Both the position numbers and the translations under genes were made by a program. Below are positions 1-64,000 of a stretch of 64,000 nt of DNA, piece by piece. The notes below the pieces were generated by a model. That model saw only the letters and a program-made list of their open reading frames with translations, ran no database searches and was not told where the DNA came from. Origin of the DNA: Haliovirga abyssi (GTDB lineage Bacteria > Fusobacteriota > Fusobacteriia > Fusobacteriales > Haliovirgaceae); NCBI RefSeq assembly GCF_030295325.1, contig NZ_AP027059.1, positions 2,356,001 to 2,420,000 on the forward strand, written 5' to 3'. Positions within the stretch are counted from its first letter, which is position 1. The number at the start of each line of letters is the position of its first letter.

Positions 1-533
1 AACTCTACATTCATATTTTCAAAAATATCCATTGCAGCAATTGCAACATCCATATTTCCATTTTCATCTAAAATAGACAAATATGTAGAACTATTACTAT
101 TCTTCATTATCAAAGAATTCTCTATTTTTATCCCAACTTCCCTAGAATGTTCCGTTATATTGTCAGCGTATATATCGTCCCCTAAAACTGTTATTAAATT
201 TGTATCAATCCCTAATTTAACTAAATTTTCTGATATATTTCTTCCAACACCTCCCAATGCCAATTTTATTGCGCCAGGATTAGAATCATTTTTTATTAAT
301 TTCTTAAAAGGAAACCCATAAATATCAATATTTGCTCCGCCAACTACACAAACATATGGATTTTCTCTTACAATATATCCTTTTCCTGTAATATAACCCT
401 TTTTTATCAAATTACTAATATGAACTGCAGCTCCTGACCTTGTTATCCCTAATTTTTCAGCTAATTCTTTTTGAGAAATAAGAGGATTTTTTCTTATTTC
501 TTCTAATATTTGATTCTCTCTATTTGTCATCAT
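1..533 (-). CDS. PfkB-family carbohydrate/nucleoside kinase with N-terminal HTH (3' part cut by window edge)
   Basis: Reading the minus strand from the ATG pair at 533/530 gives a protein that starts with a winged-helix DNA-binding segment of about 55 residues (QKELAEKLGITRSGAAVHISNLIKKG region). It then enters a ribokinase/PfkB fold with the VVGGANIDIYG start and the GGVGRNISENLVKLG sugar-binding signature. The C-terminal ATP-binding half lies outside the window. HTH-PfkB fusions of this shape are usually annotated as pseudouridine kinase (PsuK/YeiC-like) or related sugar kinases; the substrate is not shown here. A strong AGGAGGT ribosome site sits directly before the start. The fused HTH and the palindrome over the transcription start suggest autoregulation, which is inference. 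Confidence 0.85.
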   Translation of the reverse strand, partial: MMTNRENQILEEIRKNPLISQKELAEKLGITRSGAAVHISNLIKKGYITGKGYIVRENPYVCVVGGANIDIYGFPFKKLIKNDSNPGAIKLALGGVGRNISENLVKLGIDTNLITVLGDDIYADNITEHSREVGIKIENSLIMKNSNSSTYLSILDENGNMDVAIAAMDIFENMNVE

Positions 534-546
534 ACCTCCTTTTTCC

Positions 547-588
547 AAAATTAACAAAAGTTTAGCTTGTTAAACTTTTGTTAATTTT
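547..588. promoter_or_regulatory. Perfect 18-bp inverted repeat, likely operator
   Basis: Arms 547-564 and 571-588 are exact reverse complements (left arm AAAATTAACAAAAGTTTA) around the 6-nt spacer GCTTGT. The repeat begins two bases downstream of the -10 box of the kinase promoter, covers the expected start point, and ends just before the ribosome site. It may bind the HTH domain of the kinase it precedes or another regulator, or act as an mRNA hairpin. Confidence 0.75.
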
Positions 589-589
589 G

Positions 590-618
590 ATTATACAACA
601 TTTTTGTTATATTTTCAA
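590..618 (-). promoter_or_regulatory. Sigma70-type promoter of the HTH-kinase gene
   Basis: On the minus strand TTGAAA (618-613) and TATAAT (595-590) are separated by exactly 17 nt. The spacing and boxes are near consensus and point at the kinase gene starting at 533. Confidence 0.8.
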
Positions 619-679
619 CTCTTTTTTATAAAAAGTTGTAGAGGAAATGTTGCACGTGCCAAAATATCAATAAAATCAA

Positions 680-711
680 AAAAAGCAAAAGAATTAAATC
701 TTTTGCTTTTT
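680..711 (-). terminator. Rho-independent terminator after the hydrolase gene
   Basis: A perfect 13-bp stem (680-692 with 699-711) has a 6-nt loop and is followed on the minus strand by a T-rich run. It separates the 753-2210 pair from the kinase gene and could work in both directions. Confidence 0.75.
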
Positions 712-752
712 CCCAAAATTAATATTTTTTATATTTTCAATTTTTATTATTC

Positions 753-1598
753 CTAATTATCACTAACCATCTTTATAATCTCAGCTTTTGTTTTATCATC
801 TAATTTTTCTCCAATATCATCATGTCCTGCACCTTCGACTATCATAAGCTTTTTAGTCCCTCTAGCTTTATTAAATAGATCTTTTGAATTACTCGGTGAT
901 ACCATTTTATCATTAGAGCCATGAATGAATAGTACATTGCTGTTTATTTTGTCAATTTTATTAATATTGTCATATTTGGCATCAGATATCCATGATCCTG
1001 GTATATCAAAACTTGTGAATCCTTTTAATTCATTTGTAAAATCTGTAAATGCAGACATAGTAATAAGAGATTTTTCATTCTCTTTAGTTGCTAAATCTAT
1101 AGCCACTGCACTTCCAAGCGAATGACCCATAATTATTATATTCCCATCTTTAAATTTACCACTATCTATTGTTAATAAATAATTATAAGCATACTGGGCA
1201 TCTTCATATGTACTTGCTTCTGTTGTTGTAAATCCTGATGACTGTCCATATCCTCTATATTCCATTGCAAAGAAATTAATTCCATTTTCATAAAAGAAAT
1301 TTGCCATCTCTATTTGAGTTCCTTTATCTATTCTCCCACCATTTCCATGAAAAAACAGAACAATTTTATCTTTGTAAACATCATTTTTTCCTTTTACATA
1401 TAATCCATAATTATCACAATTTCCATAATTCATTTTTACAAGTTCCCAACTATCTTTTGGAATTTTTAATTCAGAAAAGTTATAATCACTATTTTTGCTA
1501 TTCCCAGCAAATAAAACGCTTCTTTCCATATCTACACATGAAACTGTATTTATTATTAATACAAAGCCTATAAAAATATTTTTCATAATTTTTTTCAT
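753..1598 (-). CDS. Alpha/beta hydrolase, probably exported or lipoprotein
   Basis: This is a 281-aa serine hydrolase of the alpha/beta fold, similar to the BEM46/ABHD13-like group. The nucleophile elbow is GHSLGS (GxSxG), the oxyanion-hole segment is FFHGNGG, YRGYGQSSG is typical of this group, and the likely acid and base lie in HGSNDKMV and GAGHDD. The N-terminus is a hydrophobic signal ending in TVSC, close to a lipobox though position -3 is Thr. It starts 12 nt after the upstream lipoprotein gene with an AAGGAGA ribosome site, so the two form an operon. The substrate cannot be read from the sequence; it is an esterase/thioesterase-like enzyme by family. Confidence 0.85.
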   Translation of the reverse strand: MKKIMKNIFIGFVLIINTVSCVDMERSVLFAGNSKNSDYNFSELKIPKDSWELVKMNYGNCDNYGLYVKGKNDVYKDKIVLFFHGNGGRIDKGTQIEMANFFYENGINFFAMEYRGYGQSSGFTTTEASTYEDAQYAYNYLLTIDSGKFKDGNIIIMGHSLGSAVAIDLATKENEKSLITMSAFTDFTNELKGFTSFDIPGSWISDAKYDNINKIDKINSNVLFIHGSNDKMVSPSNSKDLFNKARGTKKLMIVEGAGHDDIGEKLDDKTKAEIIKMVSDN

Positions 1599-1610
1599 AA
1601 TTTATCTCCT

Positions 1611-2210
1611 TCATTGTTTTATTGTAGTCCCAAACATAATAACTGGATATCCGAAATCTGCCATCATATTTTTATACCCTATATTATTTACACCAATTTC
1701 TAAATCTAATGCCCATTTTTCTCTAATTTTATATTCAACTCCAAGTTTAATATTTGTTTTTAAACTAACTTTTTTTTCATCACTTCTAAACTCAGTTAAT
1801 TCTTCAAAGACCATATATCCACCCCATTTTTCACCTTCATATTTTGGAACAAATCCAATAACAGGATAAATTTTTATATCTGATGTTTTCAACGAATAAA
1901 GTGTTGGAAATGATAGATATCCATTTAAAGTTGGTCTTTTTCCATTTTGTTTTATTATATTTTTTACCAATGCAGGTTCAAACATAATAATATTTTTTGA
2001 AGCAAATACAGGTGAAGTTATATTCATATCTAAATTTAATTTATCATTAACTCCATATTTTACTCCGCCACTTATATTTGGAGATGAATTCATTCCTACT
2101 GCTATTTCATAAACAACATCATCTTTTTTTACCATATTTTTACCAACTGATAAACCTGTACATCCTGTTATTAGCAAACATAAACTCGCTACAACTATTA
2201 TTATTTTCAC
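1611..2210 (-). CDS. Lipoprotein of unknown function, beta-strand rich
   Basis: The reading frame stays open further upstream, but the supported start is the GTG at 2210. It follows a strong AGGAGG site, and a consensus promoter lies at 2248-2276, inside the would-be longer ORF. From the GTG the protein is 199 aa and opens with a classical lipoprotein signal ending LITGC. The rest is rich in alternating hydrophobic strands (repeated KLNLDMNI, IKLGVEYKI, WALDLEIGV patterns). This suggests a small outer-membrane beta-barrel or barrel-like lipoprotein. I do not recognise the family. It is co-transcribed with the alpha/beta hydrolase that follows. Confidence 0.7.
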   Translation of the reverse strand: MKIIIVVASLCLLITGCTGLSVGKNMVKKDDVVYEIAVGMNSSPNISGGVKYGVNDKLNLDMNITSPVFASKNIIMFEPALVKNIIKQNGKRPTLNGYLSFPTLYSLKTSDIKIYPVIGFVPKYEGEKWGGYMVFEELTEFRSDEKKVSLKTNIKLGVEYKIREKWALDLEIGVNNIGYKNMMADFGYPVIMFGTTIKQ

Positions 2211-2247
2211 TTTGCCCTCCTCTTTCTGTTTTAGAATATTATGTTTT

Positions 2248-2276
2248 ATAATACCACTTATAATATTTTTTGTCAA
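2248..2276 (-). promoter_or_regulatory. Promoter of the lipoprotein-hydrolase operon
   Basis: TTGACA (2276-2271) and TATTAT (2253-2248) are spaced by 17 nt. The start point would be near 2241, which excludes any translation start upstream of it and fixes the GTG start at 2210. Confidence 0.8.
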
Positions 2277-2345
2277 AACGTTTATAATAGCAAAAACAGC
2301 GTAGCTTATTTTTTGAATAAATTTATACTTCACTAATAAATAAAA

Positions 2346-2373
2346 AAAAGAGCTGTATAATTACAGCCCTTTT
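2346..2373 (-). terminator. Terminator of the Ehr (hydrogenase-related) operon
   Basis: Arms 2346-2357 and 2362-2373 pair over 12 bp with one G-U, with a 4-nt loop, followed by eight T on the minus strand. It starts 2 nt after the stop codon of the small-subunit gene. Confidence 0.8.
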
Positions 2374-2375
2374 AT

Positions 2376-3131
2376 TTATTTATCTTTTTTAAAGAATTTA
2401 ACCAAAGCATATAAAAGTGTCATAGGATGTGGTGGACATCCAGGAACAAACAGGTCAACTTTAAATAGATTACTTACACCATTTAATTGCTCTTTATTAT
2501 CTCTAAATACTCCTCCAGATAATGCACAAGCTCCCGAAGCTATTACAACTTTTGGATTTGGAACTGCCTCATACGCTTTTTTTAACGCATATTCCATATT
2601 TTTAGTTACAGGCCCTACAATTAATAATCCATCAGCATGTCTTGGAGATGCTGCAAATTGTATCCCAAATCTTGACAAATCATAAACTGGAGTATTTAAT
2701 ACATTAATATCTGCCTCACAAGAATTACATCCTCCAGCTGAAACAACTCTAAGCTGCAAAGCTCCTCCAAATATTTTTTTAAAATATTCTTTACTCTCTA
2801 TTTCCATTTTTTTATTTTCTTTATCTATTATCAAATCATTTTCATTTGTAACACCCATCTCAAAATTTTGAGAAAATTTAACAAATTCTCCATTAGCAAC
2901 TCTTTCACATTCACCACAAAAAGTACATTTTCTCAAATCAATACTTTTATTTTCTACATTAATAGCATCTTGAGGACATATTTTTGCACACTCTTCAACT
3001 ACTTCTTTAGAACATTCAGGATTAATTACCGGTACTCCTCTATAATTTTTAGGAAGAGAAATTTTCCCTTTTGGATATTTAGATGTTCTATTCCCTTGCT
3101 CCGCTCTATTTTTAATTATATCTATAAACAT
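2376..3131 (-). CDS. Ferredoxin-NuoB/HyfI-like fusion, small subunit of Ehr complex
   Basis: This 251-aa protein fuses an N-terminal ferredoxin-like module to a complex-I 20-kDa/hydrogenase small-subunit domain (NuoB, HyfI, HycG family). In the small-subunit domain the proximal [4Fe-4S] ligands look complete: C135 and C138 (GCNSCEAD), C202 (SGACALSGG) and C232 (VPGCPPHP). In the ferredoxin part only six cysteines are visible (C40, C48, C52 followed by Pro, C69, C72, C75), and the second motif ends in VAN where CP is expected. At most one normal [4Fe-4S] cluster is therefore secured. It is the last gene of the Ehr operon and is separated from the large-subunit gene by 385 bp of repeats, whereas the other junctions overlap or nearly touch. 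Role: electron wire from a soluble donor to the membrane arm. Confidence 0.85.
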   Translation of the reverse strand: MFIDIIKNRAEQGNRTSKYPKGKISLPKNYRGVPVINPECSKEVVEECAKICPQDAINVENKSIDLRKCTFCGECERVANGEFVKFSQNFEMGVTNENDLIIDKENKKMEIESKEYFKKIFGGALQLRVVSAGGCNSCEADINVLNTPVYDLSRFGIQFAASPRHADGLLIVGPVTKNMEYALKKAYEAVPNPKVVIASGACALSGGVFRDNKEQLNGVSNLFKVDLFVPGCPPHPMTLLYALVKFFKKDK

Positions 3132-3155
3132 TTTTATTACCTCACTTTTTTATGT

Positions 3156-3329
3156 TTTTCTTATATTTATTATTACTACTTTAATTCTTTCAGCACAAAG
3201 ACGCAAAGAACACTAAGATACACAAAGAAAACATTTTTTATTATTTGCGTATAAACGGATTATCCCTATATATAAGCCCCTCTTCGTGACCCTTTGCGCT
3301 CTCCTTTCTTCGTGCTGAATCTTTTATTC
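3156..3329. repeat. First unit of a ~174-bp tandem repeat
   Basis: This stretch is repeated almost unchanged at 3330-3502. Within the unit TTCAGCAC (3189-3196) is mirrored by GTGCTGAA (3312-3319), and AAAGACGCAAAG is mirrored by CTTTGCGC near 3292-3300. Each unit can therefore fold on itself. It lies between two subunit genes of one operon. Confidence 0.8.
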
Positions 3330-3502
3330 TTTTCTTATATTTACTATTAATACTTTAATTCTTTCAGCACAAAGACGCAAAAACTCTAAGATACATTAAG
3401 GAAACATCTTTTATTATTTGCATATAAACGGATTATCCCTATACATAAGCCCCTCTTCGTGACCCTTTGCGCTCTCCTTTCTTTGTGCTGAATCTTTTAT
3501 TC
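3330..3502. repeat. Second unit of the ~174-bp tandem repeat
   Basis: It matches 3156-3329 with a few substitutions and small indels, with the same terminal TTCAGCAC (3363-3370) and GTGCTGAA (3485-3492). No convincing ORF or promoter is seen in it. Confidence 0.8.
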
Positions 3503-3516
3503 CTTTCTTCATCTCC

Positions 3517-5043
3517 CTACAAATCAAACCCACAATACGACAAATTAAAACTTTTATTACAAACAGGAAAATCAGCTATAGCTTCATTTCTTAATGCAAA
3601 TGCAAGTCCATCCCAATTATGAAAAGATGGGTCTTTTATCTTATATCTCAATATCTCGCTTTTAGAATCTGTAATCACACAATGAGAAAGCTCTCCTCTC
3701 CATCCTTCCTGCATTGTTACAACCAAACTATTTACCCCTAACTCTATCTCTTTTTTCTCCTCATTTTCACTCTCTTTTTCCCCATAAAATTCCAACTCTT
3801 TCAAAAAACGTTCTACCAATTCAAATGACTCTTTAACTTCTCTATATCTCATTAATGCTCTAGCTAATACATCTCCTGATTTTTCTCTTATTTTCTCAAC
3901 TTTTACTTTTTCCCAAATTCCAGTTGGAAAACTATCTCTTACATCATATTTTATTCCACTTGCTCTTGCAGTAAATCCAACCATTCCAAGCTGTTCTGCT
4001 GTTTCTTTGTTTACTTTTCCTGTATCTTCAAATCTTCCAACTACTCCTGCTTGTGCAAATATCATATCCCCAACATGTATAGTCTCTTTTTTTAGTTGCT
4101 CCAATCTCTTTAAATAATCATTTTTTTGACTTTCACTAATTTCAAATCTTGCTTTTTTAGCTCTTATTAATCCTTTTCCAAATCTATTCCCGCAAATATC
4201 AAGCAATATATTTAAAAAATCTCCTCTCATTCTCCCATAATATGCTGCTGGTGGCAAAAATGCTACATCTCCACTAAGAGCTCCTAAATCTCCAACATGA
4301 TTTGCTATTCTTTCTAATTCCAAAGCTATTCCTCTTATTAAAAGTTGATTTTTATCTAATTTTATATCTGCCAAACTTTCTATTGCTTCTGAAAATGCTA
4401 TTGAATTCCCAATTGTTGTATCCCCTGCCACACTTTCTATTATTAATGGTAATTTTTTCATAGATGCTTTTAAAAGTTGCTTTTCTACTCCTCTGTGTTG
4501 ATATCCATGTTGTATTTCTAAATGTAAAACTTTTTCCCCTATACAATTAAATCTAAAATGACCAGGTTCTATAACTCCTGCATGAATTGGTCCCACTGCT
4601 ACTTGATGAATCTCTTCTCCTTCCACTTCATAAAATGGATAATTTCCAGGAATAACCTCTTTATAATCATTTTTAAAAGCATCCTTTTTCCCAGTATAAT
4701 TTTTGTGATATCTTAAAGATTTCATCCAGGGATGATTAATTATTTCTATTCCAAATTGTTCTGCTAACTCTCTTTCAAACATATTTAGTTGTGGAATTTT
4801 ATTTGTTAAACTTTCATATTTATTAGGTGCTTCTGTTATTCCTAACCATAATTTTTCTGTTCTTAATATTGCTACTAATTTTATTTTTTTATTTTCATCT
4901 TTAAATCCAAAATATTGAACTATTTTTGCATTTTTTTCAGACAATTCTAACATTTCATTATAAAAATCTTTAAACTCCATTATTGTAATATTCTCTAAAT
5001 TTATCTTTTCTCCATTTTTTATATTTATAAATTTATTATTCAT
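3517..5043 (-). CDS. HyfG/HycE-like large subunit lacking Ni-Fe ligands (Ehr complex)
   Basis: A 508-aa protein joins a NuoC-like 30-kDa domain (about 1-125) to a NuoD/hydrogenase large-subunit domain (about 145-508) with the family's HGYQHRGVEK signature (179-188). In active group-4 [NiFe] hydrogenases the next motif is a CxxC (RVCGIC type). Here the aligned residues are VAGDT (205-209), so both cysteines are replaced (Ala and Thr). The C-terminal DPCxxC is also absent: only C495 and C504 remain, far apart, in the CNKSFNLSYCGFDL tail. Without four ligands there is no Ni-Fe site. This is the hallmark of energy-converting-hydrogenase-related (Ehr) complexes, whose redox partner is unsettled. 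The start codon overlaps the preceding gene by 8 nt. Confidence 0.9.
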   Translation of the reverse strand: MNNKFINIKNGEKINLENITIMEFKDFYNEMLELSEKNAKIVQYFGFKDENKKIKLVAILRTEKLWLGITEAPNKYESLTNKIPQLNMFERELAEQFGIEIINHPWMKSLRYHKNYTGKKDAFKNDYKEVIPGNYPFYEVEGEEIHQVAVGPIHAGVIEPGHFRFNCIGEKVLHLEIQHGYQHRGVEKQLLKASMKKLPLIIESVAGDTTIGNSIAFSEAIESLADIKLDKNQLLIRGIALELERIANHVGDLGALSGDVAFLPPAAYYGRMRGDFLNILLDICGNRFGKGLIRAKKARFEISESQKNDYLKRLEQLKKETIHVGDMIFAQAGVVGRFEDTGKVNKETAEQLGMVGFTARASGIKYDVRDSFPTGIWEKVKVEKIREKSGDVLARALMRYREVKESFELVERFLKELEFYGEKESENEEKKEIELGVNSLVVTMQEGWRGELSHCVITDSKSEILRYKIKDPSFHNWDGLAFALRNEAIADFPVCNKSFNLSYCGFDL

Positions 5044-6463
5044 GAATCATACCTCCAATCACTGCTACTGCACTTGTCATTATATCTGAAATTTGGTTTA
5101 TTTGCATATAACAAAGCACCAAAGATGTAAATAGCAATATATATTGTGGATAAACTCTCCATCTGTTTTCTTTTACTTTAGGCTCTACTTCTGATTCTCC
5201 AAATGACATTTTTACCACATATTTTGAAAGTCCTGCAAATATTAAAATTAAACTTAACACAAATATTCCAGCACTTATATATGCACCTCTTCTTAATGCA
5301 CCCAAAACTATAAAAAACTCACTAAAAAATAGTCCAAATGGAGGAAATCCAGCTATTCCAATAAACCCAGCAAACATTATAATCGCTGTTTTAGGTAAAA
5401 ATTTGAATATATTTCCAACTTTATCTATTAATTTAGTTTTATAACTCATTAGCACATTTCCTGCTGATAAAAACAGAGAAGATTTTATCAAAGCATGATG
5501 AACTAAATGAAACATAGCACCATATGCAGCTATTCCGCCTATTCCTGTTCCAAATGCAATAATACCCATATTTTCTATACTTGAATAAGCCAACATTCTT
5601 TTATAATCATATTGTTTTAATATAAATACCGCTGCTACAACTGTTGATAATAGTCCTAATATTATTAATGATACATCTGCAAATTTCCCTAATTCTGCCA
5701 AATGCAATATCCTACTCATTTTAAATATTCCCAAAAATGCTGTATTTAACAAAGCTCCTGAAAGTAATGCTGAAGCTGGACTTGGAGCTTCACTATGTGC
5801 ATCTGGAAGCCAAGTATGCATTGGAGCAAGTCCCATTTTTGTTCCATACCCAATTAATATAAATAAAAATCCTATTTTTAACCAATCTTTATTTAATAAC
5901 ATTGCATTTTTTTCTAATTCTGTAAAATTCAAATTTATACTTAATCCAGCTTTATCTCTTGCTATTGCTATTAAAAATGTTCCAAGTAGCGCTAATGCAA
6001 TTCCTACAGAACACACTAACACATATTTCCAAGTTGCTTCTAATGCTGTTTTTGTCTTATGAACATATATAAGTGGAGCACTTGTTAAGCTTGTTGCCTC
6101 TACCGATATCCAAAACAGTATTAAACTATTTGAAATTGCAACAGAACTCATTGATGCTAAGAAAAATAGCATAGAACTTGTAAAAAGTTTTTCATTTTCC
6201 ATCTTCTCTTCTTTTAAATAAGAAACTGTATAAATTGATATCATAAAAAAAAGATATGATGTCACCGCTAAAACTAATATTCCTTCTGGTTTTATTCCTA
6301 CATATTCATTAAATAATGGAACTGAAATCCCCCTCCAAATTAAAATTGTAAATATAATGTGAATTAAACCAGTAATTGGCAAAAGCCATCTTCCATATTT
6401 GTTTTTCACCAATAATGATAATATTCCTGCTATAATTGGTATTAAAATAACTAACTCAGCCAT
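5036..6463 (-). CDS. HyfF-like antiporter-type membrane subunit (NuoL/M/N family)
   Basis: A 475-aa polytopic membrane protein, almost entirely hydrophobic helices. It carries the conserved helix pair of the proton-translocating antiporter-like family: the glutamate in FWISVEATSL and the lysine/His track GYGTKMGLAPMHTWLPDAHSEAPSPASALLSG. These residues are typical of ion-pumping subunits, so the membrane arm seems functional even though the large subunit has no Ni-Fe site. It overlaps the large-subunit gene downstream and follows the HyfE-like gene after 4 nt, in a tight operon. It is shorter than NuoL and corresponds best to HyfF. Confidence 0.9.
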   Translation of the reverse strand: MAELVILIPIIAGILSLLVKNKYGRWLLPITGLIHIIFTILIWRGISVPLFNEYVGIKPEGILVLAVTSYLFFMISIYTVSYLKEEKMENEKLFTSSMLFFLASMSSVAISNSLILFWISVEATSLTSAPLIYVHKTKTALEATWKYVLVCSVGIALALLGTFLIAIARDKAGLSINLNFTELEKNAMLLNKDWLKIGFLFILIGYGTKMGLAPMHTWLPDAHSEAPSPASALLSGALLNTAFLGIFKMSRILHLAELGKFADVSLIILGLLSTVVAAVFILKQYDYKRMLAYSSIENMGIIAFGTGIGGIAAYGAMFHLVHHALIKSSLFLSAGNVLMSYKTKLIDKVGNIFKFLPKTAIIMFAGFIGIAGFPPFGLFFSEFFIVLGALRRGAYISAGIFVLSLILIFAGLSKYVVKMSFGESEVEPKVKENRWRVYPQYILLFTSLVLCYMQINQISDIMTSAVAVIGGMIHE

Positions 6464-6467
6464 ATTA

Positions 6468-7103
6468 TTACTCCTTTAAATTTTTTAGTTTTGAACTATT
6501 TATATCGTGAAATGTAATATTTATTTGTTGAAGTACAATTACCATAATCATCACTCCAACTAAAATATCCAATAATACTCCAAATTCAACAATATATCTA
6601 CTTTTATTTGATAGGGTTATTCCTATTAAATAAATTCCATTTTCCATCATTAAATATCCTATTATTTGAGTTATCGTTTTTCTTCTAGATGTCAGCAAAA
6701 ACATACCTGATATTATAGTTGCCATTGCTGTAATCCCGAGTAAATTCCCACCAATTGGGAAATGCACTTTATTTCCTAAATATGTTGATAAAACTATTAT
6801 GAATAAGGCTATAAACATCGAAAAATTATACCCTATAATTGGCTCTATCTCTTTTTTTATTTTAATTTTATTAAATACACTCATTAACAACCAAGGAATT
6901 AAAAATCCTTTTACAGTCAAAGTTATTAATATAAATATAGCTGTTATTGTTGAAATTTTTTCTTCTAAAAACATAGGCATTATTGAAACTAATGCTCCTT
7001 GCAAAAACATAACCATAATCAAAATTCTTAACCTACTAGAATTAAGTGCAAAAATAAGCGATAGCAATATTACGGAAAGCATTATATGTGATATTGTAAT
7101 CAT
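6468..7103 (-). CDS. HyfE-like membrane subunit (NuoK related)
   Basis: A 211-aa protein of about six or seven hydrophobic helices, resembling the HyfE subunit of group-4 complexes (a NuoK-like core with extra helices). MMENGIYLIGITL fits the NuoK-like segment with its buried glutamate, close to the family's proton-path residue. It overlaps the upstream HyfC-like gene by 4 nt. Assignment rests on length, hydrophobicity and position between the HyfC and HyfF homologues, plus this motif. Confidence 0.8.
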   Translation of the reverse strand: MITISHIMLSVILLSLIFALNSSRLRILIMVMFLQGALVSIMPMFLEEKISTITAIFILITLTVKGFLIPWLLMSVFNKIKIKKEIEPIIGYNFSMFIALFIIVLSTYLGNKVHFPIGGNLLGITAMATIISGMFLLTSRRKTITQIIGYLMMENGIYLIGITLSNKSRYIVEFGVLLDILVGVMIMVIVLQQINITFHDINSSKLKNLKE

Positions 7104-8020
7104 TTTAACCTCCCTAAAATAATTATATTTGCAAAAAAGACTAATGCAAAAGATGTTAATATATATTTAGGAACTTTAGTAAATCTAAATCTTGCCATAA
7201 TAGATTCTACAATTCCAATAAACAGATATATTAAAGCAACAACTATATAAAATACTATTATGTCTACCCAGAAATTTCTAAAAGAAAACGGAACTATTAA
7301 TCTTGCTATAAACACTGAATAAAACATAAGTTTCATATTAGCTCCAAGATGTATAAGCCCTAATTCTGGTCCACTATGGTCAAGCACCATAACTTCATGA
7401 ATCATTGTAAGCTCTAAATGTGTTGCATGGTCATCTACTGGTATTCTTGAATTTTCTGTAAGCAAAATCATAAATAGCGATATGATTATTAACATTAACG
7501 AAGCTCCATACATCCCCCATAAATTCATACCATTTGCAATTGATAAACTTTTAGAAAAACTTATAGTTCCAGTTATTTTTTGTATAAATATAAATGTCAT
7601 AAACAGAGTTAATTCTGCTATAATTGAAAAATAAGCTTCTCTACTAGCTCCCATTCCTTCAAAAGCCGATCCTGTATCAAGTGCTGCTAATATTGTGAAA
7701 AATCTTCCTAATGCCATAAGATAAATTATAAAAATCATATCTCCTTTAAATGAAAATATTGAATTTACCCCTCCAAATGGAAAAAACATTAAAACTACTG
7801 TTATTACTGAAAATGATATTATTACACTCATTCTAAAAATAAACGTTGTAGTCTCACTATAAACAGAGCTTTTATATTTAAAAAGTTTTATTAAAGTATA
7901 ATAATTAATAAATATTGAAGGTCCCTTTCTACCTGCAAAGAATGCTTTTACTTTCAATATTATTGCTGCAAATAATGGTGAAATTAAAACAGTTAAAACA
8001 AATAATATTATAGATTTCAT
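7100..8020 (-). CDS. HyfC-like membrane anchor (NuoH family)
   Basis: I place the start at the ATG at 8020 (306 aa), preceded by GAGGTGGTAATAAA and overlapping the HyfB-like stop by 4 nt (ATGA). A longer in-frame extension to 8107 is charged, overlaps HyfB heavily and has no ribosome site. The protein is the NuoH/HycD/HyfC family, the quinone-site or junction subunit linking the peripheral and membrane arms. GRKGPSI near the N-terminus, GMGASREAYFSIIAELTLF and ENSRIPVDDHATHLELTMIHE are the family signatures with their acidic residues intact. About eight membrane helices. Confidence 0.9.
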   Translation of the reverse strand: MKSIILFVLTVLISPLFAAIILKVKAFFAGRKGPSIFINYYTLIKLFKYKSSVYSETTTFIFRMSVIISFSVITVVLMFFPFGGVNSIFSFKGDMIFIIYLMALGRFFTILAALDTGSAFEGMGASREAYFSIIAELTLFMTFIFIQKITGTISFSKSLSIANGMNLWGMYGASLMLIIISLFMILLTENSRIPVDDHATHLELTMIHEVMVLDHSGPELGLIHLGANMKLMFYSVFIARLIVPFSFRNFWVDIIVFYIVVALIYLFIGIVESIMARFRFTKVPKYILTSFALVFFANIIILGRLK

Positions 8021-9990
8021 TTTATTACCACCTCTACTATTAATAACAATACTATTCCTCCTACAATATATAATATGTAGGCATGAAGGTCTCCAGATTG
8101 TATCCATCTTAATTTATCCATCACTGCTAAAACTGGTCTTACAATGTATTTCATTATAAAATATTCTGCTATGTCTATTGTTTTAGAATGATATTTACTT
8201 TTTTTAGGAAATAATCCTTCAACTTCTATTGTTTTTTCTTCTATTTTTATAAATGGTTTAAAAAAATTAACTATCTCCATTGCATATGAACTACCTGTAT
8301 ATTGCATTTTTGATGTTCCATATTTATATCCACAACCCCAAGTAACACTTTTTTTATTCTTTGAATTTATATAAAATATTTTCCATAAAATATATACTAC
8401 AATTAATACTCCTAAAAATATCATTGCTCCAAATGTTATTTCAGATGGAATTGTTAATGTTGGCATAACTGCATCTTTTGACACAAACCAAAATGTTTTT
8501 ACAATATTTGACACTACATTAATAGGTAATGCTGGTAAAATTCCAATTGAAATACACACTAATGCCAATATTTCCATTGGAAGTGTCATTTCCCATTTAC
8601 TTTCAACAGCTTTTGCTGCTTTTTCATTTCTTGCATTTCCTAAAAATACCACTCCAATCACTTTTGTAAAACAAGCTGCTGCTAATCCGCCTATTATAGC
8701 AAGTGACAAAATTACAAATGTAGCAAAAGCAAATGAAACTCCACTTCCACTGTTAATTCCACTAAATCCAGCAAAATATATTAAAAATTCACTTACAAAT
8801 CCGTTAAATGGTGGTACTCCTGATATAGCTAATGCTCCTACTAAAAATGTTATTCCTGTAATCTTCATATTTTTCATCAAACCACCCATTTGTTCTATAA
8901 CTTCAAGCTTAGTTTGATGTAAAACAGAACCTGCTCCCATAAATAGCAATGATTTAAACAGTGCATGATTTAATATATGTAATATCCCACCAGCAAATCC
9001 AAATATAGCCATTGTACTATTTCCAATAGAAACTCCAACCATTCCAATTCCTAATCCAGTGGTAATTATTCCTATATTCTCAATACTGTGATATGCCAAT
9101 AATTTTTTCAAATTATGTTGTCCTAAAGCATATACAACTCCTAAAACTCCTGATATTGCTCCAATTATTACTACCATATAACTTATGGAAATCATATTTG
9201 TATGTAAAATAAGATACATTTTTATAATTCCATAAATCCCAATTTTTATCATAACTCCTGACATAATTGCAGATACTTGACTTGGTGCCACAGGATGTGC
9301 ATAAGGCAGCCACACGTGAACAGGAAACAATCCTGCTTTTGAACCAAATCCAATAAATGCTAATATAAATGCAATTAATTTTATGTTATCAGGTATATTT
9401 CCAATTGTGTCAAATCCAAAACTTTTTGTATACGCATAAATCAATCCAAATGAAGCAAAAATTGCCATTCCTCCAATGTGAGTAAATACAAAATATACAT
9501 AACCTGCTTTTCTAACTTTTTCTTTATTATAGTCATAAATAACTAAAAAGAATGCTGATAAAGACATAACTTCCCAAGCAAATGCAAATGTAAGTAAATT
9601 ATTTGCAATTACTACTAAAATCATAGATACCACTAATATAGAATAAAAAAAGTAATTCCCAGCTACCCTTAATGCTTTTTTTCTATTCTCCATATATGAA
9701 TACCCATATAAAGCTCCTAACATACCAACAAAGCATATAATCGTTATAAAAAATGCTGATAATGGTGTTACTTTAAATTCCATTGGGAAATGCATTAGTC
9801 CACTGTATTTCACTATATCAGGATAGTTCCCTGTTAATAACTCTTTAATAGCTGTAATAACTCCCAATATTGAACCTAATCCAATAAAAAAGACTGCTGT
9901 TACTCTCATAAAAGTAAAATTTTTATATAAAACTAATGGCAAACTGCCACCTAATAATATAAAAAAAATTACTACCCAAATAGTGCCCAT
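8017..9990 (-). CDS. HyfB-like antiporter-type subunit (NuoL related)
   Basis: A 657-aa membrane protein with about sixteen helices and a cytoplasmic linker near residues 550-600. The proton-antiporter core shows the glutamate helix FAWEVMSLSAFFL and the lysine/His helix FGSKAGLFPVHVWLPYAHPVAPSQVSAIMSG. HILNHALFKSLLFMGAG is the further conserved His/Lys helix. This is the largest pumping subunit of the complex and the first structural gene of the operon, beginning 25 nt after the regulator gene. An AGGAGAGG ribosome site precedes the ATG at 9990. Confidence 0.9.
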   Translation of the reverse strand: MGTIWVVIFFILLGGSLPLVLYKNFTFMRVTAVFFIGLGSILGVITAIKELLTGNYPDIVKYSGLMHFPMEFKVTPLSAFFITIICFVGMLGALYGYSYMENRKKALRVAGNYFFYSILVVSMILVVIANNLLTFAFAWEVMSLSAFFLVIYDYNKEKVRKAGYVYFVFTHIGGMAIFASFGLIYAYTKSFGFDTIGNIPDNIKLIAFILAFIGFGSKAGLFPVHVWLPYAHPVAPSQVSAIMSGVMIKIGIYGIIKMYLILHTNMISISYMVVIIGAISGVLGVVYALGQHNLKKLLAYHSIENIGIITTGLGIGMVGVSIGNSTMAIFGFAGGILHILNHALFKSLLFMGAGSVLHQTKLEVIEQMGGLMKNMKITGITFLVGALAISGVPPFNGFVSEFLIYFAGFSGINSGSGVSFAFATFVILSLAIIGGLAAACFTKVIGVVFLGNARNEKAAKAVESKWEMTLPMEILALVCISIGILPALPINVVSNIVKTFWFVSKDAVMPTLTIPSEITFGAMIFLGVLIVVYILWKIFYINSKNKKSVTWGCGYKYGTSKMQYTGSSYAMEIVNFFKPFIKIEEKTIEVEGLFPKKSKYHSKTIDIAEYFIMKYIVRPVLAVMDKLRWIQSGDLHAYILYIVGGIVLLLIVEVVIK

Positions 9991-10015
9991 AACCTCTCCT
10001 CCATTTAAAATTAAT

Positions 10016-10696
10016 TTATATTTTTTTTCTTCTTTCCATTATTTCATCCCATTCAACTTTTTTTAATCTTATAAACTCAATAATTTTTTCTTTTGATTGA
10101 AGCTCCAGCATATCTAGAAACTCCTTATTACGAGATAAAAAAGATATTTTAGCCAATAATTCTATATGTCTCTCTTTTCTAGCACTCAAAATTAAAAATA
10201 ATGTATGTATTTTTTTACCATCCAAAGCATTATAATCTATTGGCTTTTTTAAAAAACATACAAAAACTCTCTCATCTTCTATCTCCTCAATAACTTTCTC
10301 TTGAGGATGAGGCACTGCTATTCCATTTCCTATTCCTGTAGATATCATCTCTTCTCTTTTTATTAATTCTTCAATTAATTTATCTTTTTTCAAATTTACA
10401 GGCAATTTAATAATTCCCACCATATTTTCTATTACCTCTTTTACATCATCTCCTTCTACTTCATAAAACCCACCTTTTCCCAATAAATCTGGCAAATTAA
10501 TCGGTTCTTCATCTTCTATTTCTTTTTTTCTATTTACCATTTTATTTTCTGAAATCCACCTGTTTATCTCTTCTTCACTAAAACGATATTGCCCATTGAT
10601 TTTATAAGCAGGTATTTTCCCTGATTTTATCCAACGGTAAATAGTTTTTTCCGATACATTTAAAATCTCCGTAATATCAGCAATTTTTAAGTTCAT
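10016..10696 (-). CDS. Excisionase-type HTH fused to PTS EIIA domain, putative regulator of the Ehr operon
   Basis: A 226-aa protein. Residues 1-50 are a MerR/excisionase-type helix-turn-helix (IADITEILNVSEKTIYRWIKSGKIPAYKI region). Residues about 70-220 are an EIIA domain of the PtsN/fructose type with the phosphorylatable histidine H130 in IAVPHP after STGIGNG. Fusions of this form are known as PTS-sensing regulators; phosphorylation by the PTS phosphorelay may control DNA binding. It is the first gene of the operon that encodes the Ehr complex, behind a consensus promoter, so it probably controls the operon, itself included. The EIIA resembles that fused to the ClC channel at 18395-20191. 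Confidence 0.85.
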   Translation of the reverse strand: MNLKIADITEILNVSEKTIYRWIKSGKIPAYKINGQYRFSEEEINRWISENKMVNRKKEIEDEEPINLPDLLGKGGFYEVEGDDVKEVIENMVGIIKLPVNLKKDKLIEELIKREEMISTGIGNGIAVPHPQEKVIEEIEDERVFVCFLKKPIDYNALDGKKIHTLFLILSARKERHIELLAKISFLSRNKEFLDMLELQSKEKIIEFIRLKKVEWDEIMERRKKI

Positions 10697-10756
10697 TTAT
10701 CATCTCCTGTGCTTATTTTTTATGTGTCCAATGCTAGCTTTATATAAATTGTCTCT

Positions 10757-10785
10757 ATTTTACTCTTAATTTCTATTTTTGTCAA
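10757..10785 (-). promoter_or_regulatory. Promoter of the regulator-Ehr operon
   Basis: TTGACA (10785-10780) and TAAAAT (10762-10757) are spaced by 17 nt on the minus strand, about 60 nt upstream of the regulator start codon. It is divergent from the plus-strand promoter at 10861. Confidence 0.8.
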
Positions 10786-10786
10786 C

Positions 10787-10804
10787 AAATGTCTTTAAAT
10801 GTCT
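10787..10804. promoter_or_regulatory. Two direct repeats upstream of the -35 box, possible operator
   Basis: AAATGTCT occurs at 10787-10794 and again at 10797-10804, exactly one helical turn apart, immediately upstream of the -35 box of the Ehr operon promoter. A related AAATTGTCT lies at 10747-10755, overlapping the downstream edge of the -10 region. These could be sites for the HTH-EIIA regulator; inference only. Confidence 0.4.
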
Positions 10805-10860
10805 AATTGTTTTTTTATAATTAGATTAAAAATTTAACCTTAACATATCGAAAATCTTCC

Positions 10861-10889
10861 TTGCAAAATTACTAATAAAATACTATAAT
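10861..10889 (+). promoter_or_regulatory. Promoter of the plus-strand small gene
   Basis: TTGCAA (10861-10866) and TATAAT (10884-10889) with a 17-nt spacer lie 50 nt upstream of the ATG at 10939. Confidence 0.7.
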
Positions 10890-10938
10890 AACTAATAAGA
10901 ATATTATTATTTTTAATGGCTCTCCAGGAGATGATTAT

Positions 10939-11283
10939 ATGAATATTATTTTAGAATTAATTAATAAGAACTTTAGCGACTATTTATGTATCTATGAAAT
11001 CAAAGATTCATTTTTTTTTAATGGATTGGAAATTGAAGATAGTGAAATTGAAAAAATACTTTTTAAATATACTAAAAATAATAATGAAATTTTTGAAATA
11101 ACCAATTATACTGATTTCCAATTTTCTAATATAACCTTAAATGAACTTTCAGAAGATTTACAAGATTATATTCAAAACAAAAGAAAACAATATAGTATAA
11201 ATAATAATTTAGATAATCTCTCTAACAATAACTATTTAGATACAGATTTTCATATAAAAAAGAAACAGCTCAAATTAATATGA
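10939..11283 (+). CDS. Small hypothetical acidic protein
   Basis: The only convincing plus-strand protein gene of the window: 114 aa, rich in Asn, Ile, Glu and Leu, with no membrane segment or signal peptide. It has its own consensus promoter, a CCAGGAGATG ribosome site 7 nt before the ATG and a strong terminator overlapping its stop, so it is expressed despite the lack of a recognisable family. It diverges from the HTH-EIIA regulator with 242 bp between starts. The last third (Asn-rich, then HIKKKQ) looks disordered. Function unknown. Confidence 0.65.
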   Translation: MNIILELINKNFSDYLCIYEIKDSFFFNGLEIEDSEIEKILFKYTKNNNEIFEITNYTDFQFSNITLNELSEDLQDYIQNKRKQYSINNNLDNLSNNNYLDTDFHIKKKQLKLI

Positions 11284-11296
11284 GCTGTTTCTTTTT
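11257..11296. terminator. Bidirectional terminator between the small gene and the rRNA operon
   Basis: A 12-bp stem (AGAAACAGCTCA at 11261-11272 with its complement at 11281-11292) has T-runs on both strands. It ends the plus-strand gene and probably the convergent rRNA-tRNA-Asn transcript. Confidence 0.85.
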
Positions 11297-11340
11297 TATA
11301 TACTCAAATATTTATTAAAATATAATGATTTTAAATAAAA

Positions 11341-11428
11341 CTATATTTTAACTTCTTTTTTAATCTTAAATCCATATTCTGATACATACACTCCAAATAA
11401 TGTCATTATCCCACAAAAAATAAAAAAA
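11341..11428 (-). other. Possible gene-end remnant downstream of tRNA-Asn
   Basis: On the minus strand an open frame reads hydrophobic then basic residues (FFIFCGIMTLFGVYVSE then YGFKIKKEVKI, stop at 11341-11343). It starts right at the tRNA 3' end with no room for an upstream part. It resembles the tail of a small membrane protein cut off by the tRNA/rRNA block. It could equally be chance in AT-rich DNA. Confidence 0.2.
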
Positions 11429-11504
11429 TGGCTCCCTGAACCGGATTCGAACCAGTGACAAGGTGGTTAACAGCCACCTGCTCTACCAACTGAGCTATCA
11501 GGGA
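11429..11504 (-). tRNA. tRNA-Asn(GTT)
   Basis: The minus strand folds as a 76-nt cloverleaf with encoded CCA. The acceptor is TCCCTGA, the anticodon loop is CTGTTAA (GTT) and the T-loop is GTTCGAATC. It lies 21 nt downstream of the 5S gene, so it is the last gene of the rRNA operon. Confidence 0.95.
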
Positions 11505-11525
11505 AACCAGTATGTATAAATTAAA

Positions 11526-11644
11526 GCTTGGCAGGGACCTATCCTCCCAGACCGCTACCAGTCAAGTACTTTCGGCGCATAAAGGCTTAACTACCAGGTT
11601 CGAAATGTAAACTGGGTGTACCCCTTTAGCTATACCCACCAAGC
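11526..11644 (-). rRNA. rrf: 5S ribosomal RNA
   Basis: About 119 nt whose ends GCTTGGTGGG and CCAAGC pair, with internal CGAAC and GTTAAG-type 5S motifs. It lies in the standard position after 23S. Boundaries are accurate to a few bases. Confidence 0.9.
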
Positions 11645-11734
11645 TAAATAATAATTGGTTTATGAACGTTTAAAAATAAACTTACGTTATTCTTTAAACA
11701 GTTCTTTAATATTCTTTTTTTTAAAAGAGATTCA

Positions 11735-11747
11735 AAATTGTATAGTA
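11735..11747 (-). other. 3' arm of the 23S precursor processing stem
   Basis: The 13 nt here are exactly complementary to 14799-14811 upstream of 23S (AAATTGTATAGTA on one side). Pairing brackets the whole 23S gene, as RNase III precursor stems do. Confidence 0.7.
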
Positions 11748-11784
11748 ATATTACAAGCAGTTTTAATCAAAGAAACTATTTAAA

Positions 11785-14721
<2,937 letters not shown>

Positions 14722-14798
14722 TTATTTTTCTTCTTTTCTTCTGCTTATTACTTAAAAACGAATTAAAAATATAAAAATATTCTTCAAACGTTTTTTAC

Positions 14799-14811
14799 TA
14801 CTATACAATTT
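14799..14811 (-). other. 5' arm of the 23S precursor processing stem
   Basis: It pairs perfectly over 13 bp with 11735-11747 (see there). It lies between tRNA-Ala and the 23S 5' end. Confidence 0.7.
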
Positions 14812-14826
14812 CCAATGTCCTTTTTA

Positions 14827-14902
14827 TGGTGGAGCTAAGCGGACTCGAACCGCTGACCCCCGCCTTGCAAGGGCGGTGCTCTCCCAACTGAGCTATAGCC
14901 CC
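14827..14902 (-). tRNA. tRNA-Ala(TGC)
   Basis: A 76-nt cloverleaf with encoded CCA. The acceptor is GGGGCTA, the anticodon loop is CTTGCAA (TGC) and the T-loop is GTTCGAGTC. It lies in the 16S-23S spacer, the usual place for this tRNA. Confidence 0.96.
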
Positions 14903-14928
14903 ATAAATGACAAAATCCAATTAAACTA

Positions 14929-15007
<79 letters not shown>

Positions 15008-15022
15008 CTAGGATATAAACCT

Positions 15023-15034
15023 AATAGAGAGAAG
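15023..15034 (-). other. 3' arm of the 16S precursor processing stem
   Basis: AATAGAGAGAAG on the plus strand here is exactly complementary to 16612-16623 before the 16S 5' end. The two arms enclose 16S, as expected for RNase III processing. Confidence 0.7.
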
Positions 15035-15047
15035 CTATTATACTCCT

Positions 15048-16570
<1,523 letters not shown>

Positions 16571-16611
16571 TATTTTTTTACACCTTTTTGTCTTTTTCTT
16601 GGTTTGCTTTA

Positions 16612-16623
16612 CTTCTCTCTATT
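16612..16623 (-). other. 5' arm of the 16S precursor processing stem
   Basis: It is complementary over 12 bp to 15023-15034. It lies in the leader between the rRNA promoter and 16S. Confidence 0.7.
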
Positions 16624-16664
16624 AAGTTTTCAATGTCCTTTGCCCTCTCTCGAGGACGAGATTA

Positions 16665-16693
16665 ATATTATCACACTTATCACATTTTGTCAA
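16665..16693 (-). promoter_or_regulatory. rRNA operon promoter
   Basis: TTGACA (16693-16688) and TAATAT (16670-16665) with a 17-nt spacer, preceded by a long A-tract region on the minus strand (about 16696-16730) that resembles an UP element. It is about 95 nt upstream of 16S. Confidence 0.8.
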
Positions 16694-16752
16694 ACATTTT
16701 TTTGCTTTTTTTTAATTTTTTTTTTATAAATCTTATAATCCCTTTAAAACAA

Positions 16753-16809
16753 AGGCTTACACGAAAATAAATTTATGATTTTATTTTTGTGCAAGCCTAT
16801 TTTTTTTTA
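16753..16809. terminator. Terminator between the ion-transport operon and the rRNA promoter
   Basis: An imperfect stem of about 19 bp (AGGCTTACACGAAAATAAA paired with a downstream segment ending GCAAGCCT). It is followed by T9 on the plus strand and a weaker T-run on the minus strand. It would end transcription of the 16828-20191 genes before the rRNA promoter. Confidence 0.65.
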
Positions 16810-16827
16810 ATTACTTTTAAATAAATT

Positions 16828-17166
16828 TTAACTTTTTTCAATTTTATCAAAAATATAATCCACTTTCCACGCTACTACTCTTATTATATCATCATTTTCT
16901 ATATCAATATCTGCTTCTTTTAATATATTTATAAAATCATCAATTTGCTTTTTTTCTTTAACTAAAGCGGTTATTAATATTACTTTTTTAGATTTATCTT
17001 CTTCCGTTTTAAAAAATCCTTTGAATATTGGCATTTCATCTCTTAGTATACTATCTAAATTATTTCCTTCTACATAAGAAGCTTTATCTATTTCTACACT
17101 TTCTAATGCCAAAAATATATCATCTTTATAATCTATATCTATTATTTTTAAAAACATAAAATACAT
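16828..17166 (-). CDS. PII-superfamily-like small protein (candidate)
   Basis: 112 aa, no membrane segment. The order of predicted elements is beta-alpha-beta (MFLKIIDIDYKDDIFLALESVEIDKASYVEGNNL), then a variable charged loop (about 40-62), then beta-alpha-beta (VILITALVKEKKQIDDFINILKEADIDI, IIRVVAWKV). This matches the double ferredoxin-like fold of PII/PII-like sensors including the T-loop position, though sequence identity to classical GlnB is low. It begins 11 nt after the antiporter gene and is probably co-translated. PII-like proteins often sit beside transporters they gate, so a nucleotide-sensing role for the antiporter is plausible but unproven. Confidence 0.55.
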   Translation of the reverse strand: MYFMFLKIIDIDYKDDIFLALESVEIDKASYVEGNNLDSILRDEMPIFKGFFKTEEDKSKKVILITALVKEKKQIDDFINILKEADIDIENDDIIRVVAWKVDYIFDKIEKS

Positions 17167-17177
17167 ATTATACCTCC

Positions 17178-18386
17178 CTATTCTTTTATTTCACCAGATT
17201 TTTTTAATACCAATTTTGTTAAAAACGGTCCAATCACTTCTGTTATCATTGTTGTAAATAATAATATGTTTATAACTACTAAAGCGATATCTTTACCTTT
17301 ATCTCCATAAAGGGGTATGCTAAAGTTTTTCTTTATAGACAACGCTAACGCTAATGCTACTCCAACTTGAGGCAATAATGCAAAGCCTATATATTTTTTC
17401 ACTTTATCTGTTGCTCCTCCAATAACCGCTCCAAGGCTGGCTCCTCCTATCTTTCCTATACTTCTAGCAAAAAAATAAAGCATTCCAATTCCACCTATTT
17501 GCTTTACTACTCTTATATCTAAATGCGCTCCTCCTAAAATAAAAAATGCTGCTAAAAAAATAGGAACAAAAAAATCGACTATTTTACCACTTCTTTTTTC
17601 TATTATTGGTGATAAATTTGTTATAAAAGCTGAAAAAATCATTATTGTTAAAAGTTCCGATATATGAAACTGTTCTGTAACTCCTAATAACATTAGTATA
17701 AATGCTGTTATCATTAACTCTATTGTATCTTCGTTTCTTATGTTCTTCATAATAAAAATATAGACATATGCTGCTACAATTCCAATAACAGCTGATAATC
17801 CAATGGATATTAAAGCATTAATTAATATAGTGACGCTACTAATGTGTTCCCCTAGTATCATTCCTTTGGCAAAACTAGATGCAAATACATATATAATTAA
17901 TGCTACTGCATCGTCTATTCCTACCACTGCTATAATTGTTGATGTAAGGCTTCCTTTTGCCTTATACTGCCTTATTACAGCTACTGTCGCTGCTGGTGCT
18001 GTCGCTGCAGCAACAGACCCTAGTAATAGTGCTTTATACATTTCTCCTTTAAATACAAATGCTAAAGTAAAAAAAACTATTATAAAAGCTCCAAAACTTT
18101 CAAAAAAAACTATTGCAGTTATTGATTTTCCAAGTTTTTTTATTGTAGACAGTTTCAATTCAGCTCCAATTGTAAATGCTATTATTCCTAAAGCTATAGT
18201 TGATAAATATCCTAATTTATCAACTACATCATTTGTTAATATTTTTAATATTGATTCCCCTAACAACACCCCTACAATTACATAGCCTGTAACTTCTGGT
18301 ATTTTAAATTTTTGAGTAAATTTCTTTGTCAAAAATGCTGCAAAAAACAGCATTCCTAAATAAAATAAAACATTTATTTCTTTCAT
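17178..18386 (-). CDS. Cation:proton antiporter (CPA family, KefB/NapA-like core)
   Basis: 402 aa with about 12-13 membrane helices and no C-terminal RCK domain. FKIPEVTGYVIVGVLLGES near the N-terminus and IIAVVGIDDAVALIIYVFASS in the middle (the acidic pair GIDDA, ion-binding in this family) are typical of CPA2-type Na+ or K+/H+ exchangers. It starts 8 nt downstream of the ClC-EIIA gene and is followed by the PII-like gene, so all three form an operon. The transported cation cannot be told from the sequence. Confidence 0.85.
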   Translation of the reverse strand: MKEINVLFYLGMLFFAAFLTKKFTQKFKIPEVTGYVIVGVLLGESILKILTNDVVDKLGYLSTIALGIIAFTIGAELKLSTIKKLGKSITAIVFFESFGAFIIVFFTLAFVFKGEMYKALLLGSVAAATAPAATVAVIRQYKAKGSLTSTIIAVVGIDDAVALIIYVFASSFAKGMILGEHISSVTILINALISIGLSAVIGIVAAYVYIFIMKNIRNEDTIELMITAFILMLLGVTEQFHISELLTIMIFSAFITNLSPIIEKRSGKIVDFFVPIFLAAFFILGGAHLDIRVVKQIGGIGMLYFFARSIGKIGGASLGAVIGGATDKVKKYIGFALLPQVGVALALALSIKKNFSIPLYGDKGKDIALVVINILLFTTMITEVIGPFLTKLVLKKSGEIKE

Positions 18387-18394
18387 TACCCCTC

Positions 18395-20191
18395 CTAAAA
18401 TTCTTTGAATATATCAACAATATCTTCCGCTTTTTTAGAATTAAATAGTTTTTCTCTTCTACTTTCATTTTTTACAAGTAACATTAATTTAGATATTATT
18501 TTTAAATATTTTTTTTGTTTTCCTTCTGGTCCCCCAATTAAAAATACCACTCCAACTGGCTTTCTATCTATTGAATCCCAATCTAATCCTTGTTTTGCTA
18601 CTCCCACAATTATAAAAAATTCATCTATATCATCTAGTTTAGCATGTGGCATTGCTATTCCTAATCCTATTCCTGTACTAACTATATCTTCTCTTTCAAA
18701 AATTGCATTTTTAAATTCTTCTATATCTTTTATATGTCCTTTCTCTTTTGCTTTTGCTATCATTACTTCCAACGTATCCTTGACACCTGTTGTTTCTAAA
18801 AATGTTACATCATCCTCGTTTATCAATTCATGTAATTTCACTTTTACCCCTCCTCCAAAATTAACCGATTTTAATTTTTCCATTATATCATCTATGCCAT
18901 CATTTTGAAAATTAACTTCTGTATTTTCTATCTCTTTTCCTATTTCTATATCCAAAGCTCCGGATTTTTTCATTGCTAATATTTGAGACGGATATACGCT
19001 TCTATGCCCAGAAATTAAAAAACTAATTACACATGCAACTGCAGCATATGGAGAAATTTCTACTCCAAACAGTTCTATTGCCATTATACTGGCTGCTATT
19101 GGAGCATTCGTTGTTCCCGCTAATACTGCTACAAATCCAATAGCAGAAAACAGTGCTATTGGCTCATTTATTAATTGGGCAAATAAATTCCCTGATGTAG
19201 TTCCTATATAAAATATAGGTGTAACAATACCTCCACTTCCTCCAAATCCAAGACTTAATGCTGTAAATATCATTTTAAAAAATGAGGTATACCATGGTAA
19301 AATTTCGCCTGTCAAACTTCTTTTTATTGTATCTATTCCTAGTCCTAAATAACTTTCAGAACTAACAAATACTAACCCTATTATTAATATTCCTCCTAAA
19401 AAACCTTTTATGCTTTCATCTAGTTTTATTTTTTCTATATTCTTCTCTAAAAATTTTAATATTTCTATAAACAAAAATGATATTACTCCAAAAAATATGC
19501 CAGCTAAAATTACTTTCAAATACATAGTTTCACTAAAATTTGTAATACTAGAAAAATCTATTTTAAAATACGAATATTTTATTCCTAGTGACCTTGCCAC
19601 TTGATACGCCATTACTCCAGATATAAATGATGGTAACAATACATCATATAAAATTGTTCCTATAAATAAGACTTCTACTCCAAAAATTGCACCTGCTATT
19701 GGAGTTCCAAAAACTGCGGCAAATCCTCCACTAATTCCACATATAACAAATTTTTTTCTATCATTCTCTGAAAACTTAAATAAATCTGCTATCCAAGAAG
19801 CTGTTCCTCCACCTATTTGCGCTCCAGGTCCTTCTTTTCCAACTGAACCACCTGACATAATTGTCAATACTGTAGCCACTAACTTTACCGGTATTACTGA
19901 AAAATTTATTTTTCCATTATTTTTATGTACCGCTTCTATTACTTTTTCTGTTCCGTGTCCTTTTGCATCAGGAGCAAAATATTTTACCAATAAAATACTT
20001 ATTACAATTGCAAAAGGAAGAAAATAATAATATTTAACAGGTAATACTCCTCTATATTCTATACTCTTATCTAAAATCATTAAAAATATTGTAGTTAACC
20101 CTCCAACAACAACACCTATAATTGTAGCTAAAAAAGCCCATTTTAAAACACTTAGAAACATTACTGTTCCTTCTACCATTTTTTTCTTCAT
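18395..20191 (-). CDS. ClC chloride channel/antiporter fused to a PTS EIIA domain
   Basis: 598 aa. Residues about 10-420 are a ClC transporter: KGHGTEKV (first selectivity segment in this clade), SGGSVGKEGPGAQIGGG with the gating glutamate E120, FAAVFGTPIAGAIFGVE, and GSGGIVTPIFYIG. Residues about 450-598 are an EIIA domain of the PtsN type with STGIGLGIAMPHAKL, the phospho-accepting histidine being H516. Fusion of an ion channel to EIIA implies gating by the PTS phosphorelay; this is inference from domain content. A second EIIA fusion, the putative Ehr regulator, lies at 10016. The gene is the first full-length one in the three-gene ion operon, preceded by a leader with a tiny ORF. Confidence 0.92.
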   Translation of the reverse strand: MKKKMVEGTVMFLSVLKWAFLATIIGVVVGGLTTIFLMILDKSIEYRGVLPVKYYYFLPFAIVISILLVKYFAPDAKGHGTEKVIEAVHKNNGKINFSVIPVKLVATVLTIMSGGSVGKEGPGAQIGGGTASWIADLFKFSENDRKKFVICGISGGFAAVFGTPIAGAIFGVEVLFIGTILYDVLLPSFISGVMAYQVARSLGIKYSYFKIDFSSITNFSETMYLKVILAGIFFGVISFLFIEILKFLEKNIEKIKLDESIKGFLGGILIIGLVFVSSESYLGLGIDTIKRSLTGEILPWYTSFFKMIFTALSLGFGGSGGIVTPIFYIGTTSGNLFAQLINEPIALFSAIGFVAVLAGTTNAPIAASIMAIELFGVEISPYAAVACVISFLISGHRSVYPSQILAMKKSGALDIEIGKEIENTEVNFQNDGIDDIMEKLKSVNFGGGVKVKLHELINEDDVTFLETTGVKDTLEVMIAKAKEKGHIKDIEEFKNAIFEREDIVSTGIGLGIAMPHAKLDDIDEFFIIVGVAKQGLDWDSIDRKPVGVVFLIGGPEGKQKKYLKIISKLMLLVKNESRREKLFNSKKAEDIVDIFKEF

Positions 20192-20274
20192 TATTTATTA
20201 TCCCTTTCTCCAGTATATCATTCCAAAAGATTGTTTTTCTCAACTATCGCCTTAGTTTCTTAGCAAAACTTAAA

Positions 20275-20299
20275 ATAGAAAAAAGATTCTTTTTTCTAT
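20275..20299 (-). terminator. Hairpin in the ClC leader, possible terminator or attenuator
   Basis: ATAGAAAAAAGA and TCTTTTTTCTAT pair as a perfect stem of about 12 bp with almost no loop. On the minus strand it is followed only by a short TTTT run. It could end the K+ channel transcript or act as an attenuator before the ClC gene. Confidence 0.4.
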
Positions 20300-20357
20300 T
20301 AGCTCTCAAATAAACAAAGGTTGTACTCTTTTTTAATAAATATGAAAAACTAATTAA

Positions 20358-20399
20358 TCACGTTCCACCAATAATTATAATAGCTCTCAAATTTAGCAT
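20358..20399 (-). CDS. 13-residue ORF with strong ribosome site, candidate leader peptide
   Basis: Directly after the stop of the K+ channel gene, GGGAGGAGAATT leads into an ATG and 13 codons (MLNLRAIIIIGGT) before TGA. The ribosome site is one of the best in the area. TTTGAGAGCTA within this ORF recurs at about 20300-20310, just before the hairpin at 20275-20299, so alternative pairing with leader control is conceivable. It may instead be the surviving start of a decayed gene. No homologue is claimed. Confidence 0.35.
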   Translation of the reverse strand: MLNLRAIIIIGGT

Positions 20400-20410
20400 A
20401 ATTCTCCTCC

Positions 20411-21460
20411 CTATAATTGTATTTTTATATTTTCAACACCTCTGTCTTTTATATCTCCAGAAGCGATTTTTTTCAATTGTTCTATTTGCTTTTCATTTCC
20501 CATTACTAAAAGTTCATCCCCATATTCTAAAATTGTCATTGAAAGTGGGTTTAATATCATTTTCTTTTCTTTTTTCATTCCAATTACTATTAAATCAGTT
20601 TTTTGTGGTATTCTTGCATCTTTTAATAATATATTATCTAAATCACTATCTTTACTTATTTTTATTAACTCTAATCTTAAATCTTCTCCGCCTATACTTG
20701 TTACAACATCTAAAAAATTAACTACTCCCGGCTTTAATGCTGTACTTATAATTCTTTGTGCTGCTATTTCTACTGGCGATATTATAAAATCAGCCCCTGC
20801 CTTTTTTAATTTTCTTTCATTATTTTGTTCTACTGCTCTAACAATTACTTTTAATTTTTTATTTAATGATTTTGCTGTTAAACTTAAGAATACATTTTCA
20901 GCATCTGTAGAAAGTACAGCTATTAAGGTTTTAGCCTTTTCTATACCTGCTTCTATTAACACTTCATCTTTTGTAGAATCATCTTTTATAAATAACACTT
21001 TATCTTTGTATTTTGTTTCTAATTCTAAAATTCCTTCATCTTCATTCTCTATTACAACAAACTCTTTACCTAATTTCAGGAATTCTTCTACAATTTTTCT
21101 ACCTGTTTTCCCATATCCACAAATTATATAATGATTTTTCAATTTTGATATCTTTTTTTTCATTTTTACCCCTTTTAAATAATTTTTCAATTCTCCTTCT
21201 ATAAAAAATGAGGTTATTGAACTTAATCCATAAAGAACTAATGTAACTCCACTTAAAATTAGAAACATTGTAAAAATTTTACCTGTATTAGATAATTTAT
21301 GAACCTCTTCAAATCCAACAGTGCTAATAGTTATTACAGTCATATAAAGAGCATCAAATAAACTATATCCCTCTATCACAACATATCCTAAAACTCCTAA
21401 AATAAATATTAATACCAATAATTCTATAAAAATTAATATTTTTTTTAATTCTCTATCCAA
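20411..21460 (-). CDS. Two-helix potassium channel with RCK (TrkA) domain
   Basis: 349 aa. Helix 1 (about 7-29), a pore loop with selectivity filter TVGFEE (47-52), and helix 2 (about 62-88) make a KcsA/MthK-like pore. A cytoplasmic RCK module follows: a Rossmann fold with GYGKTG (115-120), FVVIEN, and a TrkA-C domain in the last 90 residues. The filter has Phe-Glu in place of the usual Tyr-Gly. K+ (or other monovalent cation) conduction with ligand gating by the RCK domain is expected from the family. It lies upstream of the ClC-antiporter-PII group on the same strand. Confidence 0.88.
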   Translation of the reverse strand: MDRELKKILIFIELLVLIFILGVLGYVVIEGYSLFDALYMTVITISTVGFEEVHKLSNTGKIFTMFLILSGVTLVLYGLSSITSFFIEGELKNYLKGVKMKKKISKLKNHYIICGYGKTGRKIVEEFLKLGKEFVVIENEDEGILELETKYKDKVLFIKDDSTKDEVLIEAGIEKAKTLIAVLSTDAENVFLSLTAKSLNKKLKVIVRAVEQNNERKLKKAGADFIISPVEIAAQRIISTALKPGVVNFLDVVTSIGGEDLRLELIKISKDSDLDNILLKDARIPQKTDLIVIGMKKEKKMILNPLSMTILEYGDELLVMGNEKQIEQLKKIASGDIKDRGVENIKIQL

Positions 21461-21564
21461 ATTTTCCCCCTAAATAAAAAATAAGATACGCTTCATCTAA
21501 TAAATAACATAATAACCATATCTTCTTTTCTAACATACACAATTTCCAAATCATCCCTAAGGAT

Positions 21565-21590
21565 AAAACCGGAATATAAATCCCGGTTTT
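21565..21590 (-). terminator. Terminator after the amylase-family gene
   Basis: AAAACCGG (21565-21572) pairs with CCGGTTTT (21583-21590) in a GC-rich stem. It overlaps the last codons of the 21589-24618 gene and precedes the K+ channel transcription unit. Confidence 0.6.
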
Positions 21591-24500
21591 ATATTTTTTT
21601 TAATATTTTTCCTGTTTTTTTATCTAAATTCACTATTATATTTCCTTGAGGCCCAGTTGCTAACTTTTCTGAATTAAGCAAATCTATAAATTTTTCATCT
21701 TGAAAATCTGTTGGTATTACTATATTTTCTTGGTTTTCAAAACTATTATTCAAAATAATTAGAAAATGATTTTCATCATCAAATCTAGAATATGAAATTA
21801 TATCTTTTTCATTATCCCAATATATTTCTTTAAATTCCCCATATATTAAAGTCGAATTTTCTTTTCTAATCTTAATTATTTTTTTATACCAAGAAAAAAA
21901 TTCTTTGTCTGGTTTCACTTTATAATTTTCTTTGCTTTTTACTCCTAAAGTTCCATCTGTTTCATTTTCATAATCAAATTCTTCCCAAAGCATTGGTTTC
22001 CTACAATATGGGTCAGTTGCTCCCCACATACCCACTTCATCGCCATAATAGAGCATTGGAGCACCTATATATGTCATTTGAAATATTGAGATTAACTTTA
22101 ATATATCTTTTGGTTTTATTTCTGATTTTTTCCAATTTATTGTTGTATTTTTATGTGAATTATCTGTTAAATCTGGTCTTTTTGTGTTGTATCCTTTATC
22201 TAGTTGTTTTCCTTCTTCTAAGTCTCTGCCTAATTTATCATTTACTATTCTTGATAATAACCTATCAGTATCGTGTGAGCCGTTTAAATTTTGAGATACT
22301 TGAAGAGACTGTATTGGATACCAGTATCTTTTTTCTTTTAATTCATTAAAAAACTGTTCTGCTGTTAATTTATATGAAGCATTGAATTCTTTACCTTGAT
22401 TTATAAAATATCCAATAGTTGATTTTAGCCATTCATAATTCATTACAGTGTCGTATTTTACTCCATCATTTATATCAGAACGAGCATCTCCCCAAAGTTC
22501 AGCAGTTATATATGCATCTTTTTTTGTGTCTTTTACTACTTTTCTCCATAATTGCCAAAAATATTGATTTTCTACACAATTTGGAACATCTAGTCTAAAA
22601 CCATCTATTCCATCATCTTCCATCCAATTTTCAGAATTTTTTCCATCAGGCCCTAACAACCACTTCTTTGTTATATTAAAAATATATTCCATATACTCTT
22701 TATTGTATGTATTAAATTCTGGTAAATCATTAAATCCTGCCCAACCTGAATAATGCACACTATTTTTATTGTGTAATAAAGTTTTATATGCTTCTTCTTC
22801 TGACATATCATCTTTTATCTCTTTAAATTTTGAAAAATCATGAAATTTATACCATTTTGCATATTTAGAATTAACTCCCTCTGCCATTGCTAATTCAAAA
22901 CTCCAATGATTTTTCCCAGTATGATTAAACACTCCATCAAATATAACTCTTATTCCATTTTTATGCAATTCTTTTATTAAATCAACTGCTATTAAATCTG
23001 ATTCTGTCCATACCCAAGTTTCTGGATTTTCTGTTTCAAAATATCCATTTTTACCCTTGTTTTCTCCCTGGATTTTTACTCTTAAAAGTTTTAATTCACT
23101 CTCTTTTTCATATCCATTTGTTAATATATCTAAATAAGTTTTATTTCCATATCTGTTTTCTTTTGACACTTTTATATTATAATCTTTTCCTGTCATTTTT
23201 ATAGTTCCAAAATCTGGTGAAACATGTCTAAAATCAGATGTTCCATATTTATGATTTGAATCTGCAAAAAATATTGGATTTAACCAAATTGCATTTACTC
23301 CTAGCTCTTTTAAATATGGTATTTTTTCTTTTATACCTTGTAAATCGCCACCATACATTCTTGAATATTTCACAGAGTATCCAACATCTTTTTCCCTTTT
23401 TTCTTCCCATTCTAATTTTGTTTCAAAGTCTGAAGTCCAATTATTTAATTTAAATTCTCCAAATTTATCTGTATATATTCCCCATTTATATTTTTCTATA
23501 TCATCACTTCTTTTATTTGGAGCAATAAAATTTTCTGGTCCAAATTCATTATACAATGGGTCATTTTCTTTATTTCCGTTATAGAATCTTTCAGGAAAAA
23601 TATTATACCAAATTGCTTCTTTTGCCCATTTAGGTACGTCAAAAATTGGAAATTCTCCTGTGGCATAATCAACTTCAAAAAAATCTATTGTATCATATAC
23701 TAATCCTTTTGGAGTATAATAAGCAATTTTATTTCCATCTTTTAATTCAAAATAGTATTTGAATTTTTCAGAATTAATTCTAAATTTAATTATTCTTTTA
23801 AAGTAATCAAATTGATACCCTTTACTGTTTATTCTTTCTAATTCATATACCTCTTCTATACCATCTTCTTCTAATAAGTGCAGAAATATTTTTTCTACAT
23901 CATTTTCTTGTGTTCTTATACTAAATTCTATATCATCCTCTACTTTATTTAAATAATCTAATTTATGCGGAATATGAACTATTGCTTTTATTTTATTATT
24001 CTTATCAATTGCATCATACACAAATTTTCCATTTCCTATTTCACCTTTTGGAAATAAACTACCTATTTCTCCAACTATTAATTTTAGATTATTGTCAAAT
24101 GGAACCCAATCTCCATCTATTACTAATTTGTATTCATAAACTCCTTCATCTAATGCAAGATAAGTTTCAAATATAGAATTAGATATTTTTGTTAAAACAG
24201 TTGTATGAATATTCCAGCCATTAAAATTTGATGGCATTTCTACTTTTTTAGGATTCTCATATCCATATCTTTTTGTATCTATTACAAACTTAGTAAACCT
24301 CATTTTTTTTAAAGAAACTTTACTGTTTTTTATATCAAATATAATTAATATATCATCGCCTGATTTTATTCCACCAACAGGCTTTTTTTGCTCCAACTTT
24401 GAGGTATATGCTTCAAAAATTTTAGAAAATGGTGCTGTGTGCGAAAAAGTAATATTACATTTTTCGTTAGATTCTTTTTTTATAATTTCAAAACTGTATG

Positions 24501-24618
24501 CTCCATCTGTTTCTACATTATGCCATTTTCCTATATAAATTCCATTATTTATTTTTTCTAAATTTATCTCTTTATATAATTTTTTTTCTGATGTAAAAAC
24601 CCTCAAAATCCTATTCAT
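21589..24618 (-). CDS. Long GH13 alpha-amylase-family enzyme (neopullulanase/cyclomaltodextrinase-like)
   Basis: 1009 aa with no signal peptide, so cytoplasmic. The N-terminal 320 residues are beta-rich and include a CBM48/AMPK-like glycogen-binding module at about 125-180 (SNFNGWN, YEYKLVIDGDWVPFDN). A GH13 barrel follows from about 330: AIWYNIFPERFYNG, GGDLQGIKEKIPYLKELGVNAIWLNPIF split over 423-450, and DGVFNHTG (561-568). The nucleophile is D677 (GFRLDVPN), the acid/base E707 (ITAELWGD) and the third carboxylate D783 (GSHDTDR). All three are intact. It is longer than the 600-aa family average because of the N-terminal extension and an insertion before DGVFNHTG. Likely role: degradation of internal or imported maltodextrin/glycogen. 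Confidence 0.88.
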   Translation of the reverse strand: MNRILRVFTSEKKLYKEINLEKINNGIYIGKWHNVETDGAYSFEIIKKESNEKCNITFSHTAPFSKIFEAYTSKLEQKKPVGGIKSGDDILIIFDIKNSKVSLKKMRFTKFVIDTKRYGYENPKKVEMPSNFNGWNIHTTVLTKISNSIFETYLALDEGVYEYKLVIDGDWVPFDNNLKLIVGEIGSLFPKGEIGNGKFVYDAIDKNNKIKAIVHIPHKLDYLNKVEDDIEFSIRTQENDVEKIFLHLLEEDGIEEVYELERINSKGYQFDYFKRIIKFRINSEKFKYYFELKDGNKIAYYTPKGLVYDTIDFFEVDYATGEFPIFDVPKWAKEAIWYNIFPERFYNGNKENDPLYNEFGPENFIAPNKRSDDIEKYKWGIYTDKFGEFKLNNWTSDFETKLEWEEKREKDVGYSVKYSRMYGGDLQGIKEKIPYLKELGVNAIWLNPIFFADSNHKYGTSDFRHVSPDFGTIKMTGKDYNIKVSKENRYGNKTYLDILTNGYEKESELKLLRVKIQGENKGKNGYFETENPETWVWTESDLIAVDLIKELHKNGIRVIFDGVFNHTGKNHWSFELAMAEGVNSKYAKWYKFHDFSKFKEIKDDMSEEEAYKTLLHNKNSVHYSGWAGFNDLPEFNTYNKEYMEYIFNITKKWLLGPDGKNSENWMEDDGIDGFRLDVPNCVENQYFWQLWRKVVKDTKKDAYITAELWGDARSDINDGVKYDTVMNYEWLKSTIGYFINQGKEFNASYKLTAEQFFNELKEKRYWYPIQSLQVSQNLNGSHDTDRLLSRIVNDKLGRDLEEGKQLDKGYNTKRPDLTDNSHKNTTINWKKSEIKPKDILKLISIFQMTYIGAPMLYYGDEVGMWGATDPYCRKPMLWEEFDYENETDGTLGVKSKENYKVKPDKEFFSWYKKIIKIRKENSTLIYGEFKEIYWDNEKDIISYSRFDDENHFLIILNNSFENQENIVIPTDFQDEKFIDLLNSEKLATGPQGNIIVNLDKKTGKILKKI

Positions 24619-24625
24619 TTTATAA

Positions 24626-25093
24626 TTATATCTCCTTTAATAAATTAACTAATTCTATTGCTGTCATAGCTGCATCTACACCTTTATTTCCTGCTTTTGT
24701 TCCTGCTCTTTCTATTGCTTGTTCTATAGTATCTGTAGTTAATACTCCAAATATTATAGGAACTCCTGTTTTTAATCCTACACTTGCAACTCCTTTTGAT
24801 ACTTCTGAAGAAACAAAGTCAAAATGTGGTGTAGCACCTCTTATTACAGCTCCCAATGTTATAACAGCATGATATTTTGTAGATTCTGCCATTTTTTGAG
24901 CAACTAAAGGTATTTCAAATGCTCCTGGAACCCAAACTATATCTATTGTTTCTTCTGATACTCCATGTCTTTTTAATGTGTCTAATGCTCCTGATAAAAG
25001 TTTTGATGTTATAAATTCATTAAATCTAGCTACCACTATTCCTATTTTTATATTTCCACCTGTTTCAAATAAATTTCCTTCAATTATTCTCAT
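24626..25093 (-). CDS. ribH: 6,7-dimethyl-8-ribityllumazine synthase
   Basis: 155 aa, the normal length. [37 protein letters not shown] (with the catalytic His of this motif) and [24 protein letters not shown] are the signatures of lumazine synthase, the penultimate riboflavin step, which condenses the pyrimidine and butanone phosphate precursors in a self-assembling shell. No other rib gene and no FMN riboswitch is seen around it, so the rest of the pathway must lie elsewhere. It starts 7 nt before the amylase gene follows. Confidence 0.97.
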
Positions 25094-25170
25094 TTTTTAT
25101 TCCTCCTCATTATGTTTTGTGTTTTTGTATAAGCAGTTAATTAATTCTAAAAAACAAATAATAAACTATC

Positions 25171-26202
25171 CTAAGGCAAATATCCTATTAAATTTAAACC
25201 TTCCATCTCATTAAATCCAGCCATAATATTAAAATTTTGTATTGCTTGTCCTGAAGCTCCTTTTGTTATATTATCTATTGCTGAAGTTACTATTATTCTG
25301 TTTGTTCTTTTATCCAATTTTACTGCTATATCTATAAAATTGCTTCCTCTTACATTTTTAGTCTGTACTACTTCTACTATTCTTACAAACTTTTCATTTT
25401 TATAAAAAGTTTTGTATAGTTCAACTATCTCTTCTTCAGTTTGTTCTGATATTAAATTTGAATATATTGTACTTAACATCCCTCTTGTCATGGGTATTAA
25501 ATGTGGTGTGAAACTTATTATTATATCTTTTTTTGCTAATTTTGATAACTCTTGCTCAATTTCAGGAGTATGTCTATGTGATGCTATTCCATAAGCTTTA
25601 AAATTTTCATTTGTTTCTGAAAAATGCGTTGTAGCTGTACATTTTTTCCCTGCTCCAGAAACTCCTGATTTTGAATCAGATATTATTGTATTTATATCTA
25701 TTAATTTTTCTGATAACAGTGGAGCTAGTCCCAATATCACTGTTGTTGGATAACAACCTGGATTGGCTACTAATCTTGCTTTTTTTATCTTTTCTCTATT
25801 TAATTCTGGTAATCCATATACAGCTTCTTCTAAATATTCTTTTGCCACATGATTTTCTTTATACCACTGCTCATAAACTTCAAAATCATCTATTCTAAAA
25901 TCTGCGCTTAAATCTATAACCTTTTTTCCCATTTTTAATAGCATTGGAACATATTCCATTGCTGCTTTATGTGGCACAGCTAAAAATATATACTCACTAT
26001 CTTTTAATTCAACTTCTAAATTTGAAACTCCTATAAACTCTTTTTCAAATATATTTTTTAAATTTTGGAAAAGTTCACTTACTTTTTTTCCTTTATTACT
26101 TTCTGAAACTATTTTGTCAATTTCTACTTTTGGATGATTTAATAATATTCTTATTAATTCAATTCCTGTATATCCTGATCCACCAACTATCGAAACTTTC
26201 AT
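25171..26202 (-). CDS. argC: N-acetyl-gamma-glutamyl-phosphate reductase
   Basis: 343 aa. The N-terminal NAD(P)-binding GGSGYTGIELIRIL, the catalytic cysteine in NPGCYPTTVILGL, SGAGKK, HRHTPEIEQEL and the C-terminal KGASGQAIQNFNIM leave little doubt. It catalyses the third step of arginine (ornithine) synthesis. No argB, argJ or argD is adjacent, and no arginine operator was found by eye. The gene lies 23 nt downstream of the GGDEF gene. Confidence 0.97.
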   Translation of the reverse strand: MKVSIVGGSGYTGIELIRILLNHPKVEIDKIVSESNKGKKVSELFQNLKNIFEKEFIGVSNLEVELKDSEYIFLAVPHKAAMEYVPMLLKMGKKVIDLSADFRIDDFEVYEQWYKENHVAKEYLEEAVYGLPELNREKIKKARLVANPGCYPTTVILGLAPLLSEKLIDINTIISDSKSGVSGAGKKCTATTHFSETNENFKAYGIASHRHTPEIEQELSKLAKKDIIISFTPHLIPMTRGMLSTIYSNLISEQTEEEIVELYKTFYKNEKFVRIVEVVQTKNVRGSNFIDIAVKLDKRTNRIIVTSAIDNITKGASGQAIQNFNIMAGFNEMEGLNLIGYLP

Positions 26203-26225
26203 ATTTATTTTTCCTTTCTAATTTT

Positions 26226-27509
26226 TTAAAACTCTACAATTGTATTTTTCCCTAAAATTTTTGCTTTATACATTCTTTGTTCTAATAATATTTTCATTTC
26301 TCTTATTGTTTTTACACTGTCAATTGGGATAGCAATTACTCCTGCACTAAAAGTTAATTTCACTTTATCATTTTTTACATTAAATTCTATATTAGAAAAC
26401 TCATCTTTTATATTTTCTAATATCTCTTTTGAAATATATTTCCCTCTATTTTCTAATATAATTATAAAGTTATTTCCTCCATACCTTCCTATAAAATCTT
26501 TTTTTTCTAACTTACTTTTTATAAACTTAACAGCCTTAACTAATACAATATCTCCATTTAGACTTCCATAAAGTTCATTTATTTTTTTAAAATTATCTAA
26601 ATCCAATTGAATTATCGTATAAAGAATCTGCTTTTCTTTACTATCTGCTAATACTTTTTTTATTTTTTTATCCACATAATTTTTAGATGGTATATCTAGC
26701 AAATCATCATATAGACTTTTATTATAATAATTTAAATTTGAAATCGCTAATCCTAATACAGTTCCATAATTTCCTAAATTTTCTACATCTCGTTTAGTAT
26801 AATTTTTAATATTATCCTCTATACTTATTATTCCAATAACCTCATCTCCACTTTTTATTGGAACTGATATAAATCTATTTAAAGAATCAATATAATTATT
26901 AAATCTTTTATCTCTTGAAGCTATATTACTATAAATATTATTTCCATTTAAAATGTAATTCAAAAGGGAGCTTTCATTTTTTAAATTTTTTTCTAACAAT
27001 TCCTTATTGATATTATTTTCTGTTGAAATAATCTTTTGTATAACTTTATCTTTTTTGATTAAAATTATACTACAATTTTTAGATTCAAATTTATCTTTTG
27101 TATATTTTACAATCTCATCTAAAAATTTATCAAGATTATCTCTTTCATAAGAAATTTCCATTATATTTTTATAAAGTCTAGAAACTAATATCTCTTTTTT
27201 TAATTTACTAAATATAAACCCCATAAGTAAAGTATATATAGAGAAAAATATTTGGAAAATTCCTATTAATATAACCTCGTGATTAAAACCATATTTTTTT
27301 AAATTTTCTAAAAAAAAGTATGTAATTGTAAAATTTAAAAATAGTGTTGTAAATATGGATAAATCAAATTCAAAATAACTTATTATTGTAATTGGAATTA
27401 AAAATAGACTCATCAAATAAACTATTGGAATATTATATATGATTTTGACAAATAACATTATTAAAATCACAACAAAATTTATTATTATTATACTATTTTC
27501 CTTTTTCAT
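26226..27509 (-). CDS. Membrane GAF-GGDEF protein with degenerate active site
   Basis: 427 aa. Five or six N-terminal membrane helices (about 5-110) are followed by a GAF sensor domain (about 125-245) and a diguanylate-cyclase fold (about 260-427). The GGDEF signature reads GGNNF (344-348), losing the two acidic residues used for metal and catalysis, although the LDLDNFKKINELYG segment is kept. It is probably inactive as a cyclase and may act as a GTP or c-di-GMP-related sensor; this is inference. A PilZ protein at 56135 shows that c-di-GMP signalling exists in this organism. Confidence 0.85.
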   Translation of the reverse strand: MKKENSIIIINFVVILIMLFVKIIYNIPIVYLMSLFLIPITIISYFEFDLSIFTTLFLNFTITYFFLENLKKYGFNHEVILIGIFQIFFSIYTLLMGFIFSKLKKEILVSRLYKNIMEISYERDNLDKFLDEIVKYTKDKFESKNCSIILIKKDKVIQKIISTENNINKELLEKNLKNESSLLNYILNGNNIYSNIASRDKRFNNYIDSLNRFISVPIKSGDEVIGIISIEDNIKNYTKRDVENLGNYGTVLGLAISNLNYYNKSLYDDLLDIPSKNYVDKKIKKVLADSKEKQILYTIIQLDLDNFKKINELYGSLNGDIVLVKAVKFIKSKLEKKDFIGRYGGNNFIIILENRGKYISKEILENIKDEFSNIEFNVKNDKVKLTFSAGVIAIPIDSVKTIREMKILLEQRMYKAKILGKNTIVEF

Positions 27510-27517
27510 ATCATCAC

Positions 27518-28141
27518 CTATTTTTTCTCTCTTTTTCTTAACTCCTCCTCAACTTCTGAAGGTTTAATATCAAAATATGCTAACAGTACCAATGAATGGT
27601 ACACAAGGTCCGACATTTCATAAATTACCTCTGCTTTATCTTCATTTTTAGCACCTATTATCACTTCTGCTGATTCTTCGCCTACTTTTTTTAATATTTT
27701 ATCTAATCCTTGTTCAAACAAATAAGTAGTATATGATCCTTCTACTGGATTTGATTTTCTATTTATTAATAAACTATATAAAGCGTTTACAACACTCTCT
27801 TTTTCTACTTTTTCAAATTCTTTTAATTTTCTATAAAAACAGCTTCTATTTCCTGTATGACAAGCTACATTTCCTACTTGTTCAACTTTTATCAAAAGTG
27901 TATCTCCATCACAATCATAAAACATCTCTTTTACATTTTGAATATGTCCTGATGTTTCTCCTTTTACCCATAATTTTTGCCTACTTCTACTAAAATAAGT
28001 AGCTTTTCCTGTTTCTAATGTTAATTTTAACGATTCTTTATTCATATACGCCATCATAAGTACTTCGTTGTCTTTATAATCCTGCACTATTGTAGGTATA
28101 AGACCTTTTTCATCAAATTTTAATTCTTCCCAATTTATCAT
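27518..28141 (-). CDS. hisI: Bifunctional phosphoribosyl-AMP cyclohydrolase/phosphoribosyl-ATP pyrophosphatase
   Basis: 207 aa, HisIE fusion. The N-terminal half carries cyclohydrolase motifs ([41 protein letters not shown], with the zinc/magnesium Cys and Asp). The C-terminal half (about 118-207) is the pyrophosphatase domain ([19 protein letters not shown]). Together they catalyse steps 2 and 3 of histidine synthesis. It follows hisF by 45 nt; hisA is found separately at 55362. Confidence 0.96.
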
Positions 28142-28186
28142 ATTAAAACCTCCTAAAATTATTTATAATTTAATTTATGATTTAAC

Positions 28187-28942
28187 TTATAATCTAACTT
28201 CTATCCCTTTTTCTTTTAAATATTGTTTTGCTTCTTTTATTGTATATTCTTTAAAATGAAATATTGATGCTGCAAGTGCTGCATCAGCTTTTCCTAATGT
28301 AAATCCTTCATATATATGTTCTAAATTTCCCACTCCACCTGATGCTATTACTGGTATATTTACACTTTCAGATATCATTTTAGTAAGTTCTAAGTCATAT
28401 CCATCTTTAGTCCCATCTTTATCCATAGATGTAAGTAGTATCTCACCTGCGCCTAATTTTTCTACTGTTTTTGCCCATTCTAATACGTTTATTCCTGTTG
28501 GTGTTCTGCCACCATGTAAAAATATTTCCCAAAATTCTCCATTATTTTTAGCATCCATTGCTACAACTATACATTGACTTCCAAAAATTTTTGCTCCTTC
28601 TGATATCAAATCAGGAGTATTTACTGCAGCTGTATTTATAGCTATTTTATCTGCTCCAGCACTTATTATTGCTCTTATATCATCTACTGTTTTTATTCCT
28701 CCGCCAACTGTAAATGGAATAAAGACTGCTTCTGCTACTTTTTTTACCATCTCTACAACTGTTTTTCTCCTGTCAGATGAAGCTGTTATATCTAAAAATA
28801 CTAATTCGTCTGCTCCTTCACTATTATATATCTTTGCTATTTCAACTGGATCCCCTGCATCTTTTAATCCTAAAAAATTTATACCTTTTACAACTCTTCC
28901 ATCTTTCACATCAAGACACGGAATTATTCTTTTGGCTAACAT
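28187..28942 (-). CDS. hisF: Imidazole glycerol phosphate synthase subunit HisF
   Basis: 251 aa TIM barrel. It starts [20 protein letters not shown] with the first catalytic Asp, and has VDD-type phosphate sites (VGGGIKT, ASGGVG) and the second Asp in [12 protein letters not shown]. The cyclase half of step 5 of histidine synthesis; its glutaminase partner HisH is not in the window. It is adjacent to hisI on the same strand. Confidence 0.97.
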
Positions 28943-28961
28943 TTTTACCCATCTCCTAACT

Positions 28962-29840
28962 TTAAAAATATGTTAATAAATATACTGAAAATATTGAACT
29001 TCTTATTAAAACATTTATAACTATACTTTTATTATATTTTATATAAATATGTGAAAATGCAATACTCAATCCAAATAGTAGTAAAGAAGCTGGAATTAAT
29101 CTATATATCATATCTGTCGTTAGCTCTGGAACAAGAAATACTTTAAGTGTAAATAAAATAGATGTTAAAAAATATGCTAATCTATAATTAATTCCATTTT
29201 TTATTAAATCTTCTAATAATAATTTTCTAAAAAAAAGTTCTTCGCCTACAGAATAAAAAACAGACATAATTACAATGCCAATAATAACCTTTATATTTCC
29301 AGTTATATAAATTTTAAATCCAATTAAATTTTGATAAGCTATATAATTTATAATAAAAAATCCACCTGCCAATATTCCCCTAAATATTTGTTGAGAAAAC
29401 ATCGTTAAGATTTTTAAATTTATATTTTTTAATTTTTCTAAATTAACAATAATTATTGGAATAATATAGAATAATAAAATTAGTAAATTTACATTCCCAT
29501 AAGAATTAAAATATTGTAACTCTCTATTATATATAAATCCATTAAAAATATTTTCTAATATTAACATCATTAATAAAACAACTAATATACTAAAGCTTAT
29601 TTGTAATCTTTTTTCTTTTTTGGAATAAAAAGCGTATATTAAATAATACCCACCGAAAACAAAAACATCTATAAAACTATTTTTTAAATATATATTATCT
29701 TTAAAAAAAAATCTAATTAATCCTTCAATTCCAACTATAACAAAAGCAAAAAATAATATCATAAAATTTTCTTTATTAAAAAAGCTTTTTAAATAAAGTA
29801 ATTTATTATTTTTTTTTAATATTAAACTTTCTATATTCAT
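28962..29840 (-). CDS. CPBP-family membrane protein with degenerate histidine motifs
   Basis: 292 aa, about eight membrane helices. [15 protein letters not shown] gives the EExxxR motif (E200, E201, R205) of CPBP/CAAX-protease-like intramembrane glutamic peptidases. The later FxxxH and HxxxN motifs expected about 30 and 70 residues downstream are not evident; the only nearby histidine is H264 in AFSHIYIKY. It is either a divergent protease or an inactive relative. It lies 19 nt upstream of hisF, and its own upstream region carries two copies of the terminal-inverted-repeat element. Confidence 0.75.
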
Positions 29841-29860
29841 AATAAAAGCTCCTTTTTTTT

Positions 29861-29927
29861 AACAGCTTAAAAACTCTTCATCTATTTTATAATAAAATTT
29901 TAGAACAATATTTTTTAAACATTCTTT
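29861..29927. repeat. Short copy (A) of a dispersed terminal-inverted-repeat element
   Basis: It begins CAGCTTAAAAA and ends TTTTTTAAACATTCTTT. It shares a TAAAATTTTAGAACAATATT stretch with the matching part of copy D (TAAAATTAGAGCAAGTTG) and looks like a version with its centre deleted. It is directly followed by copy B. Confidence 0.5.
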
Positions 29928-30015
29928 AGGAATGGCTTAAAAATAACATTCCTATTTTGTTTTAAAATACGCAGTGATTCAAGCGTTTTTATAACAAAAT
30001 TTTAAACATTCTTTA
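29928..30015. repeat. Copy B of the dispersed terminal-inverted-repeat element
   Basis: It starts AGGAATGGCTTAAAAA and ends TTTTAAACATTCTTT, ends that pair as imperfect inverted repeats. The last bases overlap the final codons (Leu-Lys-Asn-Val-stop) of the glycosyltransferase gene. Confidence 0.6.
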
Positions 30016-31000
30016 ATACTTTTTTATAAATACTTTTTAATTTTTCTCCTATTATTTTTAAATCTCTTTCTTCTGCTGTTTTTCTTCCATTTTCAACTAT
30101 ATTTTTTATCTTATCTTCATCTATCTCACTTATTATTTTTATAAATTCATCTATATTTTTACCTTTAAAAGCATTTTTATTATTATTTAACCATTTTTCA
30201 TATACAGGAATATCTCTTACAATTACAGGTGTTTTCATTGATAATGCTTCTAATACTACGATTCCTTCATTTTCTTCATATGTAGGAAAAAAGAAAGCTT
30301 TTGCTTCTGAATAAGCACCTAAAATTATTTCATTTGAAACATATCCTGGAAACTTCACATTTTCAGGTGGATTTTTCATTAATTTCTGTACATCTCTTGG
30401 TAAAAGTGATGCCATTTTAGCTCCAAACCATATAAATTGATAATCTGGTAATTTTTTTGCCACTTCACAAAAATCAAATATCCCTTTTCTTCTAAATGGC
30501 AACCCTACACATATAATAAGCGGTTTATTTAATGGATATTCTTCTTTAAACTTATCTGCTAATTCTCTATTTTTTATAAATTTGTTTGTATCCACTCCAT
30601 TTGATACTACATCTATATTTTTATCTATACCATAACTTTTTATTAAATTTTTTGTATATTCACTTGGAGATATTAAAGAATCTGCTTGTGAATATAATTT
30701 TATTAATCTTTTTTTTATAAAAGGTGATATCATATTACTTAATACAAAGCTATTTCTAAAATCTTCAAATGTTGTATGGGTATGATATATCACAGGAATT
30801 CCACTTTTTTTAGACTTCTTTAATATTTTATCTGAGCCTGGACCTATTGTATTTATATGAACTACATCATATTTTTCATTTTCATCTGTTGTAAATTCAA
30901 CACCTGCTTGTGTTAATGCTTCTTTTTGATGAGTTAACGCTCTTCCAACGCCTGATTTATTAAATAAACTTTTACCTTCTGAATATAATAATACTTTCAC
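30002..31000 (-). CDS. Group 4 glycosyltransferase (GT-B)
   Basis: 332 aa. N-terminal KSGVGRALTHQKEAL, central VSNGVDTNKF and VGLPFRRKG, and the C-terminal E-x7-E motif in EENEGIVVLEALSMKTPVI define a retaining GT4 transferase using a nucleotide-sugar donor. The general shape resembles the glycolipid-type transferases of low-GC and fusobacterial genomes (transfer to diacylglycerol), but the acceptor cannot be read. No signal peptide; probably membrane-associated. Single-gene unit, its 3' end overlapping a repeat element. Confidence 0.85.
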   Translation of the reverse strand: MKVLLYSEGKSLFNKSGVGRALTHQKEALTQAGVEFTTDENEKYDVVHINTIGPGSDKILKKSKKSGIPVIYHTHTTFEDFRNSFVLSNMISPFIKKRLIKLYSQADSLISPSEYTKNLIKSYGIDKNIDVVSNGVDTNKFIKNRELADKFKEEYPLNKPLIICVGLPFRRKGIFDFCEVAKKLPDYQFIWFGAKMASLLPRDVQKLMKNPPENVKFPGYVSNEIILGAYSEAKAFFFPTYEENEGIVVLEALSMKTPVIVRDIPVYEKWLNNNKNAFKGKNIDEFIKIISEIDEDKIKNIVENGRKTAEERDLKIIGEKLKSIYKKVLKNV

Positions 31001-31092
31001 TTTTCCTCCTAAGTTATATATTTGTTCATTTTATTATACTCTTTATAATGGTTTTTTTCAAGATTTAATTCTTGTCTTTGATGATATACAAC

Positions 31093-31147
31093 AAAATAGA
31101 ACTATAAAAATCAATAATGGTATGATTGATTTTTATAGTTCTATTTT
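31093..31147. terminator. Perfect 23-bp inverted repeat, likely terminator
   Basis: Arms 31093-31115 and 31125-31147 are exact complements with a 9-nt loop; all AT-rich, with T-runs on the plus strand side. It lies between the glycosyltransferase promoter region and the jetD relic. Its size is unusual for a terminator and it may belong to the decayed mobile DNA beside it. Confidence 0.55.
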
Positions 31148-31253
31148 ATAATTTTTTTATATAATTCTCTTTATTATATTGAACTTTAAAATAATTAAAA
31201 ATTTCTATAAATACAACTGGATTATCTAGTATAAAATCTGATTTGAATAGTTA
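31146..31253 (-). pseudogene. Relic of a jetD-like (Wadjet) gene
   Basis: The minus strand reads DNPVVFIEIFNYFKVQYN followed without break by KENYIKKL and a stop. The intact JetD at 38918 has ENPAVFIEIFNYFKVEYN and, about 60 residues later, YNRENYIKNL. The two pieces are joined here by an internal deletion of roughly 190 nt. At DNA level a 42-nt stretch differs at only about four positions from 39.3 kb. There is no start and no remaining toprim motif. It shows that a second Wadjet-type locus, or a copied piece of this one, once lay here. Confidence 0.75.
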
Positions 31254-31291
31254 ATTTTTGTTAAAATTATTGAAATTAGCATTAGATTATT

Positions 31292-31400
31292 AAACTCCCA
31301 AATGGTAGTTTTCTAAAAACCACTACATATAGTTTCATAAAACCTTTTGAACACTACATGTAGCGGTATGAAGAAAACTAAATACTTTTTTGTGGGTCAA
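31292..31400. mobile_element. MITE-like palindromic element
   Basis: About 105 bp whose ends (CTCCCAAATGGTAGTTTTCT on one side, complement of GACCCACAAAAAAGTATTTA on the other) and inner segments (ACCACTACATATAG against ACCGCTACATGTAG) form an imperfect inverted repeat. A related end occurs alone at 52233. No ORF inside. Confidence 0.45.
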
Positions 31401-31529
31401 TCGTTATATAATATATAATGAATAGACTTATTAATTTGTGATGAATAGGGCTATCTTCTAAATCCATAACTTCCCCCTCAAATTTTGATACTCTAAATTC
31501 GAACTGTTACTTTCCTTAATAGCTTATCC

Positions 31530-33938
31530 TTATTTATCAAAAGCTTTGAATTTTTTTATCATAAAAGGTGTTAAAAAATAATCTGTAAACAAAGCAAAAC
31601 TTAGACCACATATCACAGTAATTCCCAAATTGACATACATTTTCACAGGTGAAGAAATAAACATACCATATGTAAATATCAAAATCACTGTTGTAAGAGT
31701 AATTGCTTTTCCTATATCAAGAAATGTATTTTTTATCGCTATATCATACTCCCCTGTTTTTTCATAGTTAAATTTCATCTGATTAATAAAATGAATCGTA
31801 TCATCAACTGAAATACCAATAATCATAGGCATAATCGTAACAGTCATAAAATCAAGAGGAAAATCAAAGTAACCCATAACTCCACCGATAACAACCAGTG
31901 GCAATACATTTGGAATCATCCCGATTAATCCAACTTTTATGCTGCCAAAAACTATCATTAACAGTACAGCTATAACTCCAATTGCAACAAATAATGATAT
32001 TAATTGTCCTTTCACTAGGTATTGTGACATTTTTGCAAACTGAGTAGCTCCTCCTGTAAATTCCGGTTTCATATCTGGAAAATATTCTCTTACTTTTTTT
32101 GTTATTAAGTCATACTCATTCATAAATTCTTTTGACTTAAAATCTGACATTTCAACTTGAATTCTAAAATATGAAGATTTATCATCACTTTTTTCAAGAG
32201 TTTTCACTCCTTTTTCAAAAATATCGAAACCTAAATCATCTACTTCTTCAGCGTAATTTATCCAACTTCTTGCTTCATCTCCACCTGAAGTATCATACAG
32301 AAACATTAGCTGAGAAATTGTTTCTTTACTATCTGGTATTTTGTAATATTCTTTGTTACCATCATTTACTACCTGGTTTAACTCCTTTAAAATGTCAATA
32401 AAAGATGTAGTTCGTTTTGTCAAAGGCTGCTTGTTTATATACTTAATAATTTTTTCCATATTTTTCATATTTTTAGGATTTTTTAAACTGTCAAAATCTT
32501 TAAATGGTAAAGTTATATCATATGAATATATTGTCCCAATCTTTGAGTTTCCTGTTTCATATGCCTCTTTTACATACGGAACTTTTAGCCCCATTGTTTT
32601 CATCATATCAACATCTACATTTAGCTTTGTAATACCAAATCCAATTATTCCAAGAAAAATTGTCATAACAAAAAGTATTTTTGTAATATTTTTTTGTCCC
32701 CATTCACCAACATTCATAAAAAAAATATCTAATTTACTAAATTCCTTGATATTTTTATTTTTCTTCACTTTTCCAAAACTTAAAAATATCGGCAATAATA
32801 TAAGTGTATAAATATATACTGTTGAAATTACAGCTCCGCATGTATAGCCGATCCATCTGATTGTCATTACATTTGTAAAAATCATTGAAAGAAATGCAAC
32901 TATTGTTGTTAGCGCTGTAAATAATAATGGCCAGCCTGTATGTTCTATTGCATAAATTGCAGCTTTTTTTCTATCTCTTGTTATTGCCAATCCTCTTTTA
33001 AATGTATTAAATATATGAATAGAGTACCCAACGGAAACACCTATTCCTAAATACAGCGGTAGTGTAACAGACATCATCTGTATTTTTATTCCAAGAAGTC
33101 CCATAAATCCAAACGGAATTAAAATACTTAGTATCATTGTAGCTGACGGGATTATAACTCCACGAAATGACCTTAAGGTTATCATCAGAAGAATTATTGA
33201 GGCTATAAGTGCAAGTATTATTCTCTGACCCATCTCCTTTCCTAAAAACTCTGTCTCTTCAAGTTCGAGAATAGGCGCTCCTGTTGCTCTGATTTTTATT
33301 CCTTTTTTATTAAACTCTGGCATTTTTAGAATATTTTTTATTTCTTTAGCTACCATCGCTGATGGTGGATTCCTTATATCAAAATCATCTGGAAATGGTT
33401 TTAATTTTAGTATTAACCATGTTTGTTTTGAATCATCAGATACAATTTTATTAACAAGATTTTTCTTGCTAAGTACTTTTTTCCTAATCATTTCCAATTT
33501 CTCACTCTTTTTAGGAATAACGCTTGGCACGATATCAATTATTTCCATCTTGTCATTTGAGCCTTGAATATACTCAAATTCTGTAAGTGATATAACCGGA
33601 TTCTGCGAAGAAACATAAGGTACTTTTTCTACTAGAACATCCCCTAAATTTCGTATTACTTTTAACGTTTCATAATTAAATACATCTTTTGATTCAATTA
33701 AAAAAGCAACATATTCATTATTTCCAAACCTTTCTTCAAACTTTTCCTTTTGCTGTAAAAAAGGGTCTTTTTTATCAAACCAGCTGTCTGGAGAAACATC
33801 CATTGACATTTTGCCTAGACCGAAAAAAGCTATCATCGTGAGTAAAGTTATTATTCCCAGAAAAATGAATCTTTTTTTTATTAGTTTTTCTCCAAACTTT
33901 TTAAACCCTTTATTTATCTTTGATATATTTATTCCCAT
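31530..33938 (-). CDS. RND/MMPL-family exporter
   Basis: 802 aa with twelve predicted membrane helices in two halves: helix 1 at about 25-47, a large periplasmic loop, five helices at about 238-400, then the same pattern again from about 418. MMPL-type signatures such as LGIGVSVGYSIHIFNTFKRG and IGISVDDTIHFINQMK (acidic residues of the proton path) are present. It belongs to the single-component RND exporters for lipids or hydrophobic compounds. It is the last gene of a three-gene operon with an outer-membrane-type protein and a LolA-like protein. This trio is often seen together in other genomes; the exported molecule is unknown. Confidence 0.85.
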   Translation of the reverse strand: MGINISKINKGFKKFGEKLIKKRFIFLGIITLLTMIAFFGLGKMSMDVSPDSWFDKKDPFLQQKEKFEERFGNNEYVAFLIESKDVFNYETLKVIRNLGDVLVEKVPYVSSQNPVISLTEFEYIQGSNDKMEIIDIVPSVIPKKSEKLEMIRKKVLSKKNLVNKIVSDDSKQTWLILKLKPFPDDFDIRNPPSAMVAKEIKNILKMPEFNKKGIKIRATGAPILELEETEFLGKEMGQRIILALIASIILLMITLRSFRGVIIPSATMILSILIPFGFMGLLGIKIQMMSVTLPLYLGIGVSVGYSIHIFNTFKRGLAITRDRKKAAIYAIEHTGWPLLFTALTTIVAFLSMIFTNVMTIRWIGYTCGAVISTVYIYTLILLPIFLSFGKVKKNKNIKEFSKLDIFFMNVGEWGQKNITKILFVMTIFLGIIGFGITKLNVDVDMMKTMGLKVPYVKEAYETGNSKIGTIYSYDITLPFKDFDSLKNPKNMKNMEKIIKYINKQPLTKRTTSFIDILKELNQVVNDGNKEYYKIPDSKETISQLMFLYDTSGGDEARSWINYAEEVDDLGFDIFEKGVKTLEKSDDKSSYFRIQVEMSDFKSKEFMNEYDLITKKVREYFPDMKPEFTGGATQFAKMSQYLVKGQLISLFVAIGVIAVLLMIVFGSIKVGLIGMIPNVLPLVVIGGVMGYFDFPLDFMTVTIMPMIIGISVDDTIHFINQMKFNYEKTGEYDIAIKNTFLDIGKAITLTTVILIFTYGMFISSPVKMYVNLGITVICGLSFALFTDYFLTPFMIKKFKAFDK

Positions 33939-33948
33939 TTTTTCCCCC

Positions 33949-35127
33949 TTAAAAATTATAAGTTGTTTTTAAAGACAACTTTGTATTTTCTTGTTTTATT
34001 GAAATCCCTGTTTCAAAGTTAATATTATCATTTATTGAATATTTTACCATCGGTGTTATCTCCCATACTTCAGATGATAGATTAATATAACCTGACATAG
34101 ACATTGTCAGCAGGTCATTAAATATTGTTTTGGAAAAAGATGATATTAAAAAAGGTTCCTCTTTTTTTCTTGAAATAGAGTCGTTATAATTAAATATTCT
34201 ATCCCCTCCAAATGCCAAACTACCTCCAAGGCTATTCCCAAAATTAAATTCACATACAAGAGCATAACCTATATAATCTTTTTCAATTGCTCCATTACTA
34301 CCATTTAAACCTACTTTTTCAAAACTTTTTTCAAAAAAATACCCAGTTTCTCCTCTAAGCACCATACTGCCAATTTTTTTTGAAAAATCCATTCCTAGCA
34401 TTTTCTCTTTACCAAAAGTTACTTTCTTATTAATTTTATCATAAATAGGGAAATCATTTATCCCTTTAAATGCCATCAAGCTGATTTCAGTTGTACCAAG
34501 GTATTTTTTATATTTCACACCTACTTCTATGTTTTTTAAATTCACTGAAGGAGTTATGACATTGTATTTCTGATTATCAATTTCTAAATTACTCACTGGT
34601 GAAACAGGAATTATAATAAAATTCAATTCAGAACTATTTTTTAATATATCTACTTTTATTGCATTAACTGGAACTTTTAAATCATTGTATTCGAAACTAT
34701 ATCCAGAAACAAGATTTACAGGATTTATTATATCAACAATCTGTGCACCATCTACAACTCCCCATTCTATTATTTGCCTACCTATTCTTATTGAAAAAAC
34801 ATCATTAACATAATCGTAATACAGTTCTTTAAGATCAAGTGAAGGATTTTTCCTATTATCAAACAAAGTTTCCAATGAGATAAAAAGGTCCTTTTTTTTC
34901 AATTCCGAATAAAGCTTTAATTCTGAAAGATTTATTTTTCCAGATTTTTCTATTTCAACAATATTTGTATTTCTTAGCGAACCACTTATTTCCCAATTTG
35001 ATTTTTCTTCATTATATCCTGACTGCGAACTATTAATATCCAAACCTATAAAATCAAAGTTTTCCTCTCCAAAAGATATTAATGCAAAACTAAAAAACAA
35101 AATTGCTACTATTAATTTTTTTTTCAA
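33949..35127 (-). CDS. Outer-membrane beta-barrel protein of an RND exporter operon
   Basis: 392 aa with a cleavable signal (KKKLIVAILFFSFALISFGEE). The mature part is all beta-strand-like, with motifs reminiscent of the DUF1302-type barrel proteins (VFSIRIGRQIIEWGVVDGAQIVDIINPVN) and a C-terminal Phe (KTTYNF) as in outer-membrane barrels. It sits between the LolA-like gene (11 nt) and the RND exporter (10 nt). Probably the outer-membrane or barrel partner of the exporter. Confidence 0.75.
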   Translation of the reverse strand: MKKKLIVAILFFSFALISFGEENFDFIGLDINSSQSGYNEEKSNWEISGSLRNTNIVEIEKSGKINLSELKLYSELKKKDLFISLETLFDNRKNPSLDLKELYYDYVNDVFSIRIGRQIIEWGVVDGAQIVDIINPVNLVSGYSFEYNDLKVPVNAIKVDILKNSSELNFIIIPVSPVSNLEIDNQKYNVITPSVNLKNIEVGVKYKKYLGTTEISLMAFKGINDFPIYDKINKKVTFGKEKMLGMDFSKKIGSMVLRGETGYFFEKSFEKVGLNGSNGAIEKDYIGYALVCEFNFGNSLGGSLAFGGDRIFNYNDSISRKKEEPFLISSFSKTIFNDLLTMSMSGYINLSSEVWEITPMVKYSINDNINFETGISIKQENTKLSLKTTYNF

Positions 35128-35138
35128 TTTTTCCTCCT

Positions 35139-35960
35139 TTATTTTCTATAAAAAGTTGAAGGTAAAAAGAGCTTTTTATCCATTTGTTTAGGATAATTTA
35201 TCTCTAAAAGAAATATATAAGTAGAATGTCCTGTCTGGACATTTTTCATGGCCATATCCTTTATATACCAGTATTTTCCACTTTTATTTATACTGCTTCC
35301 ACCTTCTTTTGATCTCAAGTTCTTTGTAGTCAACACTTTAAATAGTTTATTATCCCTATCATAATATTCTACTTTTGCTATTACCATATTATCTTTTCTA
35401 ATCCAAAAAATTCTTTTACTATAAATTTCATATTTATTCAATTGTTTTGGAATAGATTCTATTATGTAACATTCCTTACCATCTATAATACTCTCTTTGG
35501 AATTAACAAAATTAAAATTATCCTTCTGTAACTCTAATTCCCCCAGGTCATCCAGTGTAAAATCTGAACCCATAAAGCTAGCATTCTTGTCATTTCTTGA
35601 AGAGGATATCTGTCTTGGAGCCCCTTTTTTTATTCCCGGCAAAGATAACCATGTAATATCCTCCTTATTATTAACATCATAATCCCACATTAACATAGAA
35701 GTTCCTTTTACTTCAGCAGGAGCTATGAATTTAAAACAGCTTTCACTTTTATTTTCCCCATCTATTTTTTTAGAATAGCCAATAAATTCTCTCACTCTTT
35801 TTCTATTTTTCTTATCAACTAAAATCATTTTTTGCCTCGAATATTGGAATTCTGCTGCTTCTTTTCCTTTGGCTTTTTCCATAACTTCATAAGCTGACAT
35901 TCCAAAAACAGTAGTTCCTAATATTCCCAACAAAGTTAAATAAAATAATACTTTCCTCAT
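35139..35960 (-). CDS. Outer-membrane lipoprotein-sorting-like (LolA-fold) protein
   Basis: 273 aa with a signal peptide (LFYLTLLGILGTTVFG). The sequence fits the periplasmic LolA-like half-barrel family often annotated as outer membrane lipoprotein-sorting protein: AYEVMEKAKGKEAAEFQYSRQKMILVD, ESCFKFIAPAEVKGTSMLMWDYD, and GSDFTLDDLGELEL. It probably shuttles a lipidic substrate for the RND exporter encoded downstream. First gene of the operon; a copy of the dispersed repeat lies just upstream. Confidence 0.8.
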   Translation of the reverse strand: MRKVLFYLTLLGILGTTVFGMSAYEVMEKAKGKEAAEFQYSRQKMILVDKKNRKRVREFIGYSKKIDGENKSESCFKFIAPAEVKGTSMLMWDYDVNNKEDITWLSLPGIKKGAPRQISSSRNDKNASFMGSDFTLDDLGELELQKDNFNFVNSKESIIDGKECYIIESIPKQLNKYEIYSKRIFWIRKDNMVIAKVEYYDRDNKLFKVLTTKNLRSKEGGSSINKSGKYWYIKDMAMKNVQTGHSTYIFLLEINYPKQMDKKLFLPSTFYRK

Positions 35961-36012
35961 CTTTTTCCCTCCTAATTTTTTTATAATCCCTTATTACTAA
36001 AAACTATATCTA

Positions 36013-36113
36013 AGGAACGGCTTAAAAATTATTTACCCTTTTCATAACAACGTATACAATGGTTATAGCATTTTTGATATGAATTTAGAGTAAGTTATTC
36101 TTTCAACGTTTCT
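36013..36113. repeat. Copy C of the dispersed terminal-inverted-repeat element
   Basis: It starts AGGAACGGCTTAAAAA and aligns over its whole 101 bp with the reverse complement of 59231-59332. It is best conserved in the TTTTTGATATGAATTTAGAG part. It lies between the truncated permease and the LolA-like gene. Confidence 0.65.
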
Positions 36114-36116
36114 CAA

Positions 36117-36467
36117 TTAATCTCGACTTATAATTTCTTTATAGGCTTTTGTAGCTATTGACATCCCAAATATTGCAAAAATAAATAAAATTAGTATTTG
36201 AATTGTCAAATCTCTAGTAAAAACAAATGATCCTTGCTGAGTAAACATTGTCCGAAGCCCTGCCACTAGATAGGTCATTGGATTTATTTTGACAATTATT
36301 CCAAATATTAATGGTAGTTTTTCTGTAGCATACAAAACATTACTAAAAAATAGAAGTGGCATCTGTAGCATAAATATCACCATATAGTATGCACCATTAT
36401 TTTGGGCTTTTGATGCAAAATAAAGGGCAATTCCAGAAAAACCAAATCCAAACAATATTATTAATAC
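36117..36467 (-). pseudogene. Truncated ABC-2 type transporter permease (C-terminal fragment)
   Basis: About 115 residues remain, equal to the last third of an ABC-2 permease: FSGIALYFASKAQNNGAYYMVIFMLQMPLLFFSNVLYATEKLP, INPMTYLVAGLRTMF and a last helix. There is no ATG and no ribosome site at the beginning, and a stop precedes the open part, so the N-terminal helices are lost. No ABC ATPase gene is nearby. This is the residue of a deletion between the exporter operon and the ferredoxin gene. Confidence 0.75.
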
Positions 36468-36496
36468 TTAATATATTATTCATTAATACACCTTCC

Positions 36497-37246
36497 TTAA
36501 AATTTGTACTGCTCTTTTTCCTTTCCTTTTATTCTAAATGCATTTACAGGACAACTATTAACACATCTCATACACGCAACGCAATTTTTACCAATATTTA
36601 CACTGTTGCCATCCACTTTCAAATTGTCTACAGGACAATTTTCTTCACACTTTTTGCAGCCTATACAAACATTAGAATCAACTGACATATTTTTAGTTGC
36701 CCATTTTTTTAAATAATTTTCCATCAAATTAACTAATGGTAAAGTTAACCAATATCTTAATTTCCATGGATTTTTTATCATCTTTTCATTATTAAAAAAT
36801 TTTTCTATTATCTTTTCAACTTTAATTTCTGTTATTTCTTTTGATTCTTTGATTTTCTCTTCTGAAGGAACTTCTCCTGTCCAATTATTTGGCATAGTTA
36901 TCTCTTGCTGAATTATTATCTCAAAACCTTTTTTCTCAAGTATTTTTGCCATTATTTTTAATGCTGGCGGAGTACCTTTTGATCCTAGAGTTGAGGTCAA
37001 TATCGCCTTTTTTCCCTTTGAAATATTTACATTTTTTTCAACCCAGTCAACATAAATTTTTGGAAAAAATTCTGCATAAATTGGTGCACTGAAAATATAA
37101 AAATCATACTTATCTTCAAAATTTTCACTACTATCAATTGCCTGTAAATCTACACTTACTCCTTTCGCATCAAACTTTTCTTTGAATTTTTCCATAAGAA
37201 ACTTTGTATTTCCTGTTCCCGAAAAATAAATTCCTAAACCTTTCAT
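36497..37246 (-). CDS. EFR1-family flavodoxin-ferredoxin fusion protein
   Basis: 249 aa. The N-terminal 150 residues are a flavodoxin fold with the FMN-phosphate loop YFSGTGNTKF and FSAPIYAEF. The C-terminus has two [4Fe-4S] motifs, CIGCKKCEENCP and CVACMRCVNSCP. This arrangement is that of the EFR1 family of iron-sulfur flavoproteins, soluble electron carriers of unknown partner. Its promoter contains the same 19-bp-spaced dyad as the merR promoter at 38829, so it is very likely a target of that MerR regulator. Confidence 0.85.
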   Translation of the reverse strand: MKGLGIYFSGTGNTKFLMEKFKEKFDAKGVSVDLQAIDSSENFEDKYDFYIFSAPIYAEFFPKIYVDWVEKNVNISKGKKAILTSTLGSKGTPPALKIMAKILEKKGFEIIIQQEITMPNNWTGEVPSEEKIKESKEITEIKVEKIIEKFFNNEKMIKNPWKLRYWLTLPLVNLMENYLKKWATKNMSVDSNVCIGCKKCEENCPVDNLKVDGNSVNIGKNCVACMRCVNSCPVNAFRIKGKEKEQYKF

Positions 37247-37337
37247 TTTTTTAACCCTCCTTTTTTCATAACAATAAACTGCTTTCTTCCCACCTATTTT
37301 CTCTTCACTTTTTTATCGCCTCCACCTTATTAATAAA

Positions 37338-37368
37338 AGTATACACCGTTACGTTACGTAATGTGCAA
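37338..37368 (-). promoter_or_regulatory. MerR-type promoter of the EFR1 gene
   Basis: TTGCAC (37368-37363) and TATACT (37343-37338) are 19 nt apart, the long spacer typical of MerR-activated promoters. The dyad TTACGTAACGTAA lies in the spacer. It closely matches 38829-38859. Confidence 0.8.
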
Positions 37369-37422
37369 GAGGCTTTTTTATTTTTTTAATAGGTATATAA
37401 AACATTATAATTTAACAAAAAT

Positions 37423-37477
37423 AAAAAAAGCTGACCCAAAAGTATATTATTGCATTACTTTTGAATACAGCCTTTTT
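37423..37477 (-). terminator. Terminator of the merR-membrane protein operon
   Basis: A long imperfect stem (37423-37444 with 37456-37477; AAAAGTA and AAAAAAAGCTG are mirrored) is followed by a T-run on the minus strand. It lies 25 nt after the stop of the 37502 gene. Confidence 0.7.
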
Positions 37478-37501
37478 AATTATTCGAATATAAATATATA
37501 T

Positions 37502-38062
37502 CTATTTATTAGTCTTTTTTCTTAATTTTAAAAATAACGTTTTTATTGGTAAAAATATTGTAAATAAACATGCAAATATTAATACAGGCATCTGAAATAT
37601 TCCTTTGATTAAGGTAATCCAGAATTGTACTTTAAATATTAGGTCACTTGAATCAATTCCATTTAGTAATAAACTTCTTATAAAAACATCTTCTCCCATA
37701 TCCAACATAGCAATTAACATAGGTAATCCCAGTCCCAGTAACCATAGTTTTCTTCCTCTCCACTTTAGTATGTTATATCCAAAGTATACCAAAACACATA
37801 TAAAGAAAATGGAATAGAATAAAACAAATCCAAAATCCAGAGGAATAAGCTTAGAAATATATAGTTTTATCTCTGAAGGGGAATAAGATCCCAGTAATTC
37901 TATAATTTTGTCTTTTGGAGCTCCTATCTGATCGTCAATCATTCTTCCCATTAAGGATCCTGGTTGAGTGAAAAAGTAAGCAGAGTATAGACTAAACATA
38001 ATAAGCGATAGAATTATTCCTTTCCACGTGGTTAATACCTTTTTAATTATACTGTTTTTCAT
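37502..38062 (-). CDS. Four-helix membrane protein of unknown function (MerR operon)
   Basis: The best start is the ATG at 38062 (186 aa), preceded by TAAGGAGGAGAAA; an upstream in-frame ATG at 38086 overlaps merR without a ribosome site. Helices at about 11-30, 76-98, 108-128 and 146-172 are separated by a loop that contains a short amphipathic stretch. I recognise no family. It is co-transcribed with the MerR regulator, 10 nt apart, so it is probably the effector gene of the same stress or drug response as the EFR1 protein. Confidence 0.7.
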   Translation of the reverse strand: MKNSIIKKVLTTWKGIILSLIMFSLYSAYFFTQPGSLMGRMIDDQIGAPKDKIIELLGSYSPSEIKLYISKLIPLDFGFVLFYSIFFICVLVYFGYNILKWRGRKLWLLGLGLPMLIAMLDMGEDVFIRSLLLNGIDSSDLIFKVQFWITLIKGIFQMPVLIFACLFTIFLPIKTLFLKLRKKTNK

Positions 38063-38072
38063 TTTCTCCTCC

Positions 38073-38807
38073 TTATTTTTTTTCAATAAGCTTTTTACTA
38101 ATAAACATTTCGAGTTTATCCATGTTTATTCCTTTTATTTCTGGCATATCTTGAGTTTTAATCATCTCATTCAACAAATCAAAATTTTTCTTTATACTCT
38201 CTTGATCTACCTTTCCCCATAACACTTTAATAAATTCTTTTAATGCATTCACAATTTCATCTCTATCTTCTTGTTTAACATTGTCAATCTCTGTTAAACT
38301 AACAACTTTTAATGCTGAAAATAGTCTATCGTGTATTTCCTTATTTTGATCTTCAAGATGTAATACTTCTTGTAAAATATCTTCTGGAAAATATTTTTTC
38401 ATAATTTCCTTATGACTTGCCATCTTTAGCTTTTCATATATTCCAAAAATATCAAGTTCTCCACTTTGTACCTCATCTGTGTGTTCAATTGCAAAATCTA
38501 TTTTTTTTACAACTGATTTAAAGTCTCTTATTTTTTCAAGCAATCCTTCTTTTTGAGCTTTTAAAATATTTACCAAGTTTACATCAGGTTTGATTAAATA
38601 ACGGCTAATTTCCTTCAAGGAAAAACCAATCATTTTCATTCCCTGAATTATTTGAAGCTGTTTAATATCCTCCAGCATATAAGCTCTATGTCCATTATCC
38701 AATATTTTACTTGGTTTTAAAAGTCCTATCTGATCATAGTATCTAAGAGTCCTTACTGTTACACCAGCCATTTTTGCTAATTCCCCCGTTTTAAGCAATT
38801 TTTCCAT
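38073..38807 (-). CDS. MerR-family transcription regulator
   Basis: 244 aa. The N-terminal MerR HTH is clear: LLKTGELAKMAGVTVRTLRYYDQIGLLKPSKI and GHRAYMLEDIKQLQIIQGMKMIGFSLKEI. A coiled-coil dimer helix follows, then an all-helical C-terminal domain of about 120 residues with no conserved metal-binding cysteines, like TipA-type drug-sensing regulators. It is expressed from its own MerR-type promoter (38829-38859) with a near-identical operator to the one before the EFR1 gene. Start at 38807 with GGGAGGTGAT ribosome site. Confidence 0.9.
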   Translation of the reverse strand: MEKLLKTGELAKMAGVTVRTLRYYDQIGLLKPSKILDNGHRAYMLEDIKQLQIIQGMKMIGFSLKEISRYLIKPDVNLVNILKAQKEGLLEKIRDFKSVVKKIDFAIEHTDEVQSGELDIFGIYEKLKMASHKEIMKKYFPEDILQEVLHLEDQNKEIHDRLFSALKVVSLTEIDNVKQEDRDEIVNALKEFIKVLWGKVDQESIKKNFDLLNEMIKTQDMPEIKGINMDKLEMFISKKLIEKK

Positions 38808-38828
38808 TTTTTATCACCTCCCATATTA

Positions 38829-38859
38829 AGTATACAGCATAACGTTGCGTAACGTGCAA
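38829..38859 (-). promoter_or_regulatory. MerR-type promoter of the merR gene
   Basis: TTGCAC (38859-38854) and TATACT (38834-38829) with a 19-nt spacer containing the dyad GTTACGCAACGTTA. Same layout as 37338-37368, indicating autoregulation. Confidence 0.8.
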
Positions 38860-38917
38860 GAAAAAATTAAAAGCAACATTATTTATTACAATATTCCTAA
38901 ATTTTGCGGTCAAATAT

Positions 38918-40231
38918 CTAATCAATTTTTAATATATTCATCACATCTTTAATTATAACATTAATAAATTTTTCTTGAAAAGATTTTCCACCAACTTCTT
39001 TTAAAATTTCTGATATTTTTTTTAACTCTAAATCTTCAATTTTATTTAATTTTTTCATACTTGTATCTTTTATCTTCTCATCTGATAAATTTTTTATGTA
39101 ATTTTCTCTGTTATATCCAATTAATTTAATATTTTTATTATAACGTTTTTTTAATTTATCTGCTATAATCAATCCTTCTGGATCTAAATCTCCAGAATAT
39201 ATAAGTTTTATGTCGCTTTTAACTGCTAAATCCATTAAAAATAGTGCTGATGATTTTATATTACCATATCCACAAATCATAGGAATAATAATATTATATT
39301 CAACTTTAAAATAGTTAAATATCTCTATAAATACAGCTGGATTCTCAACTATAATCAAATAATTATAGTTAGAAATAATTTTTTTTAATTTTGTAATTCC
39401 TGTCATAGGCATAATAAAATATTCGCCATTATTATAAAATTCTCTCCAGCCAGTGTGCCTTCCTTTTGCTATTTCTGCTTCTAATCCTGATATTGCCACG
39501 CTATTTGAAATGTCATCTGTAATTATACCTGCTTCAATATACATTTCAATTCTCTCTTCCGCATTTGTTGGATATTTCTTATTTAAATAATATGATATTC
39601 CATATAAAAGTAACTTTCCAGCAAAATTTTTATTGTCAAAAAAGTGTGGGTCTTTTGATATATCTGATGCAAATATTGCTAAAAGTTTATACTCTTTTTT
39701 GATTATAGGTAAATTATTTAGACCTTTTATTATTCTTTCTATTATAATTTCAAATTCATTAAGATTATTTTCTTTTTCAAATTTATTATATTCTTTTATT
39801 AAAATATTATTCCCTTTATTTCCTTCAATTAAAAATTTTAAAAATTCTCCGCCTACTGTTTCTGCATACCATTCATATAAGTCGACAAAAAACTTTTCTC
39901 TTTGTTTTTCATAATTTTCCATTTTATCTTTTTTGTATATAATATTTTCATTAAAATAAATTTCTAAAGCCAATTTAAAATTATCATTTGAAAAGTTCAT
40001 ATTATTAAAACTTTTTATTATATTTTCTATTAAAATTGTTTTTTTACCTATCTCGTAATTTTCTCCTGTAATTTCAGAAAGAGCTGATTTCTCAGCTCTT
40101 GACAGTTTTTCTTTTTTTATTTTTCCTAAAAATTTTCCAAATGACTCATATTTATTTTTAATAATTATTAAAATTTTTCTTAAATCTTTTTTAGATTTTA
40201 AATATTTCACTAATTCCTGCTCTTTAGTCAT
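38918..40231 (-). CDS. jetD: Wadjet defence protein JetD (toprim nuclease subunit)
   Basis: 437 aa. The N-terminal two thirds are helical (resembling DUF3323/TIGR02679-type). The C-terminal part is a TopoVI-A-like toprim domain (DUF2399-like): GLEAEIAKG, YLIIVENPAVF with the conserved Glu, ICGYGNIKSSA, and YSGDLDPEG with D348 and D350. In Wadjet systems JetD is the endonuclease that cuts plasmid DNA extruded by the JetABC SMC complex. It is last in the operon, 38 nt after jetC. All visible active-site acids are present, so it looks functional, unlike the relic at 31146. Confidence 0.85.
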   Translation of the reverse strand: MTKEQELVKYLKSKKDLRKILIIIKNKYESFGKFLGKIKKEKLSRAEKSALSEITGENYEIGKKTILIENIIKSFNNMNFSNDNFKLALEIYFNENIIYKKDKMENYEKQREKFFVDLYEWYAETVGGEFLKFLIEGNKGNNILIKEYNKFEKENNLNEFEIIIERIIKGLNNLPIIKKEYKLLAIFASDISKDPHFFDNKNFAGKLLLYGISYYLNKKYPTNAEERIEMYIEAGIITDDISNSVAISGLEAEIAKGRHTGWREFYNNGEYFIMPMTGITKLKKIISNYNYLIIVENPAVFIEIFNYFKVEYNIIIPMICGYGNIKSSALFLMDLAVKSDIKLIYSGDLDPEGLIIADKLKKRYNKNIKLIGYNRENYIKNLSDEKIKDTSMKKLNKIEDLELKKISEILKEVGGKSFQEKFINVIIKDVMNILKID

Positions 40232-40269
40232 ATTATTCTCCTAATTTTTTCTTCTCAACTCTTTATCCT

Positions 40270-43200
40270 CTAAAACATCTTCATATTCCCGCTTTTATTA
40301 TCGTATAATTCTTTCCCCACTACAGCTGTTCTTTTATTTCCATTCCATTTATATCTAAATACTGTTACTACATCAGAATTATTTGGTCTATATAATTCAG
40401 CTATTGCAAGATTTGGTATTGTTCCATAATCTCCCCATAAAACCTGAGAATTAACTATAAAATCAAATTTCATATTAACCATAAATTCAAACATTACACT
40501 AATATTTCTTTCATCTACTCCTGCAAAAGCTTCATCAAGAGATATTATTTTTGGCGCATCTTTTGAAGCATTGTCATATCTGGCACTTACTGCTGCGAAC
40601 AGCGGAACATACATTGTCATTGCTTTTTCTCCGCCACTAAATTTATAAAATTCATTTTGAGTTAATTGTTTTTTTAGTCCCTCTCCTCTTTTTACTGATA
40701 ATTTAAATTCATACCACTCTCTATAATCCAGCAACTCTTTCATAATTGTATGAAATGATTTAATATTATCCTCTTTCTCCATCTCTTTTTTAGCTTCTGC
40801 TATTTTTGATTTAAAATGAGATACTATTTTCGTTATATCTTCTGTTCTTCTTGTAAATTCATCTTTTCTTAATAATTTAACAAGCTCACTTGAATTCATC
40901 TGTTCCTCATTATCTGGTTTTCTTCCAGCCCAACTTAATCCAAGTCTTATTGTATTAGTATTCATACTCTCCATTAATTTATTCATATTAAAAACCCAAA
41001 TTTCGCTTTTTTCAATTTTTTCTGTAATTCTTTTACTAATTGTTTTTATTAATATCTCTTCAAAAAGCTCTCTCTCTTTATCTGCTAATAGTTTTTCATC
41101 TCTTAATATATTTTCTTCTATATCTGATAATATATGTATAAGATTTGTCTTTTCTCCTCTTATTTTTCCTATTACATCAACTCTTTTTAATTCTCCTAAA
41201 ACTTCATTAATAACTCCATTTATAGGCTCATTAAATCTATATTCCATATTAAGTCTATAATCTGATAAATAGTTTTTTGATATTAAAAACTTATTATTAA
41301 GGTCATTAGAATACTCTATCCCTTTATCTATATCAATATTTCCTGATAATCTTTGTGATAATGCCTTTAATTCACTTTTATTGCTAATATCCAGCTCATT
41401 AACTACATACGCTAAATTTACCTCTTCATATAATCCTTTTTTCCAAGACGATTCTAACTCTTTTAAATTTTCGCTTTCTTGCTCTATTTTTATTAAATTT
41501 TCTTTTAAATTTTTTATTTCTGATTCTATTGAGCTTATTCTCATTATAGTTTCATTAAAATTTTTCTCATTTTCTTTACGTTTTTCTTTTAATTGTGCCA
41601 ATTGCTCTACTAAATTTTCTATTCCTTCTTGTTCTGCTCTTTTTTCTAACTCTTCCAATATTTGCTTTTGTGTATCTAACGCTTTTTTAATTTTATTTAA
41701 ATTTAATTTTATATCTTCAATTTCATCTTCTACATTTTCAATATTTTCTATTAATCTATCTATTCTTTGCCCAAAATCTAAAAATCTTTTATATTTATTT
41801 TCTATTTCCAAAATATTATATCTGTATTTTTCAATTAAATCCAAAGCTTCTGTAAATGATTCTAAATCTAAATTAATTTTTGTTCTTACTCTTAACTCGT
41901 TTACTTTTTCATTTAAACTATTTTTTCTCTGTCTAGCAATTAATTCTTCTTTCTCCTTTTCCTCTATTTGGTAAAATTTCATCTGTTTTTCTCTTTTTAA
42001 TATATTTATATTTTCCATTATTTCTTCTATTTGAATAAAATCAGGTATATTTTCAAACTCTTTTTTTAACATCTCTTTTCTATTTTTTAGATTAGATAAT
42101 TTTTCTTCTATTTTTGCTTTTTCTAAATTTAAACTCTCAATCTTTTCTTCAAGCAATTTTATTAGCTCTTTTTTATAATTTTCTCTTGCACTTATTCCTA
42201 TAAATTTTGCTTTATTAATTTTTGTTGTTTTTCCTTCAATTGGACCATAACTATATTTTCCCTCTATACCAATAAAAAATTCTCCACTTTTTTGATTAAC
42301 AGGGATAGATTTTAATATTTTTTCAATATACTCTTTCTCTTCTTCGTTATATTTAGCTTCTACTTTTAAATAATTAAATAAATTTTTATTTTCTCTGTTT
42401 TCTTCAGATATATTTTTATCATCTCTATTTTTATTATACGTCTTTAATAATTTTATCCCCTCTTCAATATCCAATTTTGGCATTTCATTATCAAATAAAA
42501 TTATTGAGCTAATTATATTTGTATCAATTAATATCTCTTCAATTATCCCTTTTGTTTCCTCAGATATATTTTCTCTAAAATCAACTGTTTTCCAAAACAT
42601 ATCATATTTTATTTTTAGACTATCCAACTTTTTACAATATTTTTTTTCTTTTTCTTCAATTTCATATATAGGGTCTTTTTTTGATTTCCACTCATCTATT
42701 TCATCACTTTTTTCTTGAATTTTTTCATTTAAATTTTCAATATGAAACCTGTTTTCAATAACCTCTTTTTCTATATTATTACTACATCTATTAAAAATGT
42801 TTTTATATTTATATTTAATATCCAAAATATATTTTTTTTCATCACAACTATTTACTGCTATAATTATATCTTCTAAATCTTTTTCTTGGAAATTCAATTC
42901 TTTAGTTTCACTTGCATATTTTTCTAATTTCTCTAAATATATCTCTTTAGAATTATCAGATTTCTTTTCTTCATTTACAATCTCTTCCTCAATTTTTCTT
43001 AATTCATCTTTTAAATCATCTACTATTTTTACTATTTTATCATATTCTTCACAGCTTTTTTTATAATTTTCTATTATAATTTTTCCATTCCTAAAAAAAT
43101 CTTTGAAAATATCTGTCTCTTTTTTTAATAATTCAAAATTATAATCTTTATCCAATTTTGAAAAAAACTCTTTTCTAAAATTTATATCTTCTGAAAAATT

Positions 43201-44394
43201 AATTTCATTAGCCCTCTCTCTGTTTTCATCTATTAAGCTGTTTAATTGACTATATAAAACCTCTTTATCATTTTTAAGAGAATTAATTTCAGAATATTTT
43301 ATATTTCTATCCTCTTCTCTTCTTTCGAGTCTTCTGTTTTCTGTTTCAAAATCCTCTTTTTTCTCTTTTACATATGATTTTATATCTAAAATTTCTTTTT
43401 GTAATTGATAAAATTCGCTTTTTTCATATGTCTCTATTAAATGATTTATACTCTCTTTTTCAGCTTCAAGTTTATCTCTTTTTGTTATTGACTCATTTTT
43501 CTGATTATTAATATTTAAAATATATTTTTCCGTTCTTTTTAATTCTGATATATTTTTGTCTAAGTTTTCTTTAGCTTGAATATATTTGTTTAATTTTTTT
43601 AATAAAATATATGAATTATATTTATCGTAAGCTCTTTTTATTTTTTCAGATTCTCGTTTTGCATTTTTTAAAGATTTTAAATTATCTTGAAGTTCATCCA
43701 TATTTTCTACTGCTTCTGTTAAAGGTCTTAATTCATCATCAGATATAGGCTCTAATGAACCTTTTAATATTTCATAAGTTGCACTTGGTTTGAAATTTTT
43801 AGATAATTTTGGACTTCTAAGATTTATTAATAGATTAACTAAATCTTCATATTCTTTTACAGTTTCAAATCCAAATATATATCTATTAACCATAGCCACA
43901 TAATCGCTTTGTTTATCAACAACTGTCCCGCCATTTCCAATTGCATTTTTTAGCTCCATTTTAGACAATGGAACTTTATTTACTTTCTCTTTATATAAAT
44001 AAAAATCTCGTCCAATTCTTCTTCCATCATCTATACAAAAATACCATGTCCTTGTTGCAGTTCCACGTTTTGCTCTAATTCCCATACCAAATGAAATATA
44101 CTCACCTGTTTTCTTCTTTAACTCCATATAAAGATAACCTGTATTTTCATCATACTCTGTTCCTTCCGGAAGTATATATGAATCTATTCTTCTTGCTCTT
44201 GAACCAAAAGGATCTAATCTTTCAGGTCTTACACTTCCGTCAAGAAGCAACGGTATAAAACTCTGCATAGTTACTGACTTTCCAGAACCATTAGAACCTC
44301 TTAATAACAATTTTCCATCTTCTAATGTAAACTCTTCATCATCATAATACCAAAAATTTATCAACCCAAATCTCTTTATTTGCCATCTATTCAT
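40270..44394 (-). CDS. jetC: Wadjet defence protein JetC (SMC-like ATPase)
   Basis: 1374 aa. It starts MNRWQIKRFGLINFWYY, followed by Walker A GSNGSGKS (33-40) and LDPFGSRARRIDSYIL, as in the TIGR02680 family. A very long coiled coil (about 260-1190) is interrupted by a hinge-like region. The C-terminal head has the signature FSGGEK (1252-1257) and Walker B LDEAF (1286-1290). This is the MukB-like motor that extrudes DNA loops in Wadjet. The start overlaps jetB by 8 nt. Length and ends fit the type III subgroup better than type I. Confidence 0.9.
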   Translation of the reverse strand: MNRWQIKRFGLINFWYYDDEEFTLEDGKLLLRGSNGSGKSVTMQSFIPLLLDGSVRPERLDPFGSRARRIDSYILPEGTEYDENTGYLYMELKKKTGEYISFGMGIRAKRGTATRTWYFCIDDGRRIGRDFYLYKEKVNKVPLSKMELKNAIGNGGTVVDKQSDYVAMVNRYIFGFETVKEYEDLVNLLINLRSPKLSKNFKPSATYEILKGSLEPISDDELRPLTEAVENMDELQDNLKSLKNAKRESEKIKRAYDKYNSYILLKKLNKYIQAKENLDKNISELKRTEKYILNINNQKNESITKRDKLEAEKESINHLIETYEKSEFYQLQKEILDIKSYVKEKKEDFETENRRLERREEDRNIKYSEINSLKNDKEVLYSQLNSLIDENRERANEINFSEDINFRKEFFSKLDKDYNFELLKKETDIFKDFFRNGKIIIENYKKSCEEYDKIVKIVDDLKDELRKIEEEIVNEEKKSDNSKEIYLEKLEKYASETKELNFQEKDLEDIIIAVNSCDEKKYILDIKYKYKNIFNRCSNNIEKEVIENRFHIENLNEKIQEKSDEIDEWKSKKDPIYEIEEKEKKYCKKLDSLKIKYDMFWKTVDFRENISEETKGIIEEILIDTNIISSIILFDNEMPKLDIEEGIKLLKTYNKNRDDKNISEENRENKNLFNYLKVEAKYNEEEKEYIEKILKSIPVNQKSGEFFIGIEGKYSYGPIEGKTTKINKAKFIGISARENYKKELIKLLEEKIESLNLEKAKIEEKLSNLKNRKEMLKKEFENIPDFIQIEEIMENINILKREKQMKFYQIEEKEKEELIARQRKNSLNEKVNELRVRTKINLDLESFTEALDLIEKYRYNILEIENKYKRFLDFGQRIDRLIENIENVEDEIEDIKLNLNKIKKALDTQKQILEELEKRAEQEGIENLVEQLAQLKEKRKENEKNFNETIMRISSIESEIKNLKENLIKIEQESENLKELESSWKKGLYEEVNLAYVVNELDISNKSELKALSQRLSGNIDIDKGIEYSNDLNNKFLISKNYLSDYRLNMEYRFNEPINGVINEVLGELKRVDVIGKIRGEKTNLIHILSDIEENILRDEKLLADKERELFEEILIKTISKRITEKIEKSEIWVFNMNKLMESMNTNTIRLGLSWAGRKPDNEEQMNSSELVKLLRKDEFTRRTEDITKIVSHFKSKIAEAKKEMEKEDNIKSFHTIMKELLDYREWYEFKLSVKRGEGLKKQLTQNEFYKFSGGEKAMTMYVPLFAAVSARYDNASKDAPKIISLDEAFAGVDERNISVMFEFMVNMKFDFIVNSQVLWGDYGTIPNLAIAELYRPNNSDVVTVFRYKWNGNKRTAVVGKELYDNKSGNMKMF

Positions 44395-45535
44395 TCTCTT
44401 TCTCCTTATAAAAATCTTTTGGATAATTCCCTATATATTTAGATATTGCCGGTAATAATTCTATCTCGCCTTTATTCTCATTATTATTGTTCAAAAGATT
44501 GAATCCTTTCATATATTTAATTAAATCTTTTGTTATCCCTTCAACACTCATATTTCTATATTCACTACTCCATCCAGAACTATATTTTTCTTTACATAAT
44601 TTTACTATTTCTAAAAATTTATCATAACTAATAATAATTCTATCTCTTTCATTATACGAAATTTCTCCTACATTTACTTTATTAATTATTTCTCTACTAA
44701 CCAATAAAACTATATCTGAAATAGCTTTTGCTCCAGGAAAAACATCTTTATAATTATAGCTGTTTTCAATTTCAATCATTGCATAATTTTTTGTCAAATT
44801 AAATCCAGCTTCGAGATATTTTTCAAATTCAGATGCAATATTATGAGTTTGTTTTTTCATATAATCAAAATCTGATTCATTCTCATTATCTCTTGTTACA
44901 ACTGCATTTATCAATAAATTTTTATATACTCTTTGAGCTCTTGCAGTTCCTCTATCTCTACTTTCATCTTGCCAAATCTCATTTTCGAAATCACTTATAT
45001 CTTTATATTCAGAAATATCTCTATTAAAATTTCTTATAAAATATCTGGATATTCCAGTAGATTCATATAAAACTTGCGCATTCAAATCGTTTTTAAAACT
45101 ATCTTCTTCTCCAAAATTTATTTTAACTAATTTCATCTCAACTAAAAATTTTAAAACTTTAACAAAACTCTTTCTTAATGAATAACTATTCCAATCAATA
45201 TAAAATTCTATTGGATAATTTAACTCCACAAATTCTGAAATATCAGAAAGTATAAATTGGTCACCTCTGTCTTTATCTTCTAAAAATGCCAATACCAAAG
45301 AGAACATTATATATTGTTCAGTTTGATTAAAATCTGGAATTCCCATCCAATCTTCTGCTCTCTCTGGTATTTTTTCTAATTTAATTAAATGTTTATTTCT
45401 TATTACTGACAATCCACATTTTTCTTCTAAAAATGGTTTAAAAGTAGCTATTTTTTCTTTTATTTCAAAATATCTATCTTTATCATCTTCTTTTAATATC
45501 CAAAATTTTTCCAATAATATCTCAATCTCTTTCAT
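44387..45535 (-). CDS. jetB: Wadjet defence protein JetB (MukE-like)
   Basis: 382 aa, soluble, mixed helical with winged-helix character in the middle (FILSDISEFVELNYPIEFYIDWNSYSLRKSFVKVLKFLVEMKLVKI). It fits the TIGR02678/DUF2398 family by length, position and the EYKDISDFENEIWQ-type segment after a basic stretch. JetB is the kleisin-associated KITE subunit of the complex. Its start codon shares one base with the jetA stop, so the genes are translationally coupled. Confidence 0.82.
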   Translation of the reverse strand: MKEIEILLEKFWILKEDDKDRYFEIKEKIATFKPFLEEKCGLSVIRNKHLIKLEKIPERAEDWMGIPDFNQTEQYIMFSLVLAFLEDKDRGDQFILSDISEFVELNYPIEFYIDWNSYSLRKSFVKVLKFLVEMKLVKINFGEEDSFKNDLNAQVLYESTGISRYFIRNFNRDISEYKDISDFENEIWQDESRDRGTARAQRVYKNLLINAVVTRDNENESDFDYMKKQTHNIASEFEKYLEAGFNLTKNYAMIEIENSYNYKDVFPGAKAISDIVLLVSREIINKVNVGEISYNERDRIIISYDKFLEIVKLCKEKYSSGWSSEYRNMSVEGITKDLIKYMKGFNLLNNNNENKGEIELLPAISKYIGNYPKDFYKEKENE

Positions 45536-47064
45536 TAGCTCTCACCTACAATTTTTATAATAATATCTGGCATATAAAATATCCCATCAATACAATTTAA
45601 TCTGATTTGATTTTTATCATTCATTAAAATTTTATATGAACTGTTATCTTCATTTTTTCTAATTGGAAATACCCTATATTTAATATTTTCAACTATTTCA
45701 AACTCTTTATTCCCGGGAGATTCAATTCCCCTTACTATCCATCTAAGCAAAGTTTTTCTAACATTTTCAGATATATTATCCAAATCAGAAATTTTTATCA
45801 TTTCACTTTTTACAAGCTCTAATATCTCTTGTTTTTCTTTTTCTAATTCTCGCTGTTTTTCTCTAATTATTTCAGCTTTTCTATGTGTTTTATCAATAAT
45901 AGCTATTGATTGTCTTTTTTCTCTATATTTTCTTGTTCGTGGTTTTATCTCTAATTCTATTGGCTCTGTTTCAAATGCTCCTATATTTTTATCTGTAACT
46001 TCTCCTCTAATTTCACCTTTAAAATGTTTGGTATTAAAAGCTCCAAAAATCATTGCTGAAAGTTTATGAGCTTCATTAATAGAATTACAATTTGAAAACA
46101 GAGAAGCTATTTTTAAGCACTCCTCTTTTCTACTTGAAATTTGTCTACTACTTTCCGATATATGTAAAGCTATTCTTACTATTTTTCTTATAATTTCATT
46201 TGTCCTGTCATATAACATCTCCATCTCACTTTTTCTATTTTCATTCCCCAAAAACCAAAGTAAAACAGCTTCCCATTTTCCAGTTAAATCCTCAAAAATA
46301 TTTTCTTCTGTTATATCAGGAGTTAAAATCATAATTTTCTTTTTTTCTAATGAAATTTTCCTAAATATCTCTTCTATTTTTTCTTTATCTATATCTTTCA
46401 AAATTTTTACTATAGATAATCCATATTTTTGTAATCCTTTGATGAAATTCCTCAAATAATCAATAAGATTATCTTTATATATTATAAATTGAGTTGTATT
46501 AAGTAGCTCTTCAAATTTAAAACTATTAAGTTTCATTATATAGCTTTTATAATTATTATTTAATCTTTCAAAATCAGATATAATATTACTCCACAAAGAA
46601 TTTATATCGGTAACTTTATTAATCTCTTTTTTATCCAATTCCTCAAGACTATCTCTTAATCTCTCCATAAGAGATGGATCTAATTCTGCTTCTTGAAAAA
46701 CTATTTTTTCTAAATCTTCTGACACAAGTTTTTCTATAGTTATAGCTTTTTCTGTAATTTGATAAATATATTTTTTATTTTTAAATTCTTCTGGAGTGGT
46801 TGCTTTAGCTGTATCTTGAATTCCTATTATATTGCCCCATTCCATTAATTTATTTATATCCTGCTCACACATATCAGAACTATAATCTTTAAATTGCTCG
46901 CTTTCTCTCATAATTTTTACAATCTCATCTTTATATAAAGTCCGATTTAATTGGTTATATTTTTCATAAAAAATCCTAATTATCGCTCTATATCTCCTTA
47001 CATTTTCTGCATTCAGATATTTCACTTCAGTTATAGGTTTTAAATGTTTATTAAAAAATTCCAT
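45535..47064 (-). CDS. jetA: Wadjet defence protein JetA (MukF/kleisin-like)
   Basis: 509 aa, helical. The N-terminal winged helix (RRYRAIIRIFYEKYNQ and YKDEIVKIMRES) and the C-terminal segment after KPRTRKYREKRQS fit the TIGR02677/DUF2397 family, the kleisin of type III Wadjet. First gene of the jet operon; it begins 69 nt after the stop of an AAA-PD-(D/E)XK gene with no terminator seen between, so read-through is possible. Confidence 0.82.
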   Translation of the reverse strand: MEFFNKHLKPITEVKYLNAENVRRYRAIIRIFYEKYNQLNRTLYKDEIVKIMRESEQFKDYSSDMCEQDINKLMEWGNIIGIQDTAKATTPEEFKNKKYIYQITEKAITIEKLVSEDLEKIVFQEAELDPSLMERLRDSLEELDKKEINKVTDINSLWSNIISDFERLNNNYKSYIMKLNSFKFEELLNTTQFIIYKDNLIDYLRNFIKGLQKYGLSIVKILKDIDKEKIEEIFRKISLEKKKIMILTPDITEENIFEDLTGKWEAVLLWFLGNENRKSEMEMLYDRTNEIIRKIVRIALHISESSRQISSRKEECLKIASLFSNCNSINEAHKLSAMIFGAFNTKHFKGEIRGEVTDKNIGAFETEPIELEIKPRTRKYREKRQSIAIIDKTHRKAEIIREKQRELEKEKQEILELVKSEMIKISDLDNISENVRKTLLRWIVRGIESPGNKEFEIVENIKYRVFPIRKNEDNSSYKILMNDKNQIRLNCIDGIFYMPDIIIKIVGES

Positions 47065-47133
47065 CTTATCCCCTTTTTATTGTTTTTTAATTGTTAATAT
47101 GTCGTATAAAGGTCAATTATCTTTCCCATCTTA

Positions 47134-48684
47134 TCACACAACTATCTCAAATATCTCTTTCCCTTCCACTATAACTCTATCCTTAATATACTTTTTCCCC
47201 TTATTAAAATTATAAAACACCATATACCCCTTATCTAAATTTTGTGCCTCCAAATATCCACACAACTGCTCCCTACCCTCTTGTTCATACTGACCACCAC
47301 GCCATATCTTTAACTCTATTACATATTTTTTCATATTGTAAGTTACAACTATATCCATTCTATTGGACTCTCTTGTTTCTGATTCCACAAAATAAAATCC
47401 CGTTCCATTTATTATTGGCTTTAAAAATGCTAAAAATAGAAGCCGTCCTTCTCGCTCTACAAATTTTTCATCTATTTTTCTATATTCTGCTTTCATTAGT
47501 TCTTGAAATTTACTTAATACTAATTCCATATCCAAATCGCCATTATCATTTATAAATTTCCCCATATATTTATAATCAAGAACAGGCCCTTTTTTCATTT
47601 CTCTCATTGCTATCATATAGTTATATAAAAGTATCTCAAATATCTTATTATTAATTATTAATTTATGTTTTTCATTTTCTCTAAATATTCCATACATTAT
47701 TCCTAAATTATGAGCTTGTAAATTATACTGTATTTCCTCTCCATCAAGGACTATTCTCTCTATTAGATTATATAATTCTTTATATCTATTTATATTTTTT
47801 ATTACATCATCAAATAATGTATTATTACTATTTAATATTATTTTTATAGCTTCTTCTAACCCTTTTTCACTAAAATCTCTATCTAATTTTTCATCTATTA
47901 CTTTGCATAATTTACTTACTAAAAACGGATACCCATTTGTATACATATATATTTTTTCAGAAATATTTTTTATATCCATTCCTGTCTTTGCATCTACTTC
48001 ATATTCAATTAACATTGTTGATATCTCTTCTGAATTAAAGCTCATATCTATATCAAAATCTAACGCTATATTCCACGGACTATTTAATGTCCTAGTTTCA
48101 TCTGGTCTTAATTTCAATTTCAAATTTTTTACATCATGTACTCCTGCTAATATTACTGTATTAAATGTATAATCTTTTCCCATATTTCTTCTTAAATATT
48201 TATCTCTAAACATTCCTATAAAATTTAAGAATAATTGATTATTACTGCTTTTATCTACTTCATCTATCATTAATATTACTTTTTTATTTGCTTCTAATAT
48301 AAAGTCTGTTATAAATTCATCTAACTCTTCGAAATTTGTTACCCTATTATTTTCATCAATAAATTTTATTAATTTTGTTTCTTTTTTTAATTTTAACTCT
48401 TTTCTTAATAGTTTTATAAATACTTTTGATAAATTTTTTTCATTTTCAAAAGGAACTTCTCCTATCCCTTCAAAACTTATTGATATTAATAAATATTCCT
48501 TATTATCTCTCAATTTTCTTTCTAATAAATACATTGTTGTTGTCTTCCCATATTGTCTTGGACGATTTATTGTAAAATATTTTCTTTTTTCTATTAATTT
48601 TATTATTTCATTTAATTTAGATGTTGTATCTACCATATAATGTTCTTCAGGAATACAAGTTCCTGTTATATTAAATTCTTTCAT
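47134..48684 (-). CDS. AAA-ATPase/PD-(D/E)XK nuclease-like protein, copy 1
   Basis: 516 aa. N-terminal AAA-ATPase-like domain (pfam09820 type): Walker A RPRQYGKTT (41-49) and Walker B LMIDEVD (138-144). The C-terminus is a DUF1703-like PD-(D/E)XK domain with D444 and ELK at 457-459 (MDIVVTY and YVIELKIWRGG). Nearly identical copies follow at 48882 and 50626. Residues about 284-378 match copy 3 and differ from copy 2. Proteins of this family are common and multicopy in anaerobes; function is unproven, with defence or mobile-element roles suspected. It lies directly upstream of jetA on the same strand. Confidence 0.88.
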   Translation of the reverse strand: MKEFNITGTCIPEEHYMVDTTSKLNEIIKLIEKRKYFTINRPRQYGKTTTMYLLERKLRDNKEYLLISISFEGIGEVPFENEKNLSKVFIKLLRKELKLKKETKLIKFIDENNRVTNFEELDEFITDFILEANKKVILMIDEVDKSSNNQLFLNFIGMFRDKYLRRNMGKDYTFNTVILAGVHDVKNLKLKLRPDETRTLNSPWNIALDFDIDMSFNSEEISTMLIEYEVDAKTGMDIKNISEKIYMYTNGYPFLVSKLCKVIDEKLDRDFSEKGLEEAIKIILNSNNTLFDDVIKNINRYKELYNLIERIVLDGEEIQYNLQAHNLGIMYGIFRENEKHKLIINNKIFEILLYNYMIAMREMKKGPVLDYKYMGKFINDNGDLDMELVLSKFQELMKAEYRKIDEKFVEREGRLLFLAFLKPIINGTGFYFVESETRESNRMDIVVTYNMKKYVIELKIWRGGQYEQEGREQLCGYLEAQNLDKGYMVFYNFNKGKKYIKDRVIVEGKEIFEIVV

Positions 48685-48881
48685 TTTTACCTCCTATTGC
48701 TTTATAATCTATCTTTAAATTTATAACTATTTTTCTATTACTTTTCAAATTTGAAATCTATCCATATAAAATTTTATTAAATTTTTATTTTATTTTCTAT
48801 CTGCCCCTATCCGCCTTTATCTCGTGGTTAAAATTTATTTTTTCTTCTATCTTCTCATTATAAATTTTCAATTATACTTTT

Positions 48882-50435
48882 TCACACAACTATCTCAAAT
48901 ATCTCTTTTCCTTCTACTATAACTCTATCCTTAATATACTTTTTTCCCTTATTAAAATTATAAAACACCATATACCCCTTATCTAAATTTTGTGCCTCCA
49001 AATATCCACACAACTGCTCCCTACCCTCTTGTTCATACTGCCCACCACGCCATATCTTTAACTCTATTACATATTTTTTCATATTATATGTAACAACTAT
49101 ATCCATTCTATTTGACTCTCTTGTTTCTGATTCTACAAAATAAAATCCCGTTCCATTTATTATTGGCTTTAAAAATGCTAAAAATAGAAGCCGTCCTTCT
49201 CGCTCTATAAATTTTTCATCTATTTTTCTATATTCTGCTTTCATTAGTTCTTGAAATTTACTTAATACCAATTCCATATCTAAATTACCATTATCATCTA
49301 TAAATTTTGTCCTAAATTCATAAGTTAAAACTACTCCTTTTTCTCTCTCTCTTTTTGCTATCATATGATTGTAAAGTAATATTTCAAATATTTTATTGTC
49401 TATCTCTACTTTTTTATTTTTTCCTCTTATTATTCCATACATTTTGCCTAATGAAGCCATTATATCTGTATGCACATAATCAACTTTCTCATTTCCTAAT
49501 ATAACTTTTTCTATAAATTTATAAAACTCTCTATTATTTTCTATATTTTTTATTATATCATCAAATAGTGTATTTGGGGTTTCCAATATTATTTTTATAG
49601 CTTCTTCTAACCCTTTTTCTGTAAAATCTCTATCTAATTTTTCATCTATTACTTTGCATAATTTACTTACTAAAAATGGATACCCATTTGTATACATATA
49701 TATTTTTTCTGAAATGTTTTTTATATCCATACCTGTTTTCGCATTTTTCTCATAATCTATTAACATTGTTGATATCTCTTCTGGACTAAAGCTCATATCT
49801 ATATCAAAATCTACCGCTATATTCCACGGACTATTTAAAGTTCTGTTTTCATCTGGTCGCAATTTCAACTTTAAATTTTTTACATCATGTACTCCTGCTA
49901 ATATTACTGTATTAAATGTATAATCTTTTCCCATATTTCTTCTTAAATATTTATCTCTAAACATTCCTATAAAATTTAAGAATAGTTGATTATTACTGCT
50001 TTTATCTACTTCATCTATCATTAATATTACTTTTTTATTTGCTTCTAATATAAATTCTGTTATAAATTCATCTAACTCTTCGAAATTTGTTACCCTATTA
50101 TTTTCATCAATAAATTTTATTAATTTTGTTTCTTTTTTTAATTTTAACTCTTTTCTTAATAGTTTTATAAATACTTTTGATAAATTTTTTTCATTTTCAA
50201 AAGGAACTTCTCCTATCCCTTCAAAACTTATTGATATTAATAAATATTCTTTATTATTTTTCAATTTTTCTTCTAATAGATACATTGTTGTTGTCTTCCC
50301 ATATTGTCTTGGACGATTTATTGTGAAATATTTTCTTTTTTCTATTAATTTTATTATTTCATTCAATTTAGATGTTGTATCTACCATATAGTGTTCTTCA
50401 GGAATACAAGTCCCTGTTATATTAAATTCTTTCAT
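48882..50435 (-). CDS. AAA-ATPase/PD-(D/E)XK nuclease-like protein, copy 2 (divergent middle)
   Basis: 517 aa from the ATG at 50435, which has GGAGGTTGT upstream; a longer frame to 50462 adds only codons over the ribosome site. Ends and ATPase domain are almost the same as in copies 1 and 3 (same Walker A and B, same nuclease tail). The segment of about residues 284-378 (roughly 49298-49586) is only distantly similar: ETPNTLFDDIIKNIENNREFYKF replaces the NSNNTLFDDVIKNINRYKELYNL of the others. A mosaic of this kind points to recombination or selected diversification of one module. Confidence 0.88.
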   Translation of the reverse strand: MKEFNITGTCIPEEHYMVDTTSKLNEIIKLIEKRKYFTINRPRQYGKTTTMYLLEEKLKNNKEYLLISISFEGIGEVPFENEKNLSKVFIKLLRKELKLKKETKLIKFIDENNRVTNFEELDEFITEFILEANKKVILMIDEVDKSSNNQLFLNFIGMFRDKYLRRNMGKDYTFNTVILAGVHDVKNLKLKLRPDENRTLNSPWNIAVDFDIDMSFSPEEISTMLIDYEKNAKTGMDIKNISEKIYMYTNGYPFLVSKLCKVIDEKLDRDFTEKGLEEAIKIILETPNTLFDDIIKNIENNREFYKFIEKVILGNEKVDYVHTDIMASLGKMYGIIRGKNKKVEIDNKIFEILLYNHMIAKREREKGVVLTYEFRTKFIDDNGNLDMELVLSKFQELMKAEYRKIDEKFIEREGRLLFLAFLKPIINGTGFYFVESETRESNRMDIVVTYNMKKYVIELKIWRGGQYEQEGREQLCGYLEAQNLDKGYMVFYNFNKGKKYIKDRVIVEGKEIFEIVV

Positions 50436-50625
50436 TTTTACAACCTCCGCTTGTTTTATCATTTATCTTTAAATTTATAATTGCTTTTCTATTATTATTA
50501 TATCTTCTACTCCATTATTTAGCATATTTGGAATCTACTCCTACAAAAAAATTTTTTGAATTATCACTATATCTTCTATGCTTCTATCTTCTCATTGTTA
50601 ATTTTTCATTATCAATTATCTCTTA

Positions 50626-52176
50626 TCACACAACTATCTCAAATATCTCTTTACCTTCCACTATAACTCTATCCTTAATATACATTTTCCCCTTATTAAA
50701 ATTATAAAACACCATATACCCCTTATTTAAATTTTGTGCCTCCAAATATCCACACAACTGTTCCCTACCCTCTTGTTCATACTGACCACCACGCCATATT
50801 TTTAACTCTATTACATATTTTTTCATATTATATGTAACAACTATATCCATTCTATTGGACTCTCTTGTTTCTGATTCTACAAAATAAAATCCTGTTCCAT
50901 TTATTATTGGCTTTAAAAATGCTAAAAACAGTAATCGCCCTTCTCGTTCTACAAACTTTTCATCTATTTTTCTATATTCTGCTTTCATCAATTCTTGAAA
51001 TTTACTTAATACCAATTCCATATCTAAATTGCCATTATCATCTATAAATTTCCCCATATATTTATAATCAAGAACAGAACCTTTTTTCATATCTCTCATT
51101 GCTATCATATAATTATATAAACGTATCTCAAATATTTTATTATGAATTATTAATTTATGCTTTTTATTTTCTCTAAATATTCCATATATTATTCCTAAAC
51201 TATGAGCATCAGAATTATATTGAATCTCCTCTCCATCAAGGACTATTCTCTCTATTAGATTATATAATTCCTTATATCTATTTATATTTTTTATTACATC
51301 ATCAAATAATGTATTATTACTATTTAATATTATTTTTATTGCTTCTTCTAACCCTTTTTCTGTAAAATCTCTATCTAATTTTTCATCTATTACTTTGCAT
51401 AATTTACTTACTAAAAATGGATACCCATTTGTATACATATATATTTTTTCTGAAATGTTTTTTATATCCATTCCTGTTTTAGCATCTGCTTCATATTCAA
51501 TTAGCATTGTTGATATCTCTTCTGAATTAAAGCTCATATCTATATCAAAATCTACCGCTATATTCCACGGACTATTTAAAGTTCTGTTTTCATCTGGTCG
51601 CAATTTCAACTTTAAATTTTTTACATCATGTACTCCTGCCAATATTACTGTATTAAATGTATAATCTTTTCCCATATTTCTTCTTAAATATTTATCTCTA
51701 AACATTCCTATAAAATTTAAGAATAGTTGATTGTTACTACTTTTATCTACTTCATCTATCATTAATATTACTTTTTTATTTGCTTCTAACATAAGCTCTG
51801 TTATAAATTCATCTAACTCTTCAAAATTTGTTGCATTATTATTTTCATCAATAAATTTTATTAATTTTGTTTCTTTTTTTAATTTTAACTCTTTTCTTAA
51901 TAGTTTTATAAATACTTTTGATAATTTTTTTTCATTTTCAAAAGGAACTTCTCCTATTCCTTCAAAACTTATTGATATTAATAAATATTCCTTATTATCT
52001 CTCAATTTTCTTTCCAATAAATACATTGTTGTTGTCTTCCCATATTGTCTTGGACGATTTATTGTAAAATATTTTCTTTTTTCTATTAATTTTATTATTT
52101 CATTCAATTTAGATGTTGTATCTACCATATAATGTTCTTCAGGAATACAAGTTCCTGTTATATTAAATTCTTTCAT
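50626..52176 (-). CDS. AAA-ATPase/PD-(D/E)XK nuclease-like protein, copy 3
   Basis: 516 aa from the ATG at 52176 behind GGAGGTTGT; the frame is open to 52209. All motifs of copies 1 and 2 are present and intact (RPRQYGKTT, LMIDEVD, and the D...ELK nuclease motif). The middle segment is of the copy 1 type with scattered changes. It is the promoter-proximal gene of the array, preceded by an extended -10 promoter at 52294 and a piece of an IS-like end. Confidence 0.88.
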   Translation of the reverse strand: MKEFNITGTCIPEEHYMVDTTSKLNEIIKLIEKRKYFTINRPRQYGKTTTMYLLERKLRDNKEYLLISISFEGIGEVPFENEKKLSKVFIKLLRKELKLKKETKLIKFIDENNNATNFEELDEFITELMLEANKKVILMIDEVDKSSNNQLFLNFIGMFRDKYLRRNMGKDYTFNTVILAGVHDVKNLKLKLRPDENRTLNSPWNIAVDFDIDMSFNSEEISTMLIEYEADAKTGMDIKNISEKIYMYTNGYPFLVSKLCKVIDEKLDRDFTEKGLEEAIKIILNSNNTLFDDVIKNINRYKELYNLIERIVLDGEEIQYNSDAHSLGIIYGIFRENKKHKLIIHNKIFEIRLYNYMIAMRDMKKGSVLDYKYMGKFIDDNGNLDMELVLSKFQELMKAEYRKIDEKFVEREGRLLFLAFLKPIINGTGFYFVESETRESNRMDIVVTYNMKKYVIELKIWRGGQYEQEGREQLCGYLEAQNLNKGYMVFYNFNKGKMYIKDRVIVEGKEIFEIVV

Positions 52177-52232
52177 TTTTACAACCTCCATTAGTTTGCC
52201 TTGTTTCAATTTCTTTTTTATTATATTATGAT

Positions 52233-52262
52233 TAGACCCCCAAAATGTAGCTTTCTAAAATC
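52233..52262. mobile_element. Isolated IS/MITE-like end
   Basis: GACCCCCAAAATGTAGCTTT and the next bases resemble both ends of the palindromic element at 31292-31400 (CTCCCAAATGGTAGTTTTCT; GACCCACAAAAAAGTATTTA). Only one end is visible here, in the leader of the AAA-nuclease array. Confidence 0.35.
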
Positions 52263-52293
52263 ATATTATTAAGAGCTCAATTAACTTAATAGT

Positions 52294-52299
52294 ATTATA
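52294..52299 (-). promoter_or_regulatory. Extended -10 promoter of the AAA-nuclease array
   Basis: TGTTATAAT on the minus strand (TATAAT at 52299-52294 with the TG extension) has no good -35 box. It lies about 118 nt before the copy 3 start codon. It probably drives the array and perhaps the jet operon. Confidence 0.5.
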
Positions 52300-52477
52300 A
52301 CATATTTGAATTACAAAATAAATTTTTTTATATTTTCCAACAGTCCCAAGTTTTTGTAGAAAAAAATTTCATTTAGTTTTCATTATTATTTTATCTTACA
52401 TTACTTTTTATCCGCCTTTATCCCTTGGTTAAAATATATTTTTTCTTTTTTCTTCTATATTCTAATTGTCAACTATT

Positions 52478-52507
52478 AAAAAAAGGACGGCTTTCGCCAT
52501 CCTTTTT
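52478..52507 (-). terminator. Terminator after the M18 aminopeptidase gene
   Basis: AAAAAGGATGGC and GCCGTCCTTTTT (minus strand) form a stem with a short loop and a T-run. It isolates the aminopeptidase unit from the AAA-nuclease array. Confidence 0.8.
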
Positions 52508-52508
52508 C

Positions 52509-53897
52509 CTATCTCTCATAAAAAACTTTATATGTTCTATAAGTCTCAAATAGATCAAATTTTGATGCTACTTCATAAGGTGAATGCATAGCAAGTAAAG
52601 CTGGTCCTGCATCAATTGTATGTATTCCAAAGTGTGCAAGATATTTTGCTACTGTTCCTCCTCCACCTTCATCTATTTTTCCTAACATTCCTGTTTGCCA
52701 TTTTATTCCTGCATCATTTAACATTTTTCTAAGCATTCCTACATATTCTGCATCTGCATCATTAGAAGCACCTTTTCCTCCATGACCTGTATATTTAGTC
52801 ATTACAATTCCATATCCTAATTTTGAAGCATTTTGTTCTTCATGAACACTTTTAAATATTGGATTAATTCCTCCATTTACATCTGAAGATAATGCATAAC
52901 TATTCCATAAACATTTTCTTAAGAAATAATCATTATAATTATCTTTTAATTTATACATAATATCACTCATAAAGAATTCAAGATATCTTGATTCTAATCC
53001 AGTAGAACCAGTTGACCCTATCTCCTCTTTATCTGCTAAATAACATACTGCTGTATGTTTTGGAGTTTTTTCTATTTCTAAAATAGCTTTTAATGATGTA
53101 TATCCACAAATTCTATCATCATGTCCATATCCAGCTATCATACTTCTATCAAATCCTAAATCTTTTGCTTTAAATGCTGGTACAACTTCAAATTCTGCTG
53201 AAATAAAATCTTCTTCTTTCATTCCATAATCACTATTTAATTTTTCTAAAATAGCTTGTTTTACTTTATCTTTTACCTCTTTATCTTCAATTGATGTAGG
53301 TATTGAACCAACTACAAGTTGTAACTCTTCCCCTTTTATAACTTCTCTAGCTTTTCTATCATCTTGTGCATTTTTAGATAGATGTGGCAATATATCTGGT
53401 ATTGTAAATATAGGATCATTATCATCTTCTCCTATTGCTAAATCTACTTTTTTACCATCTTCTAATATTACTGTTCCATGTAATGCTAAAGGAATAGAAA
53501 CCCATTGATATTTTTTTACTCCACCATAATAATGTGTTCTTAATAAAGCAAATTCTGTATCTTCAAATAATGGATTTTGTTTTAAATCTAATCTTGGAGA
53601 ATCAATATGAGAAACTACAAAATTAACACCTTTTTCTACTTCCTCTTCTCCTACAATAACTAAAACAAGATTTTTTTCTCTATTTACATAATAAATTTTA
53701 TCTCCTGCTTTTAATTTTTCTACATTTTCTGCATTTACAAATCCATTCTCTTCTGCAACTTTTATTCCATTTCTTACAAATTCTCTTTCTGTTTTAGAGT
53801 CATTTAAAAATTTCTTATATCCATTTGAAAATTCAAATATCTCTTTTTTCTTTTCTTCTGCCATATTTTTCCATCCATTTTCTTTTTTTAATCTCAT
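52509..53897 (-). CDS. M18-family aspartyl aminopeptidase
   Basis: 462 aa. Zinc-ligand motifs of the M18/DNPEP family are visible: VSHIDSPRLDLK (His, Asp), DKEEIGSTGSTG (catalytic Glu pair), GYGHDDRICGY, and the terminal DAGPALLAMHSPYEVASKFD with the His ligand. It removes N-terminal acidic or neutral residues from peptides as a large cytoplasmic oligomer. The first ATG (53897) has a consensus CAGGAGGAG site at the right distance, so I prefer it to the ATG 11 codons later. Monocistronic. Confidence 0.92.
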   Translation of the reverse strand: MRLKKENGWKNMAEEKKKEIFEFSNGYKKFLNDSKTEREFVRNGIKVAEENGFVNAENVEKLKAGDKIYYVNREKNLVLVIVGEEEVEKGVNFVVSHIDSPRLDLKQNPLFEDTEFALLRTHYYGGVKKYQWVSIPLALHGTVILEDGKKVDLAIGEDDNDPIFTIPDILPHLSKNAQDDRKAREVIKGEELQLVVGSIPTSIEDKEVKDKVKQAILEKLNSDYGMKEEDFISAEFEVVPAFKAKDLGFDRSMIAGYGHDDRICGYTSLKAILEIEKTPKHTAVCYLADKEEIGSTGSTGLESRYLEFFMSDIMYKLKDNYNDYFLRKCLWNSYALSSDVNGGINPIFKSVHEEQNASKLGYGIVMTKYTGHGGKGASNDADAEYVGMLRKMLNDAGIKWQTGMLGKIDEGGGGTVAKYLAHFGIHTIDAGPALLAMHSPYEVASKFDLFETYRTYKVFYER

Positions 53898-53949
53898 TGT
53901 ATTCTCCTCCTGTATATGTCTATTATTACAATTTTGAACTGTAAATTAT

Positions 53950-53983
53950 AAATTGTCGGGATTATTAATATTCCCGACAATTT
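53950..53983. terminator. Terminator after pgi
   Basis: AAATTGTCGGGA (53950-53961) pairs exactly with 53972-53983; loop of 10 nt. T-runs are stronger on the plus strand but the position fits the end of pgi. Confidence 0.7.
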
Positions 53984-53995
53984 TTTATGATTTTT

Positions 53996-55339
53996 TTATA
54001 ATCTTTTTTCTAATTTTTCTTTTTCTTCTTCATAACCTGGTTTTCCAAGTAATGCAAACATATTTTTCTTATATGCTTCAACTCCCGGTTGATCAAAAGG
54101 ATTTACTCCTAATAAATAACCACTTATAGCACAAGCTTTTTCAAAGAAATAAAATAGATATCCTAAATTATATTCATTTATTTCTGGTATATTTATAACT
54201 AAATTAGGAACTCCTCCATCCACATGAGCTAACATTGTTCCTTGGAATGCTTTTTTATTAACATAGTCAATTGATTTTCCTGCTAAATAATTTAATCCAT
54301 CCAAATTATCTTTAGTTTCTTTTATAGTTAATTCTTCTACTGGTTTTCCAATATTTAATACTGTTTCAAATAATATTCTATTTCCATCTTGTATATATTG
54401 ACCCATAGAATGTAAATCTGTTGTGAAATCCACTGCTGCTGGGAAAATTCCTTTTCCATCTTTTCCTTCACTTTCTCCATTAAGCTGTTTCCACCATTCA
54501 GCTATATAATGCAAAGAAGGTTCATAATCTACCATTATTTCTATTAATTTCCCTTTTCTGTGTAAAATATTTCTAAGTGCTGCATATTTATAACAATCAT
54601 TTTCTTTAAATGGTGCTTTATAATCTTCCATTGCATCAGCTGCACCAGCCATTAATTGTTCTATATCTATCCCTGCTGCTGCTATTGGTAATAATCCAAC
54701 TGCTGTTAAAACAGAAAATCTTCCACCAACATCATCTGGAACAACAAAAGTTTCATATCCTTCTGCTGTAGCAAGTTCTTTTAAAGCTCCTTTTTTAGCA
54801 TCTGTTGTAGCAAATATTCTATCTTTTGCATTTTCTTTTCCATACTTTTCTTCTAATAATTCTTTAAAAATTCTAAAAGCTATAGCTGGTTCTGTAGTTG
54901 TTCCTGATTTAGAGATAATATTTATAGCAAAATCTTTATTTTTTATTAAATTATAAAGATGTTTTATATATGTAGAGCTTATATTATTTCCTACAAAATA
55001 TATTTCTGGTGTTTTTCTATCTTCTTTTTTCATATTGTTATAAAAACTATCTGTTAAAGCTTCTATTGCAGCTCTAGCCCCAAGATATGAACCACCAATT
55101 CCAATTACTAAAAGTACATCTGAATTAGATTTTATTTTTTCTGCTGCTTTTTTTATTCTATCAAACTCTTCTTTATTATATGTTTTAGGTAAATCTACCC
55201 ATCCTAAAAAATCACTTCCTGGACCTTTTTTTGAATTTAATAACTCTTCTGCTGCATTTACTTGAGATCCCATAAACTCAATTTCATTTTCACGTACAAA
55301 TTCTAATGCATTTGAATAATCTAAAGATATTTTTTTCAT
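53996..55339 (-). CDS. pgi: Glucose-6-phosphate isomerase
   Basis: 447 aa, the short form found in Firmicutes-like bacteria. [17 protein letters not shown], the sugar-phosphate loop [27 protein letters not shown] and the catalytic Lys region [17 protein letters not shown] are all present. It interconverts glucose 6-phosphate and fructose 6-phosphate. It follows hisA by 22 nt on the same strand but is functionally unrelated. Confidence 0.97.
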
Positions 55340-55361
55340 ACAAAATCCTCCCTATATAAAT

Positions 55362-56099
55362 TTATTTTTGAGCCATTTCTAAATATTTTATAACTTCTTT
55401 TAAATTTAATCTATTTTCATATATTGCTTTTCCTACAATTACACCTTCAAGTTTTTCATTTTCTAATTTATTTAATTCTATAATATCATTAATAGTTCCA
55501 ACTCCACCTGATGCTACTAAATTTATTTTTGTTTCTTCTAATATTTTTTTCATTATATCCAAATTTATGCCTTCTAACATTCCATCTTTTGATATATCAG
55601 TATATATAACTGTTTTTACACCTAATTTTTCCATATCTTTTATAAATTCTATAGAATCTTTTTTTGTAATTTCTGTCCAACCAGTAATTGCAACTTTTCC
55701 ATCTTTTGCATCAATTCCAATAACTATTTTTTCTGCACCAAATTTCTCTACTGCTTCTTTTACTATTTCAGGTTTTTTTATTGCAATAGTTCCTAATATA
55801 ACTCTACTTACTCCTAATTTTAATAACTCTTCAATTCTGAATAAATCTCTAATTCCTCCTCCTAATTCTACAGGAATATTTATATTGTTCACAATATCTC
55901 TTATCAGTTCTCTATTTTTTAATTCTCCTTCTAATGCTCCATCCAAATCCACTAAATGAATAAATCCAGCACCTTCTTCTTCAAATCTTTTAGCTACTTC
56001 AACTGGATTGTCAAAAAATATTGTTTCTTTCTTATAATCTCCTTGTGTAAGTCTTACACATTTTCCATTTCTAATATCAATTGCTGGAAATATCTTCAT
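55362..56099 (-). CDS. hisA: Phosphoribosylformimino-5-aminoimidazole carboxamide ribotide isomerase
   Basis: 245 aa from the ATG at 56099 (GGAGGAGTATA before it); nine further in-frame codons upstream lack a ribosome site and overlap it. The barrel shows MKIFPAIDIRNGKCVRLTQG with the first catalytic Asp, ELGGGIRD, TGWTE, YTDISKDGMLEG with the second Asp, and ASGGVG. Step 4 of histidine synthesis. It lies 27 kb away from hisF-hisI, so the histidine genes of this organism are split. Confidence 0.96.
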   Translation of the reverse strand: MKIFPAIDIRNGKCVRLTQGDYKKETIFFDNPVEVAKRFEEEGAGFIHLVDLDGALEGELKNRELIRDIVNNINIPVELGGGIRDLFRIEELLKLGVSRVILGTIAIKKPEIVKEAVEKFGAEKIVIGIDAKDGKVAITGWTEITKKDSIEFIKDMEKLGVKTVIYTDISKDGMLEGINLDIMKKILEETKINLVASGGVGTINDIIELNKLENEKLEGVIVGKAIYENRLNLKEVIKYLEMAQK

Positions 56100-56134
56100 T
56101 ATACTCCTCCACACCATTATTTTCAATTACTTTT

Positions 56135-56809
56135 TTAAAGTTCTATACCTTTACTTCTTCTATCTCTTTGAACTTTAAATAAATATGAAATTATTCTGTC
56201 TCTTAATTTTTCATTTATCTTAACAAATTCTAAACCATAACCATATCTTTTTCCTCTATCATCTTCAAGAATATCTTTTCGTTTTATTGCTCCAAATATT
56301 TTTTTACATTCCACTCCATTAGGTAATTTAAATTCTATTTCAAATTTATCATTCATTTTCAGATTATTTAAAACTAAAATATAAATTCCACCACCACTTA
56401 TATTTTTAGAAACTCCTTTTATTATTTCAAATTTATCTTCCTCATTTTCAGGATTTTCTTTTTTCCTTTTTAAGGTAGCAATTACATTCATTCTTATTCT
56501 TACATAATTTCTTCTTTGTAATCTTTCTATCTTCTCAGGATAATGCAACACAAAATTTGAAAAAGGTTTTAAATATCTTCTTACCACTTTTCCTGAAAAT
56601 CCATAAACTCCATCTTTTTTCACTTCACTTATTCTAACCATTTCTCCCACTCTTAATGGAATAACGTGTCCTTTTTCTATTGGTAATCCTATATGAACAT
56701 CATTTTTTTCATCTATATCTTCTATTTTAGTTAAATATGGACCTTTTTTAGTTTCAGGAAGTTCTATCTCTATTCTATTTCCTATTTTTATAACATCTTC
56801 TATATTCAT
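56135..56809 (-). CDS. PilZ-domain c-di-GMP receptor (YcgR-like)
   Basis: 224 aa. The N-terminal YcgR-type beta domain (about 5-90) is followed by a PilZ domain. Its c-di-GMP-binding RxxxR lies at R100-R104 (LQRRNYVRIRM), and the second motif reads NISGGGIYI, an Asn version of (D/N)xSxxG. Binding of c-di-GMP is expected; in relatives this controls motility or exopolysaccharide. No flagellar gene is near. It begins 9 nt after the SLH protein gene ends. Confidence 0.88.
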   Translation of the reverse strand: MNIEDVIKIGNRIEIELPETKKGPYLTKIEDIDEKNDVHIGLPIEKGHVIPLRVGEMVRISEVKKDGVYGFSGKVVRRYLKPFSNFVLHYPEKIERLQRRNYVRIRMNVIATLKRKKENPENEEDKFEIIKGVSKNISGGGIYILVLNNLKMNDKFEIEFKLPNGVECKKIFGAIKRKDILEDDRGKRYGYGLEFVKINEKLRDRIISYLFKVQRDRRSKGIEL

Positions 56810-56818
56810 AAGCTCCCC

Positions 56819-58495
56819 CTAGAACTCTATTTTCATCCCTATTCTTATCTCTCCGTTTTTATTATTTTTTATAAATTTATCTTCATTATCAAAATTTAAA
56901 TTATAATCTTTATTGAAAAAATCTTTTTCATTATCTATATAATCTTTATCACTTTTTATATATAATATGTATGTTTTGAAATTTTGATTTAATTCATACA
57001 ACAATTTTAAGTATAATACATTATAATTTTCTATATTGCTTTTTTTATTTTTATATCCTATATCAAAATTTAAATTTTTTAAAAAATCATATTTTATCTT
57101 ACCATATATTTCAGTTGATTCTTGATTTTTTTTAAAATCATCTAAAACAAATGTTGTATTACTTTGTATTGTATCTATATTAAAACTTTCTTCATCGATA
57201 GATTTTTTATTTACACCTATATAAATATTTGTTCCATAAATTTTATTTTCTATTATTATATAATGATTTATAAAAGTATCTAATATAGTATCATAATAAT
57301 TCATTCTATAATGTATAAATCCGTTTTTTATAACTTCATATGAAGTTTCAGCAGATATTTTATTATAAAATTGTGCTTTCCCATCTTTTCTTTCATATCC
57401 AATTTTAAAATTTGAATATTCTGCAATTATATTATATATTTTCATATTGTTTGTCTCTGTAGTATTCGTTTTTGTATATCCTAATTTTAATTTTAAATTA
57501 TCATCTAATATTTTTATCAATGATAATTTTCCCAAAAGTTCATACTTTAAATTATTCTCTTTTTCGTTTGGAATATACTCTAAAAATATATCTGCATATT
57601 TTGTAGATACTTTATCCATAATTTTTAATACACTATTATTTTTTTCTAAATTAAATATATTTATATCATTTTTTAAAATTAATCCATATGAATTAAATTC
57701 GTTATTTGTAATATCATAGTTATCATATTCAATATTTCCTAATGATGAATATAATTTATTTTCATATCCTTTTGTATAAAATTGAAGCTTTAATTTCTCT
57801 ATAATATCATAATCCATTTTTAATTTTGTTACTAAATTATTATCAATACTGTTTTTTCCCATTACAAATTCATAATTATTTCCATATAATTTTAATTCTG
57901 AATCATATTTTGAATTGTAGTTTTTTGCATTAATATCACCGGTTGATATATAATAATCTAATGATAATTTATAATTACTATTAGATAAAAATTGTTTTTC
58001 TGTTGAATTCGAACTTACAGAAGTTGTATTTTTTAAGTTATTTGTTTTTATCATAGATTCTATTTTTTTTATTTTTAAATTTAGATTTTCTATCTCTTTA
58101 CTATTTTTTGTTTCATTTTCTGTTTTTAAATTTAATTTTTTTTCTAAATCTTTTATTTTATTTGTATATTTATTTATGTTAAATCCAAAATCACTTAAAT
58201 TTTTTGAAAAATCATATACTAAATTTTCTATTATAAGCAGATCATCTTTACTTGCTTTTTCATCATCTAATTTATTTAAAACTTTTGATAAATAATATGC
58301 TAATTCATATTTTGTTATTTTTTGTTCTCCATTAAAAAAATCTGAGTCAACTGTTAAAACTCCTTTGTAAACTAAATTTTCTATTGCTTTATACGCCCAA
58401 TGCTCTTTACTAACATCTTTATATAGTGCATCATCTTTAGCATAGCTAAGCAAATTTATTATTACAAATAAGATCATAAATATCTTTAATTTCAT
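56819..58495 (-). CDS. SLH-domain outer-membrane porin-like protein
   Basis: 558 aa. The start at 58495 is fixed by GAGGTG upstream and by a promoter at 58521-58549 that lies inside a possible longer frame. Signal peptide (KLKIFMILFVIINLLSYA), then one SLH domain (about 20-75: YKDVSKEHWAYKAIENLVYKGVL, ITKYELAYYLSKVL), a coiled coil (about 90-155) and about 400 residues of beta-strands ending in Phe (MKIEF). SLH plus coiled coil plus barrel is the layout of the OmpM-like proteins that tether the outer membrane to peptidoglycan in diderms such as Negativicutes and in some Fusobacteria. Confidence 0.85.
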   Translation of the reverse strand: MKLKIFMILFVIINLLSYAKDDALYKDVSKEHWAYKAIENLVYKGVLTVDSDFFNGEQKITKYELAYYLSKVLNKLDDEKASKDDLLIIENLVYDFSKNLSDFGFNINKYTNKIKDLEKKLNLKTENETKNSKEIENLNLKIKKIESMIKTNNLKNTTSVSSNSTEKQFLSNSNYKLSLDYYISTGDINAKNYNSKYDSELKLYGNNYEFVMGKNSIDNNLVTKLKMDYDIIEKLKLQFYTKGYENKLYSSLGNIEYDNYDITNNEFNSYGLILKNDINIFNLEKNNSVLKIMDKVSTKYADIFLEYIPNEKENNLKYELLGKLSLIKILDDNLKLKLGYTKTNTTETNNMKIYNIIAEYSNFKIGYERKDGKAQFYNKISAETSYEVIKNGFIHYRMNYYDTILDTFINHYIIIENKIYGTNIYIGVNKKSIDEESFNIDTIQSNTTFVLDDFKKNQESTEIYGKIKYDFLKNLNFDIGYKNKKSNIENYNVLYLKLLYELNQNFKTYILYIKSDKDYIDNEKDFFNKDYNLNFDNEDKFIKNNKNGEIRIGMKIEF

Positions 58496-58520
58496 TATGC
58501 CACACCTCACATTTTTTTTA

Positions 58521-58549
58521 ATTATAACATAAAGATTAGTTATTATCAA
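58521..58549 (-). promoter_or_regulatory. Promoter of the SLH-porin gene
   Basis: TTGATA (58549-58544) and TATAAT (58526-58521) are 17 nt apart with an extended TG (TGTTATAAT). Confidence 0.85.
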
Positions 58550-58724
58550 TAAACAATTCTACCATGAATGTGTTAATATTCACCTTATAATTCTTTTAAT
58601 CCAATGAGTATATTTATTAAAACTGTTTCTTAATTTAAAATTACTAAATATTTTTTTTATAACAAAAAAACTTTTTTCTAAATAAATTTATACTTTTACA
58701 TTAAATAAATAAAAATATATTAAA

Positions 58725-58753
58725 AAAAGCTGAATATATTATATTCAGCTTTT
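58725..58753 (-). terminator. Terminator of the tRNA-Gln gene
   Basis: AAAAGCTGAATAT (58725-58737) pairs perfectly with 58741-58753 around a 3-nt loop, followed by a T-run on the minus strand. It lies 22 nt from the tRNA 3' end. Confidence 0.85.
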
Positions 58754-58775
58754 AAATTACTTTATTTTTTTTAAA

Positions 58776-58850
58776 TGGCTGGGCTGGCTGGATTCGAACC
58801 AGCGCATGCGAGAGTCAAAGTCTCGTGCCTTACCGCTTGGCGACAGCCCA
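58776..58850 (-). tRNA. tRNA-Gln(TTG)
   Basis: A 75-nt cloverleaf with encoded CCA. The acceptor TGGGCTG pairs with CAGCCCA, the anticodon loop is CTTTGAC (TTG), and D-loop AAGCGGTAAGG and T-loop GTTCGAATC are standard. Confidence 0.96.
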
Positions 58851-58926
58851 ACAATTGCTAATTGCGCGAGAATTATTCTACTATTTTTCTTATGTTTTGT
58901 CAAGAGTTTTTTTAAAAAACTTTTTT

Positions 58927-59211
58927 CTAAGCTTCTGCTATTACATCTACATTTACTAAATCTTGATATTTTTTTACAACTATTTCGTTTATTGATGTTC
59001 TTACATCTGTTTTTATTGGATGTGCAATATCTTTAAATTCTCCATTTGGCATCCTTCTTGATGGCATTGCTACAAATAATCCATTTTTACCTTCAATAAC
59101 CTTTAAACCATGAATTACGAATGCATCTTCAAAAGTTACATCAGCATATGCTTTTAATTTCACCTCTTCTTCTGCTCTAGAAATTCTTACTCTTACATCA
59201 GTAATGTTCAT
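58927..59211 (-). CDS. spoVG: SpoVG-family RNA/DNA-binding regulator
   Basis: 94 aa, the complete family length: MNITDVRVRI, VTFEDAFVIHGLKVIEG, GLFVAMPSRRMPNGEFKDIAHPI and ...RTSINEIVVKKYQ are highly conserved SpoVG motifs. SpoVG is a site-specific nucleic-acid-binding regulator that is not restricted to spore formers. It follows ispE, as in the Bacillus ispE-purR-spoVG order, with 146 bp between that hold repeat copy D. Ribosome site AAGGAGGAG. Confidence 0.95.
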   Translation of the reverse strand: MNITDVRVRISRAEEEVKLKAYADVTFEDAFVIHGLKVIEGKNGLFVAMPSRRMPNGEFKDIAHPIKTDVRTSINEIVVKKYQDLVNVDVIAEA

Positions 59212-59230
59212 TTTGTATACTCCTCCTTTT

Positions 59231-59332
59231 GGGAACGTTTAAAAAAACAACTTGCTCTAATTTTATATCAAAACTACTATAAAATCGCATCTTTATAATA
59301 TAAAATCAACAAATATTTTTTAAGCCATTCCT
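59231..59332. repeat. Copy D of the dispersed terminal-inverted-repeat element
   Basis: It starts GGGAACGTTTAAAAAAA and ends TTTTTTAAGCCATTCCT, which are imperfect inverted repeats. Its reverse complement aligns over about 100 bp with copy C (36013-36113). It forms most of the ispE-spoVG spacer and may carry the spoVG promoter. Confidence 0.65.
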
Positions 59333-59357
59333 CAGTAATTTTTGTAAACCGTTTTTT

Positions 59358-60221
59358 TTATATTATTTCATTAATATTTATAAAATAAGATGGAAACTCT
59401 TTTTTTAATTTTAATTCTATATTTTTACTTTTATCTTTTCTAGCCAAAATATAATAACAGCTTCCACTTCCAGACATATTAAATCTCACATCTAATATAT
59501 CTTTTAATTTTTTTTCAAAATCTCTTATATCTTTAGATTTTTTATACATATTTTGTTGTAAATTATTTTCTATGTTATCTACTATTAATTTTAAATTATC
59601 ATTTTTTAACCCTTTTATTATTTTTTTTATATTTGATATTTTCATATTATCTTGCTCTAACACATTTTCATATGCTAATTTTGTACTTACTCCAAAATCA
59701 GGTTTTATTAAAATAATATCAAAATTTTTAATTATATTTATAACTTCTATTTTTTCTCCAATTCCTTTTACTAATGCTGGTTTATTTATTATGAAAAAAG
59801 GTATATCTGCCCCTATTTTCAATCCTATTTCTAATAATTCTTCCTCTTTTAATATATTTTTATAATAACAATTTAACTCTTTTAAAAAAAATGCACCATC
59901 ACTACTTCCACCCCCAAGACCTGCTTGTGATGGAATATTTTTTATTAAATTAACTTCTATCTTTTCTTTTTTTATCCCTATTTTCTTATAAAATTCATTG
60001 TATATTTTATAAATTATATTTTCTTTTCCAGTAGGAATATCTTTTTTATTAGAACTTATTATAAGTTCACCTAGCTCACCGCTAAATTTAATTTCTAATC
60101 TATCATATAAATTTATTGGAACCATTATCATCTCTAATCTGTGATAACCATTCTCCAATTTCTCCAAAACATTTAATCCTATATTTATTTTAGCATTACT
60201 TTCAACTGAAACTGTCCCCAT
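59358..60221 (-). CDS. ispE: 4-diphosphocytidyl-2-C-methyl-D-erythritol kinase
   Basis: 287 aa GHMP kinase. AKINIGLNVLEKLENGYHRLEMIM at the N-terminus, the ATP loop NIPSQAGLGGGSSDGAFFL and MSGSGSCYYIL at the C-terminus are diagnostic. It phosphorylates CDP-ME in the MEP isoprenoid pathway. It is its own short unit after the terminator of the mfd-S4 gene group. Confidence 0.96.
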   Translation of the reverse strand: MGTVSVESNAKINIGLNVLEKLENGYHRLEMIMVPINLYDRLEIKFSGELGELIISSNKKDIPTGKENIIYKIYNEFYKKIGIKKEKIEVNLIKNIPSQAGLGGGSSDGAFFLKELNCYYKNILKEEELLEIGLKIGADIPFFIINKPALVKGIGEKIEVINIIKNFDIILIKPDFGVSTKLAYENVLEQDNMKISNIKKIIKGLKNDNLKLIVDNIENNLQQNMYKKSKDIRDFEKKLKDILDVRFNMSGSGSCYYILARKDKSKNIELKLKKEFPSYFININEII

Positions 60222-60261
60222 TCACAAGTACACCCTTTCATTAATTATAGTATCATAATAA

Positions 60262-60301
60262 AAAAAAAAAATCAATATATTCTATATAATGATTTTTTTT
60301 T
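60262..60301 (-). terminator. Terminator of the mfd-prsA-mazG-S4 operon
   Basis: An AT-only stem (AAAAAAAAATCA with TGATTTTTTTTT) and a T-rich tail right after the S4 gene stop. Confidence 0.6.
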
Positions 60302-60302
60302 A

Positions 60303-60563
60303 TTATCCTTTTCGTGGATCAATTATTATCTCTATTAATTTATCTGCATCTTTTTTTCCTACATTTCTTGTTGGCACTTCTAATATTTTAAATTTTATAA
60401 TTTTATCATAATAACTAACTTCTATAATATCTCCCACTTTTACCTTTGTAGATGGTTTTTTTACTTTTCCGTTTATCATAATTTTTTCATTTTCAGCTAC
60501 ATTTTTTGCTACAGTTCTTCTTTTTATTATTCTTGAAATTTTTAAAAATTTATCCAATCTCAC
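60303..60563 (-). CDS. S4-domain RNA-binding protein (RqcP/YabO-like)
   Basis: 86 aa made of one S4 domain: MRLDKFLKISRIIKRRTVAKNVAENEKIMINGKVKKPSTKVKVGDII. Position after mazG is the same as yabO (rqcP) in Bacillus; that protein helps the RQC pathway on stalled 50S subunits. It overlaps mazG by 14 nt, so the two are translationally coupled. Confidence 0.9.
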   Translation of the reverse strand: MRLDKFLKISRIIKRRTVAKNVAENEKIMINGKVKKPSTKVKVGDIIEVSYYDKIIKFKILEVPTRNVGKKDADKLIEIIIDPRKG

Positions 60564-61350
60564 TTTTTGCTTCCTCCCACAATTTTTCCATAGCTTCTAA
60601 ATCAGCCTTTTCTATATCTGTATTATCTTCTATATATCTAAACCTTTTTGTGAATTTTTTTATTGTTTTTCTCAAAGCTTCATCAGGATCTATTTTAGCC
60701 AATCTTGCTACATTTATTAGACTAAACATTACATCTCCTAACTCATTTTCAAATTTTTCTTTATCCTGATTTTTATGCTCTACTTTTAATTCTTCTATCT
60801 CTTCATCCATTTTTTCAAGTGCACCTTCTAAATTTTCCCAATCAAATCCTACTTTTGCTGCTTTATGTTGAATTTTATATGCTTTTAATATTGAAGGTAA
60901 ATTTTTTGGAATTCCATCAAGTGCAGATTTTCTATTTTTATGAGATTTTTCCTCTTTTTTTATTCTATCCCAATTCACCAAAACTTCTTCTGAATCTTTT
61001 ACTTTTACATTTCCAAATATATGTGGATGTCTTCTTATTAATTTTTCATTAATAGCCTCTATCACATCATATACATCAAAACTATTAATCTCTTTTTTTA
61101 TTTGCGATTGAAATACTATTTGTAATAATAGATCCCCAAGCTCATCTTTTAGCTTATGGTCCTCTTCTGACATAGCTTCTAACACTTCATATGTCTCTTC
61201 TATAAGATATGGCTTCAAGCTCTCAATAGTTTGTTCCTGGTCCCAGGGACAAACCCCAGGACCTCTTAATATTTCCATTATCTCTATTAAAGTTTCAAAA
61301 CTTTTATTATTTTTTTGTTTTAGTTTGTGAACTCTTTGCAGTTTTTTCAT
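60550..61350 (-). CDS. mazG: Nucleoside triphosphate pyrophosphohydrolase MazG
   Basis: 266 aa. Two MazG halves: LRGPGVCPWDQEQTIESLKPYLIEETYEVLEAM with EExxE-type acids, ELGDLLLQIVFQSQ, and again KMDEEIEELK and ENELGDVMFSLINVARLAKIDPDEALRKT. It hydrolyses NTPs to NMP and PPi, house-cleaning. The ATG at 61350 is preceded by AGGAGTT at good distance and overlaps prsA by 44 nt; the extra 18 N-terminal residues are basic and could be dispensable. Confidence 0.95.
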   Translation of the reverse strand: MKKLQRVHKLKQKNNKSFETLIEIMEILRGPGVCPWDQEQTIESLKPYLIEETYEVLEAMSEEDHKLKDELGDLLLQIVFQSQIKKEINSFDVYDVIEAINEKLIRRHPHIFGNVKVKDSEEVLVNWDRIKKEEKSHKNRKSALDGIPKNLPSILKAYKIQHKAAKVGFDWENLEGALEKMDEEIEELKVEHKNQDKEKFENELGDVMFSLINVARLAKIDPDEALRKTIKKFTKRFRYIEDNTDIEKADLEAMEKLWEEAKSEIG

Positions 61351-62254
61351 CTTTTTTAACTCCTAAATATTCTTTTTTCAAATTATCTATCCATTTAGTA
61401 TATTCTGTTCTTCTCATATCATTAGAAACTTTATCTTCTAAAGATTTTTTCACTTCTTCAAATGGTTTATATCCTTCAGCTTTTTTATCTTCTACTTGAA
61501 TTATATGATATCCAAATTGTGATTTTACTAATTCAGGATAAACTTTACCTTTTTCTCCTTTAAATGCAGCATCTGCAAATGATTTTACCATTTTTTTCTT
61601 TGTAAACCAACCTAATTCTCCACCAGTTTTACCAGATGGTCCTTCAGAATATTTTTTTGCTAATTCTGCAAAATCTGTTTTTCCTGCTAATGCTTCTTTT
61701 AATATTTTTTCAGCTTTTGCTTTGGCTTTTGCTAATTCATCTTTTGTCATTTTTGAAGTTGTTTTTATTAATATATGTCTTGCTTTTACTTGTCCTTCTT
61801 GTTTATATTTTTCTTTGTTTTTTTCATACTCTTTTTTTAATTCTGCATCTGTAGCTTTTACTTTATCCAAAACATTTCTTTTTACTGCATAACTTGCAAG
61901 TAATCTACCTTTTTGTTTTTCTAAATCTGCTACAAATTCTGGATCATTTTCTAATCCTTGTTTTATTGCAACATCTTTTAATATTTTTTCTTCAACTAAT
62001 CTATCTAATATTTGTTGTCTTCCTTTTTCATTATCATAATAAGCTTTGTATTGGGCTGGAATACTATCCATTTCAGCTTTTAAATCATTTTCTGTTATTA
62101 CATCATTTCCAATTTTTTTCAAAACTTTTGAATTGTCTTTTTTTACATTAACTGCATTTCCTGCTTTTTTTGATTTTGTGGCGTTTGCCGTAGGATTATT
62201 ACATCCTCCTACTAATGCTGCTAATATTAACATACTTACTACTACTTTTTTCAT
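61307..62254 (-). CDS. Peptidyl-prolyl isomerase lipoprotein (PrsA/SurA-type parvulin)
   Basis: 315 aa with a lipoprotein signal (MLILAALVGGC, lipobox VGGC). A SurA-like N-terminal helical domain (about 45-140) leads to a parvulin PpiC domain (about 150-270: VKARHILIKT, FAELAKKYSEGPSGKTGGELGWF, SQFGYHIIQVEDKK). It is a periplasmic folding chaperone-isomerase. It starts 18 nt after the mfd stop. Confidence 0.92.
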   Translation of the reverse strand: MKKVVVSMLILAALVGGCNNPTANATKSKKAGNAVNVKKDNSKVLKKIGNDVITENDLKAEMDSIPAQYKAYYDNEKGRQQILDRLVEEKILKDVAIKQGLENDPEFVADLEKQKGRLLASYAVKRNVLDKVKATDAELKKEYEKNKEKYKQEGQVKARHILIKTTSKMTKDELAKAKAKAEKILKEALAGKTDFAELAKKYSEGPSGKTGGELGWFTKKKMVKSFADAAFKGEKGKVYPELVKSQFGYHIIQVEDKKAEGYKPFEEVKKSLEDKVSNDMRRTEYTKWIDNLKKEYLGVKKDEKTAKSSQTKTKK

Positions 62255-62272
62255 CTTTCCACTCTCCTTATT

Positions 62273-64000
62273 TTATAATTGATGTAAAACCTCTTTTAAA
62301 TTATTTTCTTTACTTAAAAAAAGTTTTTCTTCTTTTTGTAAATATTTTACTTTGTTATCTAATAATAGCACATCTAATTTGTCTAAATCAATTTTATTTT
62401 TATCAACCTCTAAATAAAATCCATTTTTTAATTCTTTTATGCTAATTATGTTTTTTAAAGCACATAAAATTTTTATTTCAAAATAATCAAATAGATTTTC
62501 TACTTCTATTGGCATTTTTCCAAATCTATCTATTATCTCATTTTTAAGTTCTTTTAATTCTTTTATACTATTTACTCTTATCATTCTTTTATATACTCTA
62601 TACTTTTCTTCTTCTTTTATATAATTTTCAGGAATATATCCATTTTCTTTTATTTCTAACGTCACCTTCTCAATTGGTATAATATCTTCGTTTTTAATTC
62701 TTTTCATCTCATATTCCAACATTTTAAGATACATATCATATCCTAAAAATTCCATTATTCCATGTTGTTTCTCTCCTATTATCTCTCCAGAACCTCTTAT
62801 TTTCATATCTTCCATAGACAATTTTAATCCTGAACCAAAATCTTCTAATTCATTTAAACTTAAAATTTTCTTTTCCCCTTTTTTAGTAGATTTCCTATTT
62901 TCATCTTTTAACAAATAACAAAATGCTTTTCTACTTCCTCTTCCTACTCTTCCTCTCAATTGATATATTTGAGATAATCCTAGTCTATCATAATTTTCTA
63001 TTATTATAGTATTTGCATTTTCTATATCTATTCCATTTTCTATAATAGTTGTAGTTACAAGAATATTAAATTCTTCATTCTCAAATTTTTCTATTTTATC
63101 TCGTATATCTTTGGGTTCCATTTGTCCATTAATATAATCTATCTTTACATATTTAGGTAATATTTTTTCCAATTCAGTTACTTTTTCTTTCATATCTTTT
63201 ACTCTATTATACACATAAAAAACCTGTCCATCTCTTGCAATCTCTTTTAATACAGAATCTCTTATTAAATCTCTCTTTTTATCTATAAAAATAGTGTCTA
63301 TTGGAATTCTATTTTCTGGTGGAGTTTCTATTACTGAAATATCTTTTATTCCCATAAGTGATAAATTTAAAGTTCTTGGAATTGGAGTAGCTGTCAAAGT
63401 TAATACATCTATATTCGATTTATATTTTTTTAATTTTTCTTTTACTCTAACCCCAAATTTTTGTTCTTCATCTATTACTAAAACTCCTAAATCTGAAAAT
63501 TTAACATCATTTTGTATTAATCTATGTGTCCCTATGATTATATCTATTTTTCCATCTTTTAGTTTTTTTAATATCTCTTTTTGTTCTTTAGTTTTTTCTA
63601 ATCTCGATAACATCTCTATCTCTACTGGAAAATTTTTATATCTTTCTTTAAATCTTTCATAATGCTGATGAACTAAAACAGTAGTTGGAGCCAACATCGC
63701 TACTTGCTTTCCATCCATTACACATTTAAAAATAGCTCTCATTGCTACTTCTGTTTTCCCATATCCTACATCACCACAAACAACCCTATCCATACTCTTA
63801 CTGCTCTCCATATCGGCTTTAATATCCTCTATGGCTTTTAGCTGACCTTCTGTTTCTACATATGGAAATGCTTCTTCAAACTCCTCTTGCCAAATAGTAT
63901 CTTTCGAAAAACTATAACCTATACTTGCTTCTCTTTTCGCTTGTATTGTTATCAGATCTTTTGCAAATTCTATTATCTCTTTTTTTAATTTTTCTCTTTT
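62273..64000 (-). CDS. mfd: Transcription-repair coupling factor Mfd, C-terminal part (5' end outside window)
   Basis: The frame is open across the window edge. It reads the linker (WQEEFEEAFPYVETEGQLKAIEDI), helicase motifs with the Walker A variant CGDVGYGKTEVAMRA, LAPTTVLVHQHYERF, DEEQKFGV (DEExQ box), LTLTATPIPRTL, TIIENGIDIENANTIIIENYDRLGLSQIYQLRGRVGRGS, and a C-terminal domain. All are typical of Mfd, which removes stalled RNA polymerase and recruits UvrA. The N-terminal UvrB-like part and the polymerase-binding module are not in the window. Confidence 0.95.
   Translation of the reverse strand, partial: KREKLKKEIIEFAKDLITIQAKREASIGYSFSKDTIWQEEFEEAFPYVETEGQLKAIEDIKADMESSKSMDRVVCGDVGYGKTEVAMRAIFKCVMDGKQVAMLAPTTVLVHQHYERFKERYKNFPVEIEMLSRLEKTKEQKEILKKLKDGKIDIIIGTHRLIQNDVKFSDLGVLVIDEEQKFGVRVKEKLKKYKSNIDVLTLTATPIPRTLNLSLMGIKDISVIETPPENRIPIDTIFIDKKRDLIRDSVLKEIARDGQVFYVYNRVKDMKEKVTELEKILPKYVKIDYINGQMEPKDIRDKIEKFENEEFNILVTTTIIENGIDIENANTIIIENYDRLGLSQIYQLRGRVGRGSRKAFCYLLKDENRKSTKKGEKKILSLNELEDFGSGLKLSMEDMKIRGSGEIIGEKQHGIMEFLGYDMYLKMLEYEMKRIKNEDIIPIEKVTLEIKENGYIPENYIKEEEKYRVYKRMIRVNSIKELKELKNEIIDRFGKMPIEVENLFDYFEIKILCALKNIISIKELKNGFYLEVDKNKIDLDKLDVLLLDNKVKYLQKEEKLFLSKENNLKEVLHQL

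Follow-up and report, generated by a model that had tools for sequence, protein, structure and literature searches.

The bacterium Haliovirga abyssi carries a complete ehr operon whose large subunit, EhrL, has lost all four cysteine ligands of the [NiFe] site and in which the former metal pocket appears to have been rebuilt. With slightly better than even confidence, we propose from the sequences that this complex is a ferredoxin-driven ion pump whose electron acceptor would be neither the proton nor a quinone. An earlier note on this DNA had suggested that the complex may couple ferredoxin or another redox step to ion pumping, and such a coupling seems plausible to us, since the proximal cluster is complete, the ferredoxin domain carries one complete cluster, the antiporter residues are intact and a proton-transfer glutamate, E159, is retained. 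In the mechanism that we envisage, reduced ferredoxin would dock at the small subunit, EhrS, and electrons would pass from its N6b-type cluster, by way of the proximal one, to an acceptor within the rebuilt pocket of EhrL. This pocket would be made up of I158, D208, T209, D259, D471, N496, K497, S502 and G505 and would receive its protons from E159. Reduction of the acceptor would then shift the loops that lie between EhrL, the HyfC-like subunit and the antiporter-like ones, and this movement would drive H+ or Na+ outward.

The operon lies in the window, by which we mean the whole analysed stretch of 64,000 nucleotides (contig NZ_AP027059.1), and its features are listed in Table 1. Read along the minus strand, it runs from an HTH-EIIA gene over the HyfB-, HyfC-, HyfE- and HyfF-like genes to ehrL and ehrS; it is complete, all seven reading frames are open, and it includes no NADH module. 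Across ehrL, the plus strand is interrupted by stops throughout. The identity of the complex as Ehr is supported by the composition of the cluster, the gene order, family-specific residues and the tree.

Table 1. Features of the ehr locus (positions in the window)
Feature	Position	Strand	Remark
EhrS, small subunit of the NuoB/HycG type, fused to a ferredoxin domain	2376..3131	-	four proximal-cluster cysteines and one complete N6b-type cluster
Direct repeat in two copies, spaced by about 174 bp, between ehrL and ehrS	3141..3509	no strand	
EhrL, NiFe-less hydrogenase/NuoCD-type large subunit, 508 aa	3517..5043	-	
EhrL codons 491-508, DFPVCNKSFNLSYCGFDL	3520..3573	-	C-terminal NiFe CxxC lost (S502, G505)
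VAGDT, EhrL codons 205-209	4417..4431	-	where the N-terminal NiFe motif VCGIC stood
EhrL E159 codon	4567..4569	-	counterpart of the MbhL E21 proton-transfer glutamate
HyfF-like antiporter-type membrane subunit	5036..6463	-	
HyfE-like (NuoK-containing) membrane subunit	6468..7103	-	
HyfC/NuoH-like membrane anchor	7100..8020	-	likely start MKSII; listed ORF extends to 8107; altered coupling loop THLELTMIHE
HyfB/NuoL-like antiporter-type membrane subunit	8017..9990	-	
HTH and PTS EIIA_2 regulator	10016..10696	-	first gene of the operon

By Pfam, EhrL consists of a 30-kDa domain (NuoC/HycE N-terminal) and a 49-kDa domain (NuoD), with Complex1_49kDa as its top match, and it stays below the threshold of the NiFe-hydrogenase model. 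Its cysteines are at positions 167, 284, 455, 495 and 504. Alignment with E. coli HycE and HyfG sets V205-A206-G207-D208-T209 against VCGIC and N500-L501-S502-Y503-C504-G505 against DPCYSC, such that the four NiFe cysteines are replaced by A206, T209, S502 and G505, and both the loss and the position of VAGDT in the place of the CxxC motif are as the earlier note had described them. Its proposal that C495 and C504 stand in for the C-terminal CxxC did not hold up, since these are only neighbours of the lost positions; of the 111 Ehr large subunits, 95 have C495 and 74 have C504. A displaced CxxC pair, which had been set beforehand as a refutation of the loss, was sought through the whole of EhrL, and none is present. 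We have thus rejected the idea that EhrL is a hydrogenase with displaced ligands, because the protein is without any CxxC; the CxxC motifs in six other Ehr large subunits are at unrelated, unconserved positions. Group 4 [NiFe] hydrogenases carry a C-terminal extension that is removed by a protease, and undergo Hyp maturation. Where the hydrogenase sequence reads DPCYSCTDR followed by M, EhrL reads NLSYCGFDL followed by the stop, and there is no processing tail; its last residue falls on what we take to be the position after which hydrogenases such as HycE are cleaved.

An AlphaFold2 model of EhrL, calculated from a 42-row alignment of window and genome loci with four plasmid-record rows left out, reached a pLDDT of 88 and a pTM of 0.90, and its closest structure (first rank in Foldseek) is HycE of formate hydrogenlyase (7z0s_E, TM 0.84). 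Residues 152-163 and 504-508, both of them pocket stretches, are poorly predicted, which makes the pocket geometry in the model uncertain.

The Ehr family (Ech-hydrogenase-related) was reportedly described by Coppi in 2005 and by Marreiros et al. in 2013. The family and its missing NiFe site are therefore already known, and Haliovirga provides a further member. Published accounts agree that Ehr is NiFe-less, with a function that is unknown or untested (PMC6349859, PMC10284858, PMC12342949, PMC7894505), though redox-coupled charge translocation has been suspected (PMC6349859). It is nonetheless common, and roughly every second genome of Nitrospirales is reported to carry it (PMC12342949). What is apparently new here is a fusobacterial Ehr with methanogen kin, the rebuilt pocket in quantified form, five broken proximal clusters, and an HTH-EIIA gene within the operon.

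Our collection comprises 111 large subunits, including five loci from a search of genome contigs as well as plasmid copies. EhrL was found in 87 of 395 sampled genomes of the phylum to which locus L002 belongs, in 17 of 395 genomes of Bacteroidota, in four of 36 of the phylum of a Methanothermococcus MAG, and in two of 98 of Fusobacteriota, namely Haliovirga abyssi and a member of another class. The gene order HyfB (one or more)-HyfC-HyfE-HyfF-EhrL-EhrS is kept in nearly all of about 100 loci. None of the 111 large subunits retains either NiFe CxxC pair and GD[T/S] at 207-209 is near-universal, which argues that the loss is not an effect of chance or sequencing. H154, I158, G207, D259, D471, S473, N496, K497, S498, Y503, G505 and D507 are invariant in all 111, D208 and E159 are present in 110, S502 and L508 in 109, and 109 have T or S at position 209. 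Several conserved residues (I158, D208, T209, D259, D471, S473, N496, K497, S502 and G505) differ from HycE, and their location at pocket positions indicates that the lost metal site has been rebuilt rather than left to drift. Strong purifying selection is seen in 13 close pairs, with dN/dS of 0.05-0.24 for EhrL and 0.06-0.26 for EhrS; at such values for EhrL, the genes are not dead.

In a tree of 113 rows made by a quick method, 110 Ehr rows are set apart from HycE, HyfG and NuoCD (SH-aLRT 99, with few outgroup rows and a long NuoCD branch). Haliovirga EhrL groups with three sequences of the methanogen phylum, among them the Methanothermococcus MAG (SH-aLRT 97), inside a clade of 14 rows (SH-aLRT 100), so that the closest kin of EhrL, judged by this tree, is Methanococcales. 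Since the genes flanking one of these loci (L003) look archaeal, this kinship is not an obvious contamination. It is a fair inference that ehr may have been transferred laterally between the fusobacterial and the methanogen lineage, in either direction.

With respect to the electron path, the proximal FeS cysteines of the small subunit do remain, as the earlier note had it: EhrS has C135, C138, C202 and C232, with a CxxC of the hydrogenase type. Its ferredoxin domain holds one complete [4Fe-4S] site of the N6b type (C52, C69, C72 and C75), and the N6a-type cysteine set is incomplete. All four proximal cysteines are found in 105 of the 111 Ehr, and three or four of them are lost in L078 and L079 (Bacteroidota), L157 (from the other fusobacterial class), L145 and L016; the truncated L005 was excluded from these losses. 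Nineteen Ehr have no ferredoxin domain. The EhrL motif is kept in all Ehr with a broken proximal cluster or without the ferredoxin domain, except L016. In this last locus, on an Allomeiothermus plasmid, EhrS (13278-14150) is without any proximal-cluster cysteine and the adjoining EhrL has a degenerate motif (AGGE). Given the five proximal-cluster losses and the 19 ferredoxin-less Ehr, electron flow to EhrL is not a universal Ehr function.

The pumping residues of the membrane arm, which had been described as retained, are so in the antiporter-like subunits, where the HyfB-like protein keeps E140, K218, H338, H342, K346 and E401 and the HyfF-like protein keeps E122, K209 and E382. The description holds only in part for the NuoH-like subunit, which keeps E165, D225, E232 and R306 but has A228 in place of E216 and H230 in place of E218. 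The latter exchange is found in all 109 readable Ehr, and the same loop has a three-residue insertion. This altered loop is thus Ehr-wide, unlike that of E. coli NuoH, HyfC and HycD, and in related complexes it faces EhrL.

The genome of this deep-branching fusobacterium (2.73 Mb in two contigs) is the sole representative of its family among 98 genomes of the phylum, Haliovirga abyssi being the one species in Haliovirgaceae, and its 16S rRNA is nearest to those of Ilyobacter, Fusobacterium and Cetobacterium, at about 85-86%. As had been noted earlier, there are no hyp genes near the ehr locus, and a targeted family search found no HypD anywhere in the genome. PF00374 (NiFe hydrogenase) had zero genome matches, and without HypD and PF00374 we conclude that the organism has no NiFe hydrogenase. 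The earlier view that EhrL is not a hydrogenase is thereby borne out by the four lost ligands, the missing processing tail, and the absence of HypD and PF00374 from the genome. H2 chemistry is likely left to two FeFe hydrogenases, one of which stands beside a HydB-like gene, and a second 51K-type gene looks RnfC-like (all assigned by length and place); together, the RnfC-type gene and the two FeFe hydrogenases point to a ferredoxin-based fermentation. The genome also has no UbiA-family gene, which was present in 14 of 14 controls, and no molybdopterin oxidoreductase. In EhrL, I158 and G207 take the positions of the Nqo4 quinone residues H38 and Y87, and this replacement, together with the missing UbiA family, argues that Ehr here is not a quinone reductase. 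Likewise, no Mo/W formate dehydrogenase is at hand as a partner in the absence of a molybdopterin oxidoreductase. Haliovirga thus removes NiFe hydrogenase, UbiA quinone synthesis and molybdopterin formate dehydrogenase as candidate partners, and the pocket residues invariant in 111 Ehr, along with the retained E159, offer concrete mutants.

It is possible, if unlikely, that the former NiFe pocket now forms a new active site, metal-free or with an organic cofactor, on D208, T/S209, D259, D471, K497 and S502, which would reduce an undiscovered small acceptor and which lineages without the proximal cluster would use without electrons. If this is true, the complex I superfamily would have a further terminal reaction besides those with protons, sulfane sulfur and quinone. 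The scattered losses in EhrS could also be read differently, in that the complex would be a redox-gated or purely ion-exchanging, Mrp-like cation/proton antiporter, with EhrL and EhrS as a sensory or structural cap, clusters that only gate, and a pocket that is a plug without turnover. We consider this rather unlikely. It would fit the loss of proximal cysteines at scattered places on the tree (L078/L079, L157, L145 and L016) with the EhrL motif staying in four of the five, the 19 Ehr without ferredoxin domain (two of these operons, by annotation, having no ferredoxin gene either) and the near-invariant antiporter residues, and the SulP genes beside some Ehr operons would suit a role in ion gradients. 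However, Haliovirga retains the four proximal cysteines, as do 105 of the 111 Ehr, purifying selection on EhrS is strong, and a redox-free cap offers no obvious reason for E159 in 110 of 111 large subunits.

A reduction of sulfane sulfur or polysulfide, as in archaeal MBS, in which electrons from ferredoxin would be passed to polysulfide at the proximal cluster and would thereby power the export of ions, appears improbable. In its favor, NiFe function and the H38/Y87 residues for quinone are missing from MBS as well (PMC7684303), EhrL has its nearest relatives in Methanococcales, including the Methanothermococcus MAG, and Haliovirga abyssi is by inference likely a marine vent species. Yet two of the NiFe cysteines survive in MBS, whereas Haliovirga EhrL keeps none of the four; the MBS proximal cluster has three cysteines and a shortened CxxC loop as opposed to the full CxxC and four ligands of EhrS; and MBS is without the counterpart of E159. 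Far less probable still is a ferredoxin:quinone or formate:quinone oxidoreductase like Fpo/NDH-1, or an FDH-Ehr of the Margulisbacteria type. The top Pfam match of EhrL, the FDH-Ehr complex proposed for Margulisbacteria (PMC6349859), and the rise of Geobacter Ehr proteins on formate (PMC7894505) would be in its favor, but with H38/Y87 replaced, no UbiA family member or molybdopterin oxidoreductase in the genome and no NADH module in the operon, both versions are close to refuted for Haliovirga. Finally, a 2026 Geobacter paper terms Ehr nonfunctional, since the NiFe site is lost (PMC13194489). That the operon is a decayed hydrogenase without function is hardly credible to us, because seven open frames, an operon order kept across phyla, the dN/dS values in 13 pairs and new invariant residues at the lost positions contradict it; the selection pattern speaks against a pseudogene, and selection and the rebuilt pocket together against the remark in that paper.

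The protein that heads the operon has an HTH part of the excisionase/MerR-like type and also heads Ehr operons in several phyla. A homologue was found in 53 loci, in 50 of them upstream of HyfB on the same strand and mostly within a few tens of bases, and its phosphorylatable histidine (H130) is kept in 48 of the 53. The protein probably ties expression of the ehr operon to PTS phosphorylation. Two genes for PTS enzyme I are present in the genome. A literature search that missed many journals found nothing on a link between HTH-EIIA and Ehr or on the Ehr of Haliovirga abyssi. The recurrent gene provides a regulatory handle on the operon. The repeats between ehrL and ehrS are imperfect, with 13-nt inverted ends (TTCAGCACAAAGA), and no further copy of their core motif turned up in the window; they may represent a small element with a mobile or regulatory role.

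Clustering of the genes next to Ehr operons returned mostly common regulators and ABC ATPases, and SulP alone stood out. SulP-type anion transporter genes lie upstream of the HTH-EIIA gene in five Bacteroidota loci (L085-L088 and L090) and by two operons in the phylum of L002 (L099, 1156-3303; L101, 931-3090); the signal is weak, as a single lineage accounts for all five Bacteroidota cases. Two different Ehr operons lie side by side on a Variovorax plasmid (L014, 6914-24794), only one of which has the ferredoxin domain; they are parted by genes including a spermidine synthase-like one. Similarly, in one genome (G594) about 14 kb separate an operon of the ferredoxin type from a ferredoxin-less one (L117 and L150), and a single HTH-EIIA gene lies between them. 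Elsewhere in the window, inspection by eye revealed a ClC-type chloride channel that bears an EIIA-like stretch (GIAMPH) at its C-terminus (18395-20191) and an adjoining Na+/H+ exchanger-like gene (17178-18386), a block of four genes, reminiscent of a Wadjet/Mks-type system, that includes a 1374-aa SMC-like protein (38918-47064), and a tandem array of three almost identical genes, each of about 516-527 aa, with an AAA-ATPase-like look (47134-52209).

Among known systems, the complex matches Ehr of, e.g., Geobacter sulfurreducens (GSU0739-45), likened here by its published subunit list (PMC7894505): both have NuoL-like, HyfC-, HyfE- and HyfF-like subunits, EhrL and EhrS. The NiFe cysteines are lost alike, and the large subunit belongs to the same clade as about 110 others that we collected, the difference being that the Haliovirga member sits in Fusobacteriota with its nearest kin in Methanococcales. 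With E. coli hyf it shares the gene order B-C-E-F-G-I, without D and H, and the proximal CxxC and E159 are common to it and to HycE/HycG/HycC and HyfG/HyfI/HyfB. In contrast to formate hydrogenlyase and hydrogenase-4, Haliovirga lacks the four NiFe cysteines, the cleaved C-terminal tail, HyfA, HyfD, HyfJ and the Hyp genes, and its ferredoxin domain is fused to the small subunit and has one complete cluster only. Pyrococcus MBS (6u8y) is alike in being NiFe-less and without the quinone residues, with a ferredoxin-wired peripheral arm and an ion-pumping membrane arm, but Haliovirga is the reverse of MBS with respect to the two NiFe cysteines, the three-cysteine proximal cluster and the missing E21-type glutamate (PMC7684303). 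Compared to complex I and Fpo, Haliovirga is without the quinone residues, the N6a-type cluster and the NADH module, has a proximal CxxC instead of CC, and has an altered NuoH glutamate loop; the folds of the 49-kDa, 30-kDa and 20-kDa subunits, the N6b- and N2-type clusters and the antiporter-like subunits are common to both, and the Ehr family bears on the relation of complex I to the hydrogenases.
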